From positions 1 to 38,270 of IMG/VR virus record IMGVR_UViG_3300030419_001593: 38,270 nt of DNA; one strand, written 5' to 3'. This DNA is from a virus. Of the stretch, positions 1-38,270 are shown in pieces (position 1 is the stretch's first letter; each line of letters begins with the position of its first letter). A program made the translations under genes and the position numbers. The notes beneath the pieces were generated by a model. That model did not search any database. It was not told the DNA's origin and was given only the letters and a program-made list of their open reading frames with translations.

Positions 1-111
1 TGACCCTGCTGTAACACGAAGAGAGTAAACTAGGTACTGATCCCTGTGATCCATCGTGATGAATGTGTGGTCAAGGAATACTGCTGTCTCATCACAACTA
101 ACTGCCTTCAT
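1..111 (-). CDS. Unknown protein, N-terminal fragment cut by the window edge
   Basis: The frame opens with ATG at 111-109 and stays open for 37 codons to base 1, so the rest of the gene lies outside the window. An AAGG Shine-Dalgarno site sits 5 bases before the ATG, and the stop of the upstream gene (113-115) is immediately adjacent, as expected for a tightly packed operon. The visible 37 residues show no motif I recognise. Product unknown. Confidence 0.6.
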   Translation of the reverse strand, partial: MKAVSCDETAVFLDHTFITMDHRDQYLVYSLRVTAGS

Positions 112-112
112 A

Positions 113-439
113 TTAACCTTCTGATGCCTCTAGGGCTTCTTGCATCACTTTTGAGCTTGGGTCATCATAAAAGAATCCCTGGTCACTTGCATAGTTAGAG
201 GGTCCTGTGTACTCAGGCTTACCTGCATTCTCCCAACATTTATGATGCCACAGTTCAGGGTTCATGGTTTGAATATCATCACCATCGATTCGACCGTAGC
301 CATCGTAATCACCAATGATTGGCTCCTCATGCTCCTGAAGGAGCACAGCCTTGCTCATATACTCCCAACCATAGGGGATATTATACGGTGCTTTGATCGA
401 GTGGTCACAATGCTTACATTCCCAACTAAAAAGTCCCAT
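113..439 (-). CDS. Small zinc-binding-type protein, unknown function
   Basis: A 108-residue protein beginning MGLFSWECKHCDHSI. The CxxC pair at residues 8-11, followed by two histidines and a Cys near residues 65-69 (HHKCW), could form a zinc site. The MGLFSW-C-xx-C-xHS opening is familiar from phage and bacterial proteins of unknown function. The gene shares one base with the stop of the next upstream gene (439), so it is probably translationally coupled. The protein is acidic and soluble, with no membrane segment. Assigning a zinc fold is inference from Cys/His spacing; no enzymatic role can be read. Confidence 0.8.
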   Translation of the reverse strand: MGLFSWECKHCDHSIKAPYNIPYGWEYMSKAVLLQEHEEPIIGDYDGYGRIDGDDIQTMNPELWHHKCWENAGKPEYTGPSNYASDQGFFYDDPSSKVMQEALEASEG

Positions 440-654
440 CAGTCTTCCCCAAAGATATGGTCGTGGTGGTTTTGCAGTGAATCGTCATCCATCTTCTGAT
501 ACATTTCAGTCACAAGCTCCTCCAACATAGCCATCAAAGATTCCATAGGAGCGTCGTGTAACTCAGCATCTACCAGTTCTTCTACCATCTGTTGACGAAG
601 ATCAGGGTAATCGTCTGCCTCGACATTGTATAGAGTTTGCTTAATCTTCTTCAT
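439..654 (-). CDS. Small acidic helical protein, unknown
   Basis: A 71-residue acidic protein. I place the start at the ATG at 654 (protein begins MKKIKQTL), which overlaps the end of the upstream gene by 14 bases; a start further upstream at 702 would overlap it by over 60 bases. The central part is rich in Met, Leu and Glu and looks helical, and the C-terminus carries a His/Asp cluster (NHHDHIF). No family recognised. It lies in a run of small overlapping phage genes, typical of accessory early genes. Confidence 0.65.
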   Translation of the reverse strand: MKKIKQTLYNVEADDYPDLRQQMVEELVDAELHDAPMESLMAMLEELVTEMYQKMDDDSLQNHHDHIFGED

Positions 655-904
655 CTTCAAAGTGCTCAACAACTGTATCACCATCGAAAAGCCAACCTTC
701 AAGGTCGTAAATCATCTCATTGATCTCTCCAACCTTATCCATAGCATTAGCAGACCACTCATCAAGCTCCTCGATTGCTGGATCAATCAGAGTAAACTCA
801 TCCTGCAAATCAGACAAGTTTAGGATAGAATCATACAGGTCATTCGAGAGCTTTTCAATCTTACTAAACAGTTGAGTCTTTCGACGTTCTAGTTTAATGT
901 TCAT
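641..904 (-). CDS. Small acidic coiled-coil protein, unknown
   Basis: An 87-residue protein, basic at its N-terminus (MNIKLERRK) and acidic at its C-terminus (EDEED). The middle has heptad-like spacing of Leu and Ile, suggesting a helical bundle or coiled coil. The ATG overlaps the upstream stop in a TAATG arrangement at 904, which indicates translational coupling with the upstream coiled-coil gene; the two may work together. No function can be assigned. Confidence 0.7.
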   Translation of the reverse strand: MNIKLERRKTQLFSKIEKLSNDLYDSILNLSDLQDEFTLIDPAIEELDEWSANAMDKVGEINEMIYDLEGWLFDGDTVVEHFEDEED

Positions 905-1236
905 TATTCTACACCTTTAAGGTTGGGGTAAGCGAGTTTCTCATCAAGTTCAGACAGGTTCTTGTTGGTGATGGAGAGGTCAGCCACAGTGTTAGCAAGC
1001 TCCTCTCGCTGTCGGTCAAGATCCGCCAGGAGGAGGTGCAGGCGGCTCACCTCGGCGTCAGCGGCCTCAGCCATCTCCTTGGCGTCCTCGTAGGTGTGCT
1101 CTGCCTCTTCCTGGGAGGTGATGGCCTCTTTGATGCAGTCGTCGATGATCTGGATCTGTCGGTTGATCTTGCGAATCTCGTCCATAGTGCGAGTGCGGAG
1201 AATGCGGATCGCGTCGTAGTTGCTGATGTCTTCCAT
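904..1236 (-). CDS. Coiled-coil protein, unknown
   Basis: A 110-residue protein that is almost entirely predicted helix, with long stretches of Glu, Ala, Leu and Arg in heptad spacing from about residue 18 to 95. No enzyme motif is visible. The part of the gene at about 1021-1140 is unusually GC-rich (near 64 percent by count) compared with its neighbours. No Shine-Dalgarno site precedes the ATG at 1236; instead a promoter-like ACTAGATTA lies exactly 5 bases upstream (1242-1250), so the mRNA may be leaderless. Function unknown. Confidence 0.75.
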   Translation of the reverse strand: MEDISNYDAIRILRTRTMDEIRKINRQIQIIDDCIKEAITSQEEAEHTYEDAKEMAEAADAEVSRLHLLLADLDRQREELANTVADLSITNKNLSELDEKLAYPNLKGVE

Positions 1237-1241
1237 AACTT

Positions 1242-1250
1242 TAATCTAGT
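1242..1250 (-). promoter_or_regulatory. Possible leaderless-type promoter (weak match)
   Basis: The minus strand reads ACTAGATTA, two to three changes from the window's recurrent GCTAGTATA motif, with a 5-base spacer to the ATG of the coiled-coil gene that starts at 1236. The spacing matches the strong sites at 5870, 14983 and 22717. It is a weaker match and is listed mainly because the gene lacks a Shine-Dalgarno site. Confidence 0.35.
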
Positions 1251-1290
1251 TTGGGTTCTCGTAAGCGTATGGGTGTTCCAATCTTAACTA

Positions 1291-1446
1291 TCAATCGTAA
1301 AAGAGAGTCATACCTTTCTGGTCAAGCTTCTCTTCCCACCAATCCCTCATCCTGGCAAGGTCTTCGGTGTTTTGGTACTCCTTGTACATCTCCTCTAGAA
1401 ACATACGGATGAATTCGAGCCACCAATCATCAGTTCTACGCATCAT
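1291..1446 (-). CDS. Small Trp- and Met-rich protein, unknown (51 aa)
   Basis: A short reading frame with ATG at 1446 (or the adjacent ATG at 1443) and TGA at 1291-1293. The protein has 51 residues, is rich in Trp, Met and Glu (two WW pairs) and ends LFYD. The start overlaps the stop region of the upstream 70-residue gene by 11 bases, a coupling seen throughout this region. It resembles small acidic accessory proteins of large phages. It fills what would otherwise be a gap of about 200 bases. Function unknown. Confidence 0.6.
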   Translation of the reverse strand: MMRRTDDWWLEFIRMFLEEMYKEYQNTEDLARMRDWWEEKLDQKGMTLFYD

Positions 1447-1648
1447 ATCCTAGTCCAGAAATGTCCTCAGTGTCTTCCCCACGGTGATAGCGATCAATCC
1501 ACTCCTCAACCGTGTCCATTTGAGACCAAGTAAAATTCTCATACAGACGGTCCATCTTGTCCATCATCCTGGATGAATGGTCTGCATCTGCTGATACAAT
1601 GAACTCCATGTAGTGGTTGAGGTAGGCTTTCTGGTCTCTGGTCAGCAT
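1436..1648 (-). CDS. Small acidic protein under a hairpin/promoter control element
   Basis: A 70-residue acidic helical protein of unknown function. Its ATG (1648) is preceded by a strong AAGGAG Shine-Dalgarno site. That site forms the 3' arm of a perfect 12-bp inverted repeat at 1654-1687, and the loop holds the promoter-like GCTAGTATA motif. The arrangement predicts that read-through mRNA is locked while mRNA started inside the hairpin is translated. The gene is thus likely expressed late, although what the protein does is not visible from sequence. Confidence 0.75.
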   Translation of the reverse strand: MLTRDQKAYLNHYMEFIVSADADHSSRMMDKMDRLYENFTWSQMDTVEEWIDRYHRGEDTEDISGLGYDA

Positions 1649-1653
1649 GGGGT

Positions 1654-1687
1654 GTCTCCTTGTGCGCCTATACTAGCACAAGGAGAC
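1654..1687 (-). promoter_or_regulatory. Perfect 12-bp hairpin hiding the SD site, with a promoter in its loop
   Basis: Bases 1654-1665 and 1676-1687 are perfect inverted repeats with a 10-base loop. On the minus strand the 3' arm contains AAGGAG, the Shine-Dalgarno site of the gene starting at 1648, and the loop side contains GCTAGTATA (1669-1677). A transcript starting 5-7 bases after the motif would lack the 5' arm and leave the SD site free; a read-through transcript would fold and hide it. This is the logic known for T4 late genes such as lysozyme e and soc. Confidence 0.7.
1669..1677 (-). promoter_or_regulatory. Late-type promoter motif GCTAGTATA
   Basis: Exact copy on the minus strand of the recurrent motif, located in the loop and 3' stem of the hairpin at 1654-1687, upstream of the small gene at 1436-1648. 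No -35 element is apparent. Here the ATG is about 20 bases away and a Shine-Dalgarno site is present, unlike the leaderless cases. Confidence 0.6.
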
Positions 1688-1712
1688 CCTAGATCAACCT
1701 AATCTATAGTAA

Positions 1713-2504
1713 TTACCTCGTACCCTCAGTTCCAGTAGGAGCGTCTGTGGTCTTTGCGGCACCCTTTTTCTTGGTTTTTCCTCTATACTGCCTCAGCCTT
1801 CTGAGGAATTCTGAGGAGCGAGCCTCTGGGGGTAAAGTTGCGGCCAAGGCTGCCTGCCTTATAAGGCCCCCAGGTCTAACGGCGCTACTCACAGTTTTAC
1901 CAGCGAGCTTTCCACCTGTTTTCAAGGTTCGCCCAGCAAGTCTTCCACTGACTCCAGCAAGTCTACGCAGGATTCCACCTCTTTGTGGGGCGCGAGATGC
2001 TGGGGCAGGAGCGGGTGCGGGTTTAGGGGTAGGCTTGGTAGCAGGTTTGGCAGGCTGTCTACCAACATACGCTCTCATGGGATCTACAACAGGACTTGGT
2101 TTTTTAGGAGAGGTTGAACTCTGCCCCGCTGCCGCTCCAGGGTCAGGAGATTTAGGTTTTCCAGGGGGGTTAAGCATTATCTTGGGCGTTCCAGGTGGAG
2201 GTTGGAAGGGGGAACCTTTTTTAGTATCCGTAGCGGTGGCGGTGGAGGTAGTGGTAGGTTCAGGTTTAGGTTTATCCGTGCTTCGTCTTGAGGGAGTAGG
2301 GCGCTCTTTTGAGGCCAAACTACGCAATGGTCTATCATTGGGGTCGCTGAGTGTTATAGTCCGCGATGGCTTACCAGGCTTCTTTTTAGCGAGAAGGTCA
2401 TCTGGCTGGTCTGCGATCTTACGACCTAAAGCACCCTGTTTCTCGGGCGCTACCTCTTTCTTCCAACGAGTCTTTTCTAAATACAGATATTCTTTAAAGT
2501 CCAT
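1713..2504 (-). CDS. Basic Pro/Ala/Lys-rich disordered protein, possibly virion or DNA-associated
   Basis: A 263-residue protein of low complexity. A short folded-looking N-terminus (MDFKEYLYLEKTRW) is followed by about 150 residues dominated by Pro, Lys, Ser and Thr, including a PKPAPAPAPA stretch, then an Arg/Gly/Leu-rich segment near residues 175-215 and a Lys-rich end. Overall it is strongly basic. Such composition fits a disordered nucleic-acid-binding or scaffold-like virion protein, but no family is recognised. Codons are more GC-rich than in neighbours because of the composition. A long antisense frame at 1747-2517 is an artefact of this bias. The ATG at 2504 follows a hairpin at 2508-2532 with AGAGG in its 3' arm. 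Confidence 0.65.
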   Translation of the reverse strand: MDFKEYLYLEKTRWKKEVAPEKQGALGRKIADQPDDLLAKKKPGKPSRTITLSDPNDRPLRSLASKERPTPSRRSTDKPKPEPTTTSTATATDTKKGSPFQPPPGTPKIMLNPPGKPKSPDPGAAAGQSSTSPKKPSPVVDPMRAYVGRQPAKPATKPTPKPAPAPAPASRAPQRGGILRRLAGVSGRLAGRTLKTGGKLAGKTVSSAVRPGGLIRQAALAATLPPEARSSEFLRRLRQYRGKTKKKGAAKTTDAPTGTEGTR

Positions 2505-2507
2505 AAT

Positions 2508-2532
2508 AAACCTCTAAACTATATAGAGGTTT
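2508..2532 (-). promoter_or_regulatory. Intergenic hairpin with SD in its 3' arm
   Basis: Bases 2508-2515 and 2525-2532 form a perfect 8-bp inverted repeat with a 9-base AT-rich loop. On the minus strand the 3' arm carries AGAGG, the probable Shine-Dalgarno site of the gene starting at 2504. It lies directly after the nuclease stop codon at 2534, so it could also slow transcription or protect the nuclease mRNA. The loop holds a TATATAG string that only loosely resembles the promoter motif. Confidence 0.5.
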
Positions 2533-2533
2533 G

Positions 2534-2917
2534 CTACCTCTTTCCACCAAAATATTCTACAGCATGTCCCTCATTTACTAACTGTTGATTAATATTAAAA
2601 AGAACCTCATCATCCTCACGTTTTCTATAAAGCACTCCAAGGTATCTTCCGTACTTACCCTTCTCTTTTGTTTGGAGGACAATATCACTACGAGTCTCAC
2701 TACTAGTGGACTCGGTTCTAAGAAGCTCTGCGAGCCTCTCAGATGCAGCGTAACCTCTTTTCTTCTCTTCTAGGTCTCTTGTCCTCTTCTCAGGTGTGTT
2801 GATGCCCCAGAGCCTTACACGGGTCTTGTGGTGAATGTCGAAACCTAAATCCAAGGTTACGTCTATCGTATCTCCATCAACAATTCTATCTACCGACTTA
2901 ATTCTATACTCGTACAT
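2534..2917 (-). CDS. Staphylococcal-nuclease-like (SNase) endonuclease
   Basis: A 127-residue SNase-fold nuclease. Visible motifs are VDGDTIDV (residues 13-20), RLWGINTPE (35-43) and KYGRYLG (88-94). R35, E43 and R91 match the Arg-Glu-Arg catalytic set of staphylococcal nuclease, and D14/D16 are placed as calcium ligands. The family cuts DNA or RNA using calcium. There is no signal peptide, so it acts in the infected cell if it is not packaged. It is about the length of the bare catalytic domain. It sits just downstream of a secreted beta-helix gene and upstream of a hairpin. A role in host DNA breakdown is inference. Confidence 0.9.
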   Translation of the reverse strand: MYEYRIKSVDRIVDGDTIDVTLDLGFDIHHKTRVRLWGINTPEKRTRDLEEKKRGYAASERLAELLRTESTSSETRSDIVLQTKEKGKYGRYLGVLYRKREDDEVLFNINQQLVNEGHAVEYFGGKR

Positions 2918-2918
2918 A

Positions 2919-4139
2919 CTAATTCCAATCTATATATTTCTCTCCATCCCAAGATATAATATCTAAGGACTCTTTAAGTCTTTTATCAACATACACTCTG
3001 AGGGAAGGTAACGCACCATACTTCCATGAAGTTTTGGAATCAATAGTCATGTCGTGAGCGCCATTGCCTTGTATTCTATTGTTACCATACACTCTAGCAG
3101 CTTGAGTAGCACTAATACTAACACAAGACCTATCACCTAGAGGATTGGTAAATACATTACCCGCGAAAACAATATTTGAATGTGCTCTACCGTCTGGCAT
3201 AAGAGGAGGTGTTAATTCCTTAGGTTCTTGGGTAATAGTTACGCAGCCATACTTAGCATTACGAATCTCATTATCAAGTATGTAAACTGGAAATTCATGA
3301 CTGGCCCATATAGTTATACATGAACCACCATTCATGAAACCCCAATCCCATCCGTAGTCCAGGGCTTTATTGTTAGCGATAACCATAGGACCGTGAGGAG
3401 GCTCATAACCACCAGGGAATCTCACTTGAAAGCCAGTACGATTACCTCCACCAATGTCATTGTTCGTAATGAACAAAGCACCAGTAGATTTTAAGTAAGC
3501 CCAATGCTCCTCAAACCTCTGGTCCTTACCTCTTCGGCAGTTGTTAATATGCAGGTAGTCTGATCCATCTCCTAGATCAAAACCCCACTTCATCCCTGCA
3601 CCACCATACTGATCTAAATTATCAGGGTCAGGGTAAAACTCCAAGCTATTGAATACTAACCTTTCACTCCTAGCAATATCAAGTATGGGGGATCTTGCGC
3701 CCTTGGATGTAGAAACTCTTAGGTTGTGAAACTCAGCACTCTTTACTCTACCTCTCTCGTCATAAAAATGAATACCTCTAATCTCTGCTGGGATGTCTGT
3801 ATGTATTCCTACGACTTGTATAACTAGGTCACCCTCATCCTGTGTGTGAGCCCCATACTTCTTGCATAGGCGAAGACTGTCATTGTGCTTGCCTAAGATG
3901 CCTAGAACAAATAACTCACCACCATAAGCATTATCCCTAACGATCTTATTAATATCATCGCCAGGGTACGCTATGATGTCGGGTTCTTTTATATCAATAG
4001 GGTCAGGGGTGGGAACATCCTTAGATTTAAAGCCATCCTCAGGACGGCCAGTGTCTCCACCTCTTTCTAAGTCTTGAGAGGGGAGTAAAAAAGCTAAAGT
4101 CAGCGCAGCAACTCCAGTTAACGAATATAAATTTTTCAT
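2919..4139 (-). CDS. Secreted right-handed beta-helix protein
   Basis: I take the start at the ATG at 4139 (protein begins MKNLYSLTGV), preceded by GGAATTAAAAAC and located just after the upstream stop. A signal peptide covers about residues 1-21 (hydrophobic GVAALTLAFLLPS), then a disordered Asp/Pro/Lys linker. From about residue 95 the protein has repeated short strands with N-xx-I/F and GN turns (NNDIGGGN, ILDNEIRN, IVFAGNVF), the pattern of pectate-lyase-like parallel beta-helices. The family includes polysaccharide lyases, hydrolases and inert adhesins; no catalytic residues can be named. It forms a unit with the lipoprotein gene upstream. Phage genes with true signal peptides of this kind are uncommon outside lysis proteins. 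Confidence 0.8.
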   Translation of the reverse strand: MKNLYSLTGVAALTLAFLLPSQDLERGGDTGRPEDGFKSKDVPTPDPIDIKEPDIIAYPGDDINKIVRDNAYGGELFVLGILGKHNDSLRLCKKYGAHTQDEGDLVIQVVGIHTDIPAEIRGIHFYDERGRVKSAEFHNLRVSTSKGARSPILDIARSERLVFNSLEFYPDPDNLDQYGGAGMKWGFDLGDGSDYLHINNCRRGKDQRFEEHWAYLKSTGALFITNNDIGGGNRTGFQVRFPGGYEPPHGPMVIANNKALDYGWDWGFMNGGSCITIWASHEFPVYILDNEIRNAKYGCVTITQEPKELTPPLMPDGRAHSNIVFAGNVFTNPLGDRSCVSISATQAARVYGNNRIQGNGAHDMTIDSKTSWKYGALPSLRVYVDKRLKESLDIISWDGEKYIDWN

Positions 4140-4143
4140 GTTT

Positions 4144-4686
4144 TTAATTCCAGTATGATATCTGGTATTCGTGTGCTCCTTCTGATAGAGGAGTGAGGTG
4201 TCCAACTTTGATGATAAGATCCATTTTTGATGCCCATATATAAGGTACTGGAAAATCAATAACTTCCAAGTACCCTTCTTCTCCGAAGAATGTACCTATC
4301 CAACCATAATCGCCAGTAGGTATTCCCATTTCATCTAGCTCTGACTGATAAAAGCTAACATAAGGAAGAATGTCTGGCTCTGCGGTCAGCACAAGATTCA
4401 TTTCAATGATTTGACTTTCAGTGTTGTTCGGTTGTAACCAGAACTTATAAAAATCAACATCCTCCCAGAATCCAAAGTACTCACCACAGATTGGGAGAGG
4501 ACTGAACTCTGGGAGGATGGAAATGAATTGAGCCGACTCAGGTGTGCCGTTAGGCTCTAACTCAGAGAACCCCTCACACTTTGAAGGAGGAGGAGGACCA
4601 TCGAAGTCCTTATCAGATTCGGGATGGTCTGAGCATCCTATTGCGAAACCTAAAAACACACACGCGAGTAAAGCTGGTACTTTCAT
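4144..4686 (-). CDS. Putative secreted lipoprotein with PPC-like domain
   Basis: A 180-residue protein with a lipoprotein signal: MKVPALLACVFLGFAIGC, lipobox AIGC with Cys18. After a Pro-rich linker comes SELEPNGTPESAQ followed by DVDFYKFWL, the two signature blocks of bacterial pre-peptidase C-terminal (PPC) domains, a beta-sandwich found on secreted proteases and cell-surface proteins. The protein ends in beta-rich sequence (EYQISYWN). It precedes and almost abuts the secreted beta-helix gene, so both may act together on the outer surface of the infected cell, for example in superinfection exclusion or surface modification. That role is inference; the PPC call rests on pattern recognition. 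Confidence 0.7.
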   Translation of the reverse strand: MKVPALLACVFLGFAIGCSDHPESDKDFDGPPPPSKCEGFSELEPNGTPESAQFISILPEFSPLPICGEYFGFWEDVDFYKFWLQPNNTESQIIEMNLVLTAEPDILPYVSFYQSELDEMGIPTGDYGWIGTFFGEEGYLEVIDFPVPYIWASKMDLIIKVGHLTPLSEGAHEYQISYWN

Positions 4687-4690
4687 TTAA

Positions 4691-4993
4691 TCATCCTGTA
4701 GCCTTGAATACAAAGTCGTTAGCTTCTGAATCCCACATAACATCTACGGCACCCTGCTTAATCAAAACCCTAAGTGAGTTGTTAAGGTTATCGGATTCAA
4801 AATCATTCATATAGTCTGCGACGAGTTGGTCAGTAACAACCAAAGCAGCGGACTGTTCAAATTTATAACGCCAGAAAGTGTACAAATTCTCGAACTGCTC
4901 ATCAGGGTAGCCTCCTTGGATAAGCAAACCCTCCACAAAATCGGAGAGATCTTCCAGGTAGAGGACGTACTCTTCATCCATACTGCTACTCAT
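4691..4993 (-). CDS. Small acidic protein, unknown
   Basis: A 100-residue acidic protein starting MSSSMDEEYV with an AGGAG site upstream. It contains several aromatic residues and a predicted helical body, and ends in a short beta-like segment (VDVMWDSEANDFVFK). The start overlaps the upstream stop by four bases (ATGA). No domain recognised. It sits between the zinc-cluster gene and the lipoprotein gene. Confidence 0.7.
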   Translation of the reverse strand: MSSSMDEEYVLYLEDLSDFVEGLLIQGGYPDEQFENLYTFWRYKFEQSAALVVTDQLVADYMNDFESDNLNNSLRVLIKQGAVDVMWDSEANDFVFKATG

Positions 4994-5391
4994 GCTACAA
5001 ACTCCTTGAAGGCTTGCTCTCTAGAGAGCCCACGGGCTTTTTGATCTTTAGTCATGCGGAAACGCTTACCAGTCGCTTCCTTGTATGCTTCTATACTAGC
5101 CCAACGAGTCTCTTTCTTCTCAACCTTCTTACTTTTATTTAGGTCTCCAGCAACCAAAACGGATCTTTGTTCGTACAAAGTTTCAGTGCTAACCTTCTGC
5201 TTCGTTACAGGAGCCGTACAATCTGAACAACCACAATATTCATTTTCAATGTGATCGTTAAGCCTAAACAATTCTTCGTAATGGTAATCGCAGTAACCTT
5301 TTTCCTGAACAATAATATCAGAAGGTTCCTTGCATCGTTTAGCCTGACACCAATCTTTGCGTCTGCTCTCAAGTTCGGGATCGTACATCAT
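4990..5391 (-). CDS. Cys-cluster protein with a shared ATGKRFR C-terminal domain
   Basis: I place the start at the ATG at 5391, which overlaps the upstream stop (ATGATG); an upstream start would reach 42 bases into that gene. The N-terminal half has paired cysteines (WCQAKRCKE, YCDYHYEE, CGCSDC), suggesting one or two zinc sites; the CDYHYEELF pattern is typical of small phage zinc proteins. The C-terminal 40 residues contain ATGKRFRMTKDQKARGLSR followed by an Ala-Phe pair. A near copy ends the unrelated 78-residue protein at 13767-14003. Function unknown; a nucleic-acid or protein-binding tail is a guess. Confidence 0.75.
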   Translation of the reverse strand: MMYDPELESRRKDWCQAKRCKEPSDIIVQEKGYCDYHYEELFRLNDHIENEYCGCSDCTAPVTKQKVSTETLYEQRSVLVAGDLNKSKKVEKKETRWASIEAYKEATGKRFRMTKDQKARGLSREQAFKEFVA

Positions 5392-5864
5392 TCCCACCAG
5401 TAAGGAGTTTGAGCGGAAGGCCAATCCCACTTGGCGAAGGATGCCTTGTCGCCTTTGTAGTAAGCCCTGTAAGCCTGTACAGGATCGTCCTGCTTGTACT
5501 CGTCGGGCATAGCTTGAGCGAAGGGCGTGAGACCTATACGGGGAAGGGGAGGGTTGTGGCAGAGGATCTGACCAAGTTTAGTCCATGACAGGTGAGTCTT
5601 GGCGCGACGACGACCAAACTCACAGTTTAGCTCACGAAAAAGATCGAAAGCCCAAGAGTAATTGTCGGCAGACTCTCGAATCCATTTAGTACAAGGATGA
5701 TTAAGATGAGCCTTCTTATAAACGTGATCTGCTTGAGGGGTATCATACACACGATGGGCGGTAGATAGCATCTGAGCAGTCTCAAGGATCATCTTAGGAA
5801 CATGCTTGTCGCAATGCATACGAGCAGCATTGCTAGGATCTTTATCCAGTACGAAGATGTTCAT
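5388..5864 (-). CDS. Conserved phage protein of unknown function (MNIFVLD family)
   Basis: A 158-residue protein starting MNIFVLDKDP, with conserved blocks HCDKHVPKMILETAQML and HPCTKWIRES that I recognise from many large phages, where no function has been established. The His/Cys/Asp-rich N-terminal block could hold a metal or active site. There is no Shine-Dalgarno site before the ATG; a perfect GCTAGTATA promoter motif lies 5 bases upstream, so the first gene of this transcript is probably leaderless. The family start at MNIFVLD supports the ATG at 5864. Confidence 0.8.
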   Translation of the reverse strand: MNIFVLDKDPSNAARMHCDKHVPKMILETAQMLSTAHRVYDTPQADHVYKKAHLNHPCTKWIRESADNYSWAFDLFRELNCEFGRRRAKTHLSWTKLGQILCHNPPLPRIGLTPFAQAMPDEYKQDDPVQAYRAYYKGDKASFAKWDWPSAQTPYWWE

Positions 5865-5869
5865 GGCTA

Positions 5870-5878
5870 TATACTAGC
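5870..5878 (-). promoter_or_regulatory. Promoter motif GCTAGTATA, 5 bases before ATG
   Basis: Exact motif on the minus strand with spacer TAGCC to the ATG at 5864. If transcription starts about 7 bases after TAGTAT, the first base is the A of the ATG. There is no SD site and no -35 element. The sequence GCTA-GTATA-TAGC is also a small inverted repeat. Confidence 0.65.
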
Positions 5879-5888
5879 GACGAAACTG

Positions 5889-6095
5889 CTAAAGTTTAGT
5901 TCGTTTAGCTTTTTTCTTACGCCTGGTGGGTTTCGCCTGTTGAGACCTACCAGGCTTAAAATTAATCACCCACCTCTCTAGGCGATTGATTCGGGGCGTA
6001 TCCCAAGGGCTCTTCTTCTTTAGCCCACGAAGGTATTTGATTGCCTGCTCCTTGGTAATGGAGCCAGCCTTAAGTTTTTCTCTAATTCCACTCAT
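5889..6095 (-). CDS. Small basic protein, unknown
   Basis: A 68-residue, strongly basic protein. The N-terminal half is helical (residues 3-35) and the end is an Arg/Lys stretch (TRRKKKAKRTK) likely to bind nucleic acid. The ATG overlaps the upstream 46-residue gene's stop as ATGA. The gene is the last before the promoter at 5870. No family recognised. Confidence 0.7.
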   Translation of the reverse strand: MSGIREKLKAGSITKEQAIKYLRGLKKKSPWDTPRINRLERWVINFKPGRSQQAKPTRRKKKAKRTKL

Positions 6096-6232
6096 TTGTT
6101 ATTCTTTTTAATGTTATAGTTAATGATAAAATCCCTGTCCCTAGAATCTTTCGAATTAATCAAAGAAAACTCTATCCACCATGCTAGAAGTCTAAATGGA
6201 AGCGATAAAGTCCACATCAACAAATATTTCAT
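6092..6232 (-). CDS. Tiny membrane-associated protein (46 aa)
   Basis: The ATG at 6232 and the TGA at 6092-6094 both form ATGA overlaps with neighbouring genes, at 6229-6232 and 6092-6095, strong support that this is translated. The protein begins MKYLLMWTLSLPFRLLAWW: a hydrophobic segment of about 20 residues with Trp at its end, then a charged tail (SKDSRDRD). It could be a single-pass inner-membrane protein of the kind common in large phages. No further function can be given. Confidence 0.65.
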   Translation of the reverse strand: MKYLLMWTLSLPFRLLAWWIEFSLINSKDSRDRDFIINYNIKKNNK

Positions 6233-6420
6233 TTTTTAGGCCAAAGGGTCACAGGGACGGGAATACCCTCTTTCTCTCCAGCCAGTTCCATTTCTGTCTT
6301 AAGGTTTTTGAGGACCAGGATAGAATCCTGATAAGCACCCTCGTTAACTACACCGTTAAACTTCTTGCAGTGAATGTCGTTGTAAGACTCGTAAGACTTT
6401 TTAGCTTTCTCGTAGTTCAT
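6229..6420 (-). CDS. Small soluble protein, unknown
   Basis: A 63-residue, Lys- and Glu-rich protein starting MNYEKAKKSY, with an AAAGGA Shine-Dalgarno site 6 bases before the ATG. The start overlaps the end of the upstream gene by 20 bases and its stop overlaps the next ATG by ATGA. The sequence is mostly helical. No family recognised. Confidence 0.65.
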   Translation of the reverse strand: MNYEKAKKSYESYNDIHCKKFNGVVNEGAYQDSILVLKNLKTEMELAGEKEGIPVPVTLWPKK

Positions 6421-6754
6421 TGATATCCTTTACTTCATCCAGGTTTTCGTAAATTGTAAGTTTAAGATCATCGGCCAAGTCGCGCTCGACTCTAGCCCCT
6501 CTGCTACTCATCCAATCAGGAAGCATGAGAATGGCATCGCATTTTGCAAGCTCTGAGATGCACCTACGCATGAACCATGCCCACTCCCCAATCTTATTGT
6601 ACTCCTTCTTCTCTTCTTCCGTATCAGGCATCCTAATAGCAAAAGGATTGAATACGTCATAACCTCTAGATTCGAGAGCGAATTGAGCTTTATCAAAGTT
6701 CATCATCGCAGATCTAACATAACTAATCGGCCCACTTATATAAACCCTAACCAT
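6401..6754 (-). CDS. DUF4406-type, nucleoside 2-deoxyribosyltransferase-like protein
   Basis: A 117-residue protein starting MVRVYISGPIS, with A-x-F-ALESRGYDVFNPF, a WAWFMRRCISELAKCDAILML block, then PDWMSSRGARVERDLA. This order (YISGPI, NP, CD.I..L, W..S.GA..E) is characteristic of the DUF4406 group of the nucleoside deoxyribosyltransferase / TIR-like superfamily. The glutamate in GARVE is the expected catalytic nucleophile. Members are often in phages; a role in nucleotide salvage or base exchange is likely but unproven. It overlaps the upstream 55-residue gene by 8 bases. Confidence 0.8.
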   Translation of the reverse strand: MVRVYISGPISYVRSAMMNFDKAQFALESRGYDVFNPFAIRMPDTEEEKKEYNKIGEWAWFMRRCISELAKCDAILMLPDWMSSRGARVERDLADDLKLTIYENLDEVKDINELRES

Positions 6755-6914
6755 CTAATCGTTCCACCTTTGGCTTCTGAAGAATAATTTTATACTCGCT
6801 AAGATCAATATAAGACACCTTCCAACCGTTAACCTCTGACAATGCAATCACTTCATTAAGTTTAGCCTCATCAGCATATGCAACTACTTTCCATTCATAA
6901 TTATCTCTACTCAT
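6747..6914 (-). CDS. DUF4177-like mini protein (55 aa)
   Basis: An ATG at 6914 and a TAG at 6747-6749 give a 55-residue protein that overlaps both neighbours by 8 bases. The sequence reads YEWKVVAY, then an LNEVI helix, NGWKVSYI and a terminal YKIILQKPK, matching the beta-helix-beta-beta pattern of DUF4177 proteins (YEYKVV ... LN..G..GWE.V...ILKR). DUF4177 proteins are small and of unknown function. The family assignment is by pattern only, but the coding call is well supported by the overlaps. Confidence 0.65.
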   Translation of the reverse strand: MSRDNYEWKVVAYADEAKLNEVIALSEVNGWKVSYIDLSEYKIILQKPKVERLDG

Positions 6915-7179
6915 CGTAGTCCACCTCGATTACGGAGATAATCTTAAAAGATTCTTTCTCCATCTCTGTCCTGAACTCCTCTGTTAATTGCTGAATAGCG
7001 TCCCTCTCGGAAATACCATCAATCTCTACTGAGTGCATCTTATCAGTTCTAAATTGAACTGCGTAAGTCCTCAGCTTAACGAGGCATCTAGGGTTGTCAG
7101 CGTCATCCTCCTGATCGGAGAACCACTCCCACTCATCGTCCTCGTCCGTCTCCCACCAGTCACGCTTGTCAGTGTTCAT
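6907..7179 (-). CDS. Small acidic protein, unknown
   Basis: A 90-residue protein with a very acidic, Trp-rich N-terminus (WWETDEDDEWEWF) followed by a compact domain with alternating strands and a helix (about residues 32-88). The ATG is four bases into the end of the sigma-like gene, and a GAGG site precedes it. The acidic leader could mimic DNA or bind a basic partner. No family recognised. Confidence 0.7.
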   Translation of the reverse strand: MNTDKRDWWETDEDDEWEWFSDQEDDADNPRCLVKLRTYAVQFRTDKMHSVEIDGISERDAIQQLTEEFRTEMEKESFKIISVIEVDYDE

Positions 7180-7700
7180 GCCTCTATATTATCGTCGTCG
7201 AAACAATTATCAAGAATTTCCATGCAATCCTCTATAGTATCTGGATTTTTACACACTCCGTCCAGATAATCCTTTGGAACTTTTCCACACTTATTTAGTA
7301 GAGATTCCATGTACTTATTATACTCTCCGATGGTTTTATCGTCAGAAATGTTACTATCAGGATCTAGCTCTACAGATGAAGAGTTAATATTATACCTCTT
7401 CTTTAAATAATTACCCTTCTTGTTCTTGTAATTCCAAAGAACAGTCTTAGTATACTTATCAAAGAGGTTGTTACTCATCATCTCCTCAAAAGAATCCCCA
7501 GTCTTCTTATGAAACCCCCTGATAGAATCAAGAGCAGCAACACATAAATCTGCATAATTAGTTTCCAGGTCTGCTACGGCTCTGTCTCCTGATATATTTC
7601 GAGCTACAGTCCACATTAATCCTTCATACTTATCAGTGTACTGTAACCAATCATCATCATTTATTGTTATTGTGTCCTGCATTAAAATGTTCACATGCAT
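7176..7700 (-). CDS. Probable phage late sigma factor (gp55-like)
   Basis: I choose the ATG at 7700, 9 bases after a GAGGGGG site. This gives 174 residues, close to T4 gp55 (185). The segment YEGLMWTVARNISGDRA followed by a DLETNYADL helix and the LFDKYTKTVLWNYKNKKGN block matches sigma-70 region 2 in order and spacing: the core-binding helix, then the aromatic/basic -10 recognition helix. No region 4 is evident, as in gp55, which uses a short -10 type promoter without -35. This fits the window's promoter motif GCTA(T/G)(T/A)ATA, which also lacks a -35 box. The C-terminus is acidic. A sigma-like function is a good but not certain call; it could be a diverged ECF-like protein. Confidence 0.65.
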   Translation of the reverse strand: MHVNILMQDTITINDDDWLQYTDKYEGLMWTVARNISGDRAVADLETNYADLCVAALDSIRGFHKKTGDSFEEMMSNNLFDKYTKTVLWNYKNKKGNYLKKRYNINSSSVELDPDSNISDDKTIGEYNKYMESLLNKCGKVPKDYLDGVCKNPDTIEDCMEILDNCFDDDNIEA

Positions 7701-7851
7701 GATGCTTATCCCCCTCATTGGCAGGATAAGTAAGGTTAATTTTTAAACCTTGATTACCTCCACTTTGCTCATACACCTCTATGGTTGCAAGACTTCCATT
7801 GTAGGGAAACTCCTGCATTACATGAATGATTCGAGCGTCAGTTACTTTCAT
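7657..7851 (-). CDS. Small protein, unknown
   Basis: A 64-residue protein starting MKVTDARII, with a His-rich end (DKHHACEHF). It lies immediately after the secreted beta-helix gene stop region and overlaps the start of the sigma-like gene by 44 bases in another frame. The overlap is long for this phage, so one start may be later; still, its spacing and upstream position suit a real gene. No family recognised. Confidence 0.5.
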   Translation of the reverse strand: MKVTDARIIHVMQEFPYNGSLATIEVYEQSGGNQGLKINLTYPANEGDKHHACEHFNAGHNNNK

Positions 7852-7853
7852 AA

Positions 7854-9308
7854 TTATTTCTCCAAAGGCCCAGCACTGTGAGCCGTATCACTTCTAGGTT
7901 TACCATTCATTCTAAGGAAACCATTAGGACCAATGGACCCTAAGCTATCGTCGGGTTGGAACGAACTGTTTCCGAAGTTTACTGCCATTGAATTATCATC
8001 AAGAGTCCAGTCTACTGGATCATCGACTGTAAACCACAGATCTATATTATCCCTTAAGAACCCAGTTTCAAACAAATTCGGGTGATTACCACACCCTCCC
8101 CAACTGCTCACAGCAATATAAGAAGTACCACTAGGTGATGTGTCTAACCAAGATCCAGACTTCCATGCCCACACTATGTTGTTGTATTCTTTTGCAGTAG
8201 TAGATGCGCCTACAATACCCATAAAGATGTTGTTGTACAACTCCAGACCAGAGCCATCATACCCTGGAGCATGACTATGCACTTGGAGTGCTACTGAATA
8301 CCTATACCTCTGATCCGAAACGCTACCGTTACAAGTCCCAGTTTTAATCTTAGGGAATACTAGATTGTTTCTGATGACGAAATTAGATCCTAGATTATAA
8401 ATCCTCAGGGAATATGTATTGATTGTATTGTAGATTACATTATTCTCAATAAGAATATTGGAATAAGCGTCCTCTCCTCCTGCTGCATCCTTATTATAAC
8501 ACATGATTGCAGAGGAGTTACCAATCCTACCTCTACCCGTCATATGATTATTACGGATGGTGATATCATTACTCCTAATGGAAATAAGACTAGAGTGTGG
8601 ATTCTCTGGTGCGTCTGGATCATCAGGGTAGCCTACATAATCATCTCCAGAGAAATGGTTATTCTCGATCAGAGCATATGCACAACCTCCTGCATATTGT
8701 ATGCAAGTACCTGCTTTAGTTCGGAAGTAATTATTAGCTACTGTGAGACTCGTAGTGTTGCTGGTTGTAATTCCCCTATTAACTTCGTAGACCTTATTAC
8801 CTCGAATTAGGATATTAGAACAATTAAGAATCTCGAAAGCATCTCTACCCTTACCGTTCAGAGCCCACTTCTCTGCATGGATTGTACATCGCTCAATATG
8901 TACACCTAAAGCGTTCTTAAGATATACCAGATTAGAATTATTGCTGGTAACCTCAAACCCTTCAATCCTTAGTGCAGCCAAAGTAGGATTATCATAATTA
9001 AGATAAATACTCTGAGTGTACACATAATTACCAGGGACAGCTTTCAGAGTCAGTCTACCCGTCCTCTGAGAGTCTGTAGTCTCCGCAATGCTACCGTAGA
9101 AACCAGAGAAGAACCCCACCCTGCCTGTGGCTGTTAAAGCCTTGTTAACGGTCTGCCAAGGGGATTCAAGAGAACCATCGTTCTGGTCATCTCCACTGAC
9201 CGAGTTTACATAATAATCGAACTTATAGTTCTGAGTCGCTTCCCCTTTAGCAAAACTAGCTAAGACAATACTAACAAAGAAACTAACTACATACCATTTT
9301 AGAAACAT
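7854..9308 (-). CDS. Large secreted right-handed beta-helix protein
   Basis: A 484-residue protein with a signal peptide (hydrophobic VVSFFVSIVLASFA, residues 7-20). The mature start FDYYVNSVSGDDQNDGS, followed by PWQTVNKAL, is the classic opening of DUF1565/pectate-lyase-like beta-helices. Many coils with N-xx-I and GN motifs follow (IRGNKVYEVN, IENNHFSGDD, IRNNHMTGRG, IENNVIYN). The C-terminus resembles surface carbohydrate-binding proteins (FGNSSFQPDD, then IGPNG). It probably binds or cleaves an extracellular polysaccharide. It is the second secreted beta-helix in the window. AAAGGA precedes the ATG. Confidence 0.8.
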   Translation of the reverse strand: MFLKWYVVSFFVSIVLASFAKGEATQNYKFDYYVNSVSGDDQNDGSLESPWQTVNKALTATGRVGFFSGFYGSIAETTDSQRTGRLTLKAVPGNYVYTQSIYLNYDNPTLAALRIEGFEVTSNNSNLVYLKNALGVHIERCTIHAEKWALNGKGRDAFEILNCSNILIRGNKVYEVNRGITTSNTTSLTVANNYFRTKAGTCIQYAGGCAYALIENNHFSGDDYVGYPDDPDAPENPHSSLISIRSNDITIRNNHMTGRGRIGNSSAIMCYNKDAAGGEDAYSNILIENNVIYNTINTYSLRIYNLGSNFVIRNNLVFPKIKTGTCNGSVSDQRYRYSVALQVHSHAPGYDGSGLELYNNIFMGIVGASTTAKEYNNIVWAWKSGSWLDTSPSGTSYIAVSSWGGCGNHPNLFETGFLRDNIDLWFTVDDPVDWTLDDNSMAVNFGNSSFQPDDSLGSIGPNGFLRMNGKPRSDTAHSAGPLEK

Positions 9309-9318
9309 TTTTAATCCT

Positions 9319-9663
9319 TTACAGTTTTATATGAGAAAGTTGACCCTTCCCGTCCGTATAATAGACGTTCTTAATACCAACTGAGCGTATTAGTTCCATA
9401 CAACATGGGCAAGGTTTAGCTAACTGCTCATTCCTTCTATATACCCAAATGGAAGCACCTTCAAGTTTAGTGCCTTGTCTGATGCATTTACAAATTGCAG
9501 AAGACTCCGCGTGGACCGTCTTGTACTCACCACTTCCATATTTAGGGTGAGTTTTGTTTATATTATAACCATGAGCCAACACCCGATTACCTCGGGTGAT
9601 GACTGCTCCCATCTTAAACCTCTCTTGAGATTTCTCAGAGGCTTTCTTTGCGATATGGATCAC
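9319..9663 (-). CDS. Cytidine/deoxycytidylate deaminase-like protein
   Basis: A 114-residue zinc deaminase: HAE at residues 51-53 supplies the zinc ligand and the catalytic glutamate, and CPCC (85-88) supplies the two Cys ligands. It is shorter than the dCMP deaminase encoded at 10587-11033 and lacks that enzyme's N-terminal part, so its substrate could be a cytidine nucleotide or another base. The start is a GTG overlapping the upstream stop (GTGA). Two deaminases in one phage suggest separate substrates. Confidence 0.8.
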   Translation of the reverse strand: MIHIAKKASEKSQERFKMGAVITRGNRVLAHGYNINKTHPKYGSGEYKTVHAESSAICKCIRQGTKLEGASIWVYRRNEQLAKPCPCCMELIRSVGIKNVYYTDGKGQLSHIKL

Positions 9664-9998
9664 GGTTGGCTACGACGAATCCTCTCAAGGAATTCGTCAA
9701 GAGGCTCAAACACTTGAATCTTCTCACCATTTGAGAATTGTACCTCTAGGTAGCTAACTCCTCCAGTAGCTTTTTTATCCCTGGACAGTAGACCATCATG
9801 GTCGAACTTAGGAGTAATGCGAGTAATTTGAGCCGTGTTTAGGGCAGTAGATACAGCATCACTATTGTCGTGAAACATAGGGATATAATTGTCTGGGAAT
9901 TTGCCCTTAACCTCAGTCTTTGAAGTAAGGGTGGCTACACTCATAGGGAATGCGGCTAGACCCAGAATAACGATAGAATTCATAATAGGTTGCTTCAT
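9660..9998 (-). CDS. Small secreted protein, unknown
   Basis: A 112-residue protein with a probable signal peptide: MKQPIMNSIVILGLAAFPMSVA, then a soluble domain. The remainder has alternating strands (YLEVQFSN, KIQVFEP) and a basic C-terminus. A Shine-Dalgarno site (AAGGAA) precedes the ATG at 9998, and the gene lies directly after the tRNA array. No family recognised; the periplasmic location is inferred from the signal peptide. Confidence 0.65.
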   Translation of the reverse strand: MKQPIMNSIVILGLAAFPMSVATLTSKTEVKGKFPDNYIPMFHDNSDAVSTALNTAQITRITPKFDHDGLLSRDKKATGGVSYLEVQFSNGEKIQVFEPLDEFLERIRRSQP

Positions 9999-10018
9999 AA
10001 TAATTTCCTTTCTAAAGG

Positions 10019-10095
<77 letters not shown>

Positions 10096-10103
10096 ATTGT
10101 AAG

Positions 10104-10179
10104 TGGAGCCAGAATTCGGACTCGAACCGAAAACCTGTTGCTTACAAGGCAACTGCTCTGCCAATTGAGCTATTCTGGC
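10104..10179 (-). tRNA. tRNA-Thr (UGU)
   Basis: Acceptor GCCAGAA pairs with TTCTGGC; anticodon loop CTTGTAA gives UGU, decoding ACA. Discriminator T and CCA (10106-10104) are encoded. Its first base directly follows the CCA of tRNA-Asn with no spacer, so processing must separate them exactly. Confidence 0.95.
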
Positions 10180-10254
10180 TGGCTCCGCAGGTAGGACTCG
10201 AACCTACAACCTATCGGTTAACAGCCGAACGCTCTACCATTGAGCTACTGCGGA
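10180..10254 (-). tRNA. tRNA-Asn (GUU)
   Basis: Acceptor TCCGCAG pairs with CTGCGGA; anticodon loop CTGTTAA gives GUU for AAU/AAC. The discriminator is G, as in known bacterial tRNA-Asn, and CCA is encoded at 10182-10180, abutting tRNA-Thr. Confidence 0.95.
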
Positions 10255-10261
10255 TTGTAAA

Positions 10262-10338
10262 TGGTCGGAGAGATAGGATTCGAACCTACGGCCTGTGCGC
10301 CCCAAACGCACCGCGCTACCAAGCTGCGCCACTCTCCG
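10262..10338 (-). tRNA. tRNA-Pro (UGG)
   Basis: Acceptor CGGAGAG pairs with CTCTCCG (C1-G72 is typical for tRNA-Pro); anticodon loop TTTGGGG gives UGG, decoding CCA. CCA is encoded at 10264-10262. Confidence 0.95.
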
Positions 10339-10344
10339 TTGTAC

Positions 10345-10430
10345 TGGTGCCGATGGCGGGAGTCGAACCCGCATGGGCAATGCCCGACAGATTTTAAGTC
10401 TGTTGTGTATACCTATTCCACCACATCGGC
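10345..10430 (-). tRNA. tRNA-Leu (UAA)
   Basis: A class II tRNA with a long variable arm (GGGCATTGCCC region). Acceptor GCCGATG pairs with CATCGGC; anticodon loop CTTAAAA gives UAA, decoding UUA. CCA is encoded at 10347-10345. Confidence 0.95.
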
Positions 10431-10431
10431 T

Positions 10432-10507
10432 TGGTCCTCCTGGGTGGAGTCGAACCACCTACCAATGCTTTATAAGAACACTGCTCTGACCAATGAGCTA
10501 CAGGAGG
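10432..10507 (-). tRNA. tRNA-Ile (UAU)
   Basis: Acceptor CCTCCTG pairs with CAGGAGG; anticodon loop CTTATAA gives a genomically encoded UAU anticodon for AUA codons. Most bacteria and many phages instead use a CAU anticodon modified to lysidine. The anticodon stem has two G-U pairs. CCA is encoded at 10434-10432. It is the first tRNA of the array. Confidence 0.92.
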
Positions 10508-10516
10508 CAGTCAGTT

Positions 10517-10567
10517 GTGCAGGGTGTGTGTTCTGACAGCCGTTGTTGCCTCGGGCTCACCCTGCAC
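10517..10567 (-). other. Hairpin leader RNA of the tRNA array
   Basis: Bases 10517-10526 and 10558-10567 are perfect 10-bp inverted repeats enclosing a loop of 31 bases. The upstream promoter motif (10573-10581) is placed so that transcription would begin at or next to 10567, making the RNA start with this stem. It could protect the 5' end, help tRNA processing or be a small stable RNA. No known RNA family recognised. Confidence 0.4.
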
Positions 10568-10572
10568 GCCTC

Positions 10573-10581
10573 TATAATAGC
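10573..10581 (-). promoter_or_regulatory. Promoter motif GCTATTATA for the tRNA array
   Basis: Exact motif on the minus strand, followed by a GAGGC spacer and then the 10-bp hairpin at 10567-10517. The tRNA array starts about 65 bases downstream. Confidence 0.6.
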
Positions 10582-10586
10582 CCAGG

Positions 10587-11033
10587 TTAGTCGTCCTTCA
10601 AGTCCTTTGGTGGGTAATGCTGCTCTACGTCGATATCACAACTTTTTAGTAGATAAATACCAGAATCGTCTCTATACTTTGTGGCATAAATAACCTTTTT
10701 AATTCCTGCTTGAGCAATAAGCTTGCTACAATCCATACAGGGGGAGTGCGTACAGTAGAGCGTAGCCCCTTCTGAGGACATAGGGGTTTTAGCCACTTTG
10801 CTTATGCAGTTAGACTCAGCGTGTAGAACATGAGGTAAAGTATGTCCATCGGAATCCTCACAAGTATTCTCAAATCCCGCAGGTGCTCCGTTAAAACCGT
10901 ATGATAAAATATTATCGTTCTTAACTAATACGCAACCAACCTTTAATCTCTCAGCATGAGACATGTCAGAGATTCGTTGGGCTATGTCAATATATAAAGC
11001 TTCGTATCTTTTTGTTTTCTTTGATTTGAACAT
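10587..11033 (-). CDS. dCMP deaminase
   Basis: A 148-residue zinc deaminase converting dCMP to dUMP for dTTP synthesis. The HAE motif lies at residues 71-73 and PCMDC at 98-102, giving the zinc ligands His71, Cys99 and Cys102 and catalytic Glu73. The FNGAPAGF block (47-54) is characteristic of phage and bacterial dCMP deaminases. Length is normal for the family. Its ATG follows the hairpin at 11042-11065, whose 3' arm contains a GGGGAG Shine-Dalgarno-like sequence 8 bases upstream. Confidence 0.92.
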   Translation of the reverse strand: MFKSKKTKRYEALYIDIAQRISDMSHAERLKVGCVLVKNDNILSYGFNGAPAGFENTCEDSDGHTLPHVLHAESNCISKVAKTPMSSEGATLYCTHSPCMDCSKLIAQAGIKKVIYATKYRDDSGIYLLKSCDIDVEQHYPPKDLKDD

Positions 11034-11041
11034 ATGTAAAA

Positions 11042-11065
11042 CTCCCCACTATTTCTAGTGGGGAG
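11042..11065 (-). terminator. 10-bp hairpin with T-run; may also hide the SD site
   Basis: Bases 11042-11051 and 11056-11065 are perfect inverted repeats with a 4-base loop; on the minus strand the stem is followed by TTTT. This fits a rho-independent terminator after the Lys-rich mini gene (stop at 11115). The 3' arm also holds GGGGAG, 8 bases before the dCMP deaminase ATG, so it could also work as a translational lock. The loop region ACTAGAAATAG weakly resembles the promoter motif. Confidence 0.6.
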
Positions 11066-11114
11066 CGGTAGCGAAGTTCAGCAGCACGAAAGGCGTAGGG
11101 TGCCTACCTCAACA

Positions 11115-11288
11115 CTACTGATCTTTTTTAGGAGCCTTTTTAGAAGTTTTCTTTTTAGCAGTCTTCTTCTTAGGAGCCTTTTTCTTAGGAGTAGAAGCTT
11201 TTAAAGCTTCTTGCTCCTGCTTTTTAACTTCTTCTTCGGCCTGCTGTTGAGCTACCAACGCATTTCTTCTCCCTAATCGTCTTCTCAT
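11115..11288 (-). CDS. Lys/Ala-rich mini protein (57 aa), histone-tail-like
   Basis: A reading frame of 57 codons from ATG at 11288, overlapping the Hsp100-like gene's stop as ATGA, to TAG at 11115-11117; AGGAG lies just upstream. The N-terminus is MRRRLGRRNA, then a Gln/Glu helix (AQQQAEEE), then Lys-rich repeats (PKKKAPKKKTAKKK). The composition resembles histone H1 tails and small nucleic-acid condensing proteins. No catalytic motif. It probably binds nucleic acid, but the target is unknown. Confidence 0.7.
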   Translation of the reverse strand: MRRRLGRRNALVAQQQAEEEVKKQEQEALKASTPKKKAPKKKTAKKKTSKKAPKKDQ

Positions 11289-12661
11289 ACTTCTCCTCTT
11301 TCTACTATATAAGGTTTATTGTCTTTTACCTTACAAGTGTATAGATTACCAGACTTAGGCAACACGCCTTCAAGTACAGCATTGGCTACCAATATAGATA
11401 TATTGTTTTTAATAAACTTTACCATAAATCGACCTCCGTACTCATCAGAGTATCCATTTTCTATTATATAGTTGAGTAGCTCTTTAGTCTTCTTAACAGG
11501 AACACCTGCCAATTCCAACTTAGCCACTTTAGCTATCTGTTCTTTATCTAGTTGATTAAATATGATAGTCTTATCAATTCTATTAATAAACTCAGGATTA
11601 AAGTGTCTCTTAATAGACTCTTCAAAGGTTTCTTTCCTCTCCTTGAACAAATCATCCCCCTCTTTCTTGACATTGGAGAAACCTACGGGGTTTCTCTTAA
11701 TATCTCCAGTACCTTGGTTAGAGGTAAAAATAAATAAGGACTTGGAAAAATCTAGATCTTTACCATTGGCATCCGTAACTTTTCCCTCATCCATTAAGTT
11801 CAGAAGGAAATCATAGAACTTGGGGTGAGCCTTCTCAATCTCATCAAAGAGAAATACCCAACTGTTAGACTTCTCAGCCTTCTCAAACAAAAGACTCTTA
11901 TCCGTATGTCCAATGTATCCTGGGGGAGAGCCAATTAACTTTGCGTATTCATGAGCATTAGAATACTCTCCACAATTAATCTTAAAGAATCTATCTTTGT
12001 AGTAAATATCACTCAGCACTTTAGCTAATCTAGTCTTTCCATTACCTGTAGGACCAACGAAGAAAAGAGTACTAAATTCTGCCATGCCTGTTGCAGCGAG
12101 CTTGATAGAGTCTACCGTAGCTCTAACTGCCTCCGACTGTCCGATTACTAACTTATTTAACTTAGCTTCTAATTTAATTAAATCGGTAACAGTTTTAGGT
12201 AGCGTAGCCTCCACAGGGCTTGCTTTTGTTTTGGGCTTATTGTCTGGTTCAAAATCATCCTCTAAACCTAGCATAACCTTCTTTAAATACTCTGACCAAT
12301 CTTCTTTCATACGTTCACTATTAAGCTTGGAAAGCATCATATCTAAATCTAAGGTACTGTACACTGCTAATACGGAATGATAAATCTCTCTTACGTATTT
12401 ACTGAATATATCCCTCTCTGCCGTATTTCTCCCTACTCCATAAATGGAATCAATAACTTTTTGAAGCAGGGGCTCCCAACCCTCAACAACTAAGGAACAC
12501 ACATGCTGCCTATACTCAGCAATGCTTACTTTTTTAGTCGCCTGAGATAATTTTTTATATACCTCAGTAGATAGATTCATCTCCTCCTCAGGAGATAATA
12601 CCTTAATATTAAGTACCTCATCTAAAAAAGGGCAATAAATCCTATAAGGGTTACTGTTCAT
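11285..12661 (-). CDS. Hsp100/Clp-type AAA+ ATPase with a phage-specific N-domain
   Basis: A 458-residue protein from the ATG at 12661 (AGAGG just upstream). Residues 1-150 are unlike Clp proteins; 160-400 form a single AAA+ module: Walker A GPTGNGKT (203-210), aromatic pore loop GYIG (248-251), Walker B VFLFDE (269-274), sensor Asn near 315 and arginine finger in FNPEFINRID (about Arg361); the end matches the Clp D2 small domain. The AAA+ part is closest to the ClpB/ClpA D2 module, a protein-unfolding motor. The N-domain, with PFLDEVLNIKVLSPEEE, is reminiscent of T4-type baseplate or hub proteins by eye only. It may remodel phage or host proteins. No tripeptide for ClpP docking was identified. 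Confidence 0.85.
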   Translation of the reverse strand: MNSNPYRIYCPFLDEVLNIKVLSPEEEMNLSTEVYKKLSQATKKVSIAEYRQHVCSLVVEGWEPLLQKVIDSIYGVGRNTAERDIFSKYVREIYHSVLAVYSTLDLDMMLSKLNSERMKEDWSEYLKKVMLGLEDDFEPDNKPKTKASPVEATLPKTVTDLIKLEAKLNKLVIGQSEAVRATVDSIKLAATGMAEFSTLFFVGPTGNGKTRLAKVLSDIYYKDRFFKINCGEYSNAHEYAKLIGSPPGYIGHTDKSLLFEKAEKSNSWVFLFDEIEKAHPKFYDFLLNLMDEGKVTDANGKDLDFSKSLFIFTSNQGTGDIKRNPVGFSNVKKEGDDLFKERKETFEESIKRHFNPEFINRIDKTIIFNQLDKEQIAKVAKLELAGVPVKKTKELLNYIIENGYSDEYGGRFMVKFIKNNISILVANAVLEGVLPKSGNLYTCKVKDNKPYIVERGEV

Positions 12662-12996
12662 CAATCCTCTTTTCGTAGAATATCGTAAATACTATCGTCC
12701 GTGCCTGTAGCGGAGGTTGTCCGCTCTTTCTTAAGTTGAAGATCCTCATACTTAAGGAGGGCGTTAATCGCGTCTACAGTCTTACTATGCGTACTTTGAA
12801 GGATCTTAAGGAGCGCACCCATTTGAGTCTTGGCTACGTTATCAGCAGGGTTCTCTTCAGCTAACTCTTTGAAAAACCTATACGCTTCTAGCGTAAGATC
12901 TCTATCCTCTTTAGCATCGTCTACCAATTGCTTGGCTATCTTCTTAATCCTATTGCCATCAATAGGGCTAGTCTTTAATACATATTCACTAGGCAT
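12661..12996 (-). CDS. Small helical protein, unknown
   Basis: A 111-residue charged helical protein starting MPSEYVLKTS and ending YDILRKED. The start overlaps the previous gene's end by 8 bases, with GGGGG upstream, and the stop overlaps the next ATG (TGATG). The middle looks like a helical bundle (LTLEAYRFFKELAEE). Its coupling to the Hsp100-like ATPase suggests a partner or adaptor, which is inference. No family recognised. Confidence 0.7.
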   Translation of the reverse strand: MPSEYVLKTSPIDGNRIKKIAKQLVDDAKEDRDLTLEAYRFFKELAEENPADNVAKTQMGALLKILQSTHSKTVDAINALLKYEDLQLKKERTTSATGTDDSIYDILRKED

Positions 12997-13225
12997 TATT
13001 AAACCCCCATAAGTCTTTATTAATATAAATAAACATTAAGTCCTCGTAACTCTGTATACCCTCCCACACCATAGGTGAGTCAGGGTCATCATAAGGAAGC
13101 AGCTTCCTAATAGGAGGTGCGATTTTATCCTCGAACCTAAACCAATTAAGAAGATCCTCCCCTGTCCAATTTGCGGGAATACTATCAATCTGTGTTGGAT
13201 TGAATGAGACGGTCTCGCTCGTCAT
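12989..13225 (-). CDS. Small acidic protein, unknown
   Basis: I place the start at the ATG at 13225 (protein begins MTSETVSFNP), 6 bases after AGAGG; this yields 78 residues. Trp- and Pro-rich, mildly acidic, mostly mixed fold. It overlaps the upstream membrane-type gene by 41 bases. No family recognised. Confidence 0.65.
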   Translation of the reverse strand: MTSETVSFNPTQIDSIPANWTGEDLLNWFRFEDKIAPPIRKLLPYDDPDSPMVWEGIQSYEDLMFIYINKDLWGFNNA

Positions 13226-13427
13226 TATACCTCTTCTGTGCATCAGCACGTTCTTTTGCCGTCGAATTTACTCGATTATTATATACGTTATCCAGCTTAC
13301 TCTTCCAATACTTAGCCTCAAGCTCCCACGTTGGGTTCTTGCCGATAAGTGCCGTAAACACATTCAATACACCTGAGATCACCTCCAACCCTGCGAACAC
13401 GATCTTTTGAAAGTAAGTAAGCCGCAT
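13185..13427 (-). CDS. Small membrane-anchored protein with a charged tail
   Basis: The ATG at 13427 forms a TAATG overlap with the upstream stop and yields 80 residues (MRLTYFQKIV). A hydrophobic stretch near residues 9-28 (IVFAGLEVISGVLNVFTALIG) could cross the membrane once. The remainder is a highly charged helix (STAKERADAQKRYNDERDR). The layout resembles small inner-membrane phage proteins; holin-like function cannot be shown. Confidence 0.6.
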   Translation of the reverse strand: MRLTYFQKIVFAGLEVISGVLNVFTALIGKNPTWELEAKYWKSKLDNVYNNRVNSTAKERADAQKRYNDERDRLIQSNTD

Positions 13428-13738
13428 TACCAATAATCCTCATCAAGTTCTGGAAACTCAAAACCCTCTTTAGACAGTGCCTCCACAATCTTACCGTCCT
13501 CTGGGAATTGAAAAGCTACGGTATCTACCTCATCTAGCCAAACCAGACTAGCGGAGTCTCCGTACTGCTCCTCTAAATCGCTTATCATATTATAAATAAC
13601 AAACTTGTCAAGGTACTCTTTCATCTCTCCAGAGGTAAAAGTCTTATCCTTTTTTATAATATTTTTGAGAAATTTGAACTGGTAATGAAATATGTACTTA
13701 CCGCTGTCCACATAAATCTTGCGATATGAGCTACCCAT
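13427..13738 (-). CDS. Small protein, unknown
   Basis: The best start is the ATG at 13738 (MGSSYRKIYV): a GGGAGG site lies 7 bases upstream, whereas the earlier in-frame ATG at 13810 lies inside the neighbouring gene. This gives 103 residues, mixed alpha/beta, acidic at the C-terminus (ELDEDYW). The leader contains a 5-bp stem (13748-13752 with 13762-13766) that partly covers the SD site. No family recognised. Confidence 0.65.
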   Translation of the reverse strand: MGSSYRKIYVDSGKYIFHYQFKFLKNIIKKDKTFTSGEMKEYLDKFVIYNMISDLEEQYGDSASLVWLDEVDTVAFQFPEDGKIVEALSKEGFEFPELDEDYW

Positions 13739-13766
13739 TTTGATACCTCCCTTTAATATATAGGGA

Positions 13767-14003
13767 TTAATCGTTAGGTTTTTCGGGAAAAAGCTCTCGG
13801 AAAGCTTCATCCCGACTCAACCCTCTCTCCTTTTGGTCTTTATTTATACGAAAACGCTTACCTGTAGCCCTTGTGTAATCTTCTATACTTTCATAAAAAA
13901 TCTCAGGTTTTTTTCCATCAAAGTGATCATCCATCTTCTCCTTGAACACTTCATCAATCATCTCATTCAGCAGAGACATAAAATCCTTCTCTTCTTCACT
14001 CAT
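13767..14003 (-). CDS. Small protein sharing the ATGKRFR domain
   Basis: A 78-residue protein with an acidic helical N-terminus (MSEEEKDFMSLLNEM) and a C-terminal block ATGKRFRINKDQKERGLSR, near-identical to the end of the Cys-cluster protein at 4990-5391 (which has MTKDQKARGLSR). The ATG overlaps the UvsX stop by four bases. The shared tail suggests a common binding partner. Function unknown. Confidence 0.7.
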   Translation of the reverse strand: MSEEEKDFMSLLNEMIDEVFKEKMDDHFDGKKPEIFYESIEDYTRATGKRFRINKDQKERGLSRDEAFRELFPEKPND

Positions 14004-14977
14004 AGCCCAATCTCCTCTCTTAATTCACTAAACTTATCGTCGGTAAGTAGACCGTCATTGAAGGTCTTGTTCTGGAACTTAGTGTCCTTGTAAGAGAACC
14101 AAGCCCCAGACTGCTCCACCGTGCCATCTGATACTAGCTGATTTAGGAGTCCGTAATAAGGATTCAGGCCCTTATCGTACATTAACTCGAACTCACACTC
14201 ACGGAAGGGAACCGATACTTTATTTTTCGTGTTCTTGCATCTCCCTCGAATACCTATAATCTGCTTCCTGTCATTGAGGATCCTCTCAGACTTAGCGGAC
14301 AAGGACTTAAGGTTAACACCTAGGTAATATTCCAGAGACTTACCACCAGCAGCAGGGGTAGAGTTATCACCGAACATAACCCCTACCTTATTTCTAATCT
14401 GGTTGATAACCACAAGTGCTACCTTGTATTTACGCATAAGAGGGTTGATCTTGCGTAGACAAGCGCCTGTAGCCTTTGCCCTGACAGCCCCTTGCATGTT
14501 ATTCCCCTCATAGCTCTCAGCTTCATATTCTGCCTTGGAGGGAGAGACTGCAATGCTATCATAAGCGATAACAATCGGAGTGTCTTGGTCTACTTCACGG
14601 ATGCTTTTAATTGTACTCTCGATAGTTTCAAAGCAATCCTCCAAAGTTTCAGGAGCAGCATAAATTAGTTTCGTAGGATCAATTCCTAACGCCGAAGCAA
14701 ATTCAGTGCTGTATGCATTTTCACTATCAACTAAAAGAGTATAGTAACCTTTTTGTTGAGCTTCTTTTAAAATGTGAGTAGCAAATACAGTTTTGGCTGT
14801 ACTAGCTTCTCCGTGAATTTGAGTAATCATCCCAATCGGAATACCTTTGTGGTAATCCCCTGAGATGATTTTATTGAGGGCGTAGGAGCCTGTAGGTACG
14901 TTGCCTAAATTTAACTCTTGATCGGATAGCAGGCCAGCGTTTTGTAACCTTTGTAATACTTCGTCATTCATACTCAT
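14000..14977 (-). CDS. uvsX: RecA/UvsX recombinase
   Basis: A 325-residue strand-exchange ATPase, closer in layout to bacterial RecA than to T4 UvsX. Walker A is GEASTAKT (residues 56-63), with Ala where most RecA proteins have Gly before the Lys. The Walker B-like VIAYDS lies near 137-142, and the loop NQIRNKVGVMFGD, followed by AAGGKSLEYY, matches RecA L2 and its flanks. It catalyses homologous pairing for recombination-dependent replication and repair, with the ssDNA-binding protein at 31289-32029. The ATG has no SD site and follows a promoter motif by 5 bases; it heads a transcription unit. Confidence 0.92.
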   Translation of the reverse strand: MSMNDEVLQRLQNAGLLSDQELNLGNVPTGSYALNKIISGDYHKGIPIGMITQIHGEASTAKTVFATHILKEAQQKGYYTLLVDSENAYSTEFASALGIDPTKLIYAAPETLEDCFETIESTIKSIREVDQDTPIVIAYDSIAVSPSKAEYEAESYEGNNMQGAVRAKATGACLRKINPLMRKYKVALVVINQIRNKVGVMFGDNSTPAAGGKSLEYYLGVNLKSLSAKSERILNDRKQIIGIRGRCKNTKNKVSVPFRECEFELMYDKGLNPYYGLLNQLVSDGTVEQSGAWFSYKDTKFQNKTFNDGLLTDDKFSELREEIGL

Positions 14978-14982
14978 GCACG

Positions 14983-14991
14983 TATACTAGC
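14983..14991 (-). promoter_or_regulatory. Promoter motif GCTAGTATA, 5 bases before the uvsX ATG
   Basis: Exact motif on the minus strand, spacer CGTGC to ATG at 14977. No Shine-Dalgarno site between motif and ATG or before the alternative Met codon, so a leaderless uvsX transcript is predicted. No -35 box found 17 bases upstream. Confidence 0.65.
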
Positions 14992-15026
14992 AAGGACTTC
15001 TCAAATAACCTGTTGAAATTTGACTT

Positions 15027-15404
15027 TTATACAAGATCAGATAGATCTGCCTTCTCGAAGTTAGGACCCTTAAGAACTTTACCATCCTCCCTATAGATCG
15101 GATTGCCGTCCTCTCCAAGCTTGCTCATATTGCTCTCATGGACTCTACTAAATGCCTCGTCAAAGTCCCACCCGAACTCCACAAACATCCCCAGAAGGAC
15201 GTACACAAGGTCACACGCCTCCTTCATAACCTCATCTAAAAAGGGAGCCTCCATAAGCTCTTTAAATTCTTCTTGAATAAGCTCACGACGAAGCTTGATA
15301 ATATCAGCCTCTTCTTTTGTAATCTCTCTTTCATCCTGGCGGGCCTGAATGAAAGCTATCTTGTGCCCGAACTTTTCATGAAACTCTATTACTTTTTCTA
15401 TCAT
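15027..15404 (-). CDS. MazG-like NTP pyrophosphohydrolase
   Basis: Start at the ATG at 15404, coupled as ATGA to the end of the GDP-mannose dehydratase gene and preceded by GGAG; 125 residues. EEFKEL and E-A-CDLVYVLLG (EExxE ... ExxD pattern) are the metal-binding motifs of the all-alpha NTP pyrophosphatase family, which hydrolyses (d)NTPs to monophosphates. A C-terminal DLVYVLLGMFVEFGWD helix follows, as in phage MazG-like proteins. In phages it is proposed to alter nucleotide or ppGpp pools; substrate here is unknown. Confidence 0.85.
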   Translation of the reverse strand: MIEKVIEFHEKFGHKIAFIQARQDEREITKEEADIIKLRRELIQEEFKELMEAPFLDEVMKEACDLVYVLLGMFVEFGWDFDEAFSRVHESNMSKLGEDGNPIYREDGKVLKGPNFEKADLSDLV

Positions 15405-16363
15405 ATTATCTCCATCCAATGGTCTACCATTTCCTCAACCATAGATTCAAAAGTATACTCTGGCTTCCACCCTAAAGTCTCTCGAATCTCTGTAGAATCC
15501 CCCTTTAAAAAATTTAATTCCTGGGGTCTGAAGAACTTCTTATCCACGGTAACGTAATCTTCATAGTTCATATCTAGATAATCAAAAGTGGTCTTACACA
15601 TATCTCTAATGGTCCTGCTCTCTCCTGTAGCAACCACCCAATCCCCAGGCTCATCGTTATTTAAAATCATGTGCATAGCTCTCACATAATCTTTAGAGTG
15701 GCCCCAATCTCTAGAGGCATCTAAATTACCTAATGCGAGGGTATCCTTTAAACCTTTCTTAATCTCTACCGCAGTCTTTACAATTTTGTTGGTTACAAAA
15801 TTAGATCCACGACGAGGAGATTCATGATTAAATAGAATACCATTGCAGGTGTGCATACAATAACCTGCCCTGTAGTGCCTGACGAGATTGTACCCCATAA
15901 CCTTAGCGCACCCATAAGGAGAGGTGGGGTTCATAGGAGTAGTCTTTCTTTGGTAACCGTCCTCATCTATAGAGTTACCAAACATCTCCGAGGAACTAGC
16001 CTGGTAAAATTTAACGTCAGGTAGTATAGCTCGGCAAATCTCCAATAAATTTAATACCCCTAAAGCATTCGTCTGGATGGTGAACGAAGGAACATCAAAA
16101 CTAATCCTAACGTGACTCTGCGCTCCCAGGTTGTAAATCTCATCAGGCTTAACTGAAGATATTATACGAGTGAGGGAAGGAACATCTAAAAGGTCTCCGT
16201 AATGGCAAGTTACATTAAGGTGACTGATTCTATCGTCTTGATTTTCCGCTACCGAATTACGTCTTACTATACCATGTACCTCATACCCTAAAGATAAAAG
16301 GTACTCCGATAAATAACTGCCGTCCTGACCCGCTATACCAATAATTAATGCTTTTTTTGTCAT
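15401..16363 (-). CDS. gmd: GDP-mannose 4,6-dehydratase
   Basis: A 320-residue extended short-chain dehydrogenase. The NAD(P)-binding GIAGQDGSYL motif is at residues 9-18; the catalytic block SSSEMFG (123-129) and YGCAKVMGYN (150-159) supplies the Ser/Glu, Tyr150 and Lys154. It makes GDP-4-keto-6-deoxymannose, the first step towards GDP-fucose, GDP-rhamnose or GDP-perosamine. A GT10-type fucosyltransferase is encoded at 20693-21541, so GDP-fucose or a relative is a likely product; no GDP-fucose synthase is visible in the window. The ATG follows a promoter motif by 4 bases. Confidence 0.95.
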   Translation of the reverse strand: MTKKALIIGIAGQDGSYLSEYLLSLGYEVHGIVRRNSVAENQDDRISHLNVTCHYGDLLDVPSLTRIISSVKPDEIYNLGAQSHVRISFDVPSFTIQTNALGVLNLLEICRAILPDVKFYQASSSEMFGNSIDEDGYQRKTTPMNPTSPYGCAKVMGYNLVRHYRAGYCMHTCNGILFNHESPRRGSNFVTNKIVKTAVEIKKGLKDTLALGNLDASRDWGHSKDYVRAMHMILNNDEPGDWVVATGESRTIRDMCKTTFDYLDMNYEDYVTVDKKFFRPQELNFLKGDSTEIRETLGWKPEYTFESMVEEMVDHWMEII

Positions 16364-16367
16364 GACC

Positions 16368-16376
16368 TATTATAGC
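16368..16376 (-). promoter_or_regulatory. Promoter motif GCTATAATA, 4 bases before the gmd ATG
   Basis: Minus-strand motif spanning the last codon and stop of the upstream aminotransferase-like gene; spacer GGTC to ATG at 16363. No SD site precedes gmd. The core CTAT-A-ATAG is palindromic, so it also reads as the motif on the other strand. Confidence 0.6.
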
Positions 16377-16966
16377 TCACTAAAGACACTCATCTCTCTT
16401 AAATCGGGCCAATCTTCCCACACCCATCGTTTAGAGGGGGATTCTTTCGCTTCCTTTAGCTTGTTTAGGCCGTCCTCTGCGGTCTCTGGTGTCATGTAGT
16501 AATGATACCCTACTGATCTAATGTCCTGCTCTCTCCAGGGCTTCCCAGGAAGTCTCCCGTCATAAGACATTTTCTTAAGCTCATTAGCTGCGTCCTTATC
16601 ATCTGTCAGAATCATACCTCCTCTACCCAAACTTAAGTGTTTTTGATATTGAAAGCTTAAACACATTAAAGTCCCTGGCACATAGCTATTTTCCCTCCAC
16701 AAGACAGCGGCATCTATGATATTCGTATTACCTATTTGATAATACTCATACCATTTAGAATTATTCCACTGCCAAGATAAGCCAAGCTTAACAGCGGTAA
16801 AAGGTACTGAAATATAAGTTCTAGTCGGTATTATTATATTATCAGCTTTTACATACCTAAGGCATAACTCTATTGCGTGAGTACAACAGTCAGTAGCTAT
16901 AGCGTACTTAGCCCCATAAAACTTTGCTATCTCATTTTCAAACGTCAGTACAGGCTCGAAGCTCAT
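16370..16966 (-). CDS. Miniature DegT/DnrJ/EryC1-type aminotransferase
   Basis: A 198-residue protein, about half the usual 370. The N-terminal Y-A-I-A-TDCCTHAIELCL and IIIPTRTYISVPF, then LSFQYQKHLSLGRGGMI, correspond to the PLP-binding core: the Lys in QYQKHLS is the expected Schiff-base lysine (family pattern S-x-x-K-x-x-x-x-x-x-GG). The C-terminal small domain is mostly missing, replaced by a short Trp-rich end. It may use a partner, be a degenerate enzyme, or bind PLP differently. Family role: sugar 4-amination. The gene overlaps the previous one by 4 bases. Confidence 0.75.
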   Translation of the reverse strand: MSFEPVLTFENEIAKFYGAKYAIATDCCTHAIELCLRYVKADNIIIPTRTYISVPFTAVKLGLSWQWNNSKWYEYYQIGNTNIIDAAVLWRENSYVPGTLMCLSFQYQKHLSLGRGGMILTDDKDAANELKKMSYDGRLPGKPWREQDIRSVGYHYYMTPETAEDGLNKLKEAKESPSKRWVWEDWPDLREMSVFSEL

Positions 16967-17709
16967 CCTTTATTCCTTAGAACTACTACTGGCTGAGGGC
17001 ATTCACTTCCCGTATCTACCTCAAGCATTTCTTTAAAGTTCTTAGGATAGTAATCTACTATCTCAAACCCCTCAATCAGTTTATAAAATCTCTTATTGCC
17101 ATAAATCCTATGAGCATTAAAACAAACTTTGTCTACCCCATTAGGCACTGATAGGTAGAGGAGCCCTCCAGGCTCCAGCATCGTCTCTCTGACCTCCTTC
17201 ATGGCCTCCAAGTCCCCATCAGGGTTGATAGGGTCTCCGAACCTTCCTAAGCCGTCATGCTCAAAGGAGGAGATAGAAAACGCCGCTTTAAACTTTCTAG
17301 GAGACTTTTTAAACTCTTCAACTGTGTAAAGAGATAGGCGAGGATCATTAGTGGTGAGCTTGTTGTACTCAATCGTAGAAGGCCAGCCTCCGTAATCTAA
17401 GCAAACGGCTTCGTACCAAGGCTGACACGATCCTATTATTGCTACATCCATGCCTTTCACGGGATAAGCATCCAAGGCTTGATATAAGTAATAATCTGTA
17501 AGGCCATAACCTCCTGTCTGTCTTCTTTTAATACCTTGCAGGAAGTACTCCACATGTTGAGCATCATAGTGCTTGGTAGTCTCAGCCTCATCTTTAAAAT
17601 ACCAGTGAATAAGCTCTATATCCCCATCCTGCGTAAACCTCTTTTGGGTTTCTTCATCTAACTCGTCCCACTTGACAGGCTCAGTGCTACTCTGTAATCT
17701 TCTAGCCAT
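16963..17709 (-). CDS. DUF268-like methyltransferase-type protein
   Basis: A 248-residue protein. The blocks VAIIGSCQPWYEAVCLDYGGW, shortened here to the core IGSCQPWYEA, plus TIEYNKLTT and SISSFEHDGLGRFGDP match DUF268 proteins from polysaccharide clusters, which have a Rossmann-like methyltransferase fold. The block MLEPGGLLYLSVP is the typical post-motif III of class I methyltransferases. A glycan-related methylation role is inferred from the context. Start supported by AAGGA upstream. Confidence 0.7.
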   Translation of the reverse strand: MARRLQSSTEPVKWDELDEETQKRFTQDGDIELIHWYFKDEAETTKHYDAQHVEYFLQGIKRRQTGGYGLTDYYLYQALDAYPVKGMDVAIIGSCQPWYEAVCLDYGGWPSTIEYNKLTTNDPRLSLYTVEEFKKSPRKFKAAFSISSFEHDGLGRFGDPINPDGDLEAMKEVRETMLEPGGLLYLSVPNGVDKVCFNAHRIYGNKRFYKLIEGFEIVDYYPKNFKEMLEVDTGSECPQPVVVLRNKG

Positions 17710-17718
17710 ATAAAATCC

Positions 17719-18123
17719 TTATAGTATAATATTGTCTACTCTGTAAGTGTCAGATTCATAATCCATACCACCTCGCATACCTTCAGTAAATACAATAAAC
17801 TCGTTCCCCTCTTCGCATATCTTCAACGCATGAACCTCATTAGGTTCAGTAGTTACTAAGTCCCCTTCTTCAAGAAGAACCATGCTGGCATCCTCAACGG
17901 AGCCTAAGGGTTTGTACCAGTACTCAAGAGCCCCTTTAGTAATCAACATGTGCTGGGTGGTCTCTTTGTGGTAGTGATTTCCTCGTATAGCTCCAGGGTT
18001 AGATTTAACTACCGTAACATGTTCGATGTGATCGTCGTAAAATACATCAACAATGCTTCCACGCTTATCCTCATGCAGTTCTAAATGGGTATCCTCTACG
18101 TCTCTTATATTTCTTTTTATCAT
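17719..18123 (-). CDS. Cupin (RmlC/FdtA-like) sugar-modifying protein
   Basis: A 134-residue single-domain cupin: IRGNHYHKETTQHMLI holds the first metal-binding motif (HYHK..), and TEPNEVHALKI the second. LELHEDKRGSIVDVF at the N-terminus is typical of sugar epimerases/isomerases of the FdtA/RmlC group. It likely isomerises a nucleotide-linked 4-keto sugar. The start overlaps the methyltransferase-like gene upstream by four bases (ATGA). Confidence 0.75.
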   Translation of the reverse strand: MIKRNIRDVEDTHLELHEDKRGSIVDVFYDDHIEHVTVVKSNPGAIRGNHYHKETTQHMLITKGALEYWYKPLGSVEDASMVLLEEGDLVTTEPNEVHALKICEEGNEFIVFTEGMRGGMDYESDTYRVDNIIL

Positions 18124-19301
18124 GGTGTTATAAACTCTATATTCTTATTAATACCTTTAAGCTTCTCTTTAATATGCTCAGATATATTCCACGATAGTAT
18201 TATCGCGTAAACTTTAGAATATTTACTAAAAACAACCTCATCACTTTCGATAGGAATCCTAGACAGAGGGGTGTACTTTCCAATCTTAAACTCTGAGGAA
18301 TCGGTCACGTAATCTATGATAGTGCTGTCAAGATTATAAAAATTTAGAAACGTGTTACCTTTCGCTGCTGCTCCTACACCTACAATAGGTGCGTTGCTGT
18401 GCGTTGCGATGCTATAGAGTTTTTGTAAAAAGGTATTGCGGCGGAAGGTAATACTATGCATGAAATTCTTATACATACTAGGATCAAATAACCTAGCTTC
18501 TTCTTCTTGTTTGATGAATACTTTTACATCATTAGTCTTCTTCCTAGAGGTATCCGCAGAAGCATAAACTCTAATAGATCCTCCGTGATAAGGAATCCAC
18601 TCCACATCAAAGACTTCTAAACCAGCAGAAGCTAGTACATTACATGCCGACTTAACTGTAAAATAGCTGACATGCTCATGATAAATCTGATCGAACTTTT
18701 TATCCGTAATAGTATTGTACCAATAAGGAACTTCAAATACGAACACTCCCCCTGGATTAAGGACTTCCTTGACACCTAAAGCAAAATCTACAGGATCGTT
18801 AGCATGGTTATAAACATTATTAGCTACAACCAAATCTACTTTAACACCCTCACTAGCTAGAGTAGTCGCTGTATATTTAGAAAAAATCCCACAGTAAGTA
18901 TTTAAACCTTTTTCTCTAGCTAATGAACACATATTATAGGCAGAGTCTACACCTGACGCAGTATACCCCCTATCACAAAACTTTCCTAACAAGTACCCAT
19001 CGTTAGAACCAATTTCCAAGACCGCACTTCCTTTAGGAAGTTTTAATTTATCAGGTACATGGATAGAATAAATATCCCAATGATCTCTGGAGACCTTAGA
19101 GTTAGAAGCAGTATAAGAGTAGTCATAAAGGTTATACCTTTCCTTCGCCTTAGTAGGGTACTTAACTGAAACGTGTCCCGTCTCTGTATCTAATAAACAT
19201 TCTAAGGAGTACACAGGCTCAGGAGATCCTAAGTACTTCTCCGAAATAAAAGTATCAGCAAACGGATGCATACCTAACTTTATAATACTAACTTTACTCA
19301 T
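18120..19301 (-). CDS. Sugar C-methyltransferase (NDP-hexose type)
   Basis: A 393-residue class I SAM methyltransferase. The N-terminus (LGMHPFADTFI) aligns with the putative zinc-binding N-domain of C-methyltransferases, though not all Cys ligands are apparent. The SAM motif is VLEIGSNDGYLLGKF, with a DLVVANNVYNHANDP block, and then QIYHEHVSYFTVKS and YHGGSIRVYA of the C-terminal domain (PF08484 type), with GVGAAAKGNTFLNF. These proteins methylate C3 or other carbons of keto-sugars (TylCIII, TcaB9). SD present (AGGAA). Confidence 0.85.
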   Translation of the reverse strand: MSKVSIIKLGMHPFADTFISEKYLGSPEPVYSLECLLDTETGHVSVKYPTKAKERYNLYDYSYTASNSKVSRDHWDIYSIHVPDKLKLPKGSAVLEIGSNDGYLLGKFCDRGYTASGVDSAYNMCSLAREKGLNTYCGIFSKYTATTLASEGVKVDLVVANNVYNHANDPVDFALGVKEVLNPGGVFVFEVPYWYNTITDKKFDQIYHEHVSYFTVKSACNVLASAGLEVFDVEWIPYHGGSIRVYASADTSRKKTNDVKVFIKQEEEARLFDPSMYKNFMHSITFRRNTFLQKLYSIATHSNAPIVGVGAAAKGNTFLNFYNLDSTIIDYVTDSSEFKIGKYTPLSRIPIESDEVVFSKYSKVYAIILSWNISEHIKEKLKGINKNIEFITP

Positions 19302-20324
19302 TTAATAGGTTCCTGGCTTTCTATCGTCAAATCTTATTCTACGCAACCTCTCCGCAGAATCAAAAGGATTTGTGAATAACACATAATCTTGAGGGCATTC
19401 GTAATAATTATCTACATAACAGTTGATAGCCGTGTCGCCCTCTGACATATAAGTATAATCTTTCAGACTACATTGATCCCAAACGGTAATATAATCAGAA
19501 GGAGGAGGAGGCGAATCTATATCTCTATGAGCCACATACCTTACCTTTGTAGATCCTTCACAGGATAACTCAATTCCAGAGGCTCCGAAAACGGGAGGCA
19601 TTACTACGGTAGGTATAGCTGAGACATCAATCCTATCCCTCCTATCAACCACCCAAGGTTCATTATGCAGAAATCCTCCATACTCTGAGAGAACTTTACT
19701 TCTAGAGGAGTTATCATAATAGTAATTATTAAAAGATATCTTATCCCTAACTTCAGAACCTAAAAAGTCTTTAGATGATCCTAAAATATTACTTACAGAC
19801 ACTAAGCTAGACCTGGGGCCTACCCCCTCAGCTACCATCTTAGATGAGTGACCTAAATCGCATCCAACAACCCAAAGAGTCCCCTCACTATTATCTTTAA
19901 AGGACACAAAAGGGGCCGACTCCAACTTTTTAGGAGCGACAGAAGCCGTGACCAATACACGCATTGGAGAGCATTCATAACCTTCTGGGGCAACTAAGTC
20001 AGTATTGTCTACCACGATAGCAGGGACATCCTCTTTTATTTCAGAGAAATCAACCCCTATAAATGCGTGAGGTTTGTTATTAATACAATTATTAATAACT
20101 ACAGGGGAGTTTAGTTTACACCCATACATCCTTAAGACTCCACCCTTAACAATAAAGGAAGGGCCTTCCTTACTTTCTATAGAAAAGCCATTACCTATAA
20201 TAGTAAGATCGTGAGTATACTGAAAAGGTATGGTTATAGGCTCATCTAAATAATAAGACTTATCTAATACTATTACTAAATTTTGATTACTATCTAATAA
20301 ACTCTTTATCTGACTCAAATCCAT
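19302..20324 (-). CDS. Beta-helix-like protein inside the glycan block
   Basis: I start at the ATG at 20324 (MDLSQIKSLL); the upstream alternatives at 20336 and 20363 cannot be excluded. The sequence has repeated short strands (LTIIGNGFSIES, FIVKGGVLRMYGCKL, VVINNCINNK) like a right-handed parallel beta-helix of the pectate-lyase superfamily, plus a Cys-containing, less repetitive C-terminal half. No signal peptide. It could be a sugar-processing enzyme or a virion-borne carbohydrate-binding protein. Its position between the cupin and C-methyltransferase genes suggests a glycan role. Confidence 0.55.
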   Translation of the reverse strand: MDLSQIKSLLDSNQNLVIVLDKSYYLDEPITIPFQYTHDLTIIGNGFSIESKEGPSFIVKGGVLRMYGCKLNSPVVINNCINNKPHAFIGVDFSEIKEDVPAIVVDNTDLVAPEGYECSPMRVLVTASVAPKKLESAPFVSFKDNSEGTLWVVGCDLGHSSKMVAEGVGPRSSLVSVSNILGSSKDFLGSEVRDKISFNNYYYDNSSRSKVLSEYGGFLHNEPWVVDRRDRIDVSAIPTVVMPPVFGASGIELSCEGSTKVRYVAHRDIDSPPPPSDYITVWDQCSLKDYTYMSEGDTAINCYVDNYYECPQDYVLFTNPFDSAERLRRIRFDDRKPGTY

Positions 20325-20700
20325 AATACGGTCCATTCTTAAATTCATAAAATAAGGTTTCATCCTCTAGAGCTTCTAAAGAGTGTCCCCCTTTAAATAA
20401 TACCGCACAATCACCAGAGCGTAGGGCAGTTTGATATATAAATGAATCATCCAAATCGTAGAAGGTTCCTTGAACCATCCCGCTCACAACAACCCAAGAT
20501 TCCTGGGTGATATCTGTAGTGCGTTCAATCGGTAAATGCTTGTGAGCTTTAACCTTAATACCTTTATTTAACTTTCTACCTGATACTTGCAGGTACTCTT
20601 CTTCGGGGCTTAGATCGGCTCTATAATCCGTCAGTTCTTCTCCTCTGAGAACAGAAGCTAAAAGAATAGAAGGATCGACTTTAGAGTATATCTTAATCAT
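20290..20700 (-). CDS. WbuC/cupin-fold protein
   Basis: Start at the ATG at 20700, overlapping the fucosyltransferase stop by 8 bases; AGGAG lies upstream. 136 residues. The cupin motif appears as KVKAHKHLPIERTT, then a beta-rich domain with GDCAVLFKGGHSLEAL. WbuC-type cupin metalloproteins are found in O-antigen and capsule clusters, function unknown. It fits the glycan block. Confidence 0.65.
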   Translation of the reverse strand: MIKIYSKVDPSILLASVLRGEELTDYRADLSPEEEYLQVSGRKLNKGIKVKAHKHLPIERTTDITQESWVVVSGMVQGTFYDLDDSFIYQTALRSGDCAVLFKGGHSLEALEDETLFYEFKNGPYYGFESDKEFIR

Positions 20701-21541
20701 TCTTAAAATACTCCTCAATAGCTCCTGCAATACAATCATGCTGGGATATACTATAGTTCTCGGTCGCGTGTTTGAAGTTATGCTCTACTGCCTCCTGCAT
20801 ACTTTCGTAAAGCTCAGGGCTTAACTTATCTAAAATGGCTTCTAACTCTTCTACCGTATTAAACCTAAGTATACCGTCCTCCCTAAATCCAAAATCAGAT
20901 ATGTTAGGACATCCATAATAAATGGGAACAGTTCTAGTCCAGAAGCACCCTAAAGCTTTCTCCTGCCAATGGTTCCTTTGAATATGATTTTCCGTAGCTA
21001 TAGAAAACATAGCATCAAAGATAATGCTCTTGTTATAATCATCCAAAACATCAGGAGGGTAGGTATTGGGCAGAATCTCTATTCCAGGATAGGGAGTCCT
21101 CTTCGATGACCATATCTTGTGGGGAACAGAATGATTTCTAAGAAGCTCGCAAGCAGGCTGTCGAATAGCAAACCCGTAATCCTGTCTAGACCATGTAGAT
21201 ATCAAATAGGATACATAGAACTTCTTATCTTCAAACTCTGGTTTGTAAGAAGGATCAATGTAAGGATCATGACGAACGTGATGCATTATGGACCCAGGAA
21301 CTTGCTCCAAGATATCCTCGTTATACGTTGTCATTATCAAATCATAACGATGAGCATTAGTCTTAATCTCCTCAAGAGGTGTGCAGGACCAGGGAGGTTC
21401 GGAGTCTATGTACACATACTTAACCCCTTCCTCCCGTTCAAAATAACTCATCCTCGCAGTATCTACATGGCACTTAAATGATAAAGGAAGCTTTAGATTT
21501 TTCCACGGACCATAGCACCGAGCTAAATACTTATTTCCCAC
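20693..21541 (-). CDS. GT10-type fucosyltransferase
   Basis: A 282-residue protein starting at GTG 21541. The signature FSIATENHIQRNHWQEKAL followed by FWTRTVPIYYGCPN is the GT10 alpha-1,3/4-fucosyltransferase motif (family pattern FxxxxENxxxxxYITEK, then VPIYxG). The upstream YVYIDSEPPW block matches the family's N-terminal acceptor domain (ESPP-like). The likely donor is GDP-fucose or a GDP-6-deoxyhexose made from GDP-mannose by the gmd product. The N-terminus lacks a membrane anchor, unlike animal enzymes. Confidence 0.85.
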   Translation of the reverse strand: MGNKYLARCYGPWKNLKLPLSFKCHVDTARMSYFEREEGVKYVYIDSEPPWSCTPLEEIKTNAHRYDLIMTTYNEDILEQVPGSIMHHVRHDPYIDPSYKPEFEDKKFYVSYLISTWSRQDYGFAIRQPACELLRNHSVPHKIWSSKRTPYPGIEILPNTYPPDVLDDYNKSIIFDAMFSIATENHIQRNHWQEKALGCFWTRTVPIYYGCPNISDFGFREDGILRFNTVEELEAILDKLSPELYESMQEAVEHNFKHATENYSISQHDCIAGAIEEYFKND

Positions 21542-22061
21542 TCTTAAAAACTACCCCATGTAACTCTAATACTTCGACACCGTTATCTTTACAAGTGTTA
21601 AGTACTCGATTCTTTAAGTATAAGTACAACTCTACATCATTTTTAGCGTCCGTATATAAATCCTCAGAATCAAGCATAATATGTTTTATGTACCCAGTGT
21701 CTATCATGGACTTCAAATTTAAGACACCTTTCAAAGTCTCTATCTTAGGAATAAAGCTTACATGGTCAGGCAACTGGCTGCCTATCATCTTAACTTCGGA
21801 TGGGCTTTCCATATTAGATAGGGCGAAGTATTTTATATTGGGATGCTTACTCATCATATCCAGAGCGTCTGGAATATGAAGAGTAGGCACAGGAGGCTTG
21901 GTCCTTCCTTTAGGGTAATCTAGGAATACATCAGAATCAATATCCACAAAAGATTTTAACTCCTCTTTATCCTTGACATGAGCCATATTAATTCTTACGA
22001 CAACATTCTTAGTGTCTTTAAATTCAGGTAACTTTAATAAATTATTTGAAAGTAGTATCAT
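21531..22061 (-). CDS. PEP/pyruvate-superfamily TIM-barrel protein
   Basis: A 176-residue protein. The order VVVRINMAHV, DVFLDYPKGRTK, YFALSNMESPSEVKMIGS, FIPKIETLKGVLNL and HIMLDSEDL follows the strands of pyruvate kinase / HpcH-HpaI aldolase type barrels, where KIET..G..N supplies the conserved Lys-Glu pair. It is shorter than either family, so it is a minimal barrel. In this block an aldolase that condenses pyruvate or PEP with a sugar is attractive, giving a 2-keto-3-deoxy acid for CMP activation by the gene at 25937-26620. That function is inference. AGGAG precedes the ATG. Confidence 0.6.
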   Translation of the reverse strand: MILLSNNLLKLPEFKDTKNVVVRINMAHVKDKEELKSFVDIDSDVFLDYPKGRTKPPVPTLHIPDALDMMSKHPNIKYFALSNMESPSEVKMIGSQLPDHVSFIPKIETLKGVLNLKSMIDTGYIKHIMLDSEDLYTDAKNDVELYLYLKNRVLNTCKDNGVEVLELHGVVFKSGK

Positions 22062-22711
22062 ATATCTCTCCTATAGTTAAATGTTTTTAGGTATTGAGAA
22101 TCTTTCACCGTGTAATCGAAACTATTAAGATCCTCGGCATACAGTCGATCTATTACAGAGCAAAAATAATCCAAATCCTCCGTAGATAAATCATAATAAT
22201 TATTTTTAGAAGAGCTAAACTTAACCCCCTCTTCGAAGGAGACGTTTAAATCCTCTTGAATATCAGTAATAGCGTCCATTTCTATCTTGTAGACCTTATT
22301 ATAGGTGTCTAACGGGGCGCACATATCAGAAATAGGCATGAAATGGTCAAGTTGCGGGTGCCACTCAATTATAGAGTCTAAGTCCTTGACGAAAGAATTG
22401 AATTTCCTACCAGACCTAGGTACAACATATTCAAAATAGGAGGATATAACCCTATCATACGGATTCCTAACCACTAAAAACTTAAAATAATCCTCGTAAT
22501 TACGAATCTCGCTGGCTGGCTTGGATACTTTAGAAACACTTTCATGAAGAGGGGAATTGGGAACGTCCACTTCTTCCTTGGCTACAACGGTAGCTCCCTC
22601 TATGAATGTGTGGAGGTGGTACTTAAGTGTACTACATGCAACCCTGGGGATAAAGTGGTAAACGAAACCCTTATCCTTTGAAACTAATAGTTGATTGAAA
22701 TTTATACGCAT
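22058..22711 (-). CDS. Carbohydrate sulfotransferase-like protein
   Basis: A 217-residue protein with both PAPS-binding motifs of sulfotransferases: IPRVACSTLKYHL (residues 21-33, the 5' phosphosulfate loop) and FLVVRNPYDRVISSYF (78-93, the 3' phosphate site). A HPQLDHFMPISDMC block and a KIEMDAITD segment follow, as in HNK-1/chondroitin-type carbohydrate sulfotransferases. It would move sulfate from PAPS to a glycan. The ATG lies 5 bases after a perfect GCTATTATA promoter motif embedded in the end of the upstream gene. Confidence 0.82.
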   Translation of the reverse strand: MRINFNQLLVSKDKGFVYHFIPRVACSTLKYHLHTFIEGATVVAKEEVDVPNSPLHESVSKVSKPASEIRNYEDYFKFLVVRNPYDRVISSYFEYVVPRSGRKFNSFVKDLDSIIEWHPQLDHFMPISDMCAPLDTYNKVYKIEMDAITDIQEDLNVSFEEGVKFSSSKNNYYDLSTEDLDYFCSVIDRLYAEDLNSFDYTVKDSQYLKTFNYRRDI

Positions 22712-23883
22712 CTCTTTATAATAGCTAAAGCCTCATCAGCTTCATCTCTAGTTAGATTAAGATTAGGTCTAAGTCTTACCGTAGTGTCTCCTGCTGTATT
22801 CACTAGAAGACCCTCTCTTAAAACCTTTTCTAAAAACGACTCTCTATCCGATCCAGTATCAAAATCAAATGCTAACATAAGACCCACCCCTCTCACATCC
22901 TTAAGAGAATCTATCCCTTTTAAACCTTCGAGTAGGTATGGGCCTACATTTTTTACATTATCTAAAATACTATATTCAGCGTAAGCTTTTAAGATATGCT
23001 TACACCGTATCATGTCCATCACTGTAGCATCCCAGGTGGCTTCTAGCTTTTTATAAGGCTGTTTGAATATTTTAGAATACTTATCTTTAACCATGATGCC
23101 TGAGATCTGGGCCTTCTTACCGAATATTAAAATATCTGGTTCTACCCCTAGCTGCTCATAGTACCATTTAGTACCTGTGATACCCATCCCAGTTTGAACC
23201 TCATCAAAGATTAAAGGTACGTCCCACTCATCGCAAGCCGCTCGCACCTTTTCAAAGAATCCTTCATAGAACGGTTTGTCTCCGTAGGTAGATCTGATAG
23301 GCTCAACCAAAACAGCAGCAACGTCTCCTCTTCTAAGGAGCCACTCTACCTCCATATGGAAACAACCTTCACCTAATCCATCAGCCTCCCATATGTATGA
23401 AGAGGGCCAACCATCCAACCTCTTACCTACCTCGCCATCTCTAGAGGTAGCAAAAGACCCCCAGCCATTAATGCCGTGGAAGGATTCAGTAAATGTAATA
23501 ACTTTAGGATTCACATGAGGTACTTTATCTATAAAATGCTCTATAGCAGTTTTTAAAGCAGCTTCTACCGCAAGAGACCCTGTGCAGCAGTAGTAAAAGT
23601 TAGAAAAACAATCAGGGGCAAACTTGGTAAAAGCTTTATCGAACTCTATACTCTCATCTGATCCAATAAAACAGTTAGTGATTTTAGTATGAGCTACCCT
23701 TAACACCTCATCTACAAACTCATCTGTTTTAAATATAGGATGATTATAACCTAGAGGGTGTGAAGCAAACATCCCCAAGAAATCTAAAAACTCACGGTCA
23801 CTATTCTTATCATATAAATAAGAATCATGGCTCTTGTCAAGATCAATTCGAATGTTGTACTTATTGCTTCTACTTACGTTCAT
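22702..23883 (-). CDS. Class III aminotransferase, L-lysine 6-aminotransferase-like
   Basis: A 393-residue PLP enzyme (ATG at 23883, 10 bases after GGAG). The core FDEVQTGMGITGTKW (226-240) and FGKKAQISG (254-262) match the lysine epsilon-aminotransferase (LAT) group, with Asp227 for the pyridine nitrogen and Lys257 as Schiff-base lysine. In this cluster the substrate is likelier to be a keto-sugar or cyclitol than lysine. It follows an AroB-like cyclase gene, so together they could make an amino-cyclitol. Start overlaps the cyclase gene by 14 bases. Confidence 0.85.
   Translation of the reverse strand: MNVSRSNKYNIRIDLDKSHDSYLYDKNSDREFLDFLGMFASHPLGYNHPIFKTDEFVDEVLRVAHTKITNCFIGSDESIEFDKAFTKFAPDCFSNFYYCCTGSLAVEAALKTAIEHFIDKVPHVNPKVITFTESFHGINGWGSFATSRDGEVGKRLDGWPSSYIWEADGLGEGCFHMEVEWLLRRGDVAAVLVEPIRSTYGDKPFYEGFFEKVRAACDEWDVPLIFDEVQTGMGITGTKWYYEQLGVEPDILIFGKKAQISGIMVKDKYSKIFKQPYKKLEATWDATVMDMIRCKHILKAYAEYSILDNVKNVGPYLLEGLKGIDSLKDVRGVGLMLAFDFDTGSDRESFLEKVLREGLLVNTAGDTTVRLRPNLNLTRDEADEALAIIKRCV
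22717..22725 (-). promoter_or_regulatory. Internal promoter motif GCTATTATA, 5 bases before sulfotransferase ATG
   Basis: Exact motif on the minus strand with spacer AAGAG to the ATG at 22711. It is embedded in the last codons of the aminotransferase gene, so it is not merely an intergenic AT-rich patch. A transcript starting at the ATG would be leaderless. Confidence 0.6.
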
Positions 23884-24877
23884 CAAAGTACTTCTCCAAA
23901 ATATTAGAAAGGTTATCTATATCTTCGTAGTGAGTCACTCGATAATCAGCGACACCATAAGGTAAGATACAAACCAACATTCTTCCTACATTCTTCTTAT
24001 CCTTCAATAGCTTAGAAATGTAACCATCAAGATCCTCCATTTCAAAAGAAGGTAAATTAAACTCTATCTTACTTTGCAGATAATCCAGAGTATCTTTAGG
24101 TATAAGCCCTAATCTGTAAGAAACATAATTAGCTATATGCATTCCTAGGGTTACTGCTAACCCATGCTTTACAGAGTAATTACTAATAGATTCTATTGCA
24201 TGACCGAAGGTATGTCCGTAATTAAAAATACGTCTATCGTTCTCATCGAACTCATCCTTCTCGATCATCTCTTTCTTTATTCTAAGACTCTCTGCTATGG
24301 CCCCAGATAAGTCTTCTTTATCTATTTTATCCAGGTAGTCAGAATCACACAGCATAAAATAATGAAGCATCTCACCAATACCTGAATCTATATCAGAATC
24401 CTCTAAGCTATTTAAAAACTTAGGATCACACCATATATTATCTGGCGGGTAAAAGGAGCCAACTAAATTTTTAACACCTCGATGATTAATGGAGGTCTTG
24501 CTCCCTATGCAGCTATCTGCTTGAGCTAGAAGGGTGGTAGGTATAAAAGACCAACTTATACCCCTATAAAGAATTGAAGCTATAAAAGAGGTAACGTCCT
24601 GAGTTATACCTCCTCCAACAGCCACAAGCAACGTATCTTTTTTAACCTCTTGATGCCTACAAATATAATCTAATAAAGCGATACACTTATCTAAAGTCTT
24701 ATTACTTTCTGTAGCACTTATAGTGCAAAAGTAATCAAACTTATCTACTAAAGAGTCTTTGTACAGATTGTATACATTGCGATCAATAATAGCTATGGAG
24801 TTTTTTATCTTAGGAATGTCTTGTAAATCGGTAAAGCTAACTTTGTACTTCTTCCTGTACGACTGGACTTCAAACAT
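23870..24877 (-). CDS. Sugar phosphate cyclase (3-dehydroquinate-synthase-like)
   Basis: A 335-residue member of the AroB superfamily. GGG (88-90), IPTTLLAQADSCIGSKTSIN (112-131), KNLVGSFYPP (136-145), the E-x-LHYF zinc-ligand block (169-174) and FNYGHTFGHAIE (218-229; His222 and His226 bind zinc) are all conserved. The family includes DHQ synthase and the cyclases making valiolones, inososes and other cyclitols. Context (aminotransferase, SDR, heptose-isomerase-like protein) argues for a cyclitol rather than shikimate. Substrate undetermined. GGAGG precedes the ATG. Confidence 0.9.
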   Translation of the reverse strand: MFEVQSYRKKYKVSFTDLQDIPKIKNSIAIIDRNVYNLYKDSLVDKFDYFCTISATESNKTLDKCIALLDYICRHQEVKKDTLLVAVGGGITQDVTSFIASILYRGISWSFIPTTLLAQADSCIGSKTSINHRGVKNLVGSFYPPDNIWCDPKFLNSLEDSDIDSGIGEMLHYFMLCDSDYLDKIDKEDLSGAIAESLRIKKEMIEKDEFDENDRRIFNYGHTFGHAIESISNYSVKHGLAVTLGMHIANYVSYRLGLIPKDTLDYLQSKIEFNLPSFEMEDLDGYISKLLKDKKNVGRMLVCILPYGVADYRVTHYEDIDNLSNILEKYFDERK

Positions 24878-25553
24878 TCATAAAACCTCCATCCACCACA
24901 ATATCCTGCCCTGATATATAAGAATTCAAATCACTAGCCAGAAACAAAACTACGTTAGATATATCTTTAGGGGTAGCGAGCCTACCTAAAGGAATACTAC
25001 CCTCAACTTCACGAATACCGTCTTTTCCTAGGATTTTTTTAGTTAAATCCGTCATCGTGAAGCCTGGAGATACGGAGTTTACCAGGACCCCCTGAGACGC
25101 TGCCTCTGCCGCTATAGCTTGGGTTAGGCCCCGCAGGCCGAACTTGCTTGCCGAGTACGCAGCGCGGCCTACACGGGACTTGTGAGCCCATATAGAGGCT
25201 ACGTTGACAATCCTTCCATAGCCCCGCGAGGCCATCCCTCCCAGGACAGCCTTGCTAATTTTATAAGCCCCTGTAAGATTAACCTTTAATATATTATCCC
25301 ACGCCTCATCTGAAGTTTCACAGAAAGGCTTCACTTCATTGACGCCCGCATTATTAACACATATATCAATAGTCATACCTTCTATACTCTGCAAGAAGGA
25401 TTGCACAGACTCATCATTTAAAAAGTTTAAAGTCCCCGTGCTAGTGGCTATAACCTTAGCCCCTTGGTCGATAAAATCCTTAGTTAACTGTCTCCCAATA
25501 CCTCGGCTTGCTCCTGTAACTAGAACGGTCTTCCCTTCAAACATCATAGACAT
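24870..25553 (-). CDS. Short-chain dehydrogenase/reductase (SDR)
   Basis: I choose the ATG at 25553 but those at 25565, 25547 and 25544 are possible. The protein (about 227 residues) has the NAD(P) motif TGASRGIG, the NNAG segment, catalytic Ser in NVASIW, YSASK Tyr-Lys and the terminal VDGGF of FabG-type SDRs. It would reduce or oxidise a hydroxyl of the sugar/cyclitol intermediate. A segment at 25081-25200 is unusually GC-rich (about 63 percent), suggesting a recent patch from another genome. Confidence 0.88.
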   Translation of the reverse strand: MSMMFEGKTVLVTGASRGIGRQLTKDFIDQGAKVIATSTGTLNFLNDESVQSFLQSIEGMTIDICVNNAGVNEVKPFCETSDEAWDNILKVNLTGAYKISKAVLGGMASRGYGRIVNVASIWAHKSRVGRAAYSASKFGLRGLTQAIAAEAASQGVLVNSVSPGFTMTDLTKKILGKDGIREVEGSIPLGRLATPKDISNVVLFLASDLNSYISGQDIVVDGGFMNV

Positions 25554-25953
25554 GCTCAACATCACTCCGACTTACAGCTAATCTAATAGCAGGCTTATCT
25601 CCTACCGCAGTAATCTTATGCTTTCTACCCTTTTCTATAAAAACTATATCACCAGTCTTTACAACTTTCTTAACTCCTTCAATGTCCCACTCCCACTCTC
25701 CATCAATAATGTACCACCATTCGTTCCAGTCTGGGTGATGATGCTCTCGGTTACCCTCACCAGGATTTTGACAGATTAAAGTAGCGGAGTTACTATCAGA
25801 ATCAATAACTCTATAGCTCCAACTAGGATCAGGAGCATCCACTAAAATGCTAGAAATATTTACAACCTCCTGGTTAGAGGAAAATAGTTCGTTATTTTCT
25901 ACACCATCCTTCTTAAGGATAGAGGGTACGTCTGCTTCAACTCTTTCCCGCAT
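25537..25953 (-). CDS. Cupin-domain protein
   Basis: A 138-residue cupin: NREHHHPDWNEWWYIIDGEWEW, shown here in parts as HHHPDWNE (metal-binding motif 1) and GDIVFIEKGRKHKI (motif 2). The N-terminal 35 residues look like an arm. It belongs to the sugar-processing block and may isomerise or dehydrate a nucleotide sugar, or bind it. Start supported by GGAG and an overlap with the upstream gene. Confidence 0.75.
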   Translation of the reverse strand: MRERVEADVPSILKKDGVENNELFSSNQEVVNISSILVDAPDPSWSYRVIDSDSNSATLICQNPGEGNREHHHPDWNEWWYIIDGEWEWDIEGVKKVVKTGDIVFIEKGRKHKITAVGDKPAIRLAVSRSDVEHVYDV

Positions 25954-26620
25954 TTAAGTAACTCCATACAGCCTCAGCCATTTTAAAATCTTCTTCATAA
26001 TCAATATCAATCTCGGAGAAGCCTTTTAAAGTAACAAACCCCACACTACCGTCTCCACCATGATAAGCACACCCATACTTATCCATGTTTTCTAAAAACT
26101 TAGATTTTCTCCAACCCATCAAGGTACATGCATATGCATGTATTGGAGTGAGATCTTGAGAAGGAGGTGTTGGCTTCATCTGATCAAAGTTTATAGGATC
26201 TCCATCATAAATGCATTCTATCTGAACATCCTTTACAGATACTATAGTGTCGTACTTATTTGAAATAACCGCGCCAGTGAAGTCTTGTACCTCTCTGGAG
26301 GATATAAACGGTGAGGTAGGTAGTAATTGAATTACATACTCGCAATCTACCACGCACATGAATTCTTTAGTGAAATCATCATTAGTGGCTGAATCGGAGG
26401 AAAGATGCTCTGGTCGTTTATGGAAGAGAACTCCCTCCTCTTCTGCAATTTTACCAATCTCCTCAGACTCAGAATTAACATAAATTTCATCAAAACAGTC
26501 CGCTTTTTTGGCTGTTCTTATAACATGAGATATAAGAGGAATGTCTCCAAGAAGTCTAGTATTCTTGTTGGGAATCCTCGTACTCCCTGCCCTAGCGGGG
26601 ATCATGCAAACTCTTTTCAT
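25937..26620 (-). CDS. CMP-sugar synthetase (NeuA/KdsB/PseF type)
   Basis: A 227-residue cytidylyltransferase. The N-terminus MKRVCMIPARAGSTRIPNKN is the CTP-binding signature; HKRPEHLSSDSATNDD, LLPTSPFI and the terminal SEIDIDYEEDF (metal-binding Asp) complete the family pattern. It links a keto-acid or other sugar to CMP, the donor form used by sialyltransferases. A GT29-like transferase is encoded 595 bases upstream, so the pair is probably functional. No NeuB-type synthase is visible, so the sugar's origin is open. ATGA overlap with the SIS gene. Confidence 0.88.
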   Translation of the reverse strand: MKRVCMIPARAGSTRIPNKNTRLLGDIPLISHVIRTAKKADCFDEIYVNSESEEIGKIAEEEGVLFHKRPEHLSSDSATNDDFTKEFMCVVDCEYVIQLLPTSPFISSREVQDFTGAVISNKYDTIVSVKDVQIECIYDGDPINFDQMKPTPPSQDLTPIHAYACTLMGWRKSKFLENMDKYGCAYHGGDGSVGFVTLKGFSEIDIDYEEDFKMAEAVWSYLNAGKS

Positions 26621-27213
26621 GCGTCCTGCGTCCCACCTCGGAGCGGAGAGTTTTCCAATCTGTTCTTCTCTCCTCTAATTGAAGGGCACCTATTCTCGGT
26701 CCTGTGGATAAGCTCGTACATAAGCATCATACACATTACTTCTACGGTATGGAAGTAATCACATTCAAAGGCTAACTCAGAAATCTCTTCATCTAACACA
26801 TCAGACTTCTGACCTGAAATCATAAAAGTGTCCATTCCTCGTTCTTTAGCCCAATGAAGAGCATTTATAACATTAATGGAATTGCCTGAGCAAGACATCC
26901 CTATAACTAAAAAATCATCTGGGTTATCAGATTCCAGTATAATAGTTTCCAGCCATCTAAGGAAAACCTGCTCATGTCCATGATCATTAGCATTAGAGGT
27001 AATAAACCCTACACTGTCAAAAGAGTATACCGCTTTATCTTTAATGAGTCTGGTCAGGTCCGTGGACATGTGACACGAAACGAAATGAAGACCTCCATTA
27101 CCTAGAAGGAAGATCTTCTTTGCCTTATTTACCTTGTCTACCAAAGACAAGTACTCTGCGGACTCACAAGCATCCTCGCATCTCTTCTGTATATTTTCGA
27201 AATCAATAATCAT
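26617..27213 (-). CDS. SIS-domain phosphoheptose isomerase-like protein (GmhA type)
   Basis: The ATG at 27213 follows AAGGAG and yields 198 residues. IFLLGNGGLHFVSCHMSTDL and VIGMSCSGNS (shown in short form: LLGNGG and GMSCSGNS) are the sugar-phosphate binding loops of GmhA-type SIS isomerases, which convert sedoheptulose 7-phosphate to heptose 7-phosphate. A C-terminal His pair (FHTVEVM, LIHRTE) is typical. It could feed a heptose or another sugar phosphate into the pathway, possibly sharing sedoheptulose 7-phosphate with the cyclase. Confidence 0.82.
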   Translation of the reverse strand: MIIDFENIQKRCEDACESAEYLSLVDKVNKAKKIFLLGNGGLHFVSCHMSTDLTRLIKDKAVYSFDSVGFITSNANDHGHEQVFLRWLETIILESDNPDDFLVIGMSCSGNSINVINALHWAKERGMDTFMISGQKSDVLDEEISELAFECDYFHTVEVMCMMLMYELIHRTENRCPSIRGEKNRLENSPLRGGTQDA

Positions 27214-27214
27214 A

Positions 27215-27907
27215 CTATTCTCCTTTAAAGTACATGGTATCATAGCTCGGGTCATTCAGAATCTGCTCGAAATAATCGTCTATTTTAATACGATCATCAT
27301 TAGCGTACAATACGTTTTTAAAAAACAAATACTGACTGTCAGGATCATGTCTGTCGGGGTTAGTAGCGAGCAACCTTTCAAAGTCTTGCACATTCCCCCC
27401 TTCTTTAAGATACCCAGTATCATAAAGAGTTCTAAAGAAATCCAAACCAAAAAGGCGAACCTCTTTTAACTTAAAAGATAATAAATCTACAAGAGCTACG
27501 GTGCCAGAGTTAGGACGGCCCACTACTTGATCTTTAATAGGATAATATAAAGAATCACTAACCCATCTAGTAGGGATAATATCATCTAAACCTTCTGATC
27601 TTTCTGGATAGGTAAAATACTCTGACTTGGGGTACGTACTACACACATACTTTACTCCGCAATTCTTCCAAAGAGGACCGTCAATAGGGCCACCAGCATC
27701 GGGCCAAGCATCTAAAGTGTTGTACAGAACGTCCGTGCGCTTACCTACGTCCTCAGACTTAGAGGAATCTAAAGGAAGGGCTCTATTTAATCTTACTACT
27801 ATATCATAAGAATCAATAAGCTTACCTAACCCTTTACCTTTAAGGGATCCTCCTGAAGCTACCATAGCTACAGTCTTTCCCTCTAAATAATTCTCATAAG
27901 AAATCAT
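27215..27907 (-). CDS. GT29-like sialyltransferase family protein
   Basis: A 230-residue protein with the two sialyl motifs in order: the L motif at about residues 13-43 (VAMVASGGSLKGKGLG, IDSYDIVVRLNRA) and the S motif at about 129-158 (VGRPNSGTVALVDLL, EVRLFGLDFF). A later His (187) and YLFF block fit the family's third and very-small motifs. GT29 enzymes, best known from animals, use CMP-sialic acid. The CMP-sugar synthetase gene lies just downstream. The protein lacks the animal membrane anchor. Acceptor and donor unknown. Good SD (GAGG). Confidence 0.78.
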   Translation of the reverse strand: MISYENYLEGKTVAMVASGGSLKGKGLGKLIDSYDIVVRLNRALPLDSSKSEDVGKRTDVLYNTLDAWPDAGGPIDGPLWKNCGVKYVCSTYPKSEYFTYPERSEGLDDIIPTRWVSDSLYYPIKDQVVGRPNSGTVALVDLLSFKLKEVRLFGLDFFRTLYDTGYLKEGGNVQDFERLLATNPDRHDPDSQYLFFKNVLYANDDRIKIDDYFEQILNDPSYDTMYFKGE

Positions 27908-28591
27908 CTAAACCTCTACTTTTAATAACGTATAGTTGGAAAACTTTATTGCACCTTTTAGAGTATACTTCAATGTTGTTAACCCCTCTCCCTTGTAGTA
28001 TTGATCTTGTGGGTTATTAGCGAACGCCCAAAACCTATCACTGTTCTTCTTCCAATGAGGAGTGCCTACACCAGCCCCAGTTACATGAGAGGTTGGAGGG
28101 TGAGGCATTGACATGAACATACCCTCACTGACACCAGGCTCGATACCTTCTCGAACACACCTCATTCTAAGATCATCATCCTCTCCACCCCATCCCCAAT
28201 ACTCATTAGAAAATCCATTAACCTTCTTAAAGCTCATCTTATCCATAAGAGTAACTCCTCCAAAGTTAGTGGGGTAGCAAGCTTTGTACCCTAAGTAATC
28301 TAATCTTCTTGCTAGATGAGTAGGCGTCCTCCTAAAGCTGTAATCAACTTCTAAAGGAAGTAGGTCTACATCATGAAAAACAAAATAATCACAGGTATCC
28401 TTCCCAACATCATACCCTATATTGCAAAGCTTGGCTCTATTAAATAAACCATCTCCCTGCTGCTCCACGATATAAATCTCATGATCGAACTCTTCCAAGT
28501 ACTTACTCATATAAGGAGCAAATACCTTTAAATGGTCTTCTCTGTCCCTGTAAGGAACTACTATACCTAATTTAAAGTTGCCCTGCGCCAT
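27908..28591 (-). CDS. GT7-family (beta-1,4-galactosyltransferase-like) glycosyltransferase
   Basis: A 227-residue protein with three GT7 hallmarks: GLFNRAKLCN (48-57), FHDVDLLP (72-79, the metal-binding DxD) and YWGWGGEDDDLRMR (131-144). These are nearly identical in order and wording to animal B4GALT enzymes (FNRAK, DVDLIP, WGWGGEDDD). The enzyme would transfer galactose or an N-acetylhexosamine from UDP to a glycan. Much shorter than animal enzymes, without a membrane stem. Confidence 0.88.
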   Translation of the reverse strand: MAQGNFKLGIVVPYRDREDHLKVFAPYMSKYLEEFDHEIYIVEQQGDGLFNRAKLCNIGYDVGKDTCDYFVFHDVDLLPLEVDYSFRRTPTHLARRLDYLGYKACYPTNFGGVTLMDKMSFKKVNGFSNEYWGWGGEDDDLRMRCVREGIEPGVSEGMFMSMPHPPTSHVTGAGVGTPHWKKNSDRFWAFANNPQDQYYKGEGLTTLKYTLKGAIKFSNYTLLKVEV

Positions 28592-29195
28592 TTACTCTTT
28601 CGTCCCTAGGTCTTACATTATAAAGAGCCCTTCCAAACCAATCAATCTTGTAACCCGCCTGAAGGCATTGATTAATGTGAGCATAATCTATAAGGTTAAG
28701 ATTTTCGGGAGGGATATGATCCGCAAAAGGAATCTTAGAAAATATAGAAGTTCGATAAGTGGGCATGGCTACGTTACCAGGCACTACCCCTCGGGAAGAA
28801 TCACAAGCCAAAGTATTTCCTTTATAAGTTACTTTACCCTGATCCATTAACTGGACTTCATGCTGAAACTTAACCCCACCAATCCAAACATCTACCGAGG
28901 GATTTCTTTTAAGCTTCTTTCTAATGTGCTTACCAGCGCCAGGAAGGAATTCATCGTCATCATCTAAGAAAGTAATAAACTCTGTCTTGGCTAATGCGGC
29001 ACCTACGTTGGCTGCCATGCCTCCATAGTAGCCCCACTTCCTTCCCAGGGTTACTACCTGATGATCGCCTCCTGGGGGGATCTCACAGCCGTCTGCTACA
29101 ACTATAACATCAAAACCTTCAAGCTTGGCAGAGTTTATAGCGTAGTTTAAAGTCTTTCTTCCTATTGTCTTAATTATTACTGTAGTATCAGTCAC
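28572..29195 (-). CDS. GT2-family glycosyltransferase
   Basis: A 207-residue GT-A type transferase. DTTVIIKTIGRKTLNYAI at the N-terminus, then VAKTEFITFLDDDDEFLPG-type sequence (short form: FITFLDDDDEFLPG) gives the DxD-containing strand. The start is a GTG at 29195, overlapping the upstream gene by 8 bases and preceded by GAGG. It is smaller than most GT2 enzymes and lacks a C-terminal extension. Donor sugar unknown. Confidence 0.82.
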   Translation of the reverse strand: MTDTTVIIKTIGRKTLNYAINSAKLEGFDVIVVADGCEIPPGGDHQVVTLGRKWGYYGGMAANVGAALAKTEFITFLDDDDEFLPGAGKHIRKKLKRNPSVDVWIGGVKFQHEVQLMDQGKVTYKGNTLACDSSRGVVPGNVAMPTYRTSIFSKIPFADHIPPENLNLIDYAHINQCLQAGYKIDWFGRALYNVRPRDERVNGAGQL

Positions 29196-30435
29196 CTGTA
29201 GCTCCTCTCATTTTAGCTTCTTTCTGATCCATTGCGAACTTTAAAACATCCAATCTATGATATACCACCTTACGAAGATCGAAAAGATTTTCAGTTATAC
29301 TATGCAGGTTCTCCCCCATCTCACGAACTTTCTTAGGATTCTTAATGAGACTCGTTAATACTCTAGTCCATTCTTGGGGAGGTGCATCTGGGGGTATTAA
29401 ATAACCTGTCTGCCCATTAATTATAGTATCGGAATAACACCCTACATCTGTAGCGACTAACGGAACTTTATACCTGCCACACTCAGCGACCTTGATATCT
29501 GATTTACTGTCATTGAATTCATTATTTTGAAGAGGAGCTATTGCGATATCAATGTTACTATACATAATTCCGTAATCACTCGAAGGAAGGGCTTGGTAAA
29601 CATCCCAGTTCTTAGCGCCCTTAAAGCCCTTGAGGAGAGTCCTCTCGTAATTGTCCCAAACCTCCTGCTGCCAGTCATCAGGGTTGTTAGGGTCGCGGGG
29701 AGGGCGTCCGTAGAAGCCCCAGTGGACCCGTTCTCGGCCTGCCTTTTGGTTGACCATCGAAGGTACTGCTGCGAACTCTTTAACGTCTGCCTCATGGTGG
29801 ATTCCTCCTACCCAACCTACTCGCATTTGATTCTTTCTCATAGGAGGTCTTTTGGGCGCGTTCCATGCAGGTAATTCATAATCAATAGCATTCTTAATGA
29901 CAGCTAAAGTTCCAGTACAGAAAGGCGCTACTCGTTTAGCAAACTTCTGTTGCGTTACAGTAACTAAATCCGAGTTAGCATAAATGTACTTAGTTAAGTT
30001 TTCAAGATCATTTTCTACATACAACTGCTTCAAGCGATGATCATCATAAATATTGGTAAGGAGATCATCGGTATCATACCATACAAATTTACCCATCTCC
30101 TTAGCCAGCCCAATACCTCTAATTGTAGCAGGCCCACCAAAGTTACAAAGATTCTGAGTAAAGAAGACATCGCACCAATTCAAATCCTCATAACCTTTAG
30201 TGCCCTCCTCTTGTTTCTCTGTATCTATCTCTAGAGGATTTTCATTATATCTAAACTCAAAAAGATTAGGAAACTGCTTATGTAAAGTTTCAAAAGGGCT
30301 CCAAGCTCTGTAATAGCTGCAACCACCTTTGTTGGCAGGGGCTACCAGAAATCTAAGTTTTCTTCCCAAGCCAGGCCACTCGGTCATAGCTTCCCATTGG
30401 TTTCTCGAATCTACAGGTAATTTATGTTCTTGCAT
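29188..30435 (-). CDS. GT4-like glycosyltransferase
   Basis: The real start is the ATG at 30435; the GTG 48 bases upstream lies in a promoter/hairpin element. About 415 residues of GT-B fold. GGCSYYRAWSPFETL opens the N-domain, and the C-domain has IAIAPLQNNEFNDSKSDIKV and VATDVGCYSDTIINGQTGYL, the GT4 nucleotide-sugar site (E-x7-E pattern region). Such large GT4-like enzymes are common in phages near structural genes. It heads the glycan block, after the hairpin and motif at 30446-30479. Confidence 0.8.
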   Translation of the reverse strand: MQEHKLPVDSRNQWEAMTEWPGLGRKLRFLVAPANKGGCSYYRAWSPFETLHKQFPNLFEFRYNENPLEIDTEKQEEGTKGYEDLNWCDVFFTQNLCNFGGPATIRGIGLAKEMGKFVWYDTDDLLTNIYDDHRLKQLYVENDLENLTKYIYANSDLVTVTQQKFAKRVAPFCTGTLAVIKNAIDYELPAWNAPKRPPMRKNQMRVGWVGGIHHEADVKEFAAVPSMVNQKAGRERVHWGFYGRPPRDPNNPDDWQQEVWDNYERTLLKGFKGAKNWDVYQALPSSDYGIMYSNIDIAIAPLQNNEFNDSKSDIKVAECGRYKVPLVATDVGCYSDTIINGQTGYLIPPDAPPQEWTRVLTSLIKNPKKVREMGENLHSITENLFDLRKVVYHRLDVLKFAMDQKEAKMRGATGD

Positions 30436-30445
30436 AGTTAAAATA

Positions 30446-30473
30446 ATAGAGGGAGCCCGTAGGCTCCCTCTAT
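30446..30473 (-). terminator. 12-bp hairpin with adjacent TATTATTTT
   Basis: Bases 30446-30457 and 30462-30473 are a perfect 12-bp inverted repeat with a CGTA loop. On the minus strand it is followed by TATTATTTT, a fair rho-independent terminator for the small coiled-coil gene that ends at 30493. It also forms the very 5' end of the transcript from the promoter at 30471-30479, so a transcript may begin inside it. The next ATG (30435) has no SD site. Confidence 0.6.
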
Positions 30474-30479
30474 AATAGC
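30471..30479 (-). promoter_or_regulatory. Promoter motif GCTATTATA at the head of the glycan block
   Basis: Exact motif on the minus strand, partly inside the hairpin arm. It precedes the GT4-like gene by about 36 bases, unlike the leaderless sites, so the mRNA would have a short hairpin leader. A near-motif CTATTATTT lies 6 bases before the ATG at 30435. Confidence 0.55.
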
Positions 30480-30492
30480 TCACTTATAAAAA

Positions 30493-30735
30493 CTACTCAG
30501 CCTCTTTTACAAGTTCCAGTTTAGGATTCTCTTCTTCATCTTCAAGATCTAGAAGCTCCTTTAATTCTGCAATCTTATTTACAATCTCTTCCTTCTGCTC
30601 CATAGCTCCAGAGAGTTGAGCTTCGGCCTGCTCAATGAATTGAGTCACACCTTTAAGGTTAGTCTCATAACCCTCTAGCATAGTTGCTAGGTAACCTTCA
30701 ATTTGCTCCTCAGGAGCTTCCGAAATCTTAGTCAT
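30493..30735 (-). CDS. Small acidic coiled-coil protein
   Basis: An 80-residue, highly acidic protein made of a single long helix with heptads (residues 20-65, e.g. LKGVTQFIEQAEAQL). The start is coupled (ATGA) to the lipoprotein gene. Possibly a scaffold or chaperone. No family recognised. Confidence 0.7.
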   Translation of the reverse strand: MTKISEAPEEQIEGYLATMLEGYETNLKGVTQFIEQAEAQLSGAMEQKEEIVNKIAELKELLDLEDEEENPKLELVKEAE

Positions 30736-31286
30736 GCTTTTTCTTCTTTCTCTTTAGTTTCTTCTGCGGCATGTGCCTCTGCTGAGGCGGTCGATGAGTG
30801 TGAAGCTCCAAGGGCTGACGCAATACCCTTCAAAGCTCCTCCAATGTTGATAGTCGAATCTCCCTTATGAGGAACAACTGCCTTGAGTGCTTTAGCGTAA
30901 TGCTTGCGTTTGCGCTGGCTGAAAAGAGTTACAACACCTTCCCAGGCCGCAAGGGCAGGAATAAACGTACTCGCTATACCGAACCCAGCATCAATCATAC
31001 CACCAAGAGCATCACCATCAAGGGATCCACCAGCAGGGATGAACGCTGCATCCTCTTTAAGCTGGTCTTTATTTGCCATTACAACCTGAGTTCCCTCTGG
31101 AATCTTTTCCTTAATGGAGTCAGGAAGTTGGTCGTAAGGAATTACTGCCCCTACTTCTCCTTCTTCTAGCTGATCTGCTGTGGTGAACACAGTACCTTCC
31201 CCGAAGATTCCTTCAAGAGCGGCACAGGACGCGAACCCCATAGCAATCACAGCACAAAGTAAATATGTTACAAAGATACCTCTCAT
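30732..31286 (-). CDS. Lipoprotein with a second hydrophobic segment, unknown
   Basis: A 184-residue protein with a lipoprotein signal: MRGIFVTYLLCAVIAMGFASC, lipobox FASC with Cys21. A second hydrophobic segment (GMIDAGFGIASTFIPALAAWE) lies near residues 95-117, followed by a basic QRKRKHY patch, then an Ala/Glu-rich acidic tail. The arrangement of outer-membrane lipid anchor plus inner segment recalls spanin-like or envelope proteins, but no spanin pair is seen. Strong SD (AAAGG). Confidence 0.7.
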   Translation of the reverse strand: MRGIFVTYLLCAVIAMGFASCAALEGIFGEGTVFTTADQLEEGEVGAVIPYDQLPDSIKEKIPEGTQVVMANKDQLKEDAAFIPAGGSLDGDALGGMIDAGFGIASTFIPALAAWEGVVTLFSQRKRKHYAKALKAVVPHKGDSTINIGGALKGIASALGASHSSTASAEAHAAEETKEKEEKA

Positions 31287-31288
31287 AG

Positions 31289-32029
31289 TTAACCTTTAAG
31301 TCTGCTCAGATAGTCATCATCCGAAACCTCGGAATTAGGACCATCGTTAGGGGTCCGCTCTGGGACTCCCTTTCCTGCCAGAAGAGTGTCAGCAACCTGC
31401 TTGAACGTATCGTACTCCTCCAGCTTGACCAGCCCATGAATATCATGAAGCTCGTCCATCCACTCAGCAATCTGCTTCTTAGTACCAGCAGCGGTAGCCT
31501 TAGGTCGGAATGCTGATTGGTCATATTTCGGCCACGGACCTTCCATAACTTTGTTAAGCTTGAAGTCGTGGCCTTCATCAAGCTGAGTAACATCACCATA
31601 ATCCTCGTCAAGAATGGTGGAAATAATCTTCTTAAAGAGGATTACGCCGACAGACAGAATTTTAACCTCATCAGTAGCGCGGTCAACTACATTCATGTAG
31701 TAACGAGCGCGAGGCTTAATCTGCCGTGCTAGAGACTCATCCTTGTGAGGCTCTTTCCAGAGAGCGTAATACGCATCACAGATGGGGCAAGACTCTCCAT
31801 GCACCTTACGGCAGTGGAAGTTACGAGTCTGACCATCGCCAGTAGGGACTCGGTGAATTGCGGTCTCTGCATAGAAGAGCTTATCCTCATCCTTGGGGGG
31901 AAGGATGCGAACAACCGAGTTGCCCTCAGGGATGGAGTAAAACTTCTTAATAAAGTCCCCACCACCAGAATTACCCTGGTGAGTGCCTTCCATCTTGGCG
32001 TATTGCTCACGAATCTTGTTAAAGTCCAT
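31289..32029 (-). CDS. ssDNA-binding protein (gp32-like)
   Basis: A 246-residue T4 gp32-type protein. The zinc motif lies at about residues 59-84: His59, Cys73, Cys81 and Cys84 match gp32's His-x12-Cys-x9-Cys-x2-Cys spacing. The flanking IPEGNSVVRILPPKDE and RARYYMNVVD blocks are characteristic of the core OB fold. The C-terminus is moderately acidic (SEVSDDDYL). It coats ssDNA and organises replication and recombination with UvsX and the helicase. GGAG precedes the ATG. Confidence 0.92.
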   Translation of the reverse strand: MDFNKIREQYAKMEGTHQGNSGGGDFIKKFYSIPEGNSVVRILPPKDEDKLFYAETAIHRVPTGDGQTRNFHCRKVHGESCPICDAYYALWKEPHKDESLARQIKPRARYYMNVVDRATDEVKILSVGVILFKKIISTILDEDYGDVTQLDEGHDFKLNKVMEGPWPKYDQSAFRPKATAAGTKKQIAEWMDELHDIHGLVKLEEYDTFKQVADTLLAGKGVPERTPNDGPNSEVSDDDYLSRLKG

Positions 32030-32055
32030 AGTTATCTCCGTTATATAGTAGTTAG

Positions 32056-32505
32056 TTAAGAGTAGATACCTTTTTCACTCCTCTGATTTGCCGAGATCTG
32101 CACAAGCATATCTTTTTTATGCGACAAGGAGGACATGAGGCTTTTCAGTAGTCCAAGACGATACTTGGAGTCTGTAAGTTTACGAGACAAGGCGCTGCAA
32201 TCAGCGTCAGAGTTTACATAGCTATCAAGGATGTTAGCCGTAGGTCTCTTACCTGCTGCCTCGCACTCAGATTGAGCCCTTATTCTAGCAGCAGCCCTTT
32301 CCTCATCCAATTCAATCTCGATAATTTCTGAATCTCTTTTAGCGTGCTCGTAGAGCCCTGCGTAATAAGAGAATACTGTAGCCTGCCTAGCAAGCTCATC
32401 ATCAATACTCAAAGTGTTAATCTTAGTGAGATCTTCTGAAAGGCTAACGTATACCTCCCAGTTAAGATTCTCGTAAGCTAGTAGTAGATCAGTCGCTTTC
32501 GTCAT
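32056..32505 (-). CDS. UvsY-like recombination mediator (tentative)
   Basis: A 149-residue, nearly all-helical protein. A-YAGLYEHAKRDSEIIEIEL and LGLLKSLMSSLSHKKDML resemble the helical core of T4 UvsY-type mediators and of small phage proteins encoded beside gp32-like genes. UvsY loads UvsX onto ssDNA coated by gp32. The adjacency to the ssDNA-binding gene supports this, but sequence similarity to UvsY is weak. Start at the ATG 32505, inside the upstream gene's end. Confidence 0.5.
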   Translation of the reverse strand: MTKATDLLLAYENLNWEVYVSLSEDLTKINTLSIDDELARQATVFSYYAGLYEHAKRDSEIIEIELDEERAAARIRAQSECEAAGKRPTANILDSYVNSDADCSALSRKLTDSKYRLGLLKSLMSSLSHKKDMLVQISANQRSEKGIYS

Positions 32506-32848
32506 CAAAAATAAATTTAAAGAGTTCCCTGTTTAGCCCAGCTAGTTGCTGGATCATATTAGAAGTTACTGTAGTTAAAAATTCGTTACCAATTTGAGGC
32601 ATCTCATCGTCATCACCCAGCCCATACAGATCAAAACCTATGTGACAAATCTCATGGAAAAGCGTTCCTCTATAATCCTCAATACATTGATTTGGATCAA
32701 TAGTTAGAAGAGACTTATGAAATTCTACACAACCATAGAGATTATCTTTAGTTAAAGCTTTTTGCTCAATCTTAAAGGTCTTAACTCCTGTGTTAACCTC
32801 TAGAGGGTGGTTAGGTATTGATTTTTTAGGTTTCATGGGTTTCAGCAT
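32489..32848 (-). CDS. Small HExxH metallopeptidase-like protein
   Basis: A 119-residue protein with TLFHEICHIGFDL near residues 64-76, an HExxH zinc site with an additional downstream Asp/Glu; the family could be ImmA/IrrE- or SprT-like by length, but without clear assignment. Phage genomes commonly carry such small peptidase-like proteins. No signal peptide. The start at 32848 is in the tail of the helicase gene; 32836 is an alternative. Confidence 0.75.
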   Translation of the reverse strand: MLKPMKPKKSIPNHPLEVNTGVKTFKIEQKALTKDNLYGCVEFHKSLLTIDPNQCIEDYRGTLFHEICHIGFDLYGLGDDDEMPQIGNEFLTTVTSNMIQQLAGLNRELFKFIFDDESD

Positions 32849-34127
32849 CGGTAGACAACTCTGACATACTCAAGGTATTATAGTCGATTGTCATCCCTGT
32901 TACAAATCTAGTTTTACCATTCCTAGATTTCATAACGTAACACCTCATCCTCTCCTCATCGAATTCCTCTTCGGTCTGGTTAAGAGATAGAGCGTAATCC
33001 ACTGTTCTAAACTTACCATAAGAATCTCCTAGTTCTGCGTCAGTAATAACATTAACTCTTGCTCCCTGCCTGTTGGTTTGGGTAGCAGTCCACACAAGCA
33101 TATTATGCTCCACGGCAAGCCCTCTAAGCTCTCGGGCCAGCATCTCTTGGATCTGGTACTCAGGACCCTCTCTGCTCGTCCCTAGTAGCTCCAGATAGTC
33201 CACGATGAGGAGATCGGGGGTGAAGCCCTCGAAGTTCTGTAGCTGCGACAGGAGCGACCTGATAGTGGACACGGTAGCCACTCCAGTAGGGAACTCCTTG
33301 ATGACAAGCTGACCTTCAGGGAAGTTATCCTTGAAAACCTCAAGTCGCTCTTGTAGAACCTTTTGCTTGGTAGGGAGACTCTTCTGGTTAATTAGAGTCA
33401 TAACCGAGTCGAACCTTTGGGCGATCTTATCCTCACTCATCTCAAGTGAGACATAAAGAACCTTCCTACCCTCCATTAGCGAATGCACGCCTTGGTTAAC
33501 GAGGAACACAGATTTACCGACCCCAGGAGGGGCGACCACCATAGCAAGTTCTTTGGCAGATAGACCACCCTCTAACTCTCGATTAAGTGTGGGCAGGATG
33601 GTTCTGTACTTATCCTCGTTATTACGATCAAGCATCCTGACCCATCGAGCGGTAATAGAATCGAAGTAGTTCTGGCCGAGATCAACATTCCTGTTAACCG
33701 TAAGTGCAGAACGAACCTCCTCCTCTACGCGCTCAAAATCATCCGACTGGATATAACCAATGGATCGGGTGATGGCTTCCTTCATCGCCTCTTTACGAGC
33801 GAAAGTCTCAATCTCATCCAGGAAGAACTCCTCATTACCAATCGAGGAAGTATCCATCCTGTTAATAAGGATTAACTCATCGGTGTAATCAGAGGTATTC
33901 TCTTTGGAATCCTTATTCTTCTTACACACCTCCAAGATAAAATCATCACAAGGAATACTCTGATACTTGGAATGAAAATCTACAATAGAGTTGTAAATAT
34001 TGGAGTGGATAGGAAACTCAAAGTACTCAGGCTTAACGAGAGGGGTAATTTGAGAAAAGAAATCTTTATTGTACTTGGCGAGGTAGAGGATACCTCTCTG
34101 TACATTTTCACTAAAGTCGTATGCCAT
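32826..34127 (-). CDS. Replicative DNA helicase (DnaB/gp41-like)
   Basis: A 433-residue RecA-fold hexameric helicase. Walker A APPGVGKS (199-206), VLYVSLEMSEDKIAQRF (H1a region), Walker B LLIVDYLEL (306-314) and the Q-rich WTATQTNRQG motif 3 are present. An N-terminal domain of about 150 residues matches the primase-interacting part of the DnaB family. It unwinds DNA at phage forks. Its ATG overlaps the zinc-ribbon gene (TAATG). Confidence 0.93.
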   Translation of the reverse strand: MAYDFSENVQRGILYLAKYNKDFFSQITPLVKPEYFEFPIHSNIYNSIVDFHSKYQSIPCDDFILEVCKKNKDSKENTSDYTDELILINRMDTSSIGNEEFFLDEIETFARKEAMKEAITRSIGYIQSDDFERVEEEVRSALTVNRNVDLGQNYFDSITARWVRMLDRNNEDKYRTILPTLNRELEGGLSAKELAMVVAPPGVGKSVFLVNQGVHSLMEGRKVLYVSLEMSEDKIAQRFDSVMTLINQKSLPTKQKVLQERLEVFKDNFPEGQLVIKEFPTGVATVSTIRSLLSQLQNFEGFTPDLLIVDYLELLGTSREGPEYQIQEMLARELRGLAVEHNMLVWTATQTNRQGARVNVITDAELGDSYGKFRTVDYALSLNQTEEEFDEERMRCYVMKSRNGKTRFVTGMTIDYNTLSMSELSTDAETHET

Positions 34128-34576
34128 TACTTGATTCTTCTAGGTACTTGCTTATGTATTGTCCCAAGTTTATCTACTGTCGCACCTATACTAGCTTGCC
34201 GTCTGTTCCTTTCCTCTTGTTCTTTGACATTTAATTTTTTCTGAACTCTAAAGTCTTTGTAATGCTCACTAAAATGCTCACTAGGCTCAACGTGCTTGTA
34301 GAAGTCACCAATCTTTGCAGTCTCTAAGGATTCCTTGGTTTTGTTAACGAGCATCTCTGCGTGTCTACCAAGAACCTTCTGGTCTGTGGCCCCTCTTTGA
34401 GCTTTCCTTCGGTTAGTATAGCAGTCACCTTTAAAATGAATAGCTATCTCTTGATAATCTCTACTAGAAAGTTTATTACACTCGGGGCATTTACTTCGAG
34501 AGGGAGCCTTCTTCATCGAGTACTCCTTCTCGAAGATTAATTTACAATCGTAACATACAAAATCATATATAGGCAT
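34127..34576 (-). CDS. FmdB-type zinc-ribbon protein
   Basis: A 149-residue protein: MPIYDFVCYDCKLIFE, with CPECN at about residues 34-38, gives the CxxC...CxxC zinc ribbon of FmdB-like regulators. The remaining 110 residues are basic and helical with no known domain. It may bind nucleic acid or the helicase, whose gene directly follows. No SD; a promoter-like motif lies 4 bases upstream. In-gene copy of GCTAGTATA noted at 34187-34195. Confidence 0.8.
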   Translation of the reverse strand: MPIYDFVCYDCKLIFEKEYSMKKAPSRSKCPECNKLSSRDYQEIAIHFKGDCYTNRRKAQRGATDQKVLGRHAEMLVNKTKESLETAKIGDFYKHVEPSEHFSEHYKDFRVQKKLNVKEQEERNRRQASIGATVDKLGTIHKQVPRRIK

Positions 34577-34580
34577 ATCC

Positions 34581-34589
34581 TATAATAGT
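34581..34589 (-). promoter_or_regulatory. Promoter motif ACTATTATA, 4 bases before ATG
   Basis: One-base variant of the motif on the minus strand, spacer GGAT to the ATG at 34576. It lies in a perfect 7-bp inverted repeat (34581-34587 with 34594-34600), so TATAATA-like sequence faces both ways. The GGAT could act as a weak SD, so leaderlessness is less certain here. Confidence 0.5.
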
Positions 34590-34595
34590 CCGTTA

Positions 34596-35888
34596 TTATA
34601 AGCTAGGACAGTCGTTACCATTACAGAAGTAATCAGCTTCCTTAGCCCAATCCCAAAGATCAGTATCACAGGTATAGTATACTTTAGCACATAAATAACG
34701 ACTGTAATCAGAGAAGGACTGGCCTGTAGTTCCAGGGGCTCCTGCCCATTCAGAGGCTAAGGTTAAGGTGCCCCCATCCATCCACTCCTGCTGAGAAAAG
34801 TCTACGCTAACCGATCCATTAACGATTCCGTTATTTGAAATAGCACTAAAGTCTCCAGTAAAGTCTCTACCAAATTTGTTTTGACCGAAACGCCAAGTAC
34901 GGTTTTGAGTACCTGCGGAATTCCAAGTCCCATATTTAATAAAGGCGCTATCACTAGTGGCACTTGCACCATCAGACCATCCTTGGAACCAGTTACCAGA
35001 TACGTCTATATTACAAAGATAAGTATTTGAGTAATAATCAGCAACATCATAAAATATTGAATTTAAAGCGTATGCGCCGACAGGTACATGAGACGCCTCT
35101 GGGCAGCAGTCCTCAGCGCAAGGATCCCATTGAGGAGCATAAGTGTTTGTCTCTGTATAGGCTTTATTATCACTTCGATATAACCAATCAGATCCTGTGT
35201 CTACATAGTTACCACTAAAAATAAACCCAGATCCGCAATGACCTCCGTAGTTCTTAGATATATCAATTAAACTTTTAGCCGAGCTATAGCCCGTATCTTG
35301 CCTACCTAATCTGGCAAACCAATTATCTTTAATAACTGCACTGGTTTCATGATGAAAATTATCAAAAATTGCGTACCAGTGGGAGTGCATATCTGTTACA
35401 GCACAATTTTTTATAGTTTTAAATAACCCGACATAATTATTGGTGCATCGGGTTGCGCGGTATCCTCTCCTTAAAGTGCAATAATCTAAGGTTATATTTC
35501 TAGGAGGCTTGCCGTAATCTCGATCAAAATCAATCAAGGTGGCCCCCGTAATATAGGTGTTACCTCCATCGCCAGAAGGAGAATATCTATAGTTTCCATA
35601 CATATTCGCATCAAACACGCAATCCCTAAAAGTTAAACCACTAACACCTGAAGCTATGCTTACGTGTTGGAATTTATAACCAGTTATAATAGTTCCTGAA
35701 GGGGTAGAGCTAAGTATTGTTCCAAAATAAGCGGACGAGGGAGTTTTGTCATCTGGCTCCCACCAAGGTTGTCCATAAGGGCTTTTTAAAGAACTTTCGG
35801 GGAGGCGGCAACCTGTATTGCCTGGTCCTGGCATATTAGGCCAAGGAAGACTACTAACTGTTAATTCTGAAAATACTGAATGTGCCAT
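34596..35888 (-). CDS. Beta-helix protein, probable virion adhesin/tail-associated
   Basis: A 430-residue protein, no signal peptide, starting MAHSVFSELT. Repeated short strands with GN/NN turns (ITGYKFQHVSIASG, LTFRDCVFDAN, IKDNWFARLG, FIFSGNYVD) indicate a right-handed parallel beta-helix. It has an unusual Cys-rich stretch (CAEDCCPEA). Lying beside a LamG-like gene, it is probably a tail spike or host-surface binding protein, possibly with depolymerase activity. Catalytic residues not identified. Confidence 0.7.
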   Translation of the reverse strand: MAHSVFSELTVSSLPWPNMPGPGNTGCRLPESSLKSPYGQPWWEPDDKTPSSAYFGTILSSTPSGTIITGYKFQHVSIASGVSGLTFRDCVFDANMYGNYRYSPSGDGGNTYITGATLIDFDRDYGKPPRNITLDYCTLRRGYRATRCTNNYVGLFKTIKNCAVTDMHSHWYAIFDNFHHETSAVIKDNWFARLGRQDTGYSSAKSLIDISKNYGGHCGSGFIFSGNYVDTGSDWLYRSDNKAYTETNTYAPQWDPCAEDCCPEASHVPVGAYALNSIFYDVADYYSNTYLCNIDVSGNWFQGWSDGASATSDSAFIKYGTWNSAGTQNRTWRFGQNKFGRDFTGDFSAISNNGIVNGSVSVDFSQQEWMDGGTLTLASEWAGAPGTTGQSFSDYSRYLCAKVYYTCDTDLWDWAKEADYFCNGNDCPSL

Positions 35889-35897
35889 ATAAACCTC

Positions 35898-37571
35898 TTA
35901 AGTGGTGGTGGTAGATGAGACTGCGCTCATGGTAAAGTAATCAAGATCAGGCCACCCGATACTTGCGGAAACATTAACTAATGCAGAAGTAGTTCCTGAT
36001 GGGATATAAACTTCAACATCACTTCCCGTCATTATGGCAGAAGAATAAGCGCCTGACGCACAGGATAATGTGTAAGAACCTATATTGGAGGCATAGGCGC
36101 TTAACTGAACGTGGGCACTTAAATGTCCATAATATTTATCCTCAGCGGAAACTACTATCTGCCTAGTCATATAGGAGTAATTATGAGGCACATCTATTGT
36201 GCTTAGATTAAATCCCCAGGTAGGGGCTCCAGAGGCAGAAGATACAGAGATAACCGCAGAGGCGGGGGAGACTATAGTTCCAGCGGTAGTAGAACTTAAG
36301 CCTACCGAAACTTCTACGGAGGAAGCGTTTCCACTCAGGAAGTTAATAGTAACTGGCTTACTTTTTCTAGCCGCAGCTAAAGTAAGAGTATGATCGCTTG
36401 GAACCACACTATACTGCTGCCCTTCAGTCCACCCATCAGCAACTACAGAGAATCCTAAAGTTATTGAACTAGACCTAGTTCCACTAACATGAACTTCTAC
36501 CTCTGCACTACCGTCTGCCATGCTTGCGCCTACGGAGGACACAGGTATTGACGACTTGGGAGCAGGAAGTGCGGCGACTCCCGATGGGCCAGCACTATAG
36601 TTATCAAAAATTTCATCCCCAGTTAATGCCCTATCATATAATCTAATAGCATTTAAAGTACCAGAGAAAGGCTGTTCTCCATTGATAGAGTTGCCTCCAA
36701 TTGAAATCTCATACGCAGTACCACCAGAAGCGGACCAAGCATCAAAAAAGCCAGACGAAACACTACCTTTACCTCGCCATCCGTAAGTGGGATCAGCGGA
36801 ACCGTTAAGGAACATCTTAACTTCCATAATTCCACTTCCACAATCAGAAGCGGTTAAAGCTACCTGCTGGCTCGTTGCGGAAACTGCGGCACCAGCACTT
36901 AACTCAGGTAGACCTCCCAGGCCCGCGAGAGAAGTACTAGTCCTAAGGAAGCCTCTATAGGTTGCAGGATCGGTGCCTGCATAACCATAGCCTAAGCCAA
37001 TAGCAAAGTTAGTTAAAGTTGTATCGTTCGCGCTGGGATCCCAGGAGATCGAGGTATAGTTGGGAGGGCCAAAGGTTATAATTCTGGCAGGGCCAGACAC
37101 TCCGTAACCCTGATCAACTGCCATAGTTCCACCACCAGAAGGGGTGACCCAAGCCTCTATAGTTAATTCATTAGAGGCTCTACATGCTGTGTATATTTTA
37201 GGTTGTGGGCCACCTGTCGCAGTTTTATACTGGATCTGCCTAGCACCAGCAGCGGCGGTGGGGAACAATTGTAAACCACTAGCATTCCAGCCAACATAGT
37301 TATTTGTTCCTGGGAACCCTGCACCAGTATTAAGGGTTAGGGAGTCTTGCTGCCCTCCAGTAATAGCCGTATCATAAATTGTAGTAGTCTGAGTGCCTTG
37401 AGTCGAGGATAAGAATATCCACTCGTTTACTATATTACTTTGAACGCTATTATTGCTAGTATTTGCATTAGTTGCAGCAGTAGGATCTGTTATATTATTT
37501 CTTTGTCTGTAATACTGTCTACTACGCTTTGCTAAATTTCTAGCATCTCTGGGGAACGGATTAAAAGCCAT
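35898..37571 (-). CDS. LamG/concanavalin-like structural or adhesion protein
   Basis: A 557-residue Ser/Ala/Thr-rich protein. Residues about 80-330 contain a LamG-like jelly roll ending NAIRLYDRALTGDEI, a hallmark of bacterial LamG domains. The C-terminal part (about 340-557) has Ig-like beta repeats (VEVHVSGTRSSSITLGF, VEVSVGLSSTTAGTIV). No signal peptide, basic N-terminus (AFNPFPRDARNLAKRSRQYYRQR). Likely part of the virion surface, binding sugars. Upstream lies a compound hairpin at 37572-37610. Confidence 0.72.
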   Translation of the reverse strand: MAFNPFPRDARNLAKRSRQYYRQRNNITDPTAATNANTSNNSVQSNIVNEWIFLSSTQGTQTTTIYDTAITGGQQDSLTLNTGAGFPGTNNYVGWNASGLQLFPTAAAGARQIQYKTATGGPQPKIYTACRASNELTIEAWVTPSGGGTMAVDQGYGVSGPARIITFGPPNYTSISWDPSANDTTLTNFAIGLGYGYAGTDPATYRGFLRTSTSLAGLGGLPELSAGAAVSATSQQVALTASDCGSGIMEVKMFLNGSADPTYGWRGKGSVSSGFFDAWSASGGTAYEISIGGNSINGEQPFSGTLNAIRLYDRALTGDEIFDNYSAGPSGVAALPAPKSSIPVSSVGASMADGSAEVEVHVSGTRSSSITLGFSVVADGWTEGQQYSVVPSDHTLTLAAARKSKPVTINFLSGNASSVEVSVGLSSTTAGTIVSPASAVISVSSASGAPTWGFNLSTIDVPHNYSYMTRQIVVSAEDKYYGHLSAHVQLSAYASNIGSYTLSCASGAYSSAIMTGSDVEVYIPSGTTSALVNVSASIGWPDLDYFTMSAVSSTTTT

Positions 37572-37573
37572 AT

Positions 37574-37610
37574 ATACACCTCTTATGTTATATAGATAAC
37601 GGAGGTATAT
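37574..37610 (-). promoter_or_regulatory. Compound hairpin covering the SD of the LamG-like gene
   Basis: On the minus strand an outer stem of about 9 pairs with one G-U (37574-37582 with 37602-37610) holds GAGG, the SD of the gene starting at 37571. An inner stem (37587-37591 with 37596-37600) closes a 4-base loop with a TATA-like sequence. It resembles the SD-locking hairpin at 1654-1687. No clear promoter motif in the loop. Confidence 0.5.
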
Positions 37611-37626
37611 ATTCTATTAAATTATT

Positions 37627-38270
37627 TTAACAATCTCCTCCAGAAATTGAACACATATCCCCTGCTGCTACATTAGAGGATTCTTGAGTACCCATATACT
37701 TAGTAATATTCTCTTCCGTAAGAGGAATAGCTTGCAAGGGCTCATTTCCTTTAGATCCTGCGCGGTACACGGTCAATCCCTTCATATAAGAAGCGTAATC
37801 TAAAGCGACTTGGGAGAAGTCATCAGTATCAGACTCAGAAGGTAGGTTAATAGTTTTAGATATGCAGGAATCAATGTACTTCTGGACCGTAGCCTGTACT
37901 TTAATATGCTCTTCTGGGGTTACATCGTATGCACCTACAAAAGCACCTAAAGGTTTGTTTCCGTTATGAAACTCTTCAAATAGCGGGTCTACAACTAATT
38001 GCTCTTTCCAGATATTATTATGGCGATAACGTCTGTTGTACATAGCAGAGAAGATAGGCTCTATACCGCTGCTAACACCATGAAGCATACTAATAGTCCC
38101 ACAAGGGGGAATAGTGAGTAGCACAGCATTTCGTATACCGTACCTTTTGATAAGCATTCTAATTCTTGCGGGGAGCGTTCTTGCGAATTCTTCATTTAAA
38201 TATTTTTTGTAATCAAACTCAGGGAAAGGCTTCTTGTCTCTAGCCAGATAGACAGACATTTTATAAGCTT
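37627..38270 (-). CDS. nrdJ: Class II (B12-dependent) ribonucleotide reductase, C-terminal part
   Basis: The frame is open to the window's right edge, so the N-terminus lies outside; about 214 residues are seen. The core IPPCGTISMLHGVSSGIEP, shown here as its TIPPCGTIS and GVSSGIEPIFS parts, corresponds to the family's PTGTIS block before the active-site region, and LTVYRAGSKGNEPL is the typical C-terminal segment of adenosylcobalamin-dependent reductases. The end (CSISGGDC) may carry the redox cysteine pair. It makes dNDPs or dNTPs for phage DNA without oxygen. An upstream ATG at 38259 exists but is internal. Confidence 0.82.
   Translation of the reverse strand, partial: AYKMSVYLARDKKPFPEFDYKKYLNEEFARTLPARIRMLIKRYGIRNAVLLTIPPCGTISMLHGVSSGIEPIFSAMYNRRYRHNNIWKEQLVVDPLFEEFHNGNKPLGAFVGAYDVTPEEHIKVQATVQKYIDSCISKTINLPSESDTDDFSQVALDYASYMKGLTVYRAGSKGNEPLQAIPLTEENITKYMGTQESSNVAAGDMCSISGGDC

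Follow-up and report, generated by a model that had tools for sequence, protein, structure and literature searches.

The island between gp32 and recA in the window (the whole 38,270-nucleotide stretch of viral DNA analysed here) is probably a surface-glycan biosynthesis locus of an uncultured T4-like phage, with a GT29 sialyltransferase-family enzyme and the accompanying cassette for an activated donor as its functional core. As a tentative proposal, the AroB-like cassette may supply a CMP-activated cyclitol or cyclised ulosonic-acid donor to be attached to a surface glycan by the phage GT29, in which case both the donor class and its use by GT29 would be previously undescribed. The four animal-type decorating enzyme families that also occur in the window are a loose mosaic and not an animal-like sialyl-Lewis pathway.

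Layout of the island

All island genes lie on the minus strand and are tightly packed with short overlaps (Table 1). The arrangement gp32, glycosyltransferase, variable genes, GDP-mannose 4,6-dehydratase (GMD) and recA is fixed in the window and in two related loci, L073 and L156; the RecA and DnaB proteins of the window share less than 60% identity with those of known phages. Genes absent from the window, a fragment of 38 kb, may be located beyond its ends or in the host.

Table 1. Island genes in the window, in order from the gp32 side, with the matches on which each assignment is based.
Gene product	Position	Strand	Evidence
GT4/GT1-type glycosyltransferase, first island gene	29188..30483	-	PF00534 8.5e-10; common to L073 and L156, in the same place after gp32
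GT2-type glycosyltransferase	28572..29195	-	PF00535 2.1e-7
GT7 beta-1,4-Gal/GalNAc-transferase-like enzyme	27908..28591	-	PF02709 2.7e-21; PF13733 9.6e-19; B4GALT1 structures 6.6e-37
GT29 sialyltransferase-family enzyme, 230 aa	27215..27907	-	PF00777 2.3e-10; motif L, motif-S Gly135, conserved His187; fold
SIS-domain sugar-phosphate isomerase, GmhA-like, cassette core	26617..27255	-	NF001628 1e-17, under cut-off; PF13580 8.6e-6, just under cut-off
Cytidylyltransferase, putative maker of the CMP-activated donor	25937..26620	-	PF02348 1.1e-22
Cupin, possible cassette epimerase/isomerase	25537..25953	-	PF07883 4.2e-16; relatives adjoin or are fused with cytidylyltransferase
Short-chain dehydrogenase/reductase (SDR) of the cassette	24870..25565	-	PF13561 3e-51; paired with the AroB-like gene
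AroB-like cyclising sugar-phosphate phospho-lyase, TIGR04425-related	23870..24877	-	TIGR04425 2.1e-109
Class III aminotransferase, viral cassette form	22702..23886	-	PF00202 2.1e-63; in 11 loci, nearly all viral
PF03567 carbohydrate sulfotransferase	22058..22711	-	PF03567 7.3e-16, 59.5 bits against cut-off 22
HpcH/HpaI-like protein, 176 aa	21531..22061	-	PF03328 2.4e-5, 24.2 bits against cut-off 25
GT10-like (fucosyltransferase family) glycosyltransferase	20693..21541	-	EN...EK...VPIYYG motif, relatives, fold
Cupin-like small protein (by eye)	20290..20739	-	No Pfam or PHROG match; 42% identity to virus loci L002-L004
Sugar C-methyltransferase	18120..19301	-	PF08484 8.8e-34
FdtA/cupin-type protein, possible ketoisomerase	17719..18123	-	PF14667 1.4e-9, over cut-off; PF05523 4.8e-4, under cut-off
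DUF268 protein	16963..17709	-	PF03269 6.8e-31
Short DegT-family aminotransferase-like protein, 198 aa	16370..16966	-	PF01041 3.8e-20; relatives in L002-L004 ~61% identical across 195-198 aa
GMD	15401..16363	-	PF16363 2.3e-114

The GT29 enzyme and its donor cassette

Profile match, motifs and fold all place the sialyltransferase-like protein in family GT29. It scored 40.8 bits against PF00777 (cut-off 23), the matched region being sialylmotif L only, and an alignment of 11 sequences contained the motif L residues D35/R39/N41, a motif-S-like Gly135 and an invariant His187; by analogy, the glycine would mark motif S and the histidine would be catalytic. GT29 sialyltransferases were the top structural matches of the AlphaFold2 model (pLDDT 79; ST8SiaIII at 4.9e-7), which aligned with ST3Gal1 over 178 residues (Z 14.1, 3.3 A). 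A scan of viral contigs with the single sequence returned no match.

The CMP-sugar gene of the window sits in a cassette with AroB-like, SIS, SDR and aminotransferase genes. GT29, cytidylyltransferase, SDR, AroB-like cyclase, class III aminotransferase and SIS form a conserved unit, found in the window, in six other viral contigs and in one probably misbinned MAG contig. In seven loci (L073, L156, L157, L159, L161, L163 and L076) the GT29 gene immediately precedes, on its upstream side, the cytidylyltransferase gene, and the SDR, AroB-like and aminotransferase genes come next; the viral contigs add SIS and GMD. A further locus, L074, encodes a GT29-like domain and SIS as one fused protein. GT29 genes of Marinimicrobia likewise mostly adjoin CMP-sugar synthetases (with NeuB in L176), so that the pairing of GT29 with a CMP-sugar supplier is a general one. 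Of 92 loci, the AroB-like/SDR pair occurred in 91, a cytidylyltransferase in 70 and SIS in 55. This AroB/SDR/SIS/cytidylyltransferase core is common in bacteria, where it is uncharacterised and where GT29 is usually absent (present in 2/50 genomes with the cassette). Fuller HpaI/GarL-like aldolases of the HpcH/HpaI family form a bacterial cluster, cl6, in 33 loci of the bacterial cassette.

The AroB-like protein reached 365.7 bits against TIGR04425, under the cut-off of 400 that two bacterial relatives (L090 and L127) pass, and is thus called TIGR04425-related only. Against TIGR01357, the model for 3-dehydroquinate synthase (AroB), it reached 249 bits, also under the cut-off (305). All the DHQS-type residues checked are invariant except Lys197, which is His in the window and Lys or His in bacteria. 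For the cytidylyltransferase, the nearest models were PseF (4.9e-25, far under its cut-off) and CMP-NeuNAc synthetase (1.1e-14).

No match to NeuB (PF03102) was obtained in the 38 kb window or in 12 viral records carrying the same cyclase, and the same search matched 9 of 14 control genomes; a sialic-acid route was rejected on this absence, with the reservation that the window is incomplete. The CMP-activated sugar of the cassette is probably not sialic acid and could be an amino or carbocyclic acidic residue. Families, folds, the conserved gene order and the missing NeuB match are observations; what the enzymes act on, the sequence of reactions, the product and its location on the virion or the host envelope are inferred. 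The SIS protein and AroB-like enzyme would yield a phosphorylated sugar or cyclised derivative, to be tailored by the SDR and aminotransferase; the cytidylyltransferase would then use CTP to form the activated CMP-donor, from which GT29 would move the residue onto a glycan. The product would not be ordinary sialic acid but an acidic sugar or carbocycle of another kind. The GT7, GT10, GT2/GT4 enzymes and sulfotransferase would act as swappable decorators, either of this glycan or of one next to it, and the host would supply PAPS and some of the nucleotide sugars.

Since the cytidylyltransferase resembles NeuA/PseF-type enzymes, a nonulosonic acid product is conceivable. GT29 could be a true nonulosonic-acid or KDO transferase (using CMP-Pse, CMP-Leg, CMP-Neu5Ac or CMP-KDO) that receives the free acid or a ready-made CMP-sugar from the host, the AroB cassette then serving another purpose. 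The sialyltransferase fold and the nearest cytidylyltransferase models, although scored well under the curated cut-off, agree with this, as do Marinimicrobia, where GT29 adjoins NeuA-like genes and, in L176, NeuB. We nevertheless consider it rather unlikely, given the lack of NeuB in 13 viral records and the persistence of GT29 and the AroB cassette together across diverged viruses. The same persistence, in at least seven diverged loci and with a GT29-SIS fusion besides, makes it improbable that the AroB-like, SDR, aminotransferase and SIS proteins produce a small aminocyclitol or similar metabolite next to a GT29 that is a chance neighbour, even though most bacterial AroB cassettes are without GT29 and AroB relatives do produce cyclitols (PMC4426668). 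Captured and partly decaying filler without joint function would recall the similar lipopolysaccharide (LPS) gene clusters of cyanophages, whose function was left open with 'stuffer DNA' as one suggested option (PMC3037559); open frames, conserved active-site residues and the maintained cassette order leave this barely credible here. The favoured reading is the surface-glycan locus built around GT29 and its donor cassette.

Decorating enzymes and the sialyl-Lewis parallel

The GT7 protein fits its family in profile and structure matches (Table 1) and keeps the FNRAKL, DVD and WGWGGEDDD motifs. Its donor-gate residue, at the position of bovine B4GALT1 Tyr289, is Asn, which suggests that the donor is GalNAc or some other sugar and not Gal; because the gate is not Tyr, the protein is filed as GT7 and not as a galactosyltransferase.

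The GT10-like protein on its own gave no match to PF00852, being too diverged for the model; a 33% identical relative matched at 0.001 and more distant relatives (e.g. L156, L013) scored over the cut-off. Its donor-site motif EN..EK..VPIYYG is retained, and FUT11, FUT13 and FUT9 were the best Foldseek matches. In VIA-align, the FUT9 score (Z 14.8) was tied with other generic GT-B enzymes, so the fold alone is no proof of GT10. Owing to the missing PF00852 match, the protein is called GT10-like and not filed as a member. No GDP-L-fucose synthase was seen in the window fragment, an empty result that proves little alone; the gene could be located beyond the fragment ends or be supplied by the host. 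Four relatives (L073, L156, L159 and L161) have one beside or near GMD.

In the sulfotransferase, IPRVACSTLK and VVRNPYDRVISSYF look, by eye, like PAPS-binding loops. Sulfation of sialyl-Lewis x in animals is carried out by GlcNAc/Gal-6-O-sulfotransferases of family PF00685; the island protein matched PF03567 only.

The sequence-only reading had described GT7, GT29, GT10 and sulfotransferase proteins in one block with CMP-sugar synthesis and a nearby gmd gene, and had likened the set to the animal sulfated sialyl-Lewis pathway. Its inventory holds, through Pfam for GT7, GT29 and PF03567, through motif, relatives and fold for GT10, and through the cytidylyltransferase and GMD matches in Table 1; the structure predictions it called for, run for GT29 and GT10, gave the sialyltransferase fold and the FUT matches described above. 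The genes still fit a complex glycan that may carry sulfate and fucose, but not the animal parallel. GT29 is not specifically animal, being reported from bacteria (PMC5811610) and present in 32/245 genomes of one bacterial phylum.

That the four enzymes jointly build a sulfated sialyl-Lewis-type glycan is very improbable. The presence of all four families, the coupling of GT7 and GT10 in 13 other viral loci (L005-L009, L012-L015, L018, L024, L031, L032) and the joint occurrence of GT7, GT10 and PF03567 in the three records holding L002-L004 speak for it. The window nevertheless differs from the animal pathway, with which it shares the GT7, GT29 and GT10 families, in its sulfotransferase family, in the Asn at its GT7 gate and in that no NeuB was found; nor was a fucose synthase seen, with the reservation given above. 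The set is not conserved either: the quartet was found only in the window, and among 35 GT7-bearing viral records, GT10 occurred in 11, PF03567 in 12 and GT29 in none, with GT10 and PF03567 together in 3 against 3.8 expected from independence. This single instance and chance-level co-occurrence ruled out the quartet as a conserved unit. In the 13 viral GT7-GT10 pairs, whose enzymes are related to those of the window, the two genes overlap by 4 bases, whereas in the window they lie ~6.4 kb apart with the cassette between them.

Significance and known systems

A new CMP-activated donor would mean that sialyltransferase-fold enzymes can be fed by something other than sialic acids and related nonulosonic acids. 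It would also assign a function to the widespread uncharacterised AroB-like/SDR/SIS/cytidylyltransferase pathway of bacteria, and would illustrate how phages reshuffle glycan decorators, among them GT7-GT10 pairs with the potential to form Lewis-like units, around a fixed island to alter virion or host surfaces.

The LPS gene clusters of T4-like cyanophages (PMC3037559; S-SCSM1, PMC9602691) resemble the island in their large sets of glycosyltransferase and nucleotide-sugar genes with GMD and fucosyltransferases, and GT10 relatives were found in cyanophages. They differ in GT29 and GT7: searches of 50,697 phage records with these two proteins, and with the sulfotransferase, found no relatives. 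Bacterial GT29 sialyltransferases (PMC5811610) and those of Marinimicrobia share with the phage enzyme the PF00777 match, sialylmotif L, short form and neighbouring CMP-sugar synthetase, but the Marinimicrobia copies examined lie in NeuA/NeuB-type clusters and the phage copies in the AroB-like cassette without NeuB. Bacterial clusters of the putative TIGR04425 phospho-lyase have the same SDR, AroB-like, SIS and cytidylyltransferase core; their cytidylyltransferase is KdsB-like and is accompanied by Gfo/Idh, 2-hydroxyacid dehydrogenase and HpaI-type aldolase, whereas the viral form carries the class III aminotransferase and GT29. A literature search found no description of the AroB-like/GT29 cassette, papers on sugar-phosphate cyclases providing superfamily context (PMC4426668). 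Glycan clusters in phages and GT29 in bacteria are already known; what appears to be new is the form of the GT29/AroB-like cassette.

The glycan island and its gene families

The virus record of 38,270 bases carries gp32-, RecA-, DnaB- and ribonucleotide-reductase-like genes and six tRNA genes, and its compact glycan island occupies the minus strand between roughly 30.5 and 15.4 kb. Every one of the four families named in the sequence-only reading is present there, as is the proposed CMP-sugar synthesis gene, a cytidylyltransferase. The GT29 Pfam match over the cut-off covers sialylmotif L only, and a structure model based on an alignment with ten relatives found its best matches among animal GT29 sialyltransferases. 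The GT10 assignment holds in part: the protein itself gave no match in the PF00852 search, although it keeps the donor-site motif, some of its relatives do match PF00852, and its predicted fold is fucosyltransferase-like.

Features of the window and the evidence for their assignment
Feature	Position	Strand	Evidence or remark
GT7	27908-28591	-	Assignment unmistakable
GT29	27215-27907	-	Pfam cut-off passed; fold match to animal GT29
Cytidylyltransferase	25937-26620	-	
PF03567 sulfotransferase	22058-22711	-	Clear match
GT10-like	20693-21541	-	
Protein of 353 aa within the island	19302-20363		No Pfam or PHROG match
Right-handed beta-helix protein	7854-9308		Possible virion or receptor-binding protein
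Laminin_G-like protein	35898-37571		Weak match; possible virion or receptor-binding protein

The window looks like a mosaic, judging from sequence resemblance: for the GT7, cupin-like, DegT and GMD genes the similar sequences are in three GT7-bearing viral loci (L002-L004), and for the GT29 cassette and flanks in the viral loci L156 and L073.

The sialyl-Lewis reading as a pathway

The four families had been likened to the animal sulfated sialyl-Lewis pathway, a reading that fails at the level of the pathway. Among 35 partly non-independent GT7-bearing viral records, GT10 occurred in 11, PF03567 in 12 and GT29 in none, with GT10 and PF03567 together in three, versus 3.8 expected under independence. 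GT29 accompanied GT7 in the window only, and GT10 in the window and the viral loci L073, L156 and L161. Three more features argue against this reading: the family to which the sulfotransferase belongs, the lack of a fucose synthase match in the window, and the GT7 gate residue, which is Asn in the window. The gate corresponds to Tyr289 of the bovine enzyme, and Asn there points towards GalNAc or another donor instead of Gal. According to PMC7955280, citing Ramakrishnan and Qasba (2002), altering the gate Tyr of the bovine enzyme broadens donor use to GalNAc; PMC7955280 prints the gate position as 298.

GT7 and GT10 genes overlap by four bases in 13 viral loci (L005-L009, L012-L015, L018, L024, L031 and L032); the gate is Tyr in L012, L013, L015 and L018, so a Lewis x-like unit is more plausible for these four loci than for the window. 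Some viral contigs (L010, L016-L023 and similar) each encode several long GT7-domain proteins, of about 480 aa.

An AroB-type cassette beside GT29

A profile search for the sialic-acid synthase NeuB (PF03102) found none in the window or in 12 related viral records, the identical search being positive in 9/14 control genomes. The cytidylyltransferase is instead accompanied by cupin, SDR, AroB-like, class III aminotransferase and SIS isomerase genes. The closest model to the AroB-like protein is TIGR04425, a putative cyclising sugar-phosphate phospho-lyase, with a score under the model's cut-off. Dehydroquinate synthase (DHQS) residues binding substrate, metal and carboxylate are kept, Lys197 excepted, their numbering and roles following established DHQS work; all 14 viral-type copies have His at position 197, where bacterial proteins have either Lys or His. 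GT29 occurs in 32/245 Marinimicrobia genomes, where most copies examined adjoin CMP-sugar synthetases, one also with NeuB. Given this adjacency in viruses and Marinimicrobia alike, a source of CMP-sugar is the general companion of GT29, and in the cassette-bearing viruses this source is the AroB-type cassette.

Scans with an AroB-like alignment yielded 12 viral and 80 genome loci. The AroB-like and SDR pair was present in 91/92, cytidylyltransferases in 70, SIS in 55 and HpcH/HpaI aldolases in 33; Gfo/Idh (64) and 2-hydroxyacid dehydrogenases (63) were assigned by eye from sequence. The order GT29, cytidylyltransferase, SDR, AroB-like, aminotransferase, SIS, GMD recurs in six viral loci (L073, L156, L157, L159, L161 and L163). 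L076 retains the greater part of this order; its contig, labelled Thaumarchaeota, carries the viral form of the cassette, has a viral look and is possibly a virus placed in the wrong bin. The window has its SIS gene between those for GT29 and the cytidylyltransferase, and in the related locus L074 SIS is fused to a GT29-like domain. The viral GMD gene of L074 (15734-17797) encodes 687 aa versus the usual 320 or so, the extra length being an intein-like insertion that keeps the reading frame. A widespread bacterial cassette (genome loci L077-L155) comprises KdsB-like cytidylyltransferase, Gfo/Idh, 2-hydroxyacid dehydrogenase, SIS, SDR, AroB-like and HpaI-type aldolase genes; no description of its product was found in the literature searched.

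Proposed route and known systems

From the families, folds, gene order and conservation observed in the island, we infer putative substrates, product and target for its enzymes. In the most likely route, SIS and the AroB-like enzyme would generate a sugar phosphate or a cyclised form of one, which SDR and the aminotransferase would then tailor. The cytidylyltransferase would activate this compound and GT29 would transfer it, while further decoration of the glycan would fall to the sulfotransferase and the remaining glycosyltransferases. The retained carboxylate-binding residues of the AroB-like enzyme suggest a possible acidic substrate, and the aminotransferase a possible amino product.

No relative of the window GT29 was detectable in the phage record collection, and no description of a GT29/AroB-type cassette was found in the literature searched. 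Bacterial GT29 was reported in 2018 in a text that mentions neither virus nor phage (PMC5811610), and LPS-type clusters are already known from phages (PMC3037559, PMC9602691).
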